Assembly (NCBI GenBank): GCA_964019425.1
Contig: OZ025841.1
Span: 434,001 to 498,000 of the forward strand
Length of the DNA: 64,000 bases
DNA from: Flectonema sp. DT1601
Taxonomy: Eukaryota > Euglenozoa > Diplonemea > Diplonemida > Diplonemidae
Direction of reading: 5' to 3'
The notes below the pieces were generated by a model. It was not told where the DNA came from, made no database searches, and saw only the letters and a list, made by a program, of their open reading frames with translations. The position numbers were made by a program, and so were the translations under genes. This document shows, piece after piece, positions 1 through 64,000 of the stretch; position 1 is the first letter of the stretch, and the number at the start of each line of letters is the position of its first letter.

Positions 1-3000
1 AAAAAAAACAAAAAAAAAAAAAAAGCGTTTCTTTAATTTCAACAAAATAGATAACCGTTTTTTTTTTTTTTTTTTCCCATCCCTAAAGTTGCTGTACTAG
101 GGAGTAGCGCTGTCTTATTGCCAGTCTCGACAGTATAACCGTAAGATATTGCACACAAGGGGGAAGGAAAAAAAAATTGTTGTTTCTTCTTAAAGGGTAA
201 AGTGAACGAAACCTCACCGTCAAAAACAGCATCTTTTTCCCTTTCTTTTCTCTCCCGTCCGCAAACGTTATTGACTACTAGTACTTAGAGAGAAAGAAAA
301 AAGAAAAACTCGGACACACTCTTGAATGCAACAGAACAACAAAAATATTAGAAATTCGTGGGGGGGTATGGAGGCATACAGTGGAACCGGACTTTTTTAG
401 GGGTAAAAAAAAGGTAAGGCACGCTTTGCTGATTGAAAAATCGCTGCCCCTGAGTACTTACGTTTCTACTAAACTAAAAAGGGAGAAATTATTAATGACT
501 ATAACGCTACAACACAAAAAGTATCTGCGGGGTAAAGTTGACATCACCAACCTGGTTGGTTTGCTACGCCTGGGGACAGCGTAACAATCAATAGCTAGGA
601 AAAATGAAGCGAAAGCTCATCACTACAACAACATCAGGAGGGATACACCTCCCCGCCTTTCATACACAACCAACTACTTGACTATTCCAACAAATTACCG
701 TGTTAGAATCACTTTCTTTTTCTAAACAAAGTGCATTCGGGTAAAAGTAAAACAAGGATCCTCCTTGAGTTCTACCCGTCGATTATAACTTTTCACAAGT
801 CAAATCAATCGTACCTCTCAAGTAGATCATTACAGTTTAACAAAACGCTACACACGCCAACTACAACAATTAACATTACAGCACCATTTTTGGAGAGAGA
901 AAACCAATAGGACGAAAGAAACGGTTTTTCTTTTTTTCTTTTAAGTGAGGAACTAATATACTTTGCTCGGAACGACGGGGGGGGCTATTCAGAAAAGTTC
1001 ACAGTGACTGAGGCACGCAGTCCAATCGCAAAAAGTACACAAAGATGACCGTGTTTGAAACAGTTGCTACATTTTCTCAAAAACACTGTACACAAAAGCT
1101 GCGAACAAAAAAAGCAGCAAGAAAAAAAAAGAAAAAAAAAAATAACAAATAAATAAAAAAGAATCAGATTTTGGAGCGCGGGAGACTCTTACCGTGGTAG
1201 CAGACTATGCTTGCTGTATCACAAAAATAATCATTTTCCTTTTTTTTTTTTTTTTTTTTTTTTTTGTGGTTCATAATAGAAAGGGGATTGGGATGAAAAG
1301 AACAAAAAAAAAAAAGACTAATTTTAAAAAAACAGGTTTCACAGCAAAAAAAAAAAAAAAAATAATCAACATGTTGTGCAGGCATGTTAACTTTTTTTTT
1401 TTTCAAAAAAAAAAAAAAAAAAAGGAACTAATAACTGGGCAAGCACATCGGTTGTAACCTTCAACAACAATTTGAAAAAAAAAAAAAAAAAAAAAAAAAA
1501 CGGTACAGCGACGATAGCATTGATAGGTACTTGCAAATTATCACAACCCGGGTTTTATTGTTTTTACATCTTTCAACTCTATCTGCGTTTCTTCATGCAA
1601 CGCAGTTTGCATCGAGTATTTCAAGCGAAAATAAATAGTCGTGAACTCTGGGGGTGAAAAGATAAGGGACAGAATGGGCACTTTAAAGAAGATATGATAA
1701 GGGACAGATGATTAGTGAGGGGCAGATGATTATCTTTTTTTAATTATCATTTTTTAATTTGGATATGTTTTCTTTTTTTTTTTTTTTTTTCTCTCGATGT
1801 TCATTTTGAAAAAAAAAAAAAAAAAAAATTACGCACAAAATGCGAACTAAGCTTGGCCAAGTGGCCTCGGACTTGACAAAACTGACTTTCGCAGCCAGCC
1901 CACAGAATTTTATGTGATATGAAAATTACAATGGAAGGAAAAGTCTCGATGGGTACGAAGATCTTTTCAAAAGTAGAAGACGAGGAGATTATATTGATCA
2001 AGAAGACAAGAAAAAGAAATAACACCAATTTTCTTTTTTTTTTTTTTTTCTATTAGCCTGTACCACTTCCCTCCTACATCACTCGTTATAAGAAAGCACA
2101 GGCACGAAAGGCTACAAGTGAGAATGGAAGGAAAACAAAAAAGTCACCCAATTGGTTCATTACTTAAATTGGCACAATTTTTTTTTTTTCAAACTTTTTT
2201 TTTTTTTTTTCAAATTTTTCCTTTTTTTTTCCCTGTTTTCGTTCAGTTGCAAAAGTGGCTACACCTTTGCAGAGAATTCTCAATCAACCGAATTGGAACC
2301 TGATACGAAAGAAAAAAAAAAAGAACCAAAAAAAAGAAAATAGAGAGGCAACGCACGACTTTCTTATACCCTGATTCATTTATTATTAATATTCAGCTAC
2401 TTCGAATAGCGTAATCATAACTAGAAGGGGGATTTGGTAGTAAGAAGCACTATGTGATAGATGAGCGTAAAACGTTGGCAAACGCCGCCAACGATCGATC
2501 TTCGTGAAATTTTTTTACGGCAGCGGTTTTTTTTTTTTTTTTTTTTTCCAAAATTCATTGATATTAACACAAGTCTGTTTTTTTTTTTTTTTTTTTTTTT
2601 TTTTCTTAGTTATTCATTATTTTTTCGCAAAAGAGAGAGGGCAAAAAAAAAAAAAAAAAAAAGGTGGGAACAGCTGTATTTTTCACCACAACTAGTAGTA
2701 TGTTTCCAGATTATTCCTTTCTGTTTTGTATGATGCGACTTTTACTTTTTGACATTTTTTTCCGTGTCAAGAATACTTGTCACCTACAACAACGAGAAAT
2801 CTAGTAAAAGAATAATAGTTTTTTTACACAATAAGAAAAAAAACCTCGATTAAAATCATCACAAGAAAAAGGGTGATGCCGATGATAAAAATAAGGTTAG
2901 TAAAAAAAAAAAAATTCTACAGTGATAGAAAGAATATTAGAAGTTTTTCAAAAGTTGCATTTACCAAAACGCGGTAAGACAAGCAGTGATCCTGATAGAG

Positions 3001-3496
3001 GATAATCAATACTGCCTGTCGTACTCTGTTTTTGAATGCAATATGAAGCGTCTAACAATCGCATGATGAATTCCCATTTAAAAGCAATAATCAACTTATT
3101 TTATTTTATTTTATTTTTTTTTTTGGAATATTTGTGACCGCACATACTATTAAGAGTTTTGAGACAATCACGCAAAAAAAAAAAAAAAAAAGGGATACTT
3201 CCCAAAAAAAAAAAAACTACGTCGTGTTTATTGAGAGTGCTTTACAGTTTGGGGTGATAGTTTTTTGACAATGTGGAAAACAGTAATAAACTTTACAATA
3301 CTTAAAATAAGTAATAAAGAAAGAAACTACAGAAAACATTTTTTTTTTTGCCTTGCAGGAAACAAGTAAAATACGTACGTCGTCCCTTCATTGCATTAAA
3401 ATTCAAAAAAAAAAAAAAAACCAAAACGACAAGTACATCATGAAGCTAAAATAAATCGCAAAAATAAAGAACCGTTCAAACACCGTGATGGTTTGC

Positions 3497-3610
3497 TTGT
3501 GTCGCGAAACCGTGAAACCGACTTAAAACTGATAAAAAGCTAAAGGAGGTTTACGTGTGCTGCCTCAACATTCTTCTTTTCTTTTAGCTCTTACAATACT
3601 TGTTTAAATC
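3497..3610. repeat. Dispersed repeat R1, copy a
   Basis: A segment of about 110 bp that recurs near 45.98 kb and 60.2 kb. The shared core runs from GAAACCGTG through GGAGGTTTACGTGTGCTGCC and a T-rich stretch to TTACAATACTTGTTTAAA. Copies differ by small indels and substitutions. Two short helices are possible (CACG with CGTG, AAACC with GGTTT), so a structured RNA or a short interspersed element is conceivable. Class unknown. Confidence 0.65.
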
Positions 3611-4630
3611 CACACGCACAACTACTAAATAAGCAAAAAAAAGCAATGTAAAAAAAAAAAAAAAGAAAGACAAGTGTTAGTATAATGTACAAATAATTAT
3701 TGCCATCTTACACAGGCTTATGCCAGTGAGGTTATAAGATGATGCCAAGCTTCAACAGCGCTATTCCCACTCTACCCACCACTGCTATCGTAATGTGGAT
3801 ATTTCTTTACTCGAAAATAGCTGCTTTTTTTTTTTTTTTTTTTTTTTTTCTCTCTACCTCCCGACGGTGGGGGAATCTCGCAATAACAAAGAAACAGTTG
3901 CTCACAAAACTACTAAAACGGAAAGGATGAATCAAAAAAAAAAAAAAAAAAAGTTTTTGGAGAAATGTCTAAACAATCCATCTCTCACAGACCTTCACCA
4001 ATTTTTTTTTTTCATTTCGACTTCCTCTCGATTTCATCCTATCCAGGGCATAGTTCACTAGTAATCAGAGGGGGTAGCGAAAGCAAATTCAGATAAAAAA
4101 CCAAGCAGGGGAAATCACTAAAGTTCTTGTACAGAAATTAGTCTGATAGAAAATCCCTATACGATAACATTGTTAAACAGCATGCGTCTACTGCAACACG
4201 AAAAATGAAACGTAAAAATAAATCACATTTCAGTAATATAAGTAATTGCTGGCTATGGATGAATTAAAATGACATTTTTTTCTGGAAGAAGAAGAGGAAA
4301 AAATAAAATAAAATAAAAATAAGGTGAGAGAAAAAAAAATAACAGCAGCGACCATATCCGACGACAATTTTGGGCGACGAAGTTCGTTGGGTCGAGAATC
4401 GCTTGCAAATCCAAGATCCTTTTTTTTTTTTTTTTTTTAAAAAGGGGTAAAAAACCAGAGCACAATGAAACGGTTCTAAAAGAGGAAGCGAGGGGGAGAA
4501 AATAAATCAAGTTTTGCCTAAAAATACAAAAAAAGAAATTACTAATTTCTTTTTTAACGGCATATGATGTGCATCGCAGAGCGTGGCAGATTAAATCATA
4601 GGTTATGGGATCTGCCCAGTGGAGATTGTC

Positions 4631-4670
<40 letters not shown>

Positions 4671-6928
4671 CCACAAGGATTTTAGGAAAAGAGAAAACAT
4701 AAAAATATTTCTCATGACAAGAACTCGCAGACTCCTTCCGATAGGAAACAACGTGAAGGCGTTACTAGAAAAAGAAAACGACGTTATTATTCCAAACAAT
4801 TTTTTTTTTTTTTTGTTTCCTTCTTTTTTTCACTAACAGGATTCCGCACTTATTTTCGTGGGAGAGAAAAGAACAAAAAAAAACACAGCAAAAATAAACT
4901 GAAAAAAGTAAACAAACAAAAAAAACCTGACTTAACCGAATAATTATAAGTAAATAAAAGGCTTAGTTTTAGCTAGTGCGCAAAGTAGTTTTCATTATTA
5001 TTATTATTTTTTTTTTTTTCTTTCTTATCGTCTAATGTCCTTAGTCGTTAGATAAATTATTATCTCACCGAATTAAAACTTTCTTTTTATGGTTTTTCAT
5101 TTCTTTTTTTTTTTTTCTCTTTTTTTCCCACAGTTTCTTTCACAAATTCATTTAAAAAATGTGCCAAACGTCAAGTAAGAACAGGGTGAATTGTTATTGT
5201 CAAGCTCTCTTCTCTTTATTCTTTTTTTCTTGTAATTTCTTGTGCTTTTCTTCTTATTCGGTTACTAAACTCATATCCACTCCCTCCCTCACCTTTTTTT
5301 TTTTTTGTTTTTTTCTTTCTTTTTTTTTTTTTCTTCCTCCTTTTCTTTTTCCTTTCACTTAGTAAAGTATTTTCCAATTGTAAAAAAAGAAAGTCAGCGA
5401 AGGGAAAGAAAAGAAGGAGATGGATAAAATAAAGGAGACAACTGTTTTTTTTTTTTTCTTCTTTCTTCATTCAGCTGTAACCGGTTATATTTTGTCACGT
5501 TTTTGGCAGGGGTCGGAGTTTGCCGCCTGTACCAAAAAAAAAAAACACACCCATATAACCCAGCTACTTAAGAGAATAAAATCTCAGAACTTTTTCAATC
5601 ACAAATAAAATAAAATAAAATAACAGCGAGTGATTGATACCTTCAATGTAAAGAAAGGGTAATGGCCCAAAATACACCACCTTGGTGGCCCAAAATAAAA
5701 AAAACAAATACATCGTCCTCATTCATTTACCACAACTGACCTGGCCAGCGTGACAAATAAAGTTCTTCGGCTAATTTTTTTCCCTGAGATGCATGATAAA
5801 ACTACTTAGAACTGTGACCTTTATATTTGGTTAGGTAGTAGGTAAGGATAAACCACATTCCGCAGACAAAAAAAAAAAAAAAACAATCATTATGCTATAT
5901 AACCCAGTTGAAGGTTACACGTATTCTTTTTTTTTTTTTTTTTGCTACTCCATTTAAGGGTTAAACCCATAACAAAGGAAAGAATGAAAGAAAGTGAGAC
6001 AGAGGAAAGGAGGAAAAAAAAAATTTCCTTTTTTTTTTTCAAAAGGACAATTACTTCGAGGCTCGTGTATTGAAGGGGAAAGGAAGACTAAAGAAAAACA
6101 AAAAAAAAAGAACAAGGACCGCTATCTATGCAAACACAGAAGCCAATTCACATCATAAATAAAACAACCAAAATAAATGATACATTTTCACAAATCGATT
6201 TGGCATTCATACGTTTTTTTTTTTTTTTTTGAACATTGCAAGACACATTTTTATCAAACGTGAAAATGACATAGGTCCTTCTACAATCAGTAAAGAAAAC
6301 TGGATTTGAAATTTTTTTTTTTTTTTTTTTGCCAGGGTGAATTGTGTGAGAAGCAAGGACAAAGGTAGGCTACAACACCCGTGTCTACTTTTTCTTTTTT
6401 ATTCCCTCCTGTCGAAGGATACAAAAGTGGAAGACTACAAACCAAGATTGAAAGGGAAAAAGAAAAAAAAAATAATAAGACAAAAGATTTCTCTCCCCTG
6501 TAACAGCATCAAAGGATAGCTTTTCTTCACGTGGAACTGTTTCCACCATTACACTAACGTAAATGACTGCAAGCAAAAGTTCAGGGAGAACTCAGTCACA
6601 CCCAAAGCTGCCGCATAACAAGACAGTCGCTATTTTGGTGTTTTCATTTTTTTTTTTTTTAAATAATAAACCAATTTGGTGTCAGGGAGAATCATGTCAC
6701 GCCCCAGTTGCAAACATAACTCTGTCCAGAGTTGCATTTATGTCAACCACCTAAAAGCAACACAAGAAAATTCAAAGCTAAGCACAAAGCACTCCATAAC
6801 GTTAAAAGGAGTTTGTGAAACACAACTACATAACAAATACAAGAAACAACAACAACAAAAAAAAAAAAAAAAAAAAGATAAACGACGAACAGATAGCCTG
6901 GAACTACTGCAGCAGAATCCAGTGAGTT

Positions 6929-6964
<36 letters not shown>

Positions 6965-7207
6965 CCCCGTTTTATTTGTTCCTTTCCTGTGAAAATCCAA
7001 AAAAAAAAAGGAAGAAAAAAAAACTGACGGTGCTAATAGACCCCTCTTGCAATATATATCTATAAAGAGGTTTTTTACAGATTATATTGATATTGCTATT
7101 ATGCACCAAAGAAAGTAGACAGCTGATATTGAACTTACTAAAAGAGCAATACCAATCACCATTTTCAACACAAAAAAAAGAGAGGGGGTGTGGTTAATAA
7201 TAATGTG

Positions 7208-7240
<33 letters not shown>

Positions 7241-8160
7241 GAAATAAAAAACTTTGAGAGGAAGGCCTTCCATACGCACAATTTAGAAACACATGCGATT
7301 TTTTTTTTCTTTTTTTTTTTTTTTTTTATTTCTTTACAGAAGAAATCTCGAAGGCACTTAAACAAAATAATTAAAAAAAACAACATCAAACATCAAACAA
7401 AAGTTCTGCCTCACTCCTAGTGCTGTTTGTATCGAGTAGAATCCAAGGCAGCAAACCATTCCTTTTCTTTTTTTTTTTTTTTCCTCTCTACAATCACGGC
7501 TTATTCAGTAATAAGAACAATTCACCATATAAGACAACAAAAGGTACGAAATCCTACAAGGAAAACGGCTAAAGCCATATTGTCAACTTTTTTTTTCTTC
7601 TACTGAATAACAGATATATTGATCCCTTAAAAAGAAATAGAGTAACAAGGCAGGAACAGATTTAGAAAAATGTGGAAAAAAAAAAAAAAAAAAGAAGCTC
7701 TTTGACGTAAATTCAAATCAGATTTGTCAAATAAAACCCTGTTTTCATTAATTTCCCAGTCGTAGTGATGTACAGATCGACTACAAAAATAAACTGAGCT
7801 TGCAAATACAGAATACATGCAGTTGAATTTGAAAAATGTGTGAAAACCCACAAGCAGAATACGTGGTGGCATTTGGCCTAACACTGTGCTTGTGAAAAAT
7901 CAGAAGGAGAGAGGAAAAAAAAAAATATACAGATCACCAGGATTGTCCCGTAAGAAAACTTAACGAAATTAACAAACGACAATACTGTTTTCATCTCAAA
8001 GAAATGAGATTCACGGGCTTCACTTGCAAGTGCATTGGAAGGTACAGAACTTTTTTTTTTTTTTTTTTTCTCTCTATAAAAAAAAAAGAGGCGGTTACAG
8101 ACAAAGCCTCGATTAACCTAAGAGAGGTCGCGCTGGCTTCCAAAAAAACAGACGTAAGCA

Positions 8161-8188
8161 ACAATAATAATAATAATAATAATAATTT
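8161..8188. repeat. AAT/ATA microsatellite
   Basis: A run of about nine AAT-type units followed by a T tract; simple-sequence repeat. Confidence 0.9.
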
Positions 8189-8256
8189 TTTTTTTTTTTT
8201 GAAAGTGTGGGTAATTAAAAAACATAAAACCACTCAAAAAAAAAGAAAATTCGGTT

Positions 8257-8324
8257 AACTGTTTGATTTTTGTACGTAAAATACAAATGTATTGTATCAT
8301 AAACAACATAACAATAATTTAACA
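8257..8324. repeat. Dispersed repeat R4, copy a
   Basis: A 68-bp stretch that is nearly identical to 61278-61345, with a few substitutions. It includes the core ATTGTATCATAAACAACATA. It lies in gene-free DNA at both places. No coding potential and no terminal repeats were seen. Confidence 0.75.
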
Positions 8325-8473
8325 TTAGTTTTAGATACAGTAGGACTAAAGGGAGAGGAGGGGAAATTAATCAATACACAAAGCCTCTGACCGTAATTGT
8401 CTCTTTCTATTATTCATTTTCTTTTTCTTTTCATGCCGAAGAAATTATCTTAAAGATCGGAACCTACTCAAGG

Positions 8474-8565
8474 GGGTGAAACTTTGACAATGTAAAAACA
8501 GTAACAACTTTAGGGTATTAAAAACAAAATTAATATCAAAGTACTTGACTGAAAAATATTTGTAG
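8474..8565. repeat. Dispersed repeat R5, copy a (diverged)
   Basis: Resembles 60983-61047: both contain AATTAATATCAAAG followed by an ACTT/GACTGAA stretch, and both begin with a GAAACTT.GACA motif. A weaker match begins near 3250. The copies are diverged with indels, so the limits are approximate. Confidence 0.45.
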
Positions 8566-8821
8566 ACACTCAAGGGTTTTTTTTTTTTTTTACCCCCTCT
8601 GTACAATGTAACGCAATTATTTTACTGTGTGAAAACATCATGTAAAAATCGTAAAAAAAGCGGAAACTGGTAGTAGTCTAGTCACACACCACTCTCAAGA
8701 AGGTTACAGGTCATCCCATTGTTATTGTTTTTGTCTTTGCATTACTTTGCTTGAGTACCTTCCCGAAACATACTGTTTCTTTTTTTTTTTTTTTTTTTTT
8801 TAAAAGAGTGGAGGGGATCCA

Positions 8822-8863
<42 letters not shown>

Positions 8864-9758
8864 TGAGCAGCAGAAAACCAGTTTAACAATAAAATTGATT
8901 TCCTCATGTTGCCACACGTAGCATTACCACTGACATAAAGATGAACACAAGCCGCATGATATTAGAGAGAAGGGGGGAAAAAAAGGGGAAGGGAATGGGG
9001 TGGCTACCAAGCTAATTTATCACTACTTGGGAATAAAACTGAAAAGACTATGTGTGTTTGTGTGTGCGGCAACAAAAATCCACACAAAAAAAAAAAAGAA
9101 AGAAAAAATAGCTAATAATCGCTGGATAGTAGTTTTGAGTCAATGCTCTGGACTCAAAGCCGTACTAAACACGGGCACTTTTTTGTGTGGGTAGGGGGGG
9201 ACATGGGTGAGGGAGGTAGACGATATTATTATTTACCGGATTCTTGTCTAAATACCTACTTATTCTATCATGTCCACAGTGTGTGCATCGGAATTGCATC
9301 AAAAAACTATATAGAGCGGCGTGTAATTCATAAGATCCATTTTCGATTCTCTTTCTTTTTTTACGTTTACCACAATCCAAGTTGGATTTTTTTTTTTTTT
9401 TTCTTTATTTATTGTTGGGGGGAAATAAAAAAAGAATACCAAGATACTAAACAAAATAACGGACAAGAATTAAAGTGGATGAGAGAGGAGGGAACGACCT
9501 ACCACAACTTGTGTTTTTAACGTGGACAGTTCTTCTAGCGTGCCTTTAAATAGTATTTTTTGTTCTTTTTTTTCTTTTTCTTTTTTTTTCTTTTTTTTTT
9601 TTTGGTTATAAAATTGCGGAAAATGGGTAAGAGATGTTCAACCTTTTCTTTTTTTTTTTGATGGTTTTTCATTTTTCTTTTTAATTTTTCTGTTTCGTTG
9701 AAGTTTTTCAGCCTCCGCACCAGATATATTCACTCATCGTGACCATAAACATTCATAC

Positions 9759-9789
<31 letters not shown>

Positions 9790-9980
9790 GCTGAGGATGG
9801 GAAGGGGAAGTTTTTTTAAGTGACACGTGTCACAAAGGAAATATACCATAACGAATAGTCTTAACAAAAAGGTTACAAATAAATATGTGAGTGAGTGTGT
9901 GCCGGGGAGTTTTAGTGCCCCCCGAGATGTTTTTTTTTTTTTTTTTTTTTTTGAATCCCACTGTTTTTTTTTTTTTTTTT

Positions 9981-10021
9981 TCTCACTCTCACTCTCTCTC
10001 ACACACTCTCTCTCTCACTCT
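9981..10021. repeat. CT/CA-rich simple repeat
   Basis: CTCACTCTCACTCTCTCTCA-type low-complexity tract directly after two long T runs, in the 3' flank of the adenylyl cyclase gene. Confidence 0.85.
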
Positions 10022-10386
10022 TAACAAGAGTAAACCGACAAGACAACGGCAGTTGAATTTATGCGGTACTATGAAAAAAAGTGAATAACATCATCATTGA
10101 AGCATCAAACACTCAATCAGAATAGAAAATACTAATGTGTGTGGGCGGCGAATGGTTCACCTTGTGTTTATTTGACAGGTTTTTTTTTTTTTTTTTTTTC
10201 TTTCTTTGCTGATCAAACCTCGATAAACATTCCATGGGTCCACAGCCACCCACCATCAGGGTATCTAACCCCTCACACTATCTGCAGTGTATTTGACTGT
10301 TGAGCACCTCACTGTCTATAAGTCCGAAAGTACCACCAACAATCATAGCAGGGACATATTCACCAAAGATAATTCTTTAATAAGTA

Positions 10387-13300
10387 CTAGTCTCCAGCAT
10401 GCTGCATTTTTTCAGATGTACCCGCTTTCAAGTACATATCACGAACTGTACTCAAAGACCTTCCTTTTCGGGAAAATTCCGGTAAATATTTTAACATAAA
10501 ATGACTTGCTCTTGCAGCAAAATATGTCAAGTGTAACAAATTAGATTCCGAGATGCAAGATTCGAGAAGGACCTGAGCCGTGCTGCGATTTCTTGAGACG
10601 CTGTATTCATAAATACCTTTCCATAAATTGTACAGAGGAAGTGCGCAAGTAACACGTTCCCCACATATTTTAAGTGACGAAAGCGTTTTATTGATTTGCT
10701 GAAGAGAGTTTTTCGAAAAGCTGCTGCCACCGTCTCCCCGCTGAGCTTCCAAAACAGAAGGATGCAACTGAACTTCAAGGAGACAAAATAACGTTTGAAC
10801 AGTAATGATTGATGCCGCAGTTTTGTCTAAAAATTTACATTTGTCAGCCGCAACTTCAGCATCTCTGATAGCCTGTGGAAGGTTACCACGCTTCAAAGCA
10901 ACTAATGCAGAGACTGCATAGAGTAGAGAATTTAACCTTTTATCGTCAAATATATGGTCTGAATCTTTACTGTCACGGAATTGAACTACGCGATGTATTT
11001 TTGACGCAGCTTGTTGGAAGCCTCCAGATCCACCACAAAGCGCGGCATCTACGAATGCTGACAGTGTTAAGGCATAAGCTTCAGATCTGGGATCTTGAGA
11101 ATTATGAGCCATTCTCGCACATGACAACAGTCGTTTATTACCGTCTTCCGGTCTACCTGAAATGGCTCTGTAACAACCTGCTGATAAGTGAACTAGTTGG
11201 AGGGTAGCTAAATCTAAATCGTCTCTGCTTGGATCTTTTAACTGCGATTCCATAGTTCTTGATAAACCAGCATTTAAAAATAATAACGTACTGAGTCTCT
11301 GAATTACTAACTTATCACTTGGAGTTGTTTCCTTTGCATGCTGAATCATACTAAGAATCGTTTGCTGCGACATATAAGACGTAACTTGTGAAACCATACT
11401 CAGGATGTGTAATGATCCTCGTTTACCTCGGAGGCCGAGAGACTTGTCAGCGACGTCGAGAGTCTTTGCTATCTTAAAACCAATAAGAGCATAATATGAC
11501 ATTAGAGTCTGATCTTTATTATGATAAGCAATCATTGTTAACACATGAATGGCTAGTACTCGATCACGGGCTTTACTTGTTTCTTCAGGTGTCATCTTTG
11601 AGAGATCTGACGCTGCGATTGGACGTGAGACGCTTGCGACAGTTCGATGCCATTTAACTTTAACAGATAGCGGAACTCCACAACCAGTGTCTGCTGACAA
11701 CGGAATAGGTAGTTTAGTTTCGTTTAAAACTTGAAGAGCACACTGCTTAGCCATTGCTAAGTTACCCATTTGATAGTGAGTTTGAGACAGTGTTGCATTC
11801 CAATGTAGCTTAACATCCGGAGGTACCTGATGTGACATTTCACTCTCTGATAAGTTATTGCTAATTGACAACGCGTGCTCAATGTATTTGCTTGCTTCTA
11901 ACGCCCTTCCTCTAGCAAGAGACGCATCAGCAGCCTTACCTAAATAGTGAAGCGAACGGTGATTTGCATTTGCGCCTGAAAAATGACGGATAAGAGCGGT
12001 GAGGTCACTACTGCTTCCGAATTGAGCATCACTTTCTAATTCATTAGCGACAATCAAGTGAAATTCACGTCTTTCTCTGGTTAAAAGCATCTCATATAAG
12101 ACATCAGCCATAATATGTAACTTGAACATGTATAAAACTTGACCAGGATTTCCATCACTGCTGTCGTCATTGCCAACACTGGCGTCTTTATTTGTTGGAG
12201 AATTCCTGGCAATCTTTCTGGCACGTGCTCGTCTATTGTAGCGTTCGTTATCGATGAGTTGGACAAATCCAAGGCTTTCAAGCTGACTAAAGACTGCTGC
12301 GACAGAAGTGAAATCTTCACCCAACGTCCGACTCAGTAAATCAATTGTAAACGAAGATCCAATGACAGATGCTACTTTTAGATAATGTTGTTGAACAGGT
12401 TGAAGACGATCAACACGACCTGTGATAATACCTTCAATGCCGTCAGGGATGTCGAGTTTGTTGACGTCTACACCGGGAGCGAATTTCGCGATTCTTCCTT
12501 CTTCGCTAATCAATAGTGGAGAATCAACTTGGTCAAGAAGAGATACGAGAATCTGTTCACCAATACCTGGATTACCTCCACACTTCTTACGTAAAACTCT
12601 AACAACTTGTTCATCAACTTGAGAATGAAGAATCTTTCTAAATAATGCAGCAGTTGCCGCAAGATCAATCGATCCTAAAGTTATTCTTTTTGTTGATGTT
12701 CCTCTATCAAATCCATCCCAAACCCCTTCATCAATAGTTGACAGTCTTGCTGTTCTGCCATCATTCATTATGTTAAGAGACTCTTGTTCTGGAGTTGCTT
12801 TACTCTTTGTGATCAACTCTTCAGGTCTGTGAGCTACAAGTGTACCAACACAAGGATGATTTCTTGTAACGTGTGTTATTATAGTCATGCTTTCCTTATC
12901 AATAAAGTGACTGTCATCAATACAAAGTAGTACAGGAGTATCTTGGTATGCCCTTCTGTAAAACCCAAGAACAATATCTTGAGCTGCGTCGAGTCGATTA
13001 CCATCGGACAGTTCTTTCGTAGTATTCGTTTCTTTTAAATTAAGAGCGGGTATAATCATGTTTAGTAAGGGACGAAGCTCTATGTCAGCTTCATCGATAT
13101 CGGCAGCAAGCCATAATAGTGGTTTTTGAGCAAAACAAGTCATTAAATTACTTATACAAGCATAAGGAGTATAATTTTCAAGAGGTTGACCTTGTGCTGT
13201 GAAAACTTTAACCCCACGAATCGATGCGTCGCTTGCTATTTTGTGAAGGAGGATCGATTTTCCAATTGCAGCTTCTCCGACGACCTCCAAAGTCCTACTA

Positions 13301-15204
13301 GACGGATGGCTGTCTTCAAGAGACAACTCTTGTTGTGATGCTCTTTGAATGAAAGTAATCATTTCGAGTATTTGAGATATTTGAACGTCTCTTCCGAAGA
13401 TTTCAACAGCAATCTCTCTCTGGTCAGCTGCCAACGCATCCAACTCATCCAACTCAGCAACTGAATCGCCGGTATCTAACCTACGAGTCTTTACAGTTCT
13501 TCTACCAGTGCTCCTTGAAGTAACAGTGTCTGCGAATGATGGACTGCTAATACCTCCTTTTGCTCGATTGCTTTTAATTGTTCTTCCTGAGCTTGATGAT
13601 CCAGCATTACTTATTCTTCCATGCATTACAGTATCAACGACTTCGTATATTCGGTGAGAAGCTGCTTTTCCTTTGAGTTTTGTTTCGTGTGGAGGACCAT
13701 AGCGGAATGCAAGAGCTGCTATTTTTGTTGGTTCGTCAACAAATAAAACAGAAGGCTCTACTCCACTAGGTGATTTCTGATTCAACTCTGAAGAAGAATG
13801 CTGCATGACCCTCGCAGCCATGTTGACACCATCTCCAATGACAGTGTACTCACGACGATGACCAGATCCACAATAACCACAATAGGCTTTTGATCGTGAG
13901 ATTCCAATTGCAATACTGCAAATGGTTTCTAGTCGTTCACAACATGCCCATGCGAAAGCAACTGCTCTGGCGGTGTCATCTTCGTGAACGTGTCCAGGAA
14001 GACCAAATAAACATAAAAGAGTGACTCCCTTGTCATCATATAAAACTTTATTTAATATTCCGTCTCGTATCGCTAATTCGTATTGAATTATCTTTACTGC
14101 TTGTTGGATTGCTTCGAAACTGTCGGCATCAGTGTCAACACCCAATCTGAGAAACAGAGTTGAGATGGTGCGAAGTTCACCACGTCTTCCCCATGTCGTG
14201 ATAATGGTGTCGAATAAGAAGTTGTATATCCGCATTCTAAGAGTCTCATCAGGTGTCTTACTGACTTCTGATTCAGGGAGATGAGGGCTGCTGGATAAGG
14301 TTGTTAAATCATCTGGTCGAGGGACGTAGAGGAAAGCATTCGGAGCTGCTTCAGAAAACTGAACTTTCGAATCTAATAAATCTTTAGCTGGTTTTGAAAC
14401 TACTATTTGATCCATCGCAGCGCAATCAGCGATTACAACAGCTTGTCTTACTGCAGGTCCGACAGTCATGTATCTATAGCTTCCACCAACTCCTCCAACA
14501 GTTGCGAATCTGACTTCACCAGCACCTAGTGCTGTGTGAACACCGAGTCTAATTGGTTTCTCAGTTGGTGTGAATTGAATTGTTTCATCAGCTGTGGCTT
14601 TAACTAACTGAGCTCCACATGATAAAGCTCTCTCAGTTTGTTCTGATAAATCATCTGTACTTCGACAAGGCCAAATTGCAAGTACTGCATCACCAGAGAA
14701 TTGAACAACATCACCACCATACTCTTCAATGACATCCAGAAGGAGTGCAAAGAAGTTATTTAAGTGTTCTGCCATTCCGTTTGATCCGTCGACTGATCTC
14801 TTCAACTCTTCTGTTATTCTTGTAAATCCACAAATGTCAACAAACAGTGCAGCAACATCAAGCGTTCTCTGCTGCAATGTTACTTCCGCATCATCAATAG
14901 ACTCTAACAAAACTCTGGGTATATAAGCTTTTAAACCGGATGTATTTATTTTAGCAAGCGCCTCAGTTGGTACCTGTTGAACTGGTGCTTTTTTTCTTTT
15001 TTCAACTCCCCAAGGAACTTGAACACTGTTACTATTATTTAATTCCTGATTTCCGGATGCGTTTGATATCTTCGACTCGATTCGAATTATCTGTTGGGGT
15101 GGAGTCTCCGACGATGTTGATTCAGTCATAGTCAGACCATTGCTTCCTGCACTGCTGACGGTGAAAAGATCCTTTTTATTTCTCGGAACACCGTCATCCG
15201 CCAT
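10387..15204 (-). CDS. ADCY10: Soluble-type adenylyl cyclase (ADCY10-like)
   Basis: A 1605-residue protein, almost the length of human ADCY10 (about 1610), in one uninterrupted frame. Two class III cyclase domains are visible. The first (about 95-290) has FVDICGFT with metal-binding Asp123 and FSGDAVLAIW with Asp172. The second (about 325-525) is more divergent and has CGYCGSGHRREYTVIGDGVN. A STAND-type NTPase follows, with Walker A GEAAIGKS at 643-650 and Walker B LLCIDD at 759-764, then a long helical C-terminal part. In this family the two domains form one bicarbonate- and calcium-responsive site that converts ATP to cAMP. There is no membrane segment, so it should be soluble or organelle-associated. 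A pyrimidine tract ending in CAG 15 bases before the ATG suggests a 5' UTR intron acceptor (exon from 15219). Confidence 0.92.
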   Translation of the reverse strand: MADDGVPRNKKDLFTVSSAGSNGLTMTESTSSETPPQQIIRIESKISNASGNQELNNSNSVQVPWGVEKRKKAPVQQVPTEALAKINTSGLKAYIPRVLLESIDDAEVTLQQRTLDVAALFVDICGFTRITEELKRSVDGSNGMAEHLNNFFALLLDVIEEYGGDVVQFSGDAVLAIWPCRSTDDLSEQTERALSCGAQLVKATADETIQFTPTEKPIRLGVHTALGAGEVRFATVGGVGGSYRYMTVGPAVRQAVVIADCAAMDQIVVSKPAKDLLDSKVQFSEAAPNAFLYVPRPDDLTTLSSSPHLPESEVSKTPDETLRMRIYNFLFDTIITTWGRRGELRTISTLFLRLGVDTDADSFEAIQQAVKIIQYELAIRDGILNKVLYDDKGVTLLCLFGLPGHVHEDDTARAVAFAWACCERLETICSIAIGISRSKAYCGYCGSGHRREYTVIGDGVNMAARVMQHSSSELNQKSPSGVEPSVLFVDEPTKIAALAFRYGPPHETKLKGKAASHRIYEVVDTVMHGRISNAGSSSSGRTIKSNRAKGGISSPSFADTVTSRSTGRRTVKTRRLDTGDSVAELDELDALAADQREIAVEIFGRDVQISQILEMITFIQRASQQELSLEDSHPSSRTLEVVGEAAIGKSILLHKIASDASIRGVKVFTAQGQPLENYTPYACISNLMTCFAQKPLLWLAADIDEADIELRPLLNMIIPALNLKETNTTKELSDGNRLDAAQDIVLGFYRRAYQDTPVLLCIDDSHFIDKESMTIITHVTRNHPCVGTLVAHRPEELITKSKATPEQESLNIMNDGRTARLSTIDEGVWDGFDRGTSTKRITLGSIDLAATAALFRKILHSQVDEQVVRVLRKKCGGNPGIGEQILVSLLDQVDSPLLISEEGRIAKFAPGVDVNKLDIPDGIEGIITGRVDRLQPVQQHYLKVASVIGSSFTIDLLSRTLGEDFTSVAAVFSQLESLGFVQLIDNERYNRRARARKIARNSPTNKDASVGNDDSSDGNPGQVLYMFKLHIMADVLYEMLLTRERREFHLIVANELESDAQFGSSSDLTALIRHFSGANANHRSLHYLGKAADASLARGRALEASKYIEHALSISNNLSESEMSHQVPPDVKLHWNATLSQTHYQMGNLAMAKQCALQVLNETKLPIPLSADTGCGVPLSVKVKWHRTVASVSRPIAASDLSKMTPEETSKARDRVLAIHVLTMIAYHNKDQTLMSYYALIGFKIAKTLDVADKSLGLRGKRGSLHILSMVSQVTSYMSQQTILSMIQHAKETTPSDKLVIQRLSTLLFLNAGLSRTMESQLKDPSRDDLDLATLQLVHLSAGCYRAISGRPEDGNKRLLSCARMAHNSQDPRSEAYALTLSAFVDAALCGGSGGFQQAASKIHRVVQFRDSKDSDHIFDDKRLNSLLYAVSALVALKRGNLPQAIRDAEVAADKCKFLDKTAASIITVQTLFCLLEVQLHPSVLEAQRGDGGSSFSKNSLQQINKTLSSLKICGERVTCALPLYNLWKGIYEYSVSRNRSTAQVLLESCISESNLLHLTYFAARASHFMLKYLPEFSRKGRSLSTVRDMYLKAGTSEKMQHAGD

Positions 15205-15390
15205 AACGGGTATGGCACTCTGAGAAAGAGGTGGGAAAAAATAATAATAATAATAAAATTACTCAAAAGAAAAACAAAATCAAACAGCTTCAATTAATTA
15301 TATAAGTTTCGTCTCTCATTTTATTGCGGTTCCTGCTTTGTGACAACTACGTTAAATAACTAACTATGCTTCAAAAAGAAATGACTAAAC

Positions 15391-15726
15391 AACTAGAGAG
15401 AGAATAGAATAAAGTGAGTTTCCATCAATTATAAAATAACAGAAGTATCTCACTGAGGGATAACTTGTTGCTCTGAACACATAGTTGACAACAAGCAATA
15501 AAGTTAGAAGATTTCAACAATATTTAGTTATATAGTTAGTCATATAATCCAACGTTAACTGTATATTATGAGTGCTCTAAGGAGGGTAACTCACAGTAAC
15601 AGAGGACCCAATCCGTAGCCATATCCGAAGATTTCGCATGGATTGTTGAAGTAGCATCGACCGAAAGATTAATGAATACCAATCTCCAGCTTTCCGCCTC
15701 GCCGCAGCTTATTAAACTATCGAACT

Positions 15727-15759
<33 letters not shown>

Positions 15760-15895
15760 CAACTTTGTGACGTCAACACACACGAAGTTCATTCCCAAAC
15801 AGCTTCGTGAAGTTCACTTGTCGAATATGATTGGAAGCAAAACACATGAAATGGAATGGTTTCAACCAAAGAAAGTTAGGAAGTGGTAGTTAGTT
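15391..15895 (-). repeat. Array cassette A (upstream of cyclase)
   Basis: Copy of the cassette that precedes most SDR genes; it begins AACTAGAGAGAG and ends GTGGTAGTTAGT. It holds a perfect palindromic TGACGTCA at 15768-15775, 564 bp before the cyclase start codon. A SINE-like insert splits it at 15527-15751. Whether the cassette acts as a promoter or enhancer is inference. Confidence 0.75.
15527..15751 (+). mobile_element. SINE-like insert S1, copy a
   Basis: About 225 bp present here and at 31441-31666 but missing from the otherwise identical cassettes at 23 kb, 25 kb, 27 kb and 29 kb. The empty site reads CAACAATATTTAATAAACAA. The insert starts GTTATATAGTTAGTC and ends in a run of about 25 A, as expected for a short retroposon integrated by target-primed reverse transcription. 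It contains an imperfect hairpin bounded by CAATCC and GGATTG. A diverged relative lies near 38.55 kb. Confidence 0.65.
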
Positions 15896-16331
15896 TTGAT
15901 TTGCTCAGCAACCTTCGCGGGAAACCAAATTAAAAATACTTAAAAAAAAAAGTACAGTCGTTGCGATATTATCCACAACTGTACAACAAAGCAATAAAAG
16001 GAAGGCAAAACTACTATTTATCAGGCAGCATACGAGTGAAGTGTAGTCAGCCGATTGCAAACAGTAGCTAACAAAAATTTAAAATAACAAAAAGAATCTT
16101 TCCAAAATAAAGGGGAAATATAAAGGGGCGAAAAGACCTTTATTTCAGCTTAATTATTAAATCCCAAGGCACGCGTAGATTATAATAAGTTGGAAGATAA
16201 CATACTCAGAGATCCTCCCACATAAATAACAAACCTTCTGAATGTAATTATAGATTAATCCATTATCACATTCGAAGAATATTTTATTATTTATTATTCG
16301 ATTTTACAATACTCGTAATTGAAGGACAGCA

Positions 16332-17357
16332 TCACATCCTCGCAAACTCCACACCAGTAGCGACATCACTCGCAGAAACCAGAATCTCTTTGGCTTTCTT
16401 GTCAGTGCAGCGGCCTTCCGGATGGATGATTTTTGGTGCACCGACCATGTTGTCACCATTCGGTCCATAAAACTCTCCGCTCTTCACATTCTTTGACGCC
16501 ATGCAGTACAGAAGTGGGAGAGCTCCATCGTGAGCTGATTGTTTCTCAAACACGTTTGCAAATGATGCGAAGCAACGTGTTCCTATAGAATCGTATTGAG
16601 ACATCGAACCGATCAGGGAAGTTGTTGCGTACCCCGGATGCGCAACGAGGGCTTTGATGTTGAGATTCTGAGCAGCCAACTTCTGGTGAAGTGCCATCGT
16701 GTAGATTACGTTGGCAAGCTTCGATTGCTGGTATCTCTTGTACTTACTCATAATCCAGTTGCCTCCCAACTTGTCACCATTTACATTCTTCTCGAGGTAC
16801 ACCCTATTGAGTTTACAAGGAGGTGTCTTACGAGCATAACTGGCATGGTTGACGATCCTCGCCTCTCCTCGTTTCTGAGCAGCTATGGCGATCTCCTTGA
16901 AGAGAAGATGAGTTAGTAAGTAGTGCGACAGATGGTTAGTTTGCATTTGAATATCGTAACCGTCTTTCCCGGTGAAGTTGTCGAACGCCATCACACCTGC
17001 GTTGTTGGCCAACACATCAAGTCCTCGACCACCGAACTTCGACAGATATGTTTGTGCAGCCTCCCTCACACTCGAGAAGTCTGACAGATCGCAGTTGATT
17101 TGAGTGACTGCAGCACTTGGAAACTTCTCCCGAAGCACTCCCAACGCGGAGTCAGATCTCCCAGACTTTCTATTGAATAAAACCAACTCCCCTCCCAGTG
17201 CTAAGACAGTCTCCGCTGCAACATTCCCAGTACCTGTTGTGGTTCCCGTAATGGCGATCAGCTTTCCATCGAGTCTCGGAAGTTGACCTACGATCTTGTC
17301 GTAGTGAACGTTCTTCAGAATCTTTGTTCCCGAGGATTTGGTAGATGAGCTTCCCAT
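16332..17357 (-). CDS. Short-chain dehydrogenase/reductase, array copy 1
   Basis: 341 residues, classical SDR fold of the retinol-dehydrogenase/WWOX-like group. The cofactor motif TGTTTGTG is at 38-45, with Arg63 in the position that usually favours NADPH. NNAG is at 118-121, the catalytic Ser at 173 (VNHAS), Tyr209 and Lys213 in YQQSK. All catalytic residues are present, so an active NAD(P)H-dependent oxidoreductase is likely; the substrate is unknown. The N-terminus MGSSSTKSSG fits an N-myristoylation signal (Gly2, Ser6), so membrane anchoring is plausible. First of seven tandem copies; a TGACGTCA cassette lies 234 bp upstream. Single exon. Confidence 0.9.
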   Translation of the reverse strand: MGSSSTKSSGTKILKNVHYDKIVGQLPRLDGKLIAITGTTTGTGNVAAETVLALGGELVLFNRKSGRSDSALGVLREKFPSAAVTQINCDLSDFSSVREAAQTYLSKFGGRGLDVLANNAGVMAFDNFTGKDGYDIQMQTNHLSHYLLTHLLFKEIAIAAQKRGEARIVNHASYARKTPPCKLNRVYLEKNVNGDKLGGNWIMSKYKRYQQSKLANVIYTMALHQKLAAQNLNIKALVAHPGYATTSLIGSMSQYDSIGTRCFASFANVFEKQSAHDGALPLLYCMASKNVKSGEFYGPNGDNMVGAPKIIHPEGRCTDKKAKEILVSASDVATGVEFARM

Positions 17358-17445
17358 TTTAGTATTTGAGAGTTAGTTTGTTTGTAAATCTAATGAACAG
17401 AAATATTAATCACACAAATAAACAACAAAAAGAGAAAAAGAAAAC

Positions 17446-17714
17446 AACTAGAGAGAGAATAGAATAAAGTGAATCCCATCAATAAAATAACAGAAGTATC
17501 TCACTGAGGGATAACTTGTTGCTCTGAACACATAGTTGACAACAAGCAATAAAGTTAGAAGATTTCAACAATATTTAATAAACAACTTTGTGACGTCAAC
17601 ACACACGAAGTTCATTCCCAAACAGCTTCGTGAAGTTCACTTATCGAATATGATTGGAAGCAAAACACATGAAATGGAATGGTTTCAACCAAAGAAAGTT
17701 AGGAAGTGGTAGTT
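17446..17714 (-). repeat. Array cassette B (upstream of SDR copy 1)
   Basis: Uninterrupted form of the cassette, with TGACGTCA at 17591-17598. Its distal end abuts the pseudo-LTR of the Penelope-like element. Confidence 0.8.
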
Positions 17715-17925
17715 AGTTTGTATCATTAATTTTAGAACAGAAAAGTGAGAATAAGAAAAGCAGAGATTAATAAAAGAAAAGTATTCATTTCTGCAGTTTC
17801 CTAACATCAAAGGGTAATAGAATATGTAGTTTCAGGCCTTAATCTTATACTACTTGTCCCTTTTTAGGCCTTTATCAGTAAGTTCTAAGGGAATTCATTC
17901 TATGTTGAAGTTGCTATCGTTCAAA
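17715..17925 (-). repeat. Pseudo-LTR, 3' copy
   Basis: 211-bp direct repeat matching 22666-22876 with a handful of substitutions. The minus strand carries ACTGATAA, then AGGCCT, a 22-base spacer, AGGCCT and GAAAC, a hammerhead-like core with one altered position compared with the other copy. Confidence 0.88.
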
Positions 17926-17986
17926 GATAAAAATCCATCGGAGCTCGCCAGGATAGGGCTAGCTAGCAATGTTTATTTGCTTTTGC

Positions 17987-19774
17987 TCAATTTGAATTTT
18001 TGATGTCTGGTCGTTTCACTATTACAGTCGAGTTAATGGATGAGTCGTCATCCAATTTCCGTTTTATTTTATCTTCGCATACCATCAACGGTCCTATATT
18101 CGCAGGTGTCATTGTAACATCCATATCAGTCTGAGCTTTTAATGGTATCATATGGAAACTATATTCTGTAGTTTGGTACATCTTGTCAAAATGATCGAAA
18201 GGGAGTCTTAAATCTTTTGTGCCTTTAAGAATGTCTCGGATGATCATGGACTCAAATGAGACTAGCGCAACAATAAAGTGAGTCATCCTTGTTTTTGCTT
18301 TATGCAGAATAAGTGCTGCGGCTGTATCAGGATATTCGAAATCTGCTGGGTTAACGAAGTACTCGATTCTCCTGTTGAATTTAGTCATGCAAGCCATGTT
18401 AAGTACTTGTAGCGAGAACCAACCATCTGGTGATGGTTTATGCTCTGAGTTGTTCGGTTCTACTTTAAGAGATTCTTCATAAAATCGCTGTTGGTAGTTT
18501 TGCAGAAAACTGAAGTTAATTCTATCGATATATAAATGATCTGCAATGAAGTTGAGCGCTGCCCATCCGCATTCTCCACCGAGAAGACCTTCTCCTGATG
18601 TTTGATGTAGGGATGGTGGAAATCGTTTATCCAAAGAATGGCTTGTAGAGCCCGTATGGTTAATTGTATCCTTTTCGATGCTTAATGGGACTTTGTGACT
18701 AAACTTCTCAAAAGTAAGGTTGATACGTCGACGCATTGCAGCTGCTGTATTACCATCATCAATGTGAGAGCTAATGAAGCGGAGGCCTGCTGCTCTGATA
18801 TTGTCAGATTTATAGCCCCGGTTGAGTAATCTATAAGTTACTGCTTCAAGTTCCTGTAAAAAATCTGCCTGGTTGTTGCAGATTTTTAGAGCTCGTAAGA
18901 TCATGGTGGTAAAGATACCTGAACCCATTGATTCTTGAGCTGCGGAATGCTGATGGGTAAACCTTGTTGGTGTAATATGCCAACCCCTGACTTTGTCGTT
19001 AACACTTAAACGAATCCATCGTTTATTTGTGTTAGTGATCTCTATTCGGATACGAATTCCTATATAAGAGACATCATCGATATTATTCGAAGTATCAGTG
19101 TAATCCATTGAGTATAGACTTGCTGGTGGAGGGTCGCAACTCCAGGTGAGGAAGTCGTCGATGTATCTACACGAGTGGTCATGTTGCCGAGCTAAGTCTA
19201 GATTTTTTGCTTCAATTAAAGAATCGATATATGCGGATTCAACTCTATAGCAGTAGAGATTTGCTATATCGCTACTGGCGTTGCCACCCATTGGAATGCC
19301 TATTATTTGTCTCCAAATATAACCTCTTAATGCAATAAAGGAGGAGTCAATACAGAATTCAAGTAATTTTTGACATTCTGCAAGCGCAAGAGAAGGGAAT
19401 CGTGTAGGGTCACTCGATTCAAGACGTAAGATATTTTTGAAACTAAAGGCTTCTTGCAGTGCTTCACTTACTTTAGTTTTAATAGCGTTGTGTGGTAGGC
19501 GGGTGTACATTGTTGTAAAATCAAAAGTCTTAGGGGATAATTTTTTCAAAACCATCAAATTCTGTTTAATCGAACTAGAGACTTCATCATCTGATTCCAC
19601 AATCCAGTATCGTTTGAACCGTGAATGCATATCTTTCTCTTTTAATATAGTCATCGCATTTTTTAAGGATACTAGAGAGATGTTGGTGCGCATATGTTGT
19701 TGCTGTTGCAGGTGCAAGATCATGATCCTTATCGTATTGTCGTTGTTCCGCTGTACCCGTGAAGGATGAGACAC
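17987..19774 (-). CDS. PLE reverse transcriptase with Josephin-like C-terminus
   Basis: A 595-residue open frame. The first ~350 residues are the palm and thumb of a Penelope-type reverse transcriptase: motif A FDFTTMYTRLPH (Asp85), then GIPMGGNASSDIANLY near 159, and motif C YIDDFLTW at 204-211 with both Asp. From about 395 a separate domain begins: GGECGWAALNF with Cys402, DGWFSLQVL at 450-458, THFIVAL with His499, and Asp514. Spacing Cys-97-His-15-Asp and the DGWFSLQV block resemble the Josephin deubiquitinase fold (ataxin-3 has Cys14, His119, Asn134 and GFFSIQV). I see no GIY-YIG after the reverse transcriptase. The peptidase call is motif-level inference. Confidence 0.85.
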   Translation of the reverse strand: MSHPSRVQRNNDNTIRIMILHLQQQQHMRTNISLVSLKNAMTILKEKDMHSRFKRYWIVESDDEVSSSIKQNLMVLKKLSPKTFDFTTMYTRLPHNAIKTKVSEALQEAFSFKNILRLESSDPTRFPSLALAECQKLLEFCIDSSFIALRGYIWRQIIGIPMGGNASSDIANLYCYRVESAYIDSLIEAKNLDLARQHDHSCRYIDDFLTWSCDPPPASLYSMDYTDTSNNIDDVSYIGIRIRIEITNTNKRWIRLSVNDKVRGWHITPTRFTHQHSAAQESMGSGIFTTMILRALKICNNQADFLQELEAVTYRLLNRGYKSDNIRAAGLRFISSHIDDGNTAAAMRRRINLTFEKFSHKVPLSIEKDTINHTGSTSHSLDKRFPPSLHQTSGEGLLGGECGWAALNFIADHLYIDRINFSFLQNYQQRFYEESLKVEPNNSEHKPSPDGWFSLQVLNMACMTKFNRRIEYFVNPADFEYPDTAAALILHKAKTRMTHFIVALVSFESMIIRDILKGTKDLRLPFDHFDKMYQTTEYSFHMIPLKAQTDMDVTMTPANIGPLMVCEDKIKRKLDDDSSINSTVIVKRPDIKNSN

Positions 19775-20234
19775 CAGTAATCCATCTCATCCCGATAGCT
19801 GATTTGTGTAATTTAATCATTCCGTATAGGTGTGGGAGTCGATCAGAGTGGCGGGCATTGATTGAAATGTTCATGTTCTTGAGGTTGGCTAGTAGAGTTG
19901 GTTCGTCTGATGTGATGCGTTCATAAGAATCACTTTGTAGCTGCTCTCGAAGTAAACGCAAATAATTTAATTTACACATGTAACCAATATCGTGCTGTCC
20001 TTTGTCAACTTTAAGAAATACAAACTGAGATTGAAGATTCTGAAGTTCAGTCCATGCTTTATTTGATAATGGTGAGTCAAGAAAGCTTAAGTCTTTACTT
20101 AATTTAAGCTGCAATTGTTTAAGAATTGTGTTTTTAAAGATCGATTTAAAGTTATCGCCAACGTTCTTGTACGCGTGAGTTATATATTCAGTAATATCAT
20201 TTTCAAGTGATTCTAATGCAGCTGATGGGTGCAC
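19587..20234 (-). CDS. PLE, N-terminal part of reverse transcriptase
   Basis: A frame of 215 residues overlapping the start of the downstream reverse transcriptase frame. It contains LPHLYGMIKLHK, equivalent to the LYGLPKIHK-type block that opens the fingers of Penelope and telomerase-like reverse transcriptases, preceded by a helical region (WTELQNLQSQFVFLKVDKG). It belongs to the same element and lies in a different frame from its continuation. Confidence 0.75.
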   Translation of the reverse strand: MHPSAALESLENDITEYITHAYKNVGDNFKSIFKNTILKQLQLKLSKDLSFLDSPLSNKAWTELQNLQSQFVFLKVDKGQHDIGYMCKLNYLRLLREQLQSDSYERITSDEPTLLANLKNMNISINARHSDRLPHLYGMIKLHKSAIGMRWITGVSSFTGTAEQRQYDKDHDLAPATATTYAHQHLSSILKKCDDYIKRERYAFTVQTILDCGIR

Positions 20235-20568
20235 ATGGGACTCTAAATTTTTGACCTCGTGCGAAGAAGTCTCTTAGTTCTTCTGAGACTGGTAAATCAA
20301 TAGCAAGTCCGCAAGAATGGTCGTTGTATTTTAAACTATTCAGTTCTTGAGTACTGCAATTGCAAGTAGATTGAGTCGGGGAGTCTGAATTGATGCTTGT
20401 TGAAGATGCATTTAAGACGATATCACCAACTGTTGTTCCAAGTTTGTTACAGATGCGTGTTCTTTCAAGAGTTCTAAGACAAGGACAGGTTGCTTTAACT
20501 TCATCACATCTAAGAACAGCGCCAAGACCAATACGATCTAATGCTTTGTGGCCAAGATTCAGTTTCAA
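20203..20568 (-). CDS. PLE, cysteine-rich linker segment
   Basis: A frame of 121 residues between the endonuclease and the reverse transcriptase. It has Cys spaced as CDEVKATCPC...RTRIC and later CNCST. A CxC-type zinc-binding linker between GIY-YIG and reverse transcriptase is known in the permuted Penelope-like groups, and this segment sits in that position. Zinc binding is inferred from cysteine spacing only. Confidence 0.55.
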   Translation of the reverse strand: MKLNLGHKALDRIGLGAVLRCDEVKATCPCLRTLERTRICNKLGTTVGDIVLNASSTSINSDSPTQSTCNCSTQELNSLKYNDHSCGLAIDLPVSEELRDFFARGQKFRVPCAPISCIRIT

Positions 20569-21547
20569 CCAGTAAGTGTCCTAGTCTTTGCATGAAACAA
20601 TGCTCCAGCTGTTTTACGCGGGCAGTGTAATGTTCTTGAAAGAAGTTACTTCTAAGAAACTGCAAAAATTTTGTAGTGGAGCGTGTCTGCCAACGCGAGA
20701 AGTCGTATTCAACGAATTCTTCGTCAGTAAGCTTAAACAAATAGTTAAGCTTTAACGGGATCCATTTTTTATCCGTTGCGACTTGAAAAGAGACACCTGT
20801 TTCTAGTGTTATTGTTGTTGGTTGCAATGTATTGGAGGACGTTGTGCTGCTCACATTGTAACCGTCATCTGCTACTTCGTTGAAGTTGTAGAAGTTTTCT
20901 GTAGCAAGATGTTGTTGTCTTACAGGTGGAGGTTGGCGGTTGTTTCTTGTGCGATTTCTGTTCGTACTCAATTTTGGTGCATAATAGCCACGCGTATTTA
21001 ATAGATTTTTAAAGGAATTAATATAATACTGTTCACGTGGTGCGGCAGCTCTGTAGAAATCCGCTGCGTTGTTGTAATTGCAATCCGGAATCTTTTCTAG
21101 CGGCACGGCTAGGAGTGGGAATCTCTGCTTTGCCAGGAACTCATAAAGCTTGTTCCCCTGGTAGCTGCTGTCCCTTGAGTGCTTTTTCGCAGCATACCAG
21201 TGGGAATGAACTCGCTTCATTGTAGAATTATACGTTTGCCCTACGTATACTACTTTCTGGTCTGATCTTCTAAAGAGTGCATAAATGACTCCGGGGGTAC
21301 GCATTCCGGGTTGTCTGCCTCTTATTTTGCGGCGTTGTAAAATTTTCCTTTGGAAAATATGGCGTTGACGGTTACAGTTACTCTCGTAAACTGACCAATC
21401 TATTCCGCCGTTTCGCTGCTTGTTTCTGTGCGCAGCTCCTTCATTATGCCAATTAAAATGGGCTTGGCTAGAATGCCAGTTTGCGCGGGAACGTCCATGT
21501 TGGCGTCGAATTCTATGTTGTGGATGTTGTCCGATGACTTTCTCCAT
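20510..21547 (-). CDS. PLE GIY-YIG endonuclease segment
   Basis: A frame of 345 residues. The core is PGVIYALF (the GIY half), then VVYVGQT (the YIG half) and MKRVHSHW, which supplies the conserved Arg; a later Glu-containing stretch follows. GIY-YIG nucleases make the nick that primes reverse transcription in Penelope-like elements. The beginning of the frame is rich in Arg, Asn and His and may be partly out of the natural frame. It precedes the reverse transcriptase, which is the diagnostic feature of this element. Confidence 0.82.
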   Translation of the reverse strand: MEKVIGQHPQHRIRRQHGRSRANWHSSQAHFNWHNEGAAHRNKQRNGGIDWSVYESNCNRQRHIFQRKILQRRKIRGRQPGMRTPGVIYALFRRSDQKVVYVGQTYNSTMKRVHSHWYAAKKHSRDSSYQGNKLYEFLAKQRFPLLAVPLEKIPDCNYNNAADFYRAAAPREQYYINSFKNLLNTRGYYAPKLSTNRNRTRNNRQPPPVRQQHLATENFYNFNEVADDGYNVSSTTSSNTLQPTTITLETGVSFQVATDKKWIPLKLNYLFKLTDEEFVEYDFSRWQTRSTTKFLQFLRSNFFQEHYTARVKQLEHCFMQRLGHLLVETESWPQSIRSYWSWRCS

Positions 21548-21975
21548 GGATTAGAATTGTAAGAGGGAGGCAATGCTCGTTCAATGATTAAACGCATTTT
21601 ACCAGCACCTACGGATCGAACTGCTGCACTGATTGCAGCAAATGGGAGCTCTTTCCTGCTTTTTTGCTCTATCATAATTTTTAAAGTGCTTCCCGATTGC
21701 ACTATCTTCCTTAACTGGAAGTCTCTTAAAGGTAGCACTCTAAATAGTGCTGTCCTGAGCGCTGTGTTAGGCTTAACAGGACGAGAGAAATTAAAATGGG
21801 GGTTGGAATTATTGTGGTGTTTGCTATTGGAAGAAAAAAAAGAAAAATGACGAGGAACATGATTTTTTGTTTTGGAAAACCATCCAAAACGTGAGTTATC
21901 GACCCCTCCGGGTTTGTTTGCAAATTTAACCCCATATGCGTCGGGGTGTACTTGGTTAAAAGTACGGGTTTTCAT
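21400..21975 (-). CDS. PLE, N-terminal basic segment
   Basis: A frame of 191 residues from the probable first ATG of the element, overlapping the endonuclease frame. It is basic and Asn/Ser-rich at first, then contains an ordered stretch (LKIMIEQKSRKELPFAAI...MRLIIERALPP). No known domain was recognised. The 690 bp between it and the 5' pseudo-LTR is a noncoding leader. Confidence 0.5.
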   Translation of the reverse strand: MKTRTFNQVHPDAYGVKFANKPGGVDNSRFGWFSKTKNHVPRHFSFFSSNSKHHNNSNPHFNFSRPVKPNTALRTALFRVLPLRDFQLRKIVQSGSTLKIMIEQKSRKELPFAAISAAVRSVGAGKMRLIIERALPPSYNSNPWRKSSDNIHNIEFDANMDVPAQTGILAKPILIGIMKELRTETSSETAE

Positions 21976-22665
21976 TCAGAAATTATAATTGCCCATGGGC
22001 GGCTTTTTCTCTTTAAGGAAGAGAACTAAAAGATTTTGAAGAAACCGCGTGCTCACAGAAGTTTTTTGTTATGGCGGGTATCGACTTCTTCCCTCCGAGA
22101 TGAGGGGGGTATCTTAACACGATCAGACACCGCTTGTCCGCTGGGTTCATGAGCTTTCGTGCCTTAAAAGCGTACTTAAAGTTATACGGTAATTACGTTG
22201 GCGAGACGTATACAGCTTTAAGTGGAGAGCAGTTAAGGGTCCAGTTCAATTATTGCCCGTTGTCGAAGTTGAAGAGGAGAGTTTGAATAAAATTTCAGGA
22301 GAAAGGAGATTCGTTTGAGTAGGGAGCCTATTCAAAGGTACCATACCGTGGTACTTCACACAATTAATTTCCATTAGCTAAACCAAAATAAAAAAGGAAA
22401 AGTTAGAAAAAGGAAAAGGTGGGGAAATATATATAAACCAAAGTTAGATGTCTGGAAACATATTTGAAATTGCAGGATAATTGATAAACAATTATGCTTC
22501 ACATCGCCTTATGTAAGCTTAGAGAAGTCTTTAGAGAATAAGAATCTCTAATGCAGGGGATTCAGTTGCGAAGAACTTAAATACCCCGTCAGGTGCTGCT
22601 ACCAAGAAGCGGCTTGGCAAAATCCACTGGTAGACCCTAAGCGAGTCCCACGTGGTAGTTACCTG

Positions 22666-22876
22666 AGTTTGTATCATTAATTTTAGAACAGAAAAGTGAG
22701 AATAAGAAAAGTAGAGATTAATAAAAGAAAAGTATTCATTTCTGCAGTTTCCTAACATCAAAGGGTAATAGAATATGTAGTTTCAGGCCTTAATCTTATG
22801 CTACTTGTCCCTTTTTAGGCCTTCATCAGTAAGTTCTAAGGGACTTCATTCTATGTTGAAGTTGCTATCGCTCAAA
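22666..22876 (-). repeat. Pseudo-LTR, 5' copy, hammerhead-like core
   Basis: Direct repeat partner of 17715-17925. On the minus strand it contains ACTGATGA, the palindrome AGGCCT, a 22-base loop, AGGCCT and GAAAC (about 22767-22835), matching the hammerhead ribozyme core CUGAUGA-stem II-GAAA. A possible stem I pairs TTAGAAC upstream with GTTCTAA about 90 bases downstream, but stem III is weak. Hammerheads are known in the terminal repeats of Penelope-like elements. Confidence 0.8.
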
Positions 22877-22903
22877 TGGCACTCTGAGAAATAGGTGGGA
22901 AAA

Positions 22904-22936
<33 letters not shown>
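22904..22936. repeat. AAT microsatellite
   Basis: About 11 AAT units; the homologous site before the cyclase (about 15239-15256) has fewer, so the locus has changed length since the duplication. Confidence 0.9.
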
Positions 22937-22940
<4 letters not shown>

Positions 22941-23072
22941 TTACTCAAAACAAAAACAAAATCAAACAGCTTCAATTAATTATATAAGTTTCGTCTCTCA
23001 TTTTATTGCGGTTCCTGCTTTGTGAAAACTACGTTAAATAACTAACTATGCTTCAAAAAGAAATGACTAAAC

Positions 23073-23349
23073 AACTAGAGAGAGAATAGAATAAAGTGAG
23101 TTTCCATCAATAATAAAATAACAGAAGTATCTCACTGAGGGATAACTTGTTGCTCTGAACACATAGTTGACAACAAGCAATAAAGTTAGAAGATTTCAAC
23201 AATATTTAATAAACAACTTTGTGACGTCAACACACACGAAGTTCATTCCCAAACAGCTTCGTGAAGTTCACTTGTCGAATATGATTGGAAGCAAAACACA
23301 TGAAATGGAATGGTTTCAACCAAAGAAAGTTAGGAAGTGGTAGTTAGTT
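23073..23349 (-). repeat. Array cassette C
   Basis: Cassette copy with TGACGTCA at 23222-23229. It is the duplicate of the cyclase-upstream cassette, without the SINE-like insert. It lies 3' of SDR copy 2 and upstream of the Penelope-like element, so here it precedes no host gene. Confidence 0.8.
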
Positions 23350-23785
23350 TTGATTTGCTCAGCAACCTTCGCGGGAAAACAAATTAAAAATACTTAAAAA
23401 AAAAAGTACAGTCGTTGCGATATTATCCACAACTGTGCAACAAAGCAATAAAAGGAAGGCAAAACTACTATTTATCAGGCAGCATACGAGTGAAGTGTAG
23501 TCAGCCGATTGCAAACAGTAGCTAACAAAAATTTAAAATAACAAAAAGAATCTTTCCAAAATAAAGGGGAAATATAAAGGGGCGAAAAGACCTTTATTTC
23601 AGCTTAATTATTAAATCCCAAGGCACGCGTAGATTATAATAAGTTGGAAGATAACATACTCAGAGATCCTCCCACATAAATAACAAACCTTCTGAATGTA
23701 ATTATAGATTAATCCATTATCACATTCGAAGAATATTTTATTATTTATTATTCGATTTTACAATACTCGTAATTGAAGGACAGCA

Positions 23786-24811
23786 TCACATCCTCGCAAA
23801 CTCCACACCAGTAGCGACATCACTCGCAGAAACCAGAATCTCTTTGGCTTTCTTGTCAGTGCAGCGGCCTTCCGGATGGATGATTTTTGGTGCACCGACC
23901 ATGTTGTCACCATTCGGTCCATAAAACTCTCCGCTCTTCACATTCTTTGACGCCATGCAGTACAGAAGTGGGAGAGCTCCATCGTGAGCTGATTGTTTCT
24001 CAAACACGTTTGCAAATGATGCGAAGCAACGTGTTCCTATAGAATCGTATTGAGACATCGAACCGATCAGGGAAGTTGTTGCGTACCCCGGATGCGCAAC
24101 GAGGGCTTTGATGTTGAGATTCTGAGCAGCCAACTTCTGGTGAAGTGCCATCGTGTAGATTACGTTGGCAAGCTTCGATTGCTGGTATCTCTTGTACTTA
24201 CTCATAATCCAGTTGCCTCCCAACTTGTCACCATTTACATTCTTCTCGAGGTACACCCTGTTGAGTTTACAAGGAGGTGTCTTACGAGCATAACTGGCAT
24301 GGTTGACGATCCTCGCCTCTCCTCGTTTCTGAGCTGCTATGGCGATCTCCTTGAAGAGAAGATGAGTTAGTAAGTAGTGCGACAGATGGTTAGTTTGCAT
24401 TTGAATATCGTAACCGTCTTTCCCGGTGAAGTTGTCGAACGCCATCACACCTGCGTTGTTGGCCAACACATCAAGTCCTCGACCACCGAACTTCGACAGA
24501 TATGTTTGTGCAGCCTCCCTCACACTCGAGAAGTCTGACAGATCGCAGTTGATTTGAGTGACTGCAGCACTTGGAAACTTCTCCCGAAGCACTCCCAACG
24601 CGGAGTCAGATCTCCCAGACTTTCTATTGAATAAAACCAACTCTCCTCCCAGTGCTAAGACAGTCTCCGCTGCAACATTCCCGGTACCTGTTGTGGTTCC
24701 CGTAATGGCGATCAGCTTTCCATCGAGTCTCGGAAGTTGACCTACGATCTTGTCGTAGTGAACGTTCTTCAGAATCTTTGTTCCCGAGGATTTGGTAGAT
24801 GAGCTTCCCAT
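23786..24811 (-). CDS. Short-chain dehydrogenase/reductase, array copy 2
   Basis: 341 residues; as far as I can read, the protein is identical to copy 1, and the 5' and 3' flanks also match closely. This makes copies 1 and 2 the youngest pair of the array, separated only by the Penelope-like element. Catalytic Ser173, Tyr209 and Lys213 are kept and the N-terminus is of the MGSSS type without a Cys at position 3. Confidence 0.9.
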   Translation of the reverse strand: MGSSSTKSSGTKILKNVHYDKIVGQLPRLDGKLIAITGTTTGTGNVAAETVLALGGELVLFNRKSGRSDSALGVLREKFPSAAVTQINCDLSDFSSVREAAQTYLSKFGGRGLDVLANNAGVMAFDNFTGKDGYDIQMQTNHLSHYLLTHLLFKEIAIAAQKRGEARIVNHASYARKTPPCKLNRVYLEKNVNGDKLGGNWIMSKYKRYQQSKLANVIYTMALHQKLAAQNLNIKALVAHPGYATTSLIGSMSQYDSIGTRCFASFANVFEKQSAHDGALPLLYCMASKNVKSGEFYGPNGDNMVGAPKIIHPEGRCTDKKAKEILVSASDVATGVEFARM

Positions 24812-24898
24812 TTTAGTATTTGAGAGTTAGTTTGTTTGTAAATCTAATGAACAGAAATATTAATCACACAAATAAACAACAAAAAGAGAGAAAGAAAA

Positions 24899-25166
24899 CA
24901 ACTAGAGAACAAAGTGAATCCCATCAATTAAATAACAGAAGTATCTCACTGAGGGATAACTTGTTGCTCTGAACACATAGTTGACAACAAGCAATAAAGT
25001 TAGAAGATTTCAACAATATTTAATAAACAACTTTGTGACGTCAACACACACGAAGTTCATTCCCAAACAGCTTCGTGAAGTTCACTTATCGAATATGATT
25101 GGAAGCAAAACACATGAAATGGAATGGTTTCAACCAAAGAAAGTTAGGAAGTGGTAGTTAGTTTGT
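24899..25166 (-). repeat. Array cassette D (upstream of SDR copy 2)
   Basis: Cassette with TGACGTCA at 25036-25043, slightly shortened at its start. It runs directly into dispersed repeat R3. Confidence 0.8.
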
Positions 25167-25262
25167 TAGTTTAGTTTAGTTAGCAAAATACAAACTGATG
25201 ACTACGAGGGGTCTGGGTAGCCCGCATCAGTAAGGACCCAATCGCGAAGATTGTAGTTTCAT
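25167..25262. repeat. Dispersed repeat R3, copy a
   Basis: 96 bp that are, as far as I can read, identical to 45234-45329. It begins TAGTTTAGTTTAGTTAGC. Inside, ACTGATG and CATCAGT can pair around a GC-rich loop. The following bases to about 25320 (TGGCTGGAAGTGATCGACTT...) form another possible hairpin not present at 45 kb. Unclassified; perfect identity over 20 kb implies recent movement or conversion. Confidence 0.8.
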
Positions 25263-26350
25263 AGTATTGGCTGGAAGTGATCGACTTCCAGCCTCCACCT
25301 TGCCCAGAGGCTAACAGGTTGTAAACAACTAAAGAAAATAAAAGAGAAATGATCTGGGAGTGGGGGGAAGGTGAAAAAAAATAAAAAATCTTCTTTCTTT
25401 CATATACATCTTTCTTTATAATACGACCACATGTGCCATATGCCCACACTCCACGAAAGAAAATAGAAAACCCCGGAACAGTACCGAGGATCGTTCACCC
25501 TCAGTTGTCCAAAGCATTATAATTGTACTGTGGGCTTACCGAAAAGCTTTAGAAATGTACCACAAAAGGTTTGGGCAGCACATAGCCATATCACTCAGCA
25601 AGAAATGAAAACCAAAAGGATCAGGTAAGATGACAGTCAGTTTAAAGTCATAACTGCGCCGGACCAAGTTTGGATCTGCTTAGCACCTTCGGGGCGTCTA
25701 AACAAATTAAAAATAATAAAAATCAATAATTCATATGATCGTTATCCAGGCGATTGAATCAACAACTGTACAACTAACAAAATAGAGAGAGGTCAGACAA
25801 CATCTCATCACAGAGATGCCATTAATTTTAGTGTAGAAAAGTATAGAAAAAGAAATAGAGATCAGTAAAAGAAAAATATTCATTTCTGCAGTTTCTCATT
25901 ACAAAGATACACAACTACAATTCTATCAGGCAGCGCTTACAGTCAGCCGATCAAAAAGCAGCAGGAAAAAACAAATATAATGACTAACTAACTAACTTAA
26001 TAACAAAAGAAAAAATGTCAACAAAACTCTTAAAGCAGTTAGAATACGAGTATGTTATGAAATAGTGTACTAAATCGAAAAATGAAAATTAAAAATTAAC
26101 AAAAAAAAAAAAAAGAAATCACATCGTGCCGTTACAATTTACACTGCAGATTACGTCAGCAGCAAAGTTTTGGGGACCACATCCTTCTTCTGTGATACAA
26201 AGAACCTTCAACGTCTTAATTTAAAAGACTTGATAACTTAATTTGCCATCTCTTCAATGGCGGCAACTCCCTGAAGACTAATAATTGTCTACCTTCTGCT
26301 TTAAAGATCCATTAACATATTTAAACAATACTCGTAACTGAAGGACAGCA
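25263..26350. other. Intergenic region between SDR copies 2 and 3
   Basis: No gene. Contains the diverged 3' block typical of the array (from about 25675), a pseudo-LTR fragment (25819-25906) and an A tract at about 26101. The remainder shows nothing I recognise. Confidence 0.65.
25819..25906 (-). repeat. Pseudo-LTR fragment of a Penelope-like element
   Basis: About 88 bp matching the outer part of the 211-bp pseudo-LTR (CATTAATTTTAG... to ...CATTTCTGCAGTTTC) with many substitutions. It lacks the half carrying the hammerhead-like core. It interrupts the 3' block of SDR copy 3 and looks like an older relic of the same family. Confidence 0.65.
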
Positions 26351-27370
26351 TCACATCCTCGCAAACTCCACACCAGTAGCGACATCACTCGCAGAAACCA
26401 GAATCTCTTTGGCTTTCTTGTCAGTGCAGCGGCCTTCCGGATGGATGATTTTTGGTGCACCGACCATGTTGTCACCATTCGGTCCATAAAACTCTCCGCT
26501 CTTCACTTTCCTTGACGCCATGCAGTACAGAAGTGGGAGAGCTCCATCGTGAGCTGATTGCTTCTTAAACACGTTTGCAAATGATGCGAAACAACGTGTT
26601 CCTATAGAATCGTATTGAGACATCGAACTGATCAGGGAAGTTGATGCAAATCCCGGATGCGCAACGAGGGCTTTGATGTTGAGATTCTGAGCAGCCAACT
26701 TCTGGTGAAGTGCCATCGTGTAGATTACGTTGGCAAGCTTCGATTGCTGGTATCTCTTGTACTTACTCATAATCCAGTTGCCTCCCAACTTGTCACCATT
26801 TACATTCTTCTCGAGGTACACCCTGTTGAGTTTACAAGGAGGTGTCTTACGAGCATAACTGGCGTGGTTGACGATCCTCGCCTCTCCTCGTTTCTGAGCT
26901 GCTATGGCGATCTCCTTGAAGAGAAGATGAGTTAGTAAGTAGTGCGACAGATGGTTAGTTTGCATTTGAATATCGTAACCGTCTTTCCCGGTGAAGTTGT
27001 CGAACGCCATCACACCTGCGTTGTTGGTCAACACATCGAGTCCTCGACCACCGAACTTCAACAGATATGTTTGTGCAGCCTCCCTCACACTCGAGAAGTC
27101 TGACAGATCGCAGTTGATTTGAGTGACTGCAGCACTGGGAAACTTCTCCTTAAGCACTCCCAACGCGGAGTCAGATCTCCCAGACTTTCTATTAAATAAA
27201 ACCAACTCCCCTCCCAGTGCTAAGACAGTCTCCGCTGCAACATTCCCAGTACCTGTTGTGGTTCCCGTAATGGCGATCAGCTTTCCATCGAGTCTCGGAA
27301 GTTGACCTACGATCTTGTCGTAGTGAACGTTCTTCAGAATCTTTGAGGATTTGGAAGATGTGCATCCCAT
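26351..27370 (-). CDS. Short-chain dehydrogenase/reductase, array copy 3
   Basis: 339 residues; two fewer than copy 1 because the N-terminus is MGCTSSKSSK. The Cys at position 3 adds a potential palmitoylation site next to the myristoylation Gly2. Differs from copy 1 also at YLLKFGG, VLTNNAG, GFASTSLISS and FKKQ. The cofactor and catalytic motifs are unchanged. The flanking block 3' of it is more diverged than in copies 4-6. Confidence 0.9.
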   Translation of the reverse strand: MGCTSSKSSKILKNVHYDKIVGQLPRLDGKLIAITGTTTGTGNVAAETVLALGGELVLFNRKSGRSDSALGVLKEKFPSAAVTQINCDLSDFSSVREAAQTYLLKFGGRGLDVLTNNAGVMAFDNFTGKDGYDIQMQTNHLSHYLLTHLLFKEIAIAAQKRGEARIVNHASYARKTPPCKLNRVYLEKNVNGDKLGGNWIMSKYKRYQQSKLANVIYTMALHQKLAAQNLNIKALVAHPGFASTSLISSMSQYDSIGTRCFASFANVFKKQSAHDGALPLLYCMASRKVKSGEFYGPNGDNMVGAPKIIHPEGRCTDKKAKEILVSASDVATGVEFARM

Positions 27371-27531
27371 CTTAGTATTTGAGAGTTAGTTTGTTTGTAA
27401 ATCTAATGAACAGAAATATTAATCACACAAATATCAAACTACTGTCAACTAGTAGGGAATCAACGACTTGTGTTTCCGAGAGAGAGCTTTGATGAGTTTG
27501 AACACAAACAACAAAAAGAGAAAAAGAAAAC

Positions 27532-27808
27532 AACTAGAGAGAGAATAGAACAAAGTGAGTTTCCATCAATGATAAAATAACAGAAGTATCTCACTGAGGG
27601 ATAACTTGTTGCTCTGAACACATAGTTGACAACAAGCAATAAAGTTAGAAGATTTCAACAATATTTAATAAACAACTTTGTGACGTCAACACACACGAAG
27701 TTCATTCCCAAACAGCTTCGTGAAGTTCACTTATCGAATATGATTGGAAGCAAAACACATGAAATGGAATGGTTTCAACCAAAGAAAGTTAGGAAGTGGT
27801 AGTTAGTT
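27532..27808 (-). repeat. Array cassette E (upstream of SDR copy 3)
   Basis: Cassette with TGACGTCA at 27681-27688, about 310 bp before the start codon. Between it and the gene is a segment with TTTCCGAGAGAGAGC shared by copies 3, 4 and 5. Confidence 0.8.
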
Positions 27809-28227
27809 TTGATTTGCTCAGCAACCTTCAAGGTGTCTAAACAGAGGCTAAATGACAAAAAGTTTATAAATAGAGATTACACAGTCGTTGCGATTTTATC
27901 CACAACTGTATAACACCTAAAGTGTCAAGAATATCTCAACTGGAGAGAGCAATAGCTTATCAGGCAGCAAGTGAAGTGTAGTCATCCGACCATAAACAGT
28001 AGATAACACAAGCAATTAAATATAATAACAAAAAAGTGTCAATAACTTACTTCCTCAATCAATGCGCAGTTCACAATACAAGTAGTTGACTAAAGGCTGC
28101 TTTATTTCTCACAAGTAATTAAACACGAGATATGAACATTTCCGAAAGCTGTGAATGACATCCAGCAACATATTCAGACAATGTATTTATTATTCGACTT
28201 TACAATACTCGTGACTGAAGGACAGCA

Positions 28228-29247
28228 TCACATCCTCGCAAACTTCACACCAGTAGCGGCATCACTCGCAGAAATCAGAATCTCTTTGGCTTTCTTGCCA
28301 GTGCAACGGCCTTCCGGATGGATGATTTTTGGTGCACCGACCATGTTGTCACCATTCGGTCCATAAAACTCTCCGCTCTTCACTTTCCTTGACGCCATGC
28401 AGTACAGAAGTGGGAGAGCTCCATCGTGAGCTGATTGTTTCTCAAACACGTTTGCAAATGATGCGAAGCAACGTGTTCCTACAGAATCGTATTGAGACAT
28501 CGAACTGATCAGGGAAGTTGATGCAAATCCCGGATGCGCAACGAGGGCTTTGATGTTGAGATTCTGAGCAGCCAACTTCTGGTGAAGTGCCATCGTGTAG
28601 ATTACGTTGGCAAGCTTCGATTGCTGGTATCTCTTGTACTTACTCATAACCCAGTTGCCTCCCAACTTGTCACCATTTACATTCTTCTCGAGGTACTTCT
28701 TGTCGAGTTTACAAGGAGGTGTTTTACGAGCAATGCTGGCATGGTTGACGATCCTAGCCTCTCCTCGTTTCTGAGCAGCTATGGCGATCTCCTTGAAGAG
28801 AAGATGAGTTAGTAAGTAGTGCGACAGATGGTTAGTTTGCATTTGAATATCGTAACCGTCTTTCCCGGTGAAGTTGTCGAACGCCATCACACCTGCGTTG
28901 TTGGTCAACACATCGAGTCCTCGACCACCGAACTTCGACAGATATGTTTGTGCAGCCTCCCTCACACTCGAGAAGTCTGACAGATCGCAGTTGATTTGAG
29001 TGACTGCAGCACTGGGAAACTTCTCCTGAAGCACTCCCAACGCGGAGTCAGATCTCCCAGACTTTCTATTGAATAAAACCAACTCCCCTCCCAGTGCTAA
29101 GACAGTCTCCGCTGCAACATTCCCAGTACCTGTTGTGGTTCCCGTAATGGCGATCAGCTTTCCATCGAGTCTCGGAAGTTGACCTACGATCTTGTCGTAG
29201 TGAACGTTCTTCAGAATCTTTGAGGATTTGGAAGATGTGCATCCCAT
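28228..29247 (-). CDS. Short-chain dehydrogenase/reductase, array copy 4
   Basis: 339 residues, MGCTSSKSSK N-terminus (Gly2 plus Cys3). Distinguishing blocks: GVLQEKF, SIARK instead of SYARK beside the catalytic Ser, LDKKYLE, NWVMS, and a C-terminus ending GVKFARM with CTGKK instead of CTDKK. The active-site Tyr and Lys are intact. The unit length to copy 5 is 1881 bp, nearly the same as to copy 3 (1877). Confidence 0.9.
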   Translation of the reverse strand: MGCTSSKSSKILKNVHYDKIVGQLPRLDGKLIAITGTTTGTGNVAAETVLALGGELVLFNRKSGRSDSALGVLQEKFPSAAVTQINCDLSDFSSVREAAQTYLSKFGGRGLDVLTNNAGVMAFDNFTGKDGYDIQMQTNHLSHYLLTHLLFKEIAIAAQKRGEARIVNHASIARKTPPCKLDKKYLEKNVNGDKLGGNWVMSKYKRYQQSKLANVIYTMALHQKLAAQNLNIKALVAHPGFASTSLISSMSQYDSVGTRCFASFANVFEKQSAHDGALPLLYCMASRKVKSGEFYGPNGDNMVGAPKIIHPEGRCTGKKAKEILISASDAATGVKFARM

Positions 29248-29410
29248 TTTAGTATTTGAGAGTTAGTTTGTTTGTAAATCTAATGAACAGAAATATTAAT
29301 CACACAAATATCAAACAACTGTCAACTAGTAGGGAATCAACGACTTGTGTTTCCGAGAGAGAGCTTTGATGAGTTTGAACAAACAAACAACAAAAAGAGA
29401 AAAAGAAAAT

Positions 29411-29683
29411 AACTAGAGAGAGAATAGAATAAAGTGAATCCCATCAATAAAATAACAGAAGTATCTCACTGAGGGATAACTTGTTGCTCTGAACACATAG
29501 TTGACAACAAGCAATAAAGTTAGAAGATTTCAACAATATTTAATAAACAACTTTGTGACGTCAACACACACGAAGTTCATTCCCAAACAGCTTCGTGAAG
29601 TTCACTTATCGAATATGATTGGAAGCAAAACACATGAAATGGAATGGTTTCAACCAAAGAAAGTTAGGAAGTGGTAGTTAGTT
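29411..29683 (-). repeat. Array cassette F (upstream of SDR copy 4)
   Basis: Cassette with TGACGTCA at 29556-29563, about 309 bp before the start codon. Confidence 0.8.
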
Positions 29684-30102
29684 TTGATTTGCTCAGCAAC
29701 CTTCAAGGTGTCTAAACAGAGGCTAAATGACAAAAAGTTTATAAATAGAAATTACACAGTCGTTGCGATTTTATCCACAACTGTATAACACCTAAAGTGT
29801 CAAGAATATCTCAACTGGAGAGAGCAATAGCTTATCAGGCAGCAAGTGAAGTGTAGTCATCCGACCATAAACAGTAGATAACACAAGCAATTAAATATAA
29901 TAACAAAAAAGTGTCAATAACTTACTTCCTCAATCAATGCGCAGTTCACAATACAAGTAGTTGACTAAAGGCTGCTTTATTTCTCACAAGTAATTAAACA
30001 CGAGATATGAACATTTCCGAAAGCTGTGAATGACATCCAGCAACATATTCAGACAATGTATTTATTATTCGACTTTACAATACTCGTGACTGAAGGACAG
30101 CA

Positions 30103-31128
30103 TCACATCCTCGCAAACCTCACACCAGTAGCGGCATCACTCGCAGAAATCAGGATCTCTTTGGCTTTCTTGCCAGTGCAACGGCCTTCCGGATGGATGA
30201 TTTTTGGTGCACCGACCATGTTGTCACCATTCGGTCCATAAAACTCTCCGCTCTTCACTTTCCTTGACGCCATGCAGTACAGAAGTGGGAGAGCTCCATC
30301 GTGAGCTGATTGTTGCTTAAACATTTTTGCAAATGATGCAGAAAAACGTGTTCCTACAGAATCGTATTGAGACATCGAACTGATCAGGGAAGTTGATGCA
30401 TATCCCGGATGCGCAACGAGGGCTTTGATGTTGAGATTCTGAGCAGCCAACTTCTGGTGAAGTGCCATCGTGTAGATTACGTTGGCAAGCTTCGATTGCT
30501 GGTATCTCTTGTACTTACTCATAACCCAGTTGCCTCCCAACTTGTCACCATTTACATTCTTCTCGAGGTACTTCTTGTCGAGTTTACAAGGAGGCGTCTT
30601 ACGAGCAATGCTGGCATGGTTGACGATCCTAGCCTCTCCTCGTTTCTGAGCAGCTATGGCGATCTCCTTGAAGAGAAGATGAGTTAGTAAGTAGTGCGAC
30701 AGATGGTTAGTTTGCATTTGAATATCGTAACCGTCTTTCCCGGTGAAGTTGTCGAACGCCATCACACCTGCGTTGTTGGTCAACACATCGAGTCCCCGAC
30801 CACCGAACTTCGACAGATATGTTTGTGCAGCCTCCCTCACACTCGAGAAGTCTGACAGATCGCAGTTGATTTGAGTGACTGCAGCACTGGGAAACTTCTC
30901 CTTAAGCACTCCCAACGCCGAGTCAGCTCTCCCAGACTTTCTATTGAATAAAACCAACTCCCCTCCCAGTGCTAAGACAGTCTCCGCTGCAACATTCCCA
31001 GTACCTGTTGTGGTTCCCGTAATGGCGATCAGCTTTCCATCGAGTCTCGGAAGTTGACCTACGATCTTGTCGTAGTGAACGTTCTCCGGAATCTTTGTTC
31101 CCGAGGATTTGGAAGATGCGCATCCCAT
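30103..31128 (-). CDS. Short-chain dehydrogenase/reductase, array copy 5
   Basis: 341 residues with a hybrid N-terminus: MGCASSKSSGTKIPEN combines the Cys3 of copies 3-4 with the longer form of copies 1, 2 and 7. It shares SIARK, LDKKYLE and CTGKK with copy 4 but has GYASTSLISS and a distinctive RFSASFAKMFKQQ block. The mosaic pattern suggests gene conversion among units. Catalytic residues are present. Confidence 0.9.
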   Translation of the reverse strand: MGCASSKSSGTKIPENVHYDKIVGQLPRLDGKLIAITGTTTGTGNVAAETVLALGGELVLFNRKSGRADSALGVLKEKFPSAAVTQINCDLSDFSSVREAAQTYLSKFGGRGLDVLTNNAGVMAFDNFTGKDGYDIQMQTNHLSHYLLTHLLFKEIAIAAQKRGEARIVNHASIARKTPPCKLDKKYLEKNVNGDKLGGNWVMSKYKRYQQSKLANVIYTMALHQKLAAQNLNIKALVAHPGYASTSLISSMSQYDSVGTRFSASFAKMFKQQSAHDGALPLLYCMASRKVKSGEFYGPNGDNMVGAPKIIHPEGRCTGKKAKEILISASDAATGVRFARM

Positions 31129-31308
31129 TTTAGTATTTGAGAGTTAGTTTGTTTGTAAATCTAATGAACAGAAATATTAATCACACAAATATCAAACTAC
31201 TGTCAACTAGTAGTGTGACTGCGTACCTCAGCAATCAACGACTTGTGTTTCCGAGAGAGAGCTTTGATGAGTTTGAACAAACAAACAACAAAAAGAGAAA
31301 AAGAAAAC

Positions 31309-31637
31309 AACTAGAGAGAGAATAGAACAAAGTGAATCCCATCAATAAAATAACAGAAGTATCTCACTGAGGGATAACTTGTTGCTCTGAACACATAGTT
31401 GACAACAAGCAATAAAGTTAGAAGATTTCAACAATATTTAGTTATATAGTTAGTCATATAATCCAACGTTAACTGTATATTATGAGTGCTCTAAGGAGGG
31501 TAACTCACAGTAACAGAGGACCCAATCCGTAGCCATATCCGAAGATTTCGCATGGATTGAAGTAGCATCGACCGAAAGATTAATGAAATACCAATCTCCA
31601 GCTTTCCGCCTCGCCGCAGCTTATTAAACTATCGAAC

Positions 31638-31672
<35 letters not shown>

Positions 31673-31809
31673 AACAACTTTGTGACGTCAACACACACGA
31701 AGTTCATTCCCAAACAGCTTCGTGAAGTTCACTTATCGAATATGATTGGAAGCAAAACACATGAAATGGAATGGTTTCAACCAAAGAAAGTTAGGAAGTG
31801 GTAGTTAGT
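31309..31809 (-). repeat. Array cassette G (upstream of SDR copy 5)
   Basis: Cassette with TGACGTCA at 31683-31690, split by a SINE-like insert (31441-31666) at the same base position as the insert in cassette A, 16 kb away. Confidence 0.8.
31441..31666 (+). mobile_element. SINE-like insert S1, copy b
   Basis: About 226 bp nearly identical to 15527-15751, ending in about 28 A. Same integration point in the cassette, so the two copies descend from one insertion that was then duplicated or converted with the array unit. Confidence 0.65.
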
Positions 31810-32229
31810 TTTGATTTGCTCAGCAACCTTCATGGTGTCTAAACAGAGGCTAAATGACAAAAAGTTTATAAATAGAGATTACACAGTCGTTGCGATTTTA
31901 TCCACAACTGTATAACACCTAAAGTGTCAAGAATATCTCAACTGGAGAGAGCAATAGCTTATCAGGCAGCAAGTGAAGTGTAGTCATCCGACCATAAACA
32001 GTAGATAACACAAGCAATTAAATATAATAACAAAAAAGTGTCAATAACTTACTTCCTCAATCAATGCGCAGTTCACAATACAAGTAGTTGACTAAAGGCT
32101 GCTTTATTTCTCACAAGTAATTAAACACGAGATATGAACATTTCCGAAAGCTGTGAATGACATCCAGCAACATATTCAGACAATGTATTTATTATTCGAC
32201 TTTACAATACTCGTGACTGAAGGACAGCA

Positions 32230-33249
32230 TCACATCCTCGCAAACTCCACACCAGTAGCGGCATCACTCGCAGAAATCAGAATCTCTTTGGCATTCTTGT
32301 CAGTGCAGCGGCCTTCCGGATGGATGATTTTTGGTGCACCGACCATGTTGTCACCATTCGGTCCATAAAACTCTCCGCTCTTCACATTCTTTGACGCCAT
32401 GCAGTACAGGAGTGGGAGAGCTCCATCGTGAGCTGATTGTTGCTTAAACACGTGTGCAAATGATGCAGAACAACGTGTTCCTACAGAATCGTATTGAGAC
32501 ATCGAACTGATCAGGGAAGTTGATGCAAATCCCGGATGCGCAACGAGGGCTTTGATGTTGAGATTCTGAGCAGCCAACTTCTGGTGAAGTGCCATCGTGT
32601 AGATTACGTTGGCAAGCTTCGATTGCTGGTATCTCTTGTACTTACTCATAACCCAGTTGCCTCCCAACTTGTCACCATTTACATTCTTCTCCAGGTACAC
32701 CCTGTCGAGTTTACAAGGAGGTGTTTTACGAGCAATGCTGGCGTGGTTGACAATCCTAGCCTCTCCTCGTTTCTGAGCAGCTATGGCGATCTCCTTGAAG
32801 AGAAGATGAGTTAGTAAGTAGTGCGACAGATGGTTAGTTTGCATTTGAATATCGTAACCGTCTTTCCCGGTGAAGTTGTCGAACGCCATCACACCTGCGT
32901 TGTTGGTCAACACATCGAGTCCTCGACCACCGAACTTCAACAGATATGTTTGTGCAGCCTCCCTCACACTCGAGAAGTCTGACAGATCGCAGTTGATTTG
33001 AGTGACTGCAGCACTGGGAAACTTCTCCCGAAGCACTCCCAACGCCGAGTCAGCTCTCCCAGACTTTCTATTGAATAAAACCAACTCCCCTCCCAGTGCT
33101 AAGACAGTCTCCGCCGCAACATTCCCAGTACCTGTTGTGGTTCCCGTAATGGCGATCAGCTTTCCATCGAGTCTCGGAAGTTGACCTACGATCTTGTCGT
33201 AGTGAACGTTCTCCGGAATCTTTGAGGATTTTGAAGATGAGCTTCCCAT
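32230..33249 (-). CDS. Short-chain dehydrogenase/reductase, array copy 6
   Basis: 339 residues, MGSSSSKSSKIPEN N-terminus (no Cys3). It has SIARK and NWVMS like copies 4-5 but LDRVYLE and CTDKNAKEIL like copy 7, and its own CSASFAHVFKQQ. The usual cassette is missing upstream: unrelated AT-rich DNA begins about 35 bp before the start codon, so this copy may be expressed differently or not at all. Confidence 0.9.
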   Translation of the reverse strand: MGSSSSKSSKIPENVHYDKIVGQLPRLDGKLIAITGTTTGTGNVAAETVLALGGELVLFNRKSGRADSALGVLREKFPSAAVTQINCDLSDFSSVREAAQTYLLKFGGRGLDVLTNNAGVMAFDNFTGKDGYDIQMQTNHLSHYLLTHLLFKEIAIAAQKRGEARIVNHASIARKTPPCKLDRVYLEKNVNGDKLGGNWVMSKYKRYQQSKLANVIYTMALHQKLAAQNLNIKALVAHPGFASTSLISSMSQYDSVGTRCSASFAHVFKQQSAHDGALPLLYCMASKNVKSGEFYGPNGDNMVGAPKIIHPEGRCTDKNAKEILISASDAATGVEFARM

Positions 33250-33689
33250 TTTAGTATTTGAGAGTTAGTTTGTTTGTAAATCTGAGTGAAAAAATGTAGA
33301 CGACGCGCTTGAGTTAATTATCTCAAGAAATAATTGAGAGGGAACAAATTGAAGGGAATAATAGATTTCCTTTTTATGGAAACTAATTAAACGATCAATT
33401 CAACACGTATGCGGTGTTTTTTTTGCTATTTCGAATCAACAAGTTAGTATCAGTAATATAAATAATTTCATGATGAGAATATAATTTTTATACTAGCTAA
33501 GACCCACCATCTCCCGAGATTTGCAAGAAAATACAGGAAAAACATATAACTAACGACACTTCCACCGCGTTCCGATTTATATAATGTGTCTTTATTATCA
33601 GATAGTTGTACTAAATCAATATAATAATTTAAAAAAAAAAAAAAAAAAAAAATGTTACTAAACCACATTGTTCCGCTGTTCCATAAAAC

Positions 33690-33745
33690 ACTGCAGAACA
33701 CGTACCTAAATCTCCGTCTTAGGCTTTCATCAGTAAGCTCGTGTA
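33690..33745 (-). other. Possible structured relic resembling the PLE pseudo-LTR core
   Basis: The minus strand reads CACGAGCTTACTGATGAAAG, then CCTAA, a nine-base loop, TTAGG, and a closing CGTG. The stretch TTACTGATGAA.GCCTAA matches the hammerhead-like part of the pseudo-LTR. The outer CACG/CGTG and inner CCTAA/TTAGG pairs nest, but the GAAA element of a hammerhead is absent. Confidence 0.35.
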
Positions 33746-34113
33746 CCAGAGAGGTAGAATACCTGTGGGGTAGTAGCTTGAACCAAATCACTGAAAGGAT
33801 CACCTTGTTAGTTCCTACACACGGAACGTACTACAAAAAAGAATAAAAGAAGTACAACAGAAACTATGCAAGGCAAGGATTATGTGTCTTTATTAAATGG
33901 AATCAAACGGAAGCTCAGATGAGAACAGTCGTAACTGTTCAGAACCACACACAAGGTGTGTTCGATATGATTAACTATTACTTAACAATAACATTAACGT
34001 GGAAGAATTTAAATCTAACGTTCTTTTGGGAGTTTGGGTGGGGGAAAAAAAAGTATTTTATCATTATATTTATCTGACTTTCATAAATTAATTATTTATG
34101 AAGAAAAAGTGAG

Positions 34114-34202
34114 GGTAACTTTGATACTAAATATTAAATGGAAAGCCAACTTGAAACTGGCTAAAACGAGAATAGGGTTCGGTCAAACCTGGTTGCAATA
34201 TA
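34114..34202. repeat. Dispersed repeat R2, copy a
   Basis: 89 bp almost identical (one clear difference) to 45130-45218 and related to 60356-60425. Core: GGTAACTTTGATACTAAATA ... GGGTTCGGTCAAACCTGG. The GGTTCGGTC part resembles a Pol III B box, so a tRNA-related SINE is possible but not demonstrated. Confidence 0.75.
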
Positions 34203-34394
34203 AGAAAATCAACAATTGGTATCGATAAAAAATCCCATATGTGCTGTCGAATATGGGGATTCGGGGGGGTAGAAAAAAAACTGCTCCACATCGTAATCTG
34301 TTCTTTTAAAGTTCATTGACAAAGCGAAGTTTTGTTAGATTCTACTTAAATAAAAAACATGGAAAAGGGGGAGAAGAGTCATAGTTTTGATTCG

Positions 34395-34481
34395 TAAAGT
34401 TCACTTGTCGAATATGATTGGAAGCAAAACACTTGAAATGGAATGGTTTCAACCAAAGAAAGTTAGGAAGTGGTAGTTAGT
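34395..34481 (-). repeat. Array cassette H (remnant)
   Basis: Only the last ~87 bp of the cassette remain (from AGTTCACTTGTCGAATATGA to the end); the TGACGTCA half is gone. It lies 3' of SDR copy 7, where the cassette of copy 6 would be expected. Confidence 0.75.
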
Positions 34482-34805
34482 TTTGATCTGCTTCAGGGCA
34501 GGCAAACAAATTAAAAATATTAAAACAGGAATTGCACAGTCGATGCGATAGTATCCACAACTGTACAACGAAACAATAAAAAGAAGCTAGAGAGAGAGAA
34601 CTATTATTTACCATTCTATCAGGCAGCACACTAGTGAAGTGTAGTCAGCCGATCGCAAACATTAGAAAACAAACATTTCTTTCAAAAAACTATTTTTTCA
34701 CATAAATATCAGAGAACTTCTGAAAGTTGTGATATAAATCCAGCAACATATTCAGACAATGTATTTATTATTCGATTTCACAATGCTCGTGACTGAAGGA
34801 CAGCA

Positions 34806-35831
34806 TCACATCCTCGCAAACTCCACACCAGTAGCGACATCACTCGCAGAAATCAGAATCTCTTTGGCATTCTTGTCAGTGCAGCGGCCTTCCGGATGGA
34901 TGATTTTTGGTGCACCGACCATGTTGTCACCATTCGGTCCATAAAACTCTCCGCTCTTCACATTCTTTGACGCCATGCAGTACAGGAGTGGGAGAGCTCC
35001 ATCGTGAGCTGATTGTTTCTCAAACATGTTTGCAAATGATGCGAAGCAACGTGTTCCTATAGAATCGTATTGAGACATCGAACCGATCAGGGAAGTTGTT
35101 GCGTACCCCGGATGCGCAACGAGGGCTTTGATGTTGAGATTCTGAGCAGCCAACTTCTGATGAAGTGCCATCGTGTAGATCACGTTGGCAAGCTTCGATT
35201 GCTGGTATCTCTTGTACTTACTCATAATCCAGTTGCCTCCCAACTTGTCACCATTTACATTCTTTTCCAGGTACACCCTGTCGAGTTTACAAGGAGGTGT
35301 TTTACGAGCATAACTGGCGTGGTTGACGATCCTAGCCTCTCCTCGTTTCTGAGCAGCTATGGCGATCTCCTTGAAGAGAAGATGAGTTAGTAAGTAGTGC
35401 GACAGATGGTTAGTTTGCATTTGAATATCGTAACCGTCTTTCCCGGTGAAGTTGTCGAACGCCATCACACCTGCGTTGTTGGTCAACACATCGAGTCCTC
35501 GACCACCGAACTTCAACAGATATGTTTGTGCAGCCTCCCTCACACTCGAGAAGTCTGACAGATCGCAGTTGATTTGAGTGACTGCAGCACTGGGAAACTT
35601 CTCCTTAAGCACTCCCAACGCGGAGTCAGATCTCCCAGACTTTCTATTGAATAAAACCAACTCCCCTCCCAGTGCTAAGACAGTCTCTGCTGCAACATTC
35701 CCAGTACCTGTTGTGGTTCCCGTAATGGCGATCAGCTTTCCATCGAGTCTCGGAAGTTGACCTACGATCTTGTCGTAGTGAACGTTCTTCAGAATCTTTG
35801 TTCCCGAGGATTTGGTAGATGAGCTTCCCAT
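34806..35831 (-). CDS. Short-chain dehydrogenase/reductase, array copy 7
   Basis: 341 residues. N-terminus MGSSSTKSSG and GYATTSLIGS match copies 1-2, while LDRVYLE and CTDKNAKEIL match copy 6, again a mosaic. Active-site residues are intact. It is the outermost copy; no cassette precedes it, and unrelated DNA begins about 35 bp upstream, so the cassette-bearing units end here. Confidence 0.9.
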   Translation of the reverse strand: MGSSSTKSSGTKILKNVHYDKIVGQLPRLDGKLIAITGTTTGTGNVAAETVLALGGELVLFNRKSGRSDSALGVLKEKFPSAAVTQINCDLSDFSSVREAAQTYLLKFGGRGLDVLTNNAGVMAFDNFTGKDGYDIQMQTNHLSHYLLTHLLFKEIAIAAQKRGEARIVNHASYARKTPPCKLDRVYLEKNVNGDKLGGNWIMSKYKRYQQSKLANVIYTMALHQKLAAQNLNIKALVAHPGYATTSLIGSMSQYDSIGTRCFASFANMFEKQSAHDGALPLLYCMASKNVKSGEFYGPNGDNMVGAPKIIHPEGRCTDKNAKEILISASDVATGVEFARM

Positions 35832-36385
35832 TTTAGTATTTGAGAGTTAGTTTGTTTGTAAATCTGATAAAGTGAAGTTCACGTCTTCAGTAGTAACTAT
35901 CCGTACCAATATAAACAGAATCAGAAAACATTTTATTTTCCTCACCAAAAGAAAAGCACTGTTAAAATGTGAAATGAAACCCAACAGCAAACCAACCACA
36001 GAAATGTTATTGAGCCCTTAAAAGGGTAACACTTAGAAACTGATTTTTTCGAAGGATCGGTCTATGGGAGTATTTTATTCTTCTTCCCTTTTTTTTTTTT
36101 TTTTTTTTTTCTCCCCATTATGAGGCATTGACTAATTTTGTTACGTCCTTTTTTTTTTTTTTTTTTCAAAAATATCCCTTTCACAAGGCCACTCAAAAGA
36201 AAACCTTGGTTAACTTTTGTCAGCTTAGTAGGCAAACTTTGTGTACCATTGTGGGAGTAAAAAAAAAAAAAGTAACGTCAATAACATGCTTGGCATTCAT
36301 TACATGATTCCATACATGTAAGTTACAGTATTTGCATTGTACGTTCGTTAGTAACCTAATTGAATACACAAGAGATGAGAAATCA
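35832..36385. other. Intergenic region after the SDR array
   Basis: AT-rich DNA with T tracts at about 36091-36110 and 36150-36166; nothing else recognised. It is the 5' flank of SDR copy 7 and the 3' flank of the next gene. Confidence 0.6.
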
Positions 36386-36954
36386 TTACATTTCTGGTGT
36401 TGGTGTTTCCAAAGTAAAATTAACAGTTTTTCGGTAGAACGAGTGACCAGTCTTAGTAATCGAGTCGAAGGTTTCCAATCCGTATTGATTCGTGAGGTTG
36501 AGTGGTTGAAGCCAAGCGTTAGCCTTATATTCATCAAGACCTGTTGTTTATTTGTTTATTTATTTTTTTTTTTTTTTTTTTTACACAAACTCACACCAAA
36601 ACAACTAATAATATAAACATACCACCAGCATCGTACATAATCGGCTTGTGGGCTGCATTTTTGTATAATTCAACAGCACAAGATCTCTCAAGATATTGAT
36701 ATTCACCATCAGGTATGAAGACGTTGGCAAAAGGAATGCTTTCTTCGTTGTGTCTACCCTTAAATAATGAGAAAATCTGTTTTTTTTTTTTTTAATGTTG
36801 ATTTGGTATTTTTTTGTCCACAGCAAAAAAAAACAAATAAAATGCTTTTGTTGATCAGCAATTAGTTTTACTGGCGGCTAAGGGAAATAGATAACATAAC
36901 ATAATAAATAACGGTTCTTAATCTGAATAGTTTTTCTTCTCCGACTTCATCAGT

Positions 36955-36992
<38 letters not shown>

Positions 36993-38392
36993 ACATGAAG
37001 TAATCCCTTAGCGATATTGTCACTCTGGATGGCGTCTTTACGAACTGTTCCTTGGATACGACCAGTCTTACCGTAGAGTTCATCAATATCTTTGCTTGAT
37101 AGAGAGTAATGAGATTCAACAACCTTTCGACACCAATCTTCATCCTTAATAGTGACTTCCTGCGTACCAATTGATTTCAATGCTATCTTTGGAATGACTC
37201 CGGTGGTTTCATCAGGGAACCGAACTGAGACTTGAGCATTGAGAAGAACTTGTCTTTTAGACAAATCAGCATAGAATTTTTCCTCATCAACGTTATTGTT
37301 TTGATCTACTCCCACGGCTTGTTTTATCGAAGCTAAAGTAGTATACGTAGGTAATGACTTATCAGTAAGCTGAAGCGCAGTGAGATACCAGTCTCTCTGT
37401 CGTTCGTCAAGATGAAGATTGCTTGCGCCAGCAATGGCGGAAACGTCGCTTTGATCATCGCACTTTATAAGGGAATCGTATATTCTTCTGATGGGAAGTT
37501 GAATGTTTCCTGATACTTCTGATATTTTTTGGCATGTTTCCGCACCATCAGGTATTCCCCTTAGCGAATTAACCCACGATACTTTATTTAAGTGTAACCA
37601 CGTAGGTGACTCAGCTACTATACCATAAGGTACTTCGTACCTTCCAGTTGCTACCTCGACGATGGCGACATCGTCGAACACCGCAGCTCTGTCTGATATT
37701 ATTTTCGACAACGCCTCTGCTACCGTCATTTTATAAGCATCAGATTTTCCTTCTTCAAGGACTTCTGATATCGCGTTGTTAATTGCATCTTTGCTCGTCA
37801 ATTTTGGATGGATATCCGATGAGAGTGACAGCAATCTAATTATTCTTTGGGTAGTACGTTGCATCTCACCAAGGGAAGCAATAGCAGTTTTTATCTCATC
37901 AAAATCACGATTTTCAGTACAACGTTGACACGGAATTGCACAGCTTTGCTCCCTTGAGAGATGCTGAAGAGCAGCATCATCTAATATGCTGGGTAATTTT
38001 GATGATAACTTCGCTGATTTTTCAGTGTATTGAAGGTTGTCGTACATATCATTTTCGTTATAGATTTGTGGATCTAATCCGTTAATTTGAACGTGGTCGA
38101 TAAGTTGTAGGTCAGCTCTCTGAATCGTGTTCAGATGATATGCTTGTAACTCAGAGTCTTCGTTGTATTTAACAAACAGGGCGTGATTCCTCATTCCTAT
38201 CACAACACCTACTTGACCTATGCGATTGCCTGCATAGCTTCGAATTCTATCACCAGATTCGAAACCGGTCGCTTCTTTTAAATAACTATCTTTAGTAGTA
38301 TCAAACCCAACGACTTTTCCGTTAAATCCATATAATATTCGTGATGAAGTGGCAGATCGTATACTGCGTGATAGGCGTCCCAATAATTTCAT
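36386..38392 (-). CDS. Unrecognised protein, three exons (568 aa)
   Basis: I infer exons 36995-38392, 36623-36776 and 36386-36540. Donors are GTATGT, acceptors AAAACAG and AACAACAG, and the phases join correctly (0, then 1), giving 568 residues. No known domain was recognised. The N-terminus MKLLGRLSRSIRSATSSR is basic, Ser-rich and free of acidic residues, as in mitochondrial presequences. Residues ~45-95 (GDRIR...GQVGVVIGMRNHALFVKY) resemble a small beta-barrel. The C-terminal exons carry NVFIPDGEYQYLERSC. A run of 19 T on the plus strand gives a poly-A leader that touches the ATG. The intron also contains a long homopolymer and a small dispersed repeat (S2). Confidence 0.75.
36905..36985 (+). 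repeat. Short poly-A-ended repeat S2, copy a (in intron)
   Basis: AATCTGAATAGTTTTTCTTC followed by TCCGACTTCATCAGTGC and a run of about 27 A. A related sequence with the same poly-A end occurs at 53150-53225. It sits in the first intron of the 568-residue gene. Retroposon origin is inferred only from the poly-A end and the second copy. Confidence 0.5.
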
Positions 38393-38552
38393 TTTTTTTT
38401 TTTTTTTTTTAAATATGTTATACCTGTGTCATAAGATGTAATAAGCTTGATCAGTTGCTATTAACCGGCAGGGCTGGACTGTATACTCTTGAGAGTGAAT
38501 TCGAAATTGAATTCTTGAAGTCACGTTTCTTTTTACCTGTAGAATCCCTCAT

Positions 38553-38622
38553 CATATATTATGAGAGCAACAGAGGACACAATCTTTCAGTATGGATTGT
38601 TGAATTAGCTTCAACTGAAGAG
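38553..38622 (+). repeat. Diverged relative of SINE-like repeat S1
   Basis: ATATTATGAGAGCAACAGAG, GACACAATC and TATGGATTGTTGAA match the corresponding parts of S1 at 15.55 kb and 31.46 kb with gaps. It has no poly-A end here and is presumably old. Confidence 0.5.
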
Positions 38623-38649
38623 ATAGTTTCGTCTCAATGAAGTACGGAT

Positions 38650-39234
38650 CTAAGAGATACTTTTTAGATATTCTGCTGTTTCAGAATGGTTATTCTCTTC
38701 AGCTAATTGGAGAGCAGTCTTGTCGCCAACTGTTGATGAGAGATGTGTTTTTGAAGGATTCAGTGCCTTGCAAACTTCAACATGTCCATTTGATGCCGCA
38801 TAGAGCAGAGCAGTCATTCCAACAACAGATTTAACCCCAGCAGATGCACCTTCTTCGAGTAGAATACCAACGCATTCAGTGTGTCCGTTCATTGATGATA
38901 AATGAAGAGGTGTTCTCTTGTAGTTGTCTTTAGAACTGACATCACCTCCTCCTACTATTAATTTCTTTATAATATTTCCATTTCCTTTATCAGATGCTGT
39001 GTGGACAGCTGTCCATCCTTCGCTATCTTTCAAGTCACAGTCAGCTCCAGCATCAACCAGCATGTTAACAATCTCTTCTTGTCCTCCGTGGACTGCATGG
39101 TGTAGAAGAGTCATATTGTATTCATCACAGTCATTTACAGGAACCTTATTCTTCAAGTAGCTTCTCAGACGATCAACATTTCCCTTTGCTGCTGCTTGAT
39201 ATAGCGTGTCAGCTTTAATTGCTTTTGGTGGCAT
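38650..39234 (-). CDS. Ankyrin-repeat protein (194 aa)
   Basis: I start at MPPKAIKADTLYQ (39234), because the longer open frame upstream is poly-Lys and poly-Phe from homopolymers. About five ankyrin repeats fill the protein: NMTLLHHAVHGGQEEIVNML, GWTAVHTASDKGNGNIIKKL, KRTPLHLSSMNGHTECVGIL, GMTALLYAASNGHVEVCKAL, and a final DKTALQLAEENNHSETAEYL. It resembles small cytosolic ankyrin proteins of the myotrophin/PSMD10 kind and presumably acts as a binding module. The partner is unknown. A run of about 20 A ends in the ATG itself. Confidence 0.85.
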   Translation of the reverse strand: MPPKAIKADTLYQAAAKGNVDRLRSYLKNKVPVNDCDEYNMTLLHHAVHGGQEEIVNMLVDAGADCDLKDSEGWTAVHTASDKGNGNIIKKLIVGGGDVSSKDNYKRTPLHLSSMNGHTECVGILLEEGASAGVKSVVGMTALLYAASNGHVEVCKALNPSKTHLSSTVGDKTALQLAEENNHSETAEYLKSIS

Positions 39235-39458
39235 TTTTTTTTTTTTTTTTTTTGAGAGTTTTTTTTTCTGATGGAAATGGAAATTTATTAAAAACCAAAA
39301 AAAAAAAAAAAAAAAACATTCATAGAAAATTATTAGTTTGAAGAAGGTAAGAAATTGGTTTGGAACCCAAAGCGAATCGAAAGACTCGCGACTAGAAAAA
39401 AAAACATCGAAGCGTGAGAAATGTGTCAAATAATAAAGGAAAGTTTCAAAGATACACA

Positions 39459-41402
39459 TCATCTTGATATCCTCCCTTCTTGGACATTTCTTTCATACCG
39501 TAATAGTAAGTATTTTACCGTATGACAGTCCGAATGAGGTATCAAATATTTTTTATGATTCGAAACAATCGAACTAACCAAAACTCTGCAATTGATCGTC
39601 CAAATGACATCCAACAAAGACAGCAGACAACTAAAAGTTATATTATCCTTTAATAATAAACACATATAGGGACCAAGTGAATCCAACGATGCCAACGAAG
39701 TACAAAGAGAGCTGTCTAGTGTTAAAACTATCGATTTAATCATCCAAAGACATGAAAGAATTCGTTGTGATGAAACGAACACTCCTTCAGACATGATTGA
39801 TGTAATCGCATCTGTGAAGCTGGTGTGTTTTAATAATGAGATAATCTGATTACCGTGATGTTCTATACATGTACTAATCACTGGTGATACAAGATACAAA
39901 GTTGTGGTATTTAAATTGGGTTTTATAGAGCTCAGTAGAATCTCTATCGGACTGCTGTCGTTGTGTTGTTTCTCATAAGGAAGTCTGATGATGTTAGTGT
40001 CTTCCATTCTAAGTATCATCATTAGCGATGTTTGCCAACATTCACGAGTACCAATACAGTTATTTTCTGATAACAGCTGCCGTACGCATACAATTAGTAT
40101 CTCATTGTAATCACTCACAATGTATTCACACACAGCCAATGAACTACATTGCAAAAAACATAAAATAATTTCAGCTGATTTTTGACTTACAACTTCACTG
40201 TTACTGAATGAAATATTCGCGATAGTCCTCAACAATCCTTGCTGCAAGATAGATTTTATAAATTGATATTTAGATTCAACGTTGGTTATCACTTTTACTG
40301 TTGACAAGATCGATTCGGAAAATGCCAACAAATCCGTGATATTTCCATTGTCAGTTGATATGTTTATTTGGTGTACTAATAATTTCATACTCGATACTGC
40401 AGAGTTTGTCATTACTTCAACCAGATCAACTGCAGCATTACTAATATTTTTATCTACCGCTGCTGACGCAATGTCGTCCAACGTCGGTAAGACAGTCTCT
40501 TTAAAATAACATAAATGATGAAGATACGCTGATCTTTCTTCTAAATTAATATTATTGAGGTTAAGTGGATCTTTTACTCTACAAGTTGTTAGATATTGTC
40601 TGTGATTAACATACTTATGGGGATAGTATCCAAGACACGTAATAACATCGATGATATGGTGATGAGATAAGAGAGAGTCAAATAGAGATGATGATGACAA
40701 GTTGAATAACAGAGATAGAGTCTTGCCAATTCGTTTTAACCCATTTGTGTCGTTTAAATCGATCATCAGTTTTCCCAGTTGGAGTATTGCTGTTATATGC
40801 TTAGAAGTGATTGATGCAGCAGCAGCTTTAGTTTCATCACCTCCTTTGATGCTGCAAATCAACCAGTTGTAAAACGATTCAAGATTATCTGCTGTGATGT
40901 GCTGTTCTCCTTCAACAGTATTTTTATAATCAAAAACATTGTGACTAATGTGAGATTGTGATTCTTTGATAGAGTTTAAAAGATTGTTAGCAATTACTTT
41001 ACTTTTAAATGACATAATAATTTGCTTGCCATTTAATTCCAAAGGAATCATTGACTCTCCTTCTATGCAGTAGTTGTATGATGGAGACTGCGTTTGTTGT
41101 TTTAGACAAACAGAAAAAGAGGTCTCAAAAAAATAATAATAATAATATTTTCACATAAACACACCACAAGATGTTGTTGTACTAATTTACGAGAGCTCAT
41201 CAAGTAGATCAGTATTAGTTGTGATTTCTGTTTTTTTTTTTTTTTTTTTTTTTTTTGTTTCTTGAATTGGTTAACATGACTTGTCAAAACTAGAAATGAC
41301 GCATACAACGCCCGCAGTCATACGCCGCTCGTCGGGTATCCATTTCCCATCTTCTTGCAAAGAAAATAACCGGGTCTCGTATTGATCTACAATGTTAGGC
41401 AT
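39459..41402 (-). CDS. PPP4R3: Protein phosphatase 4 regulatory subunit 3 (SMEK)
   Basis: Inferred exons 41307-41402, 41165-41227 and 39459-41087 (donors GTATGC and GTGTGT, acceptors AAAACAG and CGCAG), giving about 595 residues. The first two exons and the start of the third make the N-terminal EVH1/RanBD-like domain: RLFSLQEDGKW matches the KVYTLNEDRQW region of animal SMEK and LVSPSYNY its KINPNTAY. The third exon holds the armadillo-like domain with LFDSLLSHHHIIDVITCLGY and RQYLTT, the hallmark SMEK block. It targets the PP4 catalytic subunit to substrates. It is shorter than animal SMEK (~830) and lacks the acidic C-terminal tail. No PP4 partner is in the window. Confidence 0.8.
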
Positions 41403-41738
41403 TGGATACTGTGAGAGGGGTTTTAATTGACGATTTGTGTAAAATGGTACTCCTTGAAATAAGAAAAGTAAATAAAAAAATATAATAAACGAATTAGCAG
41501 GTTATCCTGAGCTACTAAATTGAAGGACATTCAAAGAGAAATGAGAGAAGCTCTTTTTCAGGGAATTTTCTATACTATTATCTGCTTTAAGCTGGTTGTG
41601 TGAAATGAAAAATATTTAAAAAAGAATTCTCTCTTTTTTTAAAAATACTACTCTACTAACTTATCAACTTCTATATTTCTAATAATAAAAAAAAAGTGAA
41701 AAGGCTGACTGAAATCTAGGACGTTTTCAAGAGTCTGT

Positions 41739-43112
41739 TTATTTATATTTCTTAAAGTCGCTCAGAATTCTTTTCGCATGTCCGTTAACAGCAGTAAACG
41801 AGTTTTCATCAAGCCCAAGTTTTAAAAAATCAAAACAAAAAACACTCACAGGGGCGATAATTTTATTTTCCAACGGTTCTTCATTTTCAATATAATCTTG
41901 TAAAAGAACTGCTTCTGGATTTAAAAACGTATACGCTAGCATGTTCGCTTCGGAATTGAAATACTGTCGTTGATTTCTCTCAGGTGGAATAACTGACATA
42001 CACATTGACAAAGCAGAATTAATAAATAACGAATCCTCGTGAGATTCCCCGTAATAGAGGAAATGAGGTTTTTTAATGAGAGTGAGAGCCGCTTGGAGAG
42101 AAGTTGCTATTTCAACGTCGCTGTCGTTTACTTTAAACAGAGAAGAGCATCCGCTAAACAACAAATCAACTAACCACTGTGGCAACGGTTCCGGTAATAT
42201 TCCATAATCGTCATTATGCTCTAGGTGGTATGTCGTCCATTTCGTAAAATACATTACCAATAATAATAAATTTTGATTCCATTCACTATTTTTAAACTCA
42301 TAGTGTGCCACAGCTGCTGTTGTGTTCAGCATTAGTGTTCGAAGTGAATAGGCGATAGCCCAGTGTTTGTATCCTCCTTTTAATAATTTCGCAGCTGCGT
42401 GAACCGTTCCAATCAACTCCTCAACAGTTTTATCGCAATCTTGTTCACTCAGATTATCAAGACAGTAGTCAACGATTTGCTTTTGAATCGGTGAATCTGT
42501 TTGTCGTTTTTTAAAACAAAGTTCACAATTACAAGTGAATTTTTTTGTCTCAACTAAACTCCGAATTCGATAACACGGAGAGAGACCATGATCGATCCGG
42601 TTATATGAAATTGTAAGCTCCGTGTTTGCCTGAATAGGAATAATCGTTTTAATATCAGCAGTGCCATTAGAGTTAATTAAAACAACGCAGTTTGGAGAAC
42701 AAGAATGATTGATTCGCGAGATCATCGGAAAGACTCCCCACCTCATGATTTCATCCTCGCCATTAGATGGTAGTTGAAAAGCGTTGGTATTCAACATTGT
42801 TATGAGATTCCCGGTATCGTGATTTTCTAATTCACTTAAAATAGATATCTGTTTTGGAGGTAACCGATAACGAAGAGCTGCTTCATTCACTCGTTCGTCT
42901 TCTTCAATCGTTATGCATCGTTCTTTTATTATTATCTGTTGGTTTTCTTTGAAATTTTTTCTTGTAAAAAGACCTCTTCCTTTTCCTTGACACTCAATGA
43001 TACTATAAGGTTTATCTTTATTATTCTCATGAACAGTCAACAGTGAGGGTACAATCGTGCGAAGTTCACAATTTGTTACAGATCCAGGTGGTGGATGTGG
43101 AAGAAGATTCAT
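41739..43112 (-). CDS. SET-domain protein (SMYD-like, no MYND finger)
   Basis: 457 residues, single exon. The SET domain is split as in SMYD proteins: GRGLF at 45-49 (cofactor entry), SRINHSCSPNC at 132-142 (the NHSCxPN knot), ISYNR at 168-172, and a post-SET CNCELC at 194-199 that can bind zinc with a preceding Cys. The MYND finger usually inserted in SMYD proteins is absent. The C-terminal ~250 residues are helical and may be a TPR-like lobe. Probable lysine methyltransferase acting on histone or non-histone targets; the substrate is unknown. Confidence 0.85.
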   Translation of the reverse strand: MNLLPHPPPGSVTNCELRTIVPSLLTVHENNKDKPYSIIECQGKGRGLFTRKNFKENQQIIIKERCITIEEDERVNEAALRYRLPPKQISILSELENHDTGNLITMLNTNAFQLPSNGEDEIMRWGVFPMISRINHSCSPNCVVLINSNGTADIKTIIPIQANTELTISYNRIDHGLSPCYRIRSLVETKKFTCNCELCFKKRQTDSPIQKQIVDYCLDNLSEQDCDKTVEELIGTVHAAAKLLKGGYKHWAIAYSLRTLMLNTTAAVAHYEFKNSEWNQNLLLLVMYFTKWTTYHLEHNDDYGILPEPLPQWLVDLLFSGCSSLFKVNDSDVEIATSLQAALTLIKKPHFLYYGESHEDSLFINSALSMCMSVIPPERNQRQYFNSEANMLAYTFLNPEAVLLQDYIENEEPLENKIIAPVSVFCFDFLKLGLDENSFTAVNGHAKRILSDFKKYK

Positions 43113-43416
43113 TTTATTATCGTCGTTGTTGTTTTATTTTTTTTTTTAAATAATATCTGGAACATAGCGTAATAGTTTACCAATAAAGAATATTAAAAAG
43201 AAATCTCAATTTTTTTTTGTTTTTTTTTTTTCCCTCAAAAAAAAATTAACAAATAACATCCTATGGAAATAGTGTTTTTTTTGTTTTTTGAAAATTTAGG
43301 GGGAAAAAAAAAAAAAAAAAAAAAAAAAAACGGCAAAACGAAATAAATAAAGAGCAAATTTGGCCCAAAAAATTGCATCACGAAAAAAAACGAAATTCTA
43401 ATCTGAGAAAAGACTC
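43113..43416. other. Short intergenic region with homopolymers
   Basis: Poly-A at about 43304-43330 and several T runs; no gene recognised. Confidence 0.6.
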
Positions 43417-44550
43417 TTAATGCATGCTGACTAATTGATCACTGGTAACGACAGAGTCACCACCCTGAAAATATAATTTCACGGTTTGAATCGCGATTGG
43501 TTCAGATACGACAAGCATCATGCTTGTAAACTCCGTCTCATTTAATACGCTATCACAATCAGAGTCGTACTGTGATATGATTGATTTCAAAGTACAATCA
43601 TCAACAGAGCAAGGGTGCAATACATCACGTAGAGTGGAGTATGATAATGTTCTGTTTGGACAATCTTGAGTCCACAGTTGAAAAACACTTCTAACATCTG
43701 CGGTCGCTCTCTGCAAGTCATCATACAAAGGATTTATATGTCTAAATATCTCTTGTATTTCTATACTATATTCTTCAAATATATTCGACATGAATGATAC
43801 AAACCTACTTCTAATACCGACATTGTCACATTTCGCAGCAGCGATACTGACATCTCTTTGTGTAATGTAATACACTGGTTGAGGTATACCAGAGAGAGCA
43901 CTGATACCAAAAATTGAATTCTTTTTAACGAAATCTAATATAGGAACGTCGAATAACCTTTTAACTGCTGTGATTCTCTTTTGAACGTCGACACCATCGA
44001 GTATGACTGACATGTAGTTGGAGACGAGACGTCGGTCATCAGTTTTTGTTTTTTTTGGTGGTTGCGGTGTTGCAAATTCCGAATCGATGTCTGAACTGCT
44101 GTTTGGAAGAACAAAACAACCAGCCAACTTGCTGAGAGATCCCCGACGTGATTTCATTCTTGAAAACGCATGCGCAGTACCTGAATTTCTACAAATTTCC
44201 CTAAACTGACTATTTAAACTACCAGACTTGTTTTGTGGTGGTTTCGGAGTCAGAGGGGTCGAAGGCAATTTCACGACATCTCGTCCAGGAGGCAAAGGCG
44301 GTTTTCCAACAGCTCTCCATTTCGATAGGGGTTCTGTTATCGGAGGAGATGTCGCTAAAGTCCCATTGATCTCATCTTTCTTTTCAAGCATCCTAATTGT
44401 GTCGTATAGCGTACTGCTTTCTCTCAGAGGTTGTCTTTGTTGTGATAATTGATTACTCATATCTCCATTATAAATATTAAGATATTGAACTTTATCCTTT
44501 TTAAAATTTGGTGAATGGGTTCGGCTACACCAACGAGGCGGAGGACTCAT
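43417..44550 (-). CDS. EF-hand-containing protein, otherwise unrecognised
   Basis: 377 residues. The N-terminal half is low in structure and rich in Pro and Ser (KPPLPPGRDVVKLPSTPLTP, basic RMKSRRGSLSKL). The C-terminal half is helical with DSDCDSVLNETEF near 334-346, which has the D-x-D-x-D...E spacing of an EF-hand calcium loop, though Val replaces the usual aliphatic site context and Gly at loop position 6 is missing. A second, degenerate EF-hand may follow it (GGDSVVTSDQLV). Likely a calcium-responsive or scaffold protein; no close family was recognised. Confidence 0.6.
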   Translation of the reverse strand: MSPPPRWCSRTHSPNFKKDKVQYLNIYNGDMSNQLSQQRQPLRESSTLYDTIRMLEKKDEINGTLATSPPITEPLSKWRAVGKPPLPPGRDVVKLPSTPLTPKPPQNKSGSLNSQFREICRNSGTAHAFSRMKSRRGSLSKLAGCFVLPNSSSDIDSEFATPQPPKKTKTDDRRLVSNYMSVILDGVDVQKRITAVKRLFDVPILDFVKKNSIFGISALSGIPQPVYYITQRDVSIAAAKCDNVGIRSRFVSFMSNIFEEYSIEIQEIFRHINPLYDDLQRATADVRSVFQLWTQDCPNRTLSYSTLRDVLHPCSVDDCTLKSIISQYDSDCDSVLNETEFTSMMLVVSEPIAIQTVKLYFQGGDSVVTSDQLVSMH

Positions 44551-44889
44551 ACTCGATCAGCCAGGCATAAGATGACCTAAATTGGATTGAAAATATTATT
44601 ACGTCGATTTGGTTTGGTTACTTCTCCAAAAAACAATCATAATTTCTCGATATTACTGTATTGTGAAGATGTGATAATATTAACCTTACTCTCTCTGATG
44701 AAATTTTTATGTAAATTTCTTTTTTTTTTTCTTTTTTTTTTTTTTTCGCTATGTCTTAAACGTCAGCCTATAAAACGTAAACTTATTTTTATTCTATTTT
44801 ATTTTTTCATACCCAAATCAAATTCTATTTTTTTTTATTAAAAAAGAAGGAAAAAAAAAAAAAAAAAAAAAAAAAGTCGCAAAAAGACT

Positions 44890-45117
44890 CTACAATAAGA
44901 AAAAAGAAAAAAATAATAATAATACATAAGCGGCCGACAGCACGCTCTGTAAAATTACTAACAATTTAACAATTAAAAAAGATTTTATATCGAGATAAAG
45001 CCACATCGATGGTAATAAAGCTAGCAGTGTACTTTTTAATTGAAAAACAGGGTCTGGAACAGAAGTCCCCTCTCCAATAACCAAGACAACGAATGCAACA
45101 GCCAGTAGCTTCATCAT
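44890..45117 (-). CDS. Doubtful small secreted or membrane protein
   Basis: A frame of 75 residues from the ATG at 45117: MMKLLAVAFVVLVIGEGTSV looks like a signal peptide, then a hydrophobic stretch with LLALLPSMWLYLDI and LIVKLLVILQSVL, ending in a poly-hydrophobic tail that arises from T-rich DNA. The start codon lies in sequence added by a repeat insertion flanked by a 17-bp direct repeat that includes the LLAVA codons. It may be a relic or a chance frame. Confidence 0.3.
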   Translation of the reverse strand: MMKLLAVAFVVLVIGEGTSVPDPVFQLKSTLLALLPSMWLYLDIKSFLIVKLLVILQSVLSAAYVLLLFFSFFLL

Positions 45118-45236
45118 AAAATATCGGGAGGTAACTTTGATACTAAATATTAAATGGAAAGCCAACTTGAAACTGGCTACAACGAGAATAGGGTTCGGTC
45201 AAACCTGGTTGCAATATACAATGCAACAGCCAGTAG
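45092..45236. mobile_element. Insertion of repeat R2 flanked by a 17-bp direct repeat
   Basis: The 17-mer AATGCAACAGCCAGTAG occurs at 45092-45108 and again at 45220-45236. Between them lie about 20 bases and the full 89-bp R2 repeat (45130-45218). This is what a target-site duplication around a mobile insert looks like. Repeat R3 begins at 45234, overlapping the second 17-mer by a few bases. Confidence 0.6.
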
Positions 45237-45329
45237 TTTAGTTTAGTTAGCAAAATACAAACTGATGACTACGAGGGGTCTGGGTAGCCCGCATCAGTAA
45301 GGACCCAATCGCGAAGATTGTAGTTTCAT
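45234..45329. repeat. Dispersed repeat R3, copy b
   Basis: Identical, as far as I can read, to 25167-25262; ends GTAGTTTCAT at both sites and then diverges abruptly. Confidence 0.8.
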
Positions 45330-45980
45330 TCGTAAAAATAGCAAGGGGAGGGTTTAAATTTTTTTAAAAAAAAGGAACTTAATCAGAATTTTATATAAAA
45401 TCGTAAAGACATCAATTTCAACAATGGTTAATTAATTATTAGATTCTCCGTACATAATACAGAAAATAACTGACGTCAAATTAAGTCAGCTAACACTAAT
45501 TTTTTTTTGTGATACAGCAGCATTATCAATTATCAGGATTTAGCATTAGCTCCTGCTGCTTGAAGAATAATTCTTGTGAGGGAAAAAATTTCACGAGAAT
45601 TTTTTTTTTTTTTTTTTTTTTTTTCCTGATCAACGATACAGAGAAGAGAGCTTTTTTTATGCAAAAGAAGCAACCCCTTGTGAGGAATCCGCAAGATTTT
45701 TTATTGATAATTATTTCCTCACAACAATTATTACTTTTAAAGTCATGTGAGCGAAAACTCAGCATTGAAAGTTAATTTTATAAGGGGGGGGGAAAAAAAA
45801 CCAAAGGGAAGCCTTTTTTCAGCTCCCACTTTGAGGGTACGCAAAATATATTATGGAAATACGACAGTTTTTTTCACCTAACTTACTCTCGAGCATTAAT
45901 AATGTCACGAGGACAATAGCTATACAGGAAACAGTAATATAACATTGTTGATGTCTTTTTTTTTTTTATTTTTTTTTGTT

Positions 45981-46086
45981 TGTGTCACGAAACCGTGAAA
46001 CCGACTTAAACTGATAAAGCTAAAGGAGGTTTAGGTGTGCTGCCCAACATTCTTTTTATTCGTTTCTTACTATACGTTACTAAATA
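45981..46086. repeat. Dispersed repeat R1, copy b
   Basis: Second R1 copy, with CACGAAACCGTG forming a perfect four-base-pair hairpin, then GGAGGTTTAGGTGTGCTGCC. Confidence 0.65.
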
Positions 46087-46630
46087 TGAAAAAAATAAAC
46101 TCAACAAGAAAGATTATTGACGTGGATCGTATTAAAGTGTCAGTGAGACAGCAACAGAAGCTTTGCTCCACAAAACGGACGGTAGAGAGCCTTTACAAAC
46201 TTACAAAAAAAAAAAAAAAAAAAAAAAAATCCACTCGCAAACAAGAAACAGAAAACAATAAAAAAACCGAAATTTTAAATAATAAAAAAAAAAAAAGAAA
46301 TACCTACAGTTTGTACCTGTACCGGAAGAAGAAAAAGCCAGAGAAAGATAAAAAGACAGATAATTTATTTAACAAAATCTTTTTTAAAAAAAAGAAGAAA
46401 AAAAAAAAAAAAAAAAGTCCTATCGGGTTGTATGGAAAAATGAATGGGGAAGACAGAATTACTTTAACAGTATGAAACAATAAAGAATTTTTTTTTTTTT
46501 TTTTTTTGTGTAAGATTTAAATCACCAAAAAAAGCCGTAGTCGCCAGCCGCCATCAACACAGAGTCAAAGAGTAGCCTCGCTGAAGACTACCAACAGCAT
46601 GGAGTTAGGACAATGCAAGAACATCTATTG

Positions 46631-48316
46631 CTAGTCATCCTCATCGTCACTGCTATCCACGTCATCAGGTGTCAACCAAAGAGGAGGTGATAATCTTGCG
46701 ACTGTACCTGCTCCAGGAGGTGGTTTTATCAAATTCGACCATCTGGCATCACTCGGCTTTGTCAATCTCACTGACAGAGATGGAGATGCTTCATTTGCTA
46801 CGAGTTGCATTTTGATTCCACAAAATTCACCTCCTTCCTTCATAATTGAAAGCAGCTTGTTTGATAGCTGCTGAGGTTCGGTTAGGTTGGTCAGTACATT
46901 GACAGGACCAACGAAAGTTATGACACAGGTGCAGGTCTCCCTTCCCATTTCCATTATTTGCCTTATCTCAATTGAAAATGAAGGGTCCACTTCTAAAGTC
47001 TCAGATAACATCTGTGGAGTGTTTTTTTTTTTTTTTTTTTTTTTTTTTTTGATAAGAAGAAAACGCCTACTTTAAAAAAATTCAGATAAATAACAAACCT
47101 TAACAACGTCGGGTATTTTCTTCCTCAGGGCAGAATCTGAAGTTGCTGCTGACACAGGAACAGGTGGAGAGAGAAGCTGTGGTATTTTTTTGTTTTTTAG
47201 TTGTTTAACCTTTCTCTGTCTCTTTTAACATTAAAACAGATAAATGTGAAATAATGGATTCCCCATGGTGCATTCAAGAAAAAAAGTTTTTTTGGAGAAT
47301 CGTATGCCAAAATCCCCGCAGAAAATACACTGGTAAGGGGCGACTTTACACAAGCGCCTTTTTTTTTTTTTCTTTCGTAAATTGAAAACATCTTCAACAA
47401 GAACAAGACATACCCTAGCATCCTTACAACCGTCATGTAACAAGTCGAGAGACACTTGATGTTCTCCTGCCTTGTAGTGAAGAATGCTTGGAGGTGTAAA
47501 AGATATACAAGTATCACTTTCTATATAAGGTCTTACAGTTATTGTAAGCGTGTCTTTCATGTGGTAAAATAACACTTGTGACGGAGGTTTTGCATCGTGT
47601 TTATCAAACCAATCAGGGTCAGGGTAATGGTTATCGTCTGCAGCTGGTTGAGTTGGTGGGGAGCCTGGAGAGACTATTTCGTCATCCATTTCTAATATGA
47701 TATCCTCTCCGTCCATGGTTATTTCTATAGCGTCATCAGCAACTTCAAGATCATCGTTGTTCCATTCAAACTTTGTAGCAACTTTTACTTCACCTGCCGC
47801 AATCAGTTCTTCTTTTCTTTTTCGGTCAGCAGCATTACGATCGTCTTCCTCTCTCTGTTCAAATTCCTTTTGCGTCATCCGTTTTGGAGGAGGAGGAGTT
47901 GCTTCTCGTTCAGCAGCTGGAACAGTGACCTCTTCGGATAACTTTGGTATTTCCGTTACTGCAGGTTTTGTAGTCGGTGATTTATTTTCTATTTTCTTCT
48001 CTTCTTCTTTTTTAAGTTTTTCTCGAATTGCTTTTTCAGCACCAGAGAGACCAGCAGTCGGATCAGCTTGTTGAGTTGGTGAGGAATACTCACCTTGAAG
48101 CCTCACTGGACTATTCTCTGTTGGTGGTGGTGTGACCTCAACCTCAGGTGCTGGAGGGTAAATATCATCAGCAGCGTATCTATTCATTTTTGGTTCTACT
48201 TTCCCCGCAGCTCCATGTTGTTTATTTCCAACATTCACAGCATCTTCTCGAAAATCATCAAATTCACGATCATCGGCATCAGCATGACTCGAATCCTTCA
48301 CACAACACTGTCCCAT
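46631..48316 (-). CDS. Acylated acidic orphan protein, three exons (453 aa)
   Basis: Inferred exons 47414-48316, 47099-47176 and 46631-47011; donors GTATGT and GTTTGT, acceptors CCACAG, all in phase 0. The protein starts MGQCC: Gly2 fits myristoylation and Cys4/Cys5 palmitoylation, so it should sit on a membrane face. Residues ~50-190 are disordered, Pro- and Glu-rich, with a charged segment (KAIREKLKKEEEKK). From ~235 an ordered beta-rich part begins (LTITVRPYIESDTCISFTPP) and continues through exon 3 (CTCVITFVGPVNVLTNL). The tail is very acidic (DDVDSSDDEDD). I do not recognise the family. The middle exon is only 78 bp. Confidence 0.75.
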
Positions 48317-48406
48317 ATATTATGTTAATTATAAACCTATTTAAAAAAGGTAAAGCCGTGGTACACAACATAGCCTATTGAGTTCCTTTACTGTAAGGTG
48401 GAGAAC

Positions 48407-49714
48407 TTAGAAGCCCTGAAAACAAACATCATAGTGAGGAATTGATGTTAAATTTGAAAGCAGCTTATCATCTTCAGAGTTAATATCGGTACAGACATCT
48501 TCCCAAAGGTATGGAATCGGAGAAGGGGAAACTCTTTTAAGTTGAGCCTCTCTAACAGGTTTGACTATGGGAATGAATTCAGACGGCCAAGAGTATGAAT
48601 TCGGATCCTTATTTGTATACCAATCGCCAGATGATTTTTCAACTGGATATGGACGAGACGCTCCTTGAACAGGAGAAGGTCGGAGAGAACAACCAGACTT
48701 TCCCCACAAAGCGATCATTAATGTTTGTCTTCGTAATGAAGTTTCTTTGATAGGTCCTCTACCAGGAACGACTCCGTGAAGTACATTAGCTGGGTATGCG
48801 ACCATTCTATTTTCTTTTGAATAAGCAAACCAACCTTCTTGAGATAATTTAGTTTGTCCATATTCCTGTGACGTTATAAGTGTTGGTCCTCCGCAGTCTT
48901 CACTCAAGAATAAAATACAATTCGCCAAAGGATTCCTAACTCCTCCCTTTCCCTCATTATCCGCATCAAAATGCATTTGATGACCGTGCGGATGTGGTCT
49001 ACTATGAACCCACCACTCAGCATAGAGTGGTTGTTCACAGTCTGGATTTTTTGATATTATTTCTTTGATCATTAGCGATGCAACTTCACTTATTGCTTGA
49101 TCAATAGTATTTGAAGGTGGTTTGCTTAAGTCCTGTCTATATGAGAAGTAAGGTGTGACACCAACTTTATAGTTGTGTTCCGACCAGAAAAGAGAATCCG
49201 GTCGAAATGAGTTTTTCAAACTACTAAAAAGATTCTGAGGCAAAACATCATCAAAAGCAGTCACATAGCATTCAGATTTTTTTTTTGATATCTTTGTCGG
49301 GTTGGATGGAACCACTGGATAGCGAAGAACATGGTCACTCAGCCTGTAGCAATAACCACAATCAAGGAGGAGTTCTTTTGTTTTTAATTTCATATTTTCT
49401 TGTACATACATTAAACCTAGCAGTTCCTCTGCTTTACAATCCCCAACAGGCAATTCCTCCAACTGTGATATTGTCGTATCAACACTTTCCTGTGTCGTTG
49501 CTAAGTCTCTGGCTTCTTTGATTGATTTAAAAGTTGTTATTTTTCTACGTTTTCTGACAACTCTAACGATCCGTTTCTTTTTTTTTGAAACCTTGACAGC
49601 TACTTTCTCTGAAGACGCCAATGCAGGTGCCGGCGGAGGAGCAATCGACGTCAGTTTTGCCATAAAGGATCCCATTCCAAAATCGATGGGTGCTTTTTTT
49701 ATTTTCTTAACCAT
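48407..49714 (-). CDS. 2-oxoglutarate/Fe(II)-dependent oxygenase
   Basis: 435 residues, single exon. The C-terminal half has the double-stranded beta-helix signature: HMHFD-type iron site (QMHFD: His248, Asp250), NPLANCILFLSEDCGGPTLI, and the distal VLHGVVPGR with His313; Arg328/329 in RRQTLMIALWG can bind 2-oxoglutarate. The first 65 residues are basic (VSKKKKRIVRVVRKRRK), a good nuclear or nucleolar localisation signal. Prolyl-4-hydroxylase-like oxygenases use O2 and 2-oxoglutarate to hydroxylate proteins or nucleic acids; the substrate is unknown. A run of about 17 A touches the ATG. Confidence 0.85.
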   Translation of the reverse strand: MVKKIKKAPIDFGMGSFMAKLTSIAPPPAPALASSEKVAVKVSKKKKRIVRVVRKRRKITTFKSIKEARDLATTQESVDTTISQLEELPVGDCKAEELLGLMYVQENMKLKTKELLLDCGYCYRLSDHVLRYPVVPSNPTKISKKKSECYVTAFDDVLPQNLFSSLKNSFRPDSLFWSEHNYKVGVTPYFSYRQDLSKPPSNTIDQAISEVASLMIKEIISKNPDCEQPLYAEWWVHSRPHPHGHQMHFDADNEGKGGVRNPLANCILFLSEDCGGPTLITSQEYGQTKLSQEGWFAYSKENRMVAYPANVLHGVVPGRGPIKETSLRRQTLMIALWGKSGCSLRPSPVQGASRPYPVEKSSGDWYTNKDPNSYSWPSEFIPIVKPVREAQLKRVSPSPIPYLWEDVCTDINSEDDKLLSNLTSIPHYDVCFQGF

Positions 49715-49895
49715 TTTTTTTTTTTTTTTTCCCCCTTTTATCTATATATTTTGATTAACACTGATGGAAGGGGAAAAAAAAAGACTTTTTGAGGTTTAAA
49801 AAAAACACAGAATAACGAAAATAAATATAACCATAACAAAATAAAAATCAAAAAAAAAAAAAAAATAAATTAAATGTGTAACTTTTCGGTTGCCG

Positions 49896-51047
49896 TCACT
49901 GCCCATCACAAATTGCAATGAATTTCTCAACAGCAGCAGATTCTGGTGACTGGTTATTAACATCCATGGCCTTCACTCCACCCCATCTGTCAAGTAAGTG
50001 AGAGTCTTTTCTCGGTAGTGGAGTAGCAGAAAATAATTTTTCAATCACAGCAATCGCATGCTCCTTCGGAAAGATCGACAAAACAACAGCAGAGAGCGAT
50101 ACAATCGGGAGTGTTGAATGAGTTCGAGTGACATCGAGTAAGATTCTTACCCAATCATACAATACATCCTGGTGATAGAAAGGACATGATACTCGAATTT
50201 GTTGGACGTCAGAAGATTCATCTTCAACGTTAACCCCAGAAAGAGATGGAATATGAATAACAGTTGTCCAACAACATCGATGTGATAAAATTGAACGAAG
50301 CCTGCTGACTGTAACTCCAACAAGACAACTCATAACAACACAGTTTGGTTTTAGTTTTCCTTGAACACCAGCACAAACATCCTGTAAGTGAGTTGGCAGG
50401 CATGCTAATATGAGAAGATCAGAGCATTCAGCAGCTAGAATGTTGTTGTAGCAAATATTAATTCCTATTTTCGAATATTGTGATAAAGTGTCAGGCTGTC
50501 TCGTTGAAACAATAAAGCACGTCGAGTGAAACAGCCTCGTTGAGATCAGCGCATCTAATATTTCTGTACCAATCTCACCACAACCAATTATTGAAATATT
50601 CAACTGTGATGCCGATGACACAACAGCTGTCGGACAACCGCTTCCTTCCATACTCTGAACAAGTTTGTTTGAATTTGCAAAAGGACTACCTGCCTTTCCC
50701 TGACTCAATTTATGTTTCACTTCTCTTAAGATGCTCGCAACATAACAACATTGGTATGAAATTGCTTTGGCTACTATTGGTTGGTTGTTTATATATTTTA
50801 ATAAACTTTTATCAACAGTGCTGGCCATTCCACATTGTCGGAGTACTTCAAAGCTGACTATTCTATCAAACTGTCGGTCTTGTTTGTTTGGTAGTTTACC
50901 TGATTGAGATTTCATGTAATGCGATGGTTCATAATATTTACTGGAAAGGGAAAAAAAGAGATAAAAGTACTTCAAAGCTGACTATGCTACACTTTGAGAA
51001 TGTTAATTACCTCAAAGCTGACTGCAAGTTATCAGGTTCGAAGTGTG
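49896..51047 (-). CDS. NOXRED1: NOXRED1-like oxidoreductase (P5CR-related)
   Basis: A Rossmann domain with IIGCGEIGTEIL (GxGxxG near 131-136 of the open frame), STRQPDTLSQYSKIGI and LACLPTHLQDVC, closely like NOXRED1, a pyrroline-5-carboxylate-reductase relative. The longest frame starts at 50975, but CCCTTTCCAG ending at 50941 is a strong acceptor, so that start is intronic. A 70-bp intron (GTAATT donor, 50941-51010) joins in frame to a small exon ending at 51011 (PDNLQSAL...), itself perhaps starting at 51047. The true start codon lies further upstream and was not found. The C-terminus is complete. Probable NADP-dependent enzyme of unknown substrate. Confidence 0.75.
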
Positions 51048-51518
51048 CTGGTCAGTAGTCTCCATTTATATTTGTTGATAGGTGGGATATTTTAAAAAAA
51101 ATAAATTTTTTTTTTTTTTTTTTTTTTAAATACCTGAAGCGATATATAAATTCATCTCACTCAACTATCAAAGACATTGGAAAGGAAATATGCAGATTGA
51201 GCGAACCATTTTTTTTTTTTTTTTTGTTCTTTTTTTTTTAATTTCGTTCATTCATTATTGAACTTCTTTTGTTATTTTCGTTCCTTGTTTTTATTTATTC
51301 ATTTATTTATTTATTTTCACATATTTTTTTTTTTTTTTCCCTCGACTTTTGAAAAAAAATGTCACGCGGATACTTCGATATGAATACACTACAACAAAAA
51401 AAAAAAAACAAGGATAAATAACTTTTGACACATAACATTATTGCAATCAATAAGTACTCTCGTTGAGTCTTTTTTTATCCTCTGATCATGAAGAGAAGAA
51501 GGAACAAAAAAGGCAATT
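51048..51518. other. Intergenic region with T tracts
   Basis: Several T tracts (about 51102-51127, 51210-51224, 51325-51338). May contain the missing first exon of the NOXRED1-like gene; none identified. Confidence 0.5.
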
Positions 51519-51734
51519 CTAATCTTCCTTTTTAAACGATCTGCCAATGGCATCTGGAGTCTGGATTCCCAACATCAGAGTAATTGCTGTGAACGCTACC
51601 ATCACAAGAAAGAAACCTAAGAATATTCCAGTAGCTGCACCAGAGTCGATTCTGATTTGATCTTTAGCGGCAGCAGCACAGACTTCAGTTAGAATGGCCA
51701 ATAAGAAGATCGGGAGTAGCAGCTTCATAGTCAT
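51519..51734 (-). CDS. Small type I membrane protein with KKXX signal
   Basis: 71 residues. Signal peptide MKLLLPIFLLAILTEVCAAA, a short lumenal stretch (KDQIRIDSGAA), one membrane helix (TGIFLGFFLVMVAFTAITLM) and a short tail ending KKED, which fits the KKXX ER-retrieval signal. The GIQTPD after the helix is reminiscent of the C-terminal tail of V-ATPase accessory proteins of the Ac45/Voa1 type (QTPDRF), but the resemblance is short and I hold it lightly. A run of A precedes the start codon by four bases. Confidence 0.65.
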   Translation of the reverse strand: MTMKLLLPIFLLAILTEVCAAAAKDQIRIDSGAATGIFLGFFLVMVAFTAITLMLGIQTPDAIGRSFKKED

Positions 51735-51921
51735 GTTGTTTTTTTTTTTTTTAAGAAAATATAATTTGAACTGAAAAAAAAAAAAAAAAAAAATTATAAT
51801 TTTTTTTATATATTGTCAAGCTTGAACCAACATTGTGTACCAAAAAAAAAAAGTATACAGCAATAACAATCAAGGTTAGTGAGGGGGAAACAAAAAAAAT
51901 AATAATAATAATAATTTTAGA

Positions 51922-52728
51922 TTATGAGCGTAGAACGGTGCGGCATGCCCACCATTTTAAAAACTCATTAAAATCCATCGAATCGCCGTGACATAGTTTA
52001 GTCACAACAGATTCTTCAAAGGTTAGCTTGTGTCCCAGCAATGCAGCTATTTTCGGAACATCCTTTTCAACAGCAAGCAGCTCCCTTCCCTCAACCGCAA
52101 GCAGTTGCGTATACATCACAGCCAACGACCGTTTTTCTTTGTCACCAAATAAGTTTTTATGATATTTTTTTATTTTTTGTTTTTCAGATTCTTCCAACCG
52201 ACGAGACTGTTCATGTGCTTTCAAAACTTTAACATCGTAAAGAGTTTTTTCAAGATTTTCAACCGAGCATTGAAGTTGTGTCGACTGTTTGTCTCGTACT
52301 CTTCGTGAAAGTTGTTCTTCAAAGGGAGTAAATCTGAATAAAGATGAAACACGAAGACCAACTGAACGAAGTTGAAGCTGCGCGTCAACTGCTGCTCCGA
52401 ATAAACCGCTTGCTCTGGCTGCAGTAAGCCACTCAAGTAGTTCTACAAAAGTGGTCTGACCATCAAAGTCTTCATCTTCTTCCTCGAGGTCATGTTCGAT
52501 ATCCTGCAGGACAATATTTATAAATTCTCTATCACTGTTTCCGAATACGTCAATAACTAAAGACCCTAATTCCTCTCTCTCTAATACTCCTGTTAATTCT
52601 CTATCATGTTGTAGAAAGTGATACCATAACAATTCACCAATCCAATCTAATTCATCTCTCACGCTCTCAGATAACATAATCGCTCTTTCACGAAGTTGTT
52701 TTACCATGTAGCTCTCCGAAGACGGCAT
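51922..52728 (-). CDS. EF-hand-like helical protein
   Basis: 268 residues. The N-terminal half has two EF-hand-like helix-loop-helix pairs: HDRELTGVLEREELGSLV near 41-58 and EEEDEDFDGQTTFVELLEW near 83-101; the second loop has good acidic spacing with Gly. A third, CHGDSMDFNEFLKWW, lies near the C-terminus. Between them is a charged coiled-coil-like stretch (RRLEESEKQKIKKYHKNLFG). Calcium binding is plausible for the second loop. No membrane segment. No closer family was recognised. Confidence 0.65.
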   Translation of the reverse strand: MPSSESYMVKQLRERAIMLSESVRDELDWIGELLWYHFLQHDRELTGVLEREELGSLVIDVFGNSDREFINIVLQDIEHDLEEEDEDFDGQTTFVELLEWLTAARASGLFGAAVDAQLQLRSVGLRVSSLFRFTPFEEQLSRRVRDKQSTQLQCSVENLEKTLYDVKVLKAHEQSRRLEESEKQKIKKYHKNLFGDKEKRSLAVMYTQLLAVEGRELLAVEKDVPKIAALLGHKLTFEESVVTKLCHGDSMDFNEFLKWWACRTVLRS

Positions 52729-53717
52729 TTTATTTTTTTTTATTTTTTTCCCCCCAAGTGTAAATAGGTTCTGTTAATAGAAATAATTACAGTTGTCATA
52801 TGGAACAAAAAAAAAAAAAAAAAAGGGGGGGAAATAGATAGCCTCGGTCATCACAAAGAATAGTACTTTGATATGAATCAGGAAAACAGTTTAAAAAGAA
52901 ATGAGAATAAAATATAAAAAAAAAAGAAGGGAGGATCAGCGTTGCTTGTAACGTGGAGAATCCGCGCGTGTTGAGACTAAAAATAGAATTGAGTAGCGAT
53001 CGTGTGCTTGCAGCCAAAACATTTTTTTTTCTATCTCTGACGACGCGTTTTGTCGAGAGCACAACTTTTTTAAAAAAAACCATTCAGATTAACCTTATAT
53101 TTCGTTGAACGCAGACAAAATCCTGTCGCACGGGGAAATAAATCATGACCATAAGAAATAATCGGTTTTCAATCTGAATAGTTTCTTCTCCGACTACGTC
53201 GGTACAAAAAAAAAAGAAAAAAAATGTGAAAAAACATGACTCGGAAAATTTTAAAAAAAAATCCCGGCACGTATTTTCACCACAACCTGTAGACTCTAGT
53301 CCAGCACCAAAAACATGACCAGCGCCGCAGAATAATTTTCGTTAGAATAATCTCCGAGAATACTGTCAGCGCAAAGACACCAGTGCGGAATGAAGAGAAC
53401 TAACAGCTTTTATATAGGTGTAAAAAGGAAAAACAAAAAATAAAAAACTACCCCACTAGCTAAGACGTAGTTGGGTTTCCACCGGAGAGAGAACACCATA
53501 AGCAGATTCACATATCATACTTCAAGGTCGACTACTAACGTACGCACAACCTACAAGAGAGTAAAAGAGAAGGCGCAGCAATACCACTGCGACCCCTCCT
53601 CTCCTTATCAGATTATATGCAGACGTTTTTTTTTTGGGGGAAAACGTGAATAAAAAGATAATACTAAAAATACATGGAAAGAAAACACGAGAGGGATAAA
53701 GTTGACTACCTATACTC
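52729..53717. other. 3' flank of first DUF6748-like gene
   Basis: Noncoding. The part from about 52848 is repeated from about 55116 as the left arm of a ~2.16-kb tandem duplication. A segment at about 53098-53225 with the poly-A-ended repeat S2 is present only in this copy. Confidence 0.6.
53150..53225 (+). repeat. Short poly-A-ended repeat S2, copy b
   Basis: AATCTGAATAGTTTCTTCTC, CGACTACGTCGGTAC and an A-rich end, like 36905-36985. Absent from the otherwise matching duplicate near 55.35 kb, which supports an insertion. Confidence 0.5.
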
Positions 53718-54560
53718 TCAAGGAGCAAAGGTGATACACTTCCCTGGTCCGTTTGGAGCGCCAGGTGGTGGACAAGTTGTGACACAGGTGGTGGTCATGG
53801 AGCTGGTAATTTCACCAGTGACCGGGTCAACGAACGGAGCACCACCAACAATCAAGTGCTCCAACTCCGGGAAGATGCATCCAAAGGCAGTACGGCAAGC
53901 ATCCTTGTGCCATGAGTATCCCGCAGGACACTTAGTCGATTGGTAGATTTGATTAACAACAAGTTCCTTTCCCTTTCCAGCTGGTCCTGTTGTTCTTCTG
54001 TGTGTGCCGGACATGATAACAACTTCACCAGCTGCTATTTGGTTTTGTGCCCATGCGACCATCGCTGGGTTTTCAGTAGTCAGGTCACCGTAGTCAACAG
54101 ATGAGATATCCTTAGTCTTTTTCTTATTAAGAATGTATTCAGTTAAAGAGAAACAAGGAAAAGTAATGCATCGAATACCATTATCCTTTACACCAACAAA
54201 CCGACCTGTTCCAGAAGCGGTGGTCGCAGAGTTGTAGTGAGAGTCGAGAACAAAGTGACCAAGAGCACCAAAGTTCTCATAATCCTTGGATGAGAAGTCA
54301 CCCTTTACGAATCTCTCTTGATTAACGACTGGAAACTCTGATGGGTAATCTCCCTCGATCTCAGCTACGTAACAGGTTGCAGACTTGGTACCATCAGCGC
54401 ATTTCATCTTACGCTTGTTGACTCTCTGAACCCACCATCCACCACAGAGTGGATGAATACATTTACGAAAGTCCTGAGTCATTAAATAGTATCCACGTTG
54501 ATCAAAAGTAGCTGGAGTCACACTGGCACAGACCATCGATGATAATAAAGTAATCGACAT
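53718..54560 (-). CDS. Secreted cysteine-rich protein, DUF6748-like, copy 1
   Basis: 280 residues. N-terminal hydrophobic stretch ITLLSSMVCASV is a probable signal peptide. The body has RKCIHPLCGGWWVQRVN (about 32-48), MKCADGTKSATCYVAEI, DNGIRCITFPCFSLTEYILN in the middle, and a Cys-rich end (KCPAGYSWHKDACRTAFGC, CVTTCPP). The CxxPxCGGxWVxxVN and GIRCITxPC blocks recall the DUF6748 family, mainly known from bacteria; this is from memory. Function is unknown; an extracellular, disulfide-bonded protein is likely. First of a tandem pair. Confidence 0.75.
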   Translation of the reverse strand: MSITLLSSMVCASVTPATFDQRGYYLMTQDFRKCIHPLCGGWWVQRVNKRKMKCADGTKSATCYVAEIEGDYPSEFPVVNQERFVKGDFSSKDYENFGALGHFVLDSHYNSATTASGTGRFVGVKDNGIRCITFPCFSLTEYILNKKKTKDISSVDYGDLTTENPAMVAWAQNQIAAGEVVIMSGTHRRTTGPAGKGKELVVNQIYQSTKCPAGYSWHKDACRTAFGCIFPELEHLIVGGAPFVDPVTGEITSSMTTTCVTTCPPPGAPNGPGKCITFAP

Positions 54561-55879
54561 GTTTAGTTTTTTTTATAATAACGTTACTGAGAGATGATTA
54601 GGTAATTATATCTTCACAACGGAGAACACTTCACATACTAAACAGGAGGCATCAATTCGTCAGAGACATTAAGACTCGCTGGGAGGGAGAATAAGGCAAA
54701 CACAGACAGTTGAGAAAAAAGTATAAATACGTGAGAGAATATTGGCCAAGTAACTCACAGAATTCCTGAGAATCATTGGAACGAGATGAATTAAGAAAAA
54801 GTAATTTCCTCCGACAGATGTCATTCGAGAGACTTCTCACTCGAGCGTCTCTCGACAACTAATATGGATGGTGGTCTTAATGTGACCCGATGAATTAAAG
54901 CTCTGGAATATTATTCTTATCTTGCTCATAATTTCCCCTTAACCTGTAGAAAATAATAAGGAGGATTACTACAATTCACCAAATCAATCTAATTCACCTC
55001 AATCGCTCATTCAATTCTTCATTTCTAAAACGACATTGTTTTGGTTTTTGCTTTTTTTAAAAGAAAAATCTTGCTTGGCGACCAAAAGAAAAACGAGAAA
55101 ACAGAAGTCTTAGACTTCACAAAGAATAGTACTTTGATATGAATCAGGAAACAGTTTAAAAAGAAATGAGAATAAAATAAATAAAAAAAAAGAGGAGGAA
55201 GTCAATGTTGCTTGTGACGTTCAACATAGGAGAATCCTCGCGTCGTGCTGAGCTATAAAAAAAAAAAGCAATCTGCGATCGGGTTTTTTTTCTATCTCCG
55301 ACGACGCGTTTTGTTGAGAGCACAATTTTTTTAAAAAGAAAACAAGTGAAAAAAACATGACTCGGAAAATTTTAAAAAAAATCCCGGCACGGATTTTCAC
55401 CATAGCCTGTAGACTCTAGTCCAGCACCAAAAACATGACCAGCGCCGCAGAATAATTTTCGTTAGAATAATCTCCGAGAATACTGTCAGCGCAAAGACAC
55501 AAGTGCGGAATGAAGAGAACTAACAGCTTTTATATAGGTGTAAAAAGGAAAAACAAAAAATAAAAAACTACCCCACTAGCTAAGACGTAGTTGGGTTTTC
55601 ACCAGAGAGAGAACTCCCCCCACCTCACCATAAGCAGATTCACATATCGTACTTCAAGGTCGACTACTAACGTACGCACAACCTACAAGAGAGTAAAAGA
55701 GAAGGCGCAGCAATACCACTGCGACCCCTCCTCTCCTTATCAGGTTATATGCAGACGTTCTGGGGGCAATTTGATGGGGTGAAAAACGTGAATAAAAAAT
55801 ATTAAAAAAATTTTCAAAAAAAAATTAATACGAGGAAAGAAAACGGCTAAAATTTGAATAAAGTTGACTACTTAAACTC
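54561..55879. other. Region between the DUF6748-like pair
   Basis: No gene recognised. About 54600-55115 is unique; from about 55116 the sequence matches the flank of the first copy, including a TATATAGGTGTAAAAAGGAA block and a CCCCACTAGCTAAGACGTAG block seen at both places. The matching parts lie 3' of each gene. Confidence 0.6.
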
Positions 55880-56722
55880 TCAAGGAGCAAAGGTGACACA
55901 CTTCCCTGGTCCATCGGGAATAGAAGTTGGTGGACAAGTTGTGACGCAGACAGTGGTCATGGAGCTGGTAATTTCACCAGTGACCGGGTCGAAGAACGGA
56001 GCACCACCAACAATCAAGTGCTCCAACTCCGGGAAGATGCATCCAAAGGCAGTACGGCAAGCATCCTTGTGCCATGAGTATCCCGCAGGACACTTAGTCG
56101 ATTGGTAGATTTGATTAACAACAAGTTCCTTTCCCTTTCCAGCTGGTCCTGTTGTTCTTCTGTGTGTGCCAGACATGATAACAACTTCACCAGCTGCTAT
56201 TTGGTTTTGTGCCCATGCGACCATCGCTGGGTTTTCAGTAGTCAGGTCACCGTAGTCAACAGATGAGATATCCTTAGTCTTTTTCTTATTAAGAATGTAT
56301 TCAGTTAAAGAGAAACAAGGAAAAGTAATGCATCGAATACCATTATCCTTTACACCAACAAACCGACCTGTTCCAGAAGCGGTGGTCGCAGAGTTGTAGT
56401 GAGAGTCGAGAACAAAGTGACCAAGAGCACCAAAGTTCTCATAATCCTTGGATGAGAAGTCACCCTTTACGAATCTCTCTTGATTAACGACTGGAAACTC
56501 TGGTGGGTAATCTCCCTCGATCTCAGCTACGTAACAGGTTGCAGACTTGGTACCATCAGCGCATTTCATCTTACGCTTGTTGACTCTCTGAACCCACCAT
56601 CCACCACAGAGTGGATGAATACATTTACGAAAGTCCTGAGTCATTAAATAGTATCCACGTTGATCAAAAGTAGCTGGAGTCACACTGGCACAGACCATCG
56701 ATGATAATAAAGTAATCGACAT
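55880..56722 (-). CDS. Secreted cysteine-rich protein, DUF6748-like, copy 2
   Basis: 280 residues, almost identical to copy 1. The visible differences are few: GDYPPEF instead of GDYPSEF, PFFDP instead of PFVDP, and the last stretch VCVTTCPPTSIPDGPGKCVT. All cysteines of copy 1 appear to be kept. The DNA match extends beyond the gene on both sides, so this is a recent segmental tandem duplication with a 2162-bp offset. Confidence 0.75.
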   Translation of the reverse strand: MSITLLSSMVCASVTPATFDQRGYYLMTQDFRKCIHPLCGGWWVQRVNKRKMKCADGTKSATCYVAEIEGDYPPEFPVVNQERFVKGDFSSKDYENFGALGHFVLDSHYNSATTASGTGRFVGVKDNGIRCITFPCFSLTEYILNKKKTKDISSVDYGDLTTENPAMVAWAQNQIAAGEVVIMSGTHRRTTGPAGKGKELVVNQIYQSTKCPAGYSWHKDACRTAFGCIFPELEHLIVGGAPFFDPVTGEITSSMTTVCVTTCPPTSIPDGPGKCVTFAP

Positions 56723-57177
56723 GTTGAGTTTTTTTTATAATAACGTTACTGAGAGATGATTAGGTAATTATATCTTCACAACGGGGAACACTTTCTTGTC
56801 TCACACATTTTAATCACAAACATATAAATATATTCTCTGGATAAGATGAATGTGGTATTTATGTGTTGTGTACTTCACCTGTAGAAAAACAACAATAAAA
56901 CCTTCCTCACAACAAGATATGAATATCGCAATGATCTGGTTGATACACTTGCGTGTAAATATTAAGAATGTCAAAGCGAAAGAAATATTTTAACCAATCA
57001 CATCAATAGTTCACATCGTAGTGACCTCGACAAACTGAAGCTACGAGAGGAGAGACACCAAGATAACCCTTATGCTCGATGTCATACCCTGCTTTCAGAT
57101 ACAGTTCGACCATACCTCATTCTGTAGCGTGATGGCTGTCATCACATCAACAGTTCACAACTTAACAGGAGAATCGT
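56723..57177. other. Intergenic region with ankyrin-gene fragment
   Basis: AT-rich DNA; the first ~65 bp match the 5' flank of the first DUF6748-like gene. A 94-bp piece of the next gene is found at 57014-57107. Confidence 0.6.
57014..57107 (-). pseudogene. Fragment of the neighbouring ankyrin gene
   Basis: 94 bp nearly identical (one clear mismatch) to 57459-57552, the part of the ankyrin gene that encodes AGYDIEHKGYLGVSPLVASV and neighbours. It lies 70 bp past the stop codon of that gene, without the rest of a reading frame. It may be the remains of a tandem paralog or a partial duplication. Confidence 0.7.
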
Positions 57178-57867
57178 TTAAAGTAACTTATGAATTGGAT
57201 AAGAACCCCTATTATTTGATATGTTTGGGTTAGCACCATTCTCAATTAGTATTTTAACAAGTGAAAGATTCCCAACCGTAACCATTAACGATAATGGGGT
57301 GTCTCCATTTCCGTTTTGTAAATTAACATCAGCTCCGCTTTCAATGAGATCGGATGCTAAGACTACATCATTTTCATATAATAAATTATGAAGTGAGGTG
57401 TTGTTATTCCGACCTGTTGAATTTAGATTCGCACCGAATTTTATAAGCAAATGAGAAACATCGTAGTGACCTCGACAAACTGAAGCTACGAGAGGAGAGA
57501 CACCAAGATAACCCTTATGCTCGATGTCATACCCTGCTTTCAGATACAATTCTACTGTTTTAGTGTTGCCATCTGTTACATTGCTGTAGAATCCTTCTAT
57601 TGATTTATCGTCAATTTTTGATAAATAAATCGATTTTTCAGACTCAACAACGCTCAATTCACTATCAGAGCACAGACCATATGAACAAATGGGATTCTCT
57701 TCTTTTAATATTTCATTTTGAAATGTGATGTCAAACATAGATATCATCATGTTGGATGCTGAACTTATCATATTCTTCACTTCCTCAACTGATGTAAATT
57801 GCCCGATTTCAACCGTCGTATTAAAATCAATGCTACCGATACCAGCGATGGAAATACTCAACGTCAT
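57178..57867 (-). CDS. Ubiquitin-like plus ankyrin-repeat protein
   Basis: 229 residues. Residues 1-75 (MTLSISIAGIGSIDFNTTVE...VEEVKNMI...) look like a ubiquitin-like beta-grasp: a short beta pair, a helix beginning at SVEEVKNMI, and FDITFQNEIL. Ankyrin repeats follow from about 95: GNTKTVELYLKAGYDI, GVSPLVASVCRGHYDVSHLL, NTSLHNLLYENDVVLASDLI, GDTPLSLMVTVGNLSLVKIL, and a truncated last repeat. Probably a protein-binding adaptor. A run of about 26 A ends five bases before the ATG. The gene ends abruptly at GSYPIHKLL in the fifth repeat, so it may be 3'-shortened. Confidence 0.8.
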   Translation of the reverse strand: MTLSISIAGIGSIDFNTTVEIGQFTSVEEVKNMISSASNMMISMFDITFQNEILKEENPICSYGLCSDSELSVVESEKSIYLSKIDDKSIEGFYSNVTDGNTKTVELYLKAGYDIEHKGYLGVSPLVASVCRGHYDVSHLLIKFGANLNSTGRNNNTSLHNLLYENDVVLASDLIESGADVNLQNGNGDTPLSLMVTVGNLSLVKILIENGANPNISNNRGSYPIHKLL

Positions 57868-57870
57868 TCG

Positions 57871-57903
<33 letters not shown>

Positions 57904-58347
57904 CCTCTCTTTAAAAAAAAAAAAAAAAGATTAACTCTCAGAGCAACAATCTCACAAATAGATAATTACTGCTAGGTAATCAAAGGCAAGAATGGAAGGG
58001 AAAAAAAAAAAAAAAAAAGTTGCTTTCAGCAAAAAAAAAAAACACACGAATTTATGTGTGTGTAGAGAGAGATGGAGAGAGGGAATTGGATGCATTTTTA
58101 ATTATACGATTTTTGTTTGTAATAAAAAAAAAAAAAAAGTAAGAAAGAATAAAATAGAAGTAGATAACGAATATCGTACTTAACAAAAATCAACGTAGTC
58201 AGAGCATTTGGGTATTTAAAAAAAAAAAAAAAAAATGCTCAATATACGACCAGTAATTATATAAACAAAAGGAATATGAGAGGTTAGGGATGGGGAGGTT
58301 ATTGTTTTATTGCACAGAAATATTACTTTTTTTTTTTTTCACTTTTG
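57868..58347. other. Intergenic homopolymer region
   Basis: T and A tracts throughout (for example 57873-57903, 57913-57929, 58002-58018); nothing else recognised. Confidence 0.6.
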
Positions 58348-59328
58348 CTATGCGAAAATATCTGCCACTACTTTTACTACCGAGCCGTCGTGTTTTTGTA
58401 GGAGTTCGATGACTTCATTATTAACCTGCAGTCCCATTCTTTCAATCACGATAATCTGGTGGGAGTATTTGTCTCTCATTCTTCTATCTTCAGCTGCTGC
58501 CATCATTGTGGCTCCCTTACTGGCTGCTTCTATAGCGAGGTGTTTGATGTGACCGACAGTTCTTGCGTACTCCTCTGCTTCAGCCTCTCTGGTCAGTCTC
58601 ATTGTCTCCTCTGCATCTTGCTCAGCGAGAATAACGTCCGCGGTGGCTTTCTTAGCATCTTCTTTCAACTGCCTGCGAGGTTCTCTCCGCTTGCGGTTAC
58701 TTTCCATTTCTCCCTTGCGAATGGCTTGTTTCTTCTCACGTTCTATTTTACGAGAAGCGCGAATGGCTTCTCGAGCGATTTTCTTTTCCTTCCACTTGGC
58801 TTCCCTGAGTTTTTGTTTTTCTTCCTTTGCAGGTTTTTGATCTTGTCCAGCAGTCAAGTCTGCTGCCTCTCCAGGCTGCTTCATCCCAGCAATAAGGATG
58901 GAATTAATAACTTCACTAAGACCTTTGAACTGTTGAGGTCGTTGTGGTAAGACGTCGTCTAATTCGATGCTGGACTGTTCCATAATTTGATCAGATTGCT
59001 GTGTTGGCTGCGACTCAAGTGTCTCGGGTATTTCAGGTACGTTGGTGTTCAATACATGCTCTTCACGAGACTTTACTTTCTTCACTTCCAGTCTAAGTGG
59101 ACCTGACGCAGTGGCTTTCCAAATTCTGATACACTCGTTCCATTCAATATTACTTTCCATTAATATCATATCACCCTCGTCATCTAAATATTTTAATTCA
59201 AAGTTTCCCTTCACCCATTCCTTAACTCTATCAGATAGAACTTGTAATGATGGTTTATATAACGTCACTCTCCTCATGCATTCAATTTCACCCTTTCTTG
59301 TGATGGTGATCTTCAATGGAATATCCAT
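58348..59328 (-). CDS. PB1-UBA protein with long coiled coil
   Basis: 326 residues. Residues 1-87 form a PB1 domain: basic cluster near the start, then the OPCA-type acidic motif YLDDEGDMILMESNIEWNEC. Residues ~160-260 are a long charged helix (EEKQKLREAKWKEKKIAREA...) likely to form a coiled coil. The last ~40 residues (IIVIERMGLQVNNEVIELLQ ... DIFA) look like a UBA domain. PB1 plus UBA is the scaffold of p62/NBR1-type autophagy receptors, but the ZZ finger is missing and no clear LIR was identified. The PB1 end is identical to that of the gene at 61658-62620. Confidence 0.8.
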   Translation of the reverse strand: MDIPLKITITRKGEIECMRRVTLYKPSLQVLSDRVKEWVKGNFELKYLDDEGDMILMESNIEWNECIRIWKATASGPLRLEVKKVKSREEHVLNTNVPEIPETLESQPTQQSDQIMEQSSIELDDVLPQRPQQFKGLSEVINSILIAGMKQPGEAADLTAGQDQKPAKEEKQKLREAKWKEKKIAREAIRASRKIEREKKQAIRKGEMESNRKRREPRRQLKEDAKKATADVILAEQDAEETMRLTREAEAEEYARTVGHIKHLAIEAASKGATMMAAAEDRRMRDKYSHQIIVIERMGLQVNNEVIELLQKHDGSVVKVVADIFA

Positions 59329-59416
59329 AGTTTTGTTTTTGTGTAGTAAAATTCTTGTGAGACGGGGTTAAAAGGAAAACAATTATCAACAAAGAAATCA
59401 TAACACATCCCTCAAG

Positions 59417-59550
59417 TTCGATTCCCTGTGACAAGGATATCACGAGGGTAATTCTTGCGAGATGAGTGAAAGGAATTTATCCTAAGATTCGATTCCCCGT
59501 GACAAGGATATCACGAGGGTAATTCTTGTTAGATGGGTGAAAGGAACTTA
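59417..59550. repeat. 71-bp tandem repeat, two units
   Basis: Units begin TTCGATTCCC at 59417 and 59488 and continue GTGACAAGGATATCACGAGG and GTAATTCTTG. A partial related unit (AATTCTTGTGAGACGGGG) lies closer to the gene at about 59350. GTGA and TCAC flank GATATC, giving a small inverted repeat per unit. The position upstream of the PB1-UBA gene could be regulatory. Confidence 0.75.
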
Positions 59551-60204
59551 CACATCACAGATAATTTCCGCGAAGAATGAATGCCAATAAAAACACCACG
59601 ACGACTAAGTCGTGTATGTACAAAAAGAAGAAAAGAGTTTCAAAAATTGAAATGGTTCGCTATTAATTCTGTCGTACTAAATACGAAATTAGGAATAGAT
59701 TTACGGAATCTTCACTCATTCATTTTAGGCAAACCCGCACAGAAACACAAGTGTTCCCATGACGGCTTTAAGTCCCAATAAACTCACCGTGAAGTATACA
59801 CAAAAAAGGAAAAAGAGAGAGAAATAAGTTAAGAAATAAGCTGCGAGAGGAATAACAGAATACAATTCCCCTATTTCATCATCTGAGAGTCAGCCTCGGC
59901 TCAGAGTAAGTCGCCGGCTCAGGTTCAGAGAGGGGGGGAGAACCGCATTTGAAGGTTAGAATTATTTAAAGGAAGGAAACGATGGGAGGGGGGGAAATTT
60001 TTATATTCTTATAATCGATAACGTTTATATCACTGGCTCCACGTAAAAGTGATAATTTTCTTAATTAAATTCCATCTATATATTGTTTTCGTCAGCCAGA
60101 AGAACATCACAAGTGACAACAATTGCGCGAAAAAAAAAAAAAAAAGAATTGGCTTTAACTTCAACTATACAGAAAATAATGATATAACAACTGTGATTTT
60201 TTGT

Positions 60205-60304
60205 TTGTGCACGAAACCGTGAACCGACTTAAACTGATAAAGCCAAAGGAGGTTTACGTGTGCTGCCAACATTCTTTTTGTTTCTTACAATACTTGTTAA
60301 ATGC
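60205..60304. repeat. Dispersed repeat R1, copy c
   Basis: Third R1 copy (CACGAAACCGTGAACCGACT, GGAGGTTTACGTGTGCTGCC, TTACAATACTTGTTAAA). R2 follows 52 bp later. Confidence 0.65.
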
Positions 60305-60355
60305 AAAAAAAAAAGTAGGCATTTGGTCAGAATTCAATTAGGAAACGGTTGGGGA

Positions 60356-60425
60356 GGTAATTTGATACTACACATTAAATGGTGAGTATACTTGAAACTC
60401 GCTACAACAAGAATAGGGGACTTGG
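60356..60425. repeat. Dispersed repeat R2, copy c (diverged)
   Basis: GGTAATTTGATACTACACAT ... ACTTGAAACTCGCTACAACA ... AGAATAGGG matches R2 with scattered changes; its end differs. Confidence 0.55.
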
Positions 60426-60550
60426 ATAAATAAATCAAGGGGTTAACACGCAACAAATTAGACTGGATTCTGTCCACACAAAATCCACACAAAATCGCAT
60501 GCTTTAAATAAAATACCAGAGAAAGAAATGCTGTCAAGTCAAATTGACCC

Positions 60551-60595
60551 GGGGACCACACAATAGGTTGAGCATCCCATGCCGTGCAGGTCGTT
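60551..60595. repeat. Dispersed repeat R6, copy a
   Basis: GGGGACCACACAATAGGTTG AGCATCCCAT, matched at 61158-61203 with a few changes. GGTTGAGCATCCC is loosely like a Pol III B box. Confidence 0.5.
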
Positions 60596-60982
60596 CCAGC
60601 TTGAAAACATTTACGCATTAAGGGAAACCAATGAAATTATCTGGGTAGGTAGTAACGGGGTGAGAAAAGAAAAATAACGTGACAAGAATACGCTGGTTCG
60701 TAGCTCACTACCAGTAAAGCCCATCCCATAAACTCAGTTATGGTTGGTTTGACGCAAAAGCAGGGAGAGGGAAATTTGATACGATACGAAAAGATTTATC
60801 TGAGAGAGGGAGAGGCAAATAATTAAGTTACTACACATGGTCTGATTCAATCACAAAACTGTGCCACAATACTTCAGTTAGCGACTTACTAGGTGTGTTC
60901 GAAAGAGTCTGTGCGTTAGGCATCTCAATCATATTTTGGGAACAGATAAATATAAATAAATGGTTAGACGAATAAGAAAAGG

Positions 60983-61047
60983 GAATGAAACTTCGACAGT
61001 AACAAAAAATTAATATCAAAGCACTTCGACTGAAGAAAATATATTGT
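60983..61047. repeat. Dispersed repeat R5, copy b
   Basis: AATTAATATCAAAGCACTTC followed by GACTGAAGAAAATATATTGTAG; partner of 8474-8565. Confidence 0.45.
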
Positions 61048-61157
61048 AGTTGTTAATCAAAGAAAAGGTATGTTTAGAAAAAAAATAAAACATAAAAAAG
61101 GGAAAATTACATTTTTTTTTTTATCTTATCGACCAGAAGACGTTGTCGAATCTGGTA

Positions 61158-61203
61158 ATTCGGGGACCACGTACTATCAGGTTGAGCATCCCATACCCGG
61201 TAG
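61158..61203. repeat. Dispersed repeat R6, copy b
   Basis: GGGGACCACGTACTATCAGG TTGAGCATCCCAT; partner of 60551-60595, 600 bp away. Confidence 0.5.
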
Positions 61204-61277
61204 TCTGTTCTCGACATTTAAACAACGTTAGAAGAAAAAAACAGTTCTTATTATGAAATGAATAAGAAAGGGAGGCA

Positions 61278-61345
61278 AACTGTTCGATTTTTGTATGTAA
61301 AATACGAATGCATTGTATCATAAACAACATAACAATAATTTAACA
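61278..61345. repeat. Dispersed repeat R4, copy b
   Basis: Partner of 8257-8324, about 53 kb apart, with only a few substitutions in 68 bp. Confidence 0.75.
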
Positions 61346-61657
61346 ATTAATTCATAGATAACAGTTGACTAAAGGTAATGTTAGTGTAGGTATACACTCT
61401 GCGATTGACGTAAATACTTTAAGAAAGGGGGGGGGTGCATCATTTTACGATCAAAAAAAACAGGATTTTCTCCTGCCTGAGCAAGGTTGCACAATATGTT
61501 ATTTTTGCTCGATTTTTTTTTTTTTTTTTTTTTTTTTTTGGAATCGGGGAGAAGTGTGAGGCACAGAAATGTACTTTTAAACAAAGATAGCTCCGCTAAA
61601 ATGAGATTAACGTAACTCTTTACAAGAGTATTTTTTTTTTTAAGTTGAGAGAAAAAT

Positions 61658-62620
61658 TTACATCAGGAGGTCGCTTATTACATTTCCGATCAAGCCATCG
61701 TGTTTTTGCAATAAAAACAAGATTTTATCATCGACATCGAAACCCATTTTACGTAATTCGAATAGCTGCTCAGAATACTTTAGTCTGAGAGACTTTGTTT
61801 CTTCATTTTGATGGTCTTCTTCCTCACATTTTAGTGGTACTTTATCAGGAAAGAACTGAGACATGATTTCTGAGAACTGAGGACTACTTTTGATAGCCTC
61901 TAAGTCAGTATCTGTGACTATGTTATCGAATGACTTGTATCCCAATTCGAGTGATTTTTTTAAAGCTTCAAGAGCATGATCAGGACTTGAGTTAAGTGAA
62001 TGACTACATGCTAAATTATACCAACAAACTGCCGCAGATGACAATCGAGTTCCAAACTGAAACCATTTGACTGCCGAAGTAAAGTCAGAACTATCCAAAC
62101 ACTGATGTCCTTTTTTTGATAAGAAAAGGTTTAATGATGAAAGGTTTGCACGAAGGAGGGCGTTTCCTTTAAGAGAAGGTGTTACAGTCAGCCATGACTC
62201 GAGATCATACTCTGAAGGGGACATGTATCCCGCTTCAAGCATCTTCATTTCACTACCAACCACCAAGTCTAGCACCTCTTGGATTATAGCGTCAGTTTCA
62301 TCAGCAGAACAGTTTATACTTTTACTCGATTGTTGTTTTTCATCGATGCTATGTTTTTGTGATTTCACTTTCTTCACTTCCAGTCTAAGTGGACCTGACG
62401 CAGTGGCTTTCCAAATTCTGATACACTCGTTCCATTCAATATTACTTTCCATTAATATCATATCACCCTCGTCATCTAAATATTTTAATTCAAAGTTTCC
62501 CTTCACCCATTCCTTAACTCTATCAGATAGAACTTGTAATGATGGTTTATATAACGTCACTCTCCTCATGCATTCAATTTCACCCTTTCTTGTGATGGTG
62601 ATCTTCAATGGAATATCCAT
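61658..62620 (-). CDS. PB1-TPR-UBA protein
   Basis: 320 residues. Residues 1-87 are the same PB1 domain as in the gene at 58348-59328, with no difference that I can see. The middle differs completely: about 170-265 is TPR-like (DSSDFTSAVKWFQFGTRLSS, AVCWYNLACSHSLNSSPDHA, LEALKKSLELGY, then DTDLEAIKSSPQFSEIM, a common end-of-TPR motif). The C-terminal ~40 residues (LFELRKMGFDVDDKILFLLQ...) are UBA-like and related to those of its partner. A ubiquitin-linked scaffold that could co-polymerise with its partner through PB1 is plausible. TPR and UBA calls rest on motif recognition. Confidence 0.8.
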   Translation of the reverse strand: MDIPLKITITRKGEIECMRRVTLYKPSLQVLSDRVKEWVKGNFELKYLDDEGDMILMESNIEWNECIRIWKATASGPLRLEVKKVKSQKHSIDEKQQSSKSINCSADETDAIIQEVLDLVVGSEMKMLEAGYMSPSEYDLESWLTVTPSLKGNALLRANLSSLNLFLSKKGHQCLDSSDFTSAVKWFQFGTRLSSAAVCWYNLACSHSLNSSPDHALEALKKSLELGYKSFDNIVTDTDLEAIKSSPQFSEIMSQFFPDKVPLKCEEEDHQNEETKSLRLKYSEQLFELRKMGFDVDDKILFLLQKHDGLIGNVISDLLM

Positions 62621-62868
62621 AGTTTTGGTTTTGTGTAGTAAAATTCTTGTGAGACGGGGTTAAAAGGAAAAAACAATTTATCAAACAAAAGAAATCAAAA
62701 TACATCCCTCAGGAGGAGAAGACAACACAGAAATATGAATTATTCCTGTATCCTCCTATTGGGGTTCTTGGAACCAAAAAAAAAAAACAAAAAAAAAAAT
62801 CAGGAAAAACTTCCCTTTTTGCTAACAGCGTACTGAACGATGGAGTGATTGGCTTCCTCATCTCGTAT

Positions 62869-64000
62869 TTATTTATTTAACGTATTACTTGCGAGTGTTT
62901 TTAGGTGACTATCAAACGCAGCACATCCTATAACCATATCGATAGCAGAATGAGTAGTAGTTACATCTCTGATAGTGACAGTGAGTGAGTTAATTATTAC
63001 AATGCAGATTACTTCACATGTTATCGGATGTGATAATATTATTTGCGACGATGAAGGATATGAGAGAGGCGACATTGATACAGAAAATCCAAATTGTTCA
63101 CAACGAGATCGAGACCAAAGCAACACAGCAATGTGTTGTAAAAACAGTAAACCTCTTTCGACATGTTCATCAGCAGTCGTGAACTTTCGATGAGGACTAC
63201 TACACTTTACAGCATCAGCGATACATCCTATCATGTGGTTTGTCACCCAACTACCCGGTAGTTGAATTCCTGATAAACTGAACTCCACTTCAAACCCTCC
63301 TCTAGCACCAGCAATACCCTCCCTTGCTTTACCAACTAATACGACTTCTGAAGGTATCCACGGAAGCAAACCAATCTCTATGTGATATAATTCAGTTTTA
63401 GATACTTGGAATAAATGATTTCCTTTTGGAAGTATTCTTAACAAACTCGACCATAATAAAGAACAACTTTGATTTATACGATTTGATAACTCATAATCTG
63501 AATATGACAGGTGATCACTGAGTGATGAATTTGAACTAACCGTCAACAACTTCCCTTCAAGATGTTGTTTTTTCAATATCGCAGCCATTGAATTATTTTC
63601 AGTCGTTGAAGTTTTTTGAACTGCTGAAGCTGCTTCTGAAAACAGATTAGTAATTTCCCGTAAAACTTGTGTTCTATTTTGAATATCCTGATCAATATTT
63701 CCGATTGGTTTGGTTGCTCCTTTTTCACAGTACAGATGTCTTGCTCTGTAAGGGTTCGATGGGTCATAACAAATCAAACACCCTTGTACTAATTTAGCAA
63801 TGTGTAAAGCTGCATTCTCAATGTGTTCCGTTGCTGTGTTATCACCAGTGTCTTCGTTGGTGTTATGTTCGTTACTTTCGCGATCCCAGTCCTGTGATCG
63901 CAGCACTTCCCAACTCTTAACTGCTCCCCATATTTCTTCACTTCCATAATCGAGAAGCTTTACTCTCTTTAGATTCGGGTTTAAATCATCTGATGGTATA
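62869..64000 (-). CDS. Partial unrecognised protein, runs off the window
   Basis: The frame is open from the window edge to a stop at 62869, about 377 residues visible; the start lies outside. Upstream of the first listed residues it reads NLKRVKLLDYGSEEIWGAVK, continuing without a break. There is a Cys-containing segment (GCLICYDPSNPYRARHLYCE), and a C-terminal part with alternating strands and helices (IEIGLLPWIPSEVVLVGKA, CEVICIVIINSLTVTIRDVT). I do not recognise the family. It is on the same strand as every other gene here. Confidence 0.65.
   Translation of the reverse strand, partial: IPSDDLNPNLKRVKLLDYGSEEIWGAVKSWEVLRSQDWDRESNEHNTNEDTGDNTATEHIENAALHIAKLVQGCLICYDPSNPYRARHLYCEKGATKPIGNIDQDIQNRTQVLREITNLFSEAASAVQKTSTTENNSMAAILKKQHLEGKLLTVSSNSSLSDHLSYSDYELSNRINQSCSLLWSSLLRILPKGNHLFQVSKTELYHIEIGLLPWIPSEVVLVGKAREGIAGARGGFEVEFSLSGIQLPGSWVTNHMIGCIADAVKCSSPHRKFTTADEHVERGLLFLQHIAVLLWSRSRCEQFGFSVSMSPLSYPSSSQIILSHPITCEVICIVIINSLTVTIRDVTTTHSAIDMVIGCAAFDSHLKTLASNTLNK

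Follow-up and report, generated by a model that had tools for sequence, protein, structure and literature searches.

Penelope-like elements that carry an N-terminal GIY-YIG endonuclease ('permuted domains') have reportedly been described by Craig et al. in 2021, and we know of no peptidase domain in elements of this type. The role of the OTU and Ulp1 domains found in other transposons is, to our knowledge, mostly conjecture. Ginger1 transposons include OTU or Ulp1 cysteine proteases (PMC2836005), Helentrons include an OTU-like protease (PMC6431247), and Utopia/NeSL elements include a Ulp1-like protease (PMC4640811). The authors of the Ginger study proposed that the OTU and Ulp1 domains are active in transposition, for example via DNA repair (PMC2836005). 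In a review of papain-like peptidases, the terms 'transpos' and 'reverse transcriptase' are absent from the main text (PMC10318531). Searches of the open-access literature found no peptidase in Penelope-like elements and, among the matches listed, no Josephin-like domain in any transposon. Likewise, among the open-access matches listed, no title or beginning of an abstract describes a Penelope-like element with a Josephin-like or OTU domain. Papers on rotifer retroelements contain 'josephin' once or twice, presumably as a laboratory name, and one listed paper concerns copies of the ataxin-3 gene in primates.

The window, i.e. the whole 64,000-nucleotide stretch of Flectonema sp. DT1601 DNA that was analysed (C62:434001-498000, in a searched genome of 89.5 Mb and 92 contigs), includes a 5.2 kb frameshifted copy of a Penelope-like element at 17715-22876 on the minus strand. 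A copy on another contig, C28, is 97.5% identical to it across 17715-22876, and its uninterrupted frame encodes a 1350-aa protein with GVIYAL at residue 237, YVGQT at 252, RYIDDF at 958, GECGW at 1155 and THFIV at 1253, in the order endonuclease, reverse transcriptase (RT), peptidase-like domain. When the 1350-aa protein was used as a tblastn query, the protein of the window copy was resolved into five frame segments. The window copy is therefore broken, and on its own it may well be dead. Its features, all on the minus strand, are as follows.

22652..22876, minus strand: 5' terminal direct repeat (pLTR), 95.6% match to 17706-17925
21532..21975, minus strand: frame segment 1, N-terminal part, residues 1-148 of the C28 protein (tblastn, 99% identity)
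20528..21529, minus strand: frame segment 2, with the GIY-YIG motifs (tblastn against the C28 protein)
21275-21292, 21233-21247 and 21023-21037, minus strand: GVIYAL, YVGQT and REQYY, respectively, in frame segment 2
20215..20589, minus strand: frame segment 3, residues 485-609 (tblastn against the C28 protein)
19662..20234, minus strand: frame segment 4, residues 603-793, N-terminal part of the RT (tblastn)
17990..19666, minus strand: frame segment 5, residues 792-1350, RT core followed by the peptidase-like domain (tblastn)
19505-19522, 19283-19300, 19151-19168 and 19052-19066, minus strand: RT core motifs DFTTMY, GIPMGG, RYIDDF and YIGIR, respectively
about 18140..18652, minus strand: Josephin-like cysteine peptidase domain (AlphaFold model; best structural matches Josephin)
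18569..18571, minus strand: predicted catalytic Cys402 (alignment, copy survey)
18413..18427, minus strand: DGWFS block, in register with the Josephin GFFS
18278..18280, minus strand: predicted catalytic His499 (alignment, copy survey)
18233..18235, minus strand: predicted catalytic Asp514 (alignment, copy survey)
17706..17925, minus strand: 3' terminal direct repeat (pLTR); the match to the C28 copy begins at 17715

The sequence-only reading had assigned the element to the Penelope-like group, and this is supported by the terminal direct repeats, a tandem pair of a truncated and a full copy, and the GIY-YIG and RT motifs. The terminal direct repeats (~211 bp; 17706-17925 versus 22652-22876) are 95.6% identical over 225 columns. 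On C28, a 5'-truncated copy lies immediately before the full copy, and a 2639-bp stretch is identical between the two. The pLTRs and tandem partial copies fit Penelope-like elements, and one report documents this layout for one such element (PMC11167929). End repeats, of 186 bp, were also found in a related family (family C, listed below). The RT motifs are presumably Penelope-like in appearance, and GVIYAL, YVGQT and REQYY are taken here to be the motifs of a GIY-YIG endonuclease. The Pfam GIY-YIG profile gave E-values of 0.033-0.089 (0.036 at frame segment 2 of the window copy), too weak to reach the profile cut-off, with the motif residues present. The Pfam RVT_1 profile matched the family C protein (E 2.4e-7), with no RT match in families A and B, and an RT query against PDB sequences gave no match at E ≤ 0.1.

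A motif resembling the hammerhead core, composed of CTGATGA, a 5-bp self-complementary stem and GAAA, lies in the 5' pLTR at 22781-22829 (minus strand), and the 3' pLTR has a variant core with CTGATAA instead of CTGATGA at 17830-17878 (minus strand). Families A and C have the core-like motif in their end repeats, and family B has it 3' of the frame (L033 at 6 and 8100; L025 at 3353; L006 at 3287). The pattern used is loose and matched two further places, no convincing stems I and III could be drawn, and a comparison of 8 related loci with Rfam (E ≤ 5) found nothing.

In the surroundings, a host segment beside a short-chain dehydrogenase gene (16332-17357) occurs three times (15401-15526 with 15744-16340; 17456-17719; 23083-23794), and two of these copies flank the element. 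A solitary 78-bp piece, 87% like the terminal repeat of the element, is found 3 kb away at 25820-25895. A 1605-aa frame at 10387-15204 (minus strand) has Pfam matches to guanylate/adenylate cyclase (E 1.3e-11) and AAA ATPase (E 3.5e-8).

The peptidase-like domain lies in a 595-codon frame (17987-19774, minus strand) with GECGW at 400, DGWFS at 450, THFIV at 498 and RDILK at 513. Cys402, His499 and Asp514 were found at the residues originally reported, spaced 97 and 15 residues apart, and the domain follows the RT in the same frame, as had been proposed, with RYIDDF at 19151-19168. The initial description needs one correction: the frame with the motifs belongs to a frameshifted copy, and uninterrupted copies are found elsewhere in the genome. 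The domain had been placed at 17987..18600, and its extent is about 18140-18652, slightly past that end; the frame's tail occupies 17987-18139.

Elsewhere in the genome, open frames of 1350, 1380 and 2273 aa have the same arrangement of putative GIY-YIG endonuclease, RT and peptidase-like domain. With the domain as a query, the genome yielded at least 153 matches scored at E ≤ 1, many of them fragments, and hence the domain is no chance feature. The RT plus the domain gave at least 78 scored matches, many fragmentary or decayed. The families distinguished are as follows.

Family A: that of the window copy, longest open frame 1350 aa
Family B: 1380 aa, 64% identical to A in the domain
Family C: 2273 aa (L033)
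Family D: 2050 aa (L034)
Family E: L063
Family F: at C66 (L069), the domain alone in its frame

The family F domain (513-989, minus strand, of C66:154200-155800) has diverged from the others, retains every key residue and occupies a separate frame. It adjoins a gene with a helix-hairpin-helix-like motif (identified by eye), no RT was noticed in this 1.6-kb locus, and the domain may have been domesticated or orphaned. In L033, tandem repeats of ~117 bp, 76-83% alike, occupy 6293-6760 in the proline-rich tail that follows the domain in the family C frame. Separately, the family C RT has matches in at least 20 short frames that are confined to its first part and mostly 50-60% identical (for example C55:18802 and 20929; C25:23154 and 25286; C78:13381; C72:677148 of 693571; C54:746765-750383). 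Many are apparently near contig ends, and they are possibly a subtelomeric Penelope-like relative.

The reading favoured here, with a probability of roughly 0.6, is that of a Penelope-like retrotransposon with an N-terminal GIY-YIG endonuclease, an RT and a C-terminal Josephin-like peptidase, for which ubiquitin or a ubiquitin-like modifier would be the likeliest substrate. The domain was modelled with AlphaFold (pLDDT 81.5, pTM 0.81), and the predicted fold is papain-like, as had been expected, with Josephin structures ranked first by VIA-align in two models. In the Foldseek comparison of the second model, the top two rows were the C39 peptidase ComA. The input alignments for the models had few rows (6 and 4), and the second job gave four poor models out of five (mean pLDDT 65 to 40). 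The predicted structure is consistent with a Josephin fold, and a Cys-His-Asn/Asp triad with a 15-residue step from His to the acidic residue was found, the step being 15 in the window copy.

The Josephin profile PF02099 had no match in the domain-bearing proteins (two among the 8 proteins of one scan and four among the 5 of another, E ≤ 1) or in any of 6 family members at E ≤ 5. It also had no match in the Flectonema genome itself, but none of 14 control genomes was matched either, and this result is no proof of absence. Peptidase_C39 (PF03412) weakly matched 3 of 6 members (E 0.036), and the window domain scored 14.3 bits against a cut-off of 22. Longin had the lowest E-value overall (0.00094 at best, in 2 of 6 members), and was set aside because the match spans only ~25 residues, in the first two helices, and because nearly all the structural rows listed were papain-like enzymes. 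The domain profile had no matches among PDB sequences at E ≤ 10, and the single weak match in NCBIfam was irrelevant. A viral structure library gave E 2.4e-4 to an unnamed protein, followed by E 2.3e-3 and weaker. Pattern searches of viral and of bacterial/archaeal contig collections gave 14 and 12 matches, respectively, none of which was confirmed, and have little bearing on other eukaryotes. In the collections searched, no relative from beyond the Flectonema genome was found.

The window row of alignment A1 shares 64, 29, 27, 26 and 31% identity with families B, C, D, E and F, respectively. The A1 profile matched two ataxin-3-type sequences with P 0.0012 and a score of 27.8 over 72 columns, which was reached by none of 300 column shuffles (best shuffle 24.5). 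The HHalign probability was low, at 20% for A1 and 3% for families C-F alone, and the profile of families C-F alone matched ataxin-3 with P 0.013. By itself, the profile match to ataxin-3 is weak. In the profile and alignment comparison, the Cys falls onto the Cys and GWF onto the GFF of ataxin-3, and the His falls onto the Josephin His in both global alignments. For the Asp, agreement with Josephin comes only from the count of 15 residues after the His; the two global alignments put it elsewhere. The placement of Cys402, His499 and Asp514 at the positions of the Josephin triad thus rests on sequence, since the structural comparison gave no residue-by-residue alignment. The Gln that plays an oxyanion role in Josephins is absent, Leu or Ala being found five residues upstream of the Cys. 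Of the Josephin relationship proposed from the sequence, the fold and the triad were retained. However, given the unmatched PF02099, the missing Gln and the leading C39 rows in Foldseek for the second model, 'Josephin-like' is apt rather than 'a Josephin'.

The best surviving alternative, which we nonetheless regard as unlikely, is that the domain is a C39-like or generic papain-like peptidase that cuts the polyprotein of the element into endonuclease, RT and tail. Papain-like domains process polyproteins in some RNA viruses. Against a C39-like enzyme, Josephin ranked above C39 in both VIA comparisons and had the higher profile score (27.8 over 72 columns versus 20.2 over 15 columns, the latter reached by 0 of 200 shuffles), though profiles of unequal length make these raw scores only roughly comparable. 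The main ground for preferring ubiquitin over self-processing is a sister lineage in which an OTU-like domain occupies the place after the RT.

This lineage was found with the family C RT as a query, which recovered a further set of RT elements, 40% identical to it, whose open frames reach 1436 aa. One of them, L078 (family G, C5:544300-549300), has the endonuclease-RT layout of the Josephin-like families and, after the RT, a segment with AGNCFF and HYMPI. The six frames of this locus lack a Josephin-like domain (best E 0.15, score 1.0). The Pfam OTU profile (PF02338) matched the segment over profile positions 2-128 of 128 with E 0.0015 and 19.4 bits (cut-off 23.3), and a Pfam scan of the whole 1321-aa protein gave no OTU match at E ≤ 1. 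The OTU-like domain as a query had 49 matches in the genome at E ≤ 0.01, among them a clear OTU-type gene with DGNCLFRS and HYNPI (L080, E 3e-9); against PDB sequences it returned one row, which was irrelevant. In a second RT family, also among these 49 matches (L079, C22:574000-576500), FGNCFF and EHFFPI follow the RT and no Josephin-like match was found. The OTU-like domain in this slot was read at these two loci of the sister lineage.

An unrooted RT tree of seven families (E being partial) resolved three clusters, A-B, C-D-E and G-H, with support values that are all 99 or higher. The Josephin-like domain is found in two of the RT clusters (A-B and C-D-E) and the OTU-like domain in the third (G-H). 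As families C, D and G have a common C-terminal Cys-His zinc-finger-like motif (identified by eye), domain exchange seems to have altered the middle and left both flanks. That one slot houses two folds of deubiquitinase type makes ubiquitin or a ubiquitin-like protein the likelier substrate, and the OTU-like domain of the sister families in this place stands against self-processing.

An improbable alternative, in our judgement, is that the Josephin-like fold serves only in binding, as a ubiquitin reader or a scaffold of the ribonucleoprotein, with no catalysis. The absence of the upstream Gln is in its favour, but Cys, His and Asp are invariant in six lineages, and a pure binder would have no need to retain the triad. 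The invariant columns of A1 include Cys28, Trp30, Asn34, Gly77-Trp78-Phe79, His125 and Asp140 (A1 numbering), so that related elements as little as 26% identical retain the key residues predicted from the window copy. Neither of the two outcomes named beforehand as refuting, a fold other than papain-like and a lack of conservation of these residues in related elements, was observed. The examined loci had 83 domain hits, from which 62 near-full domains were used and 21 partial ones excluded. The 62 represent 59 distinct places (L033/L036, L034/L061 and L035/L048 being pairwise identical places), and all three triad residues are present in 61 of the 62 domains, the one incomplete triad having Arg in place of His. 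In one other near-full domain the Trp of GWF is replaced by Cys, and three (L022, L064 and L069) include stops. Given the near-identity within families and the three doubled places, the independent evidence amounts to six lineages, not 62 copies.

Between families A and B, dN is 0.285 and dS 3.07 for the peptidase, and dN is 0.244 with saturated dS for the RT. Between C and D, dN is 0.353 for the peptidase and 0.185 for the RT, with dS saturated. Within family A, a comparison of the domain in 22 of 23 copies (those of the same length, broken copies included) gave 16 nonsynonymous differences for 1181 opportunities and 16 synonymous ones for 313 (binomial P 2.5e-4), or 5 and 7 when singletons were omitted (P 0.005); shared ancestry among the copies makes both P values rough. 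The domain is evolving somewhat faster than the RT, yet is constrained by purifying selection. An accidental or decaying read-through tail without function, as the frameshift in the window copy might suggest, is contradicted for the family and ruled out by conservation in six lineages, uninterrupted long frames and purifying selection, and is thus extremely improbable.

Under the favoured reading of a Josephin-like peptidase directed at ubiquitin, the endonuclease, RT and peptidase would be made as one chain, as the uninterrupted frame in other copies indicates. The fold and the conservation of residues point to a Cys-His-Asp triad that would hydrolyse an isopeptide or peptide bond. The likeliest substrate would be ubiquitin or a ubiquitin-like modifier, either on the protein of the element itself or on proteins of chromatin or repair where the element integrates. 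Loss of the modifier would then shield the ribonucleoprotein from clearance by the proteasome, or make the target accessible. A deubiquitinating activity of the domain is inferred, and the OTU-like domain of the sister lineage points that way; the two domains suggest that these elements interfere with the protein-tagging (ubiquitin) system of the host.

A broader proposal, to which we give even odds, is that Penelope-like elements with an N-terminal endonuclease have a dedicated deubiquitinase slot after the RT, which two RT lineages would have filled with a Josephin-like enzyme and a third with an OTU-like one. In that case, ubiquitin control would be a standing part of the movement of these retroelements, gained at least twice from different enzyme families. 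The same endonuclease-RT backbone with two deubiquitinase-type folds, and uninterrupted copies of each, offers a natural comparison in which the need of a retroelement for ubiquitin cutting becomes directly testable.

Compared with the Josephin deubiquitinases (ataxin-3 and Josephin-2; PF02099), the domain of the element is below Pfam detection, lacks the Gln and is fused to an RT. It has no counterpart of the longer insert that precedes GFF in ataxin-3, and it has Asp, like Josephin-2, where ataxin-3 has Asn. Both ataxin-3 and Josephin-2 have an Asn six residues past the Cys, which is invariant in the element domain also. The JOS clippases/DUBs (BpJOS, PaJOS and PcJOS) are bacterial proteins, and were a weaker VIA match than ataxin-3. 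The C39 peptidases (ComA, PCAT1 and HlyB) had lower VIA and profile scores than Josephin, and the ComA rows, unlike the element domain, lack the Asn six residues past the Cys. As in Penelope-like elements with an N-terminal GIY-YIG endonuclease, the putative endonuclease precedes the RT, and terminal direct repeats and tandem partial copies are present. Like Ginger1, Helentrons and Utopia/NeSL, this is a mobile element with a putative deubiquitinase-type cysteine protease; those belong to other element classes and have other protease families, whereas here the domain is Josephin-like, and OTU-like in the sister lineage. OTU and Ulp1 domains in transposons were thus already known, and a Josephin-like domain in a Penelope-like element is, as far as searched, apparently new.
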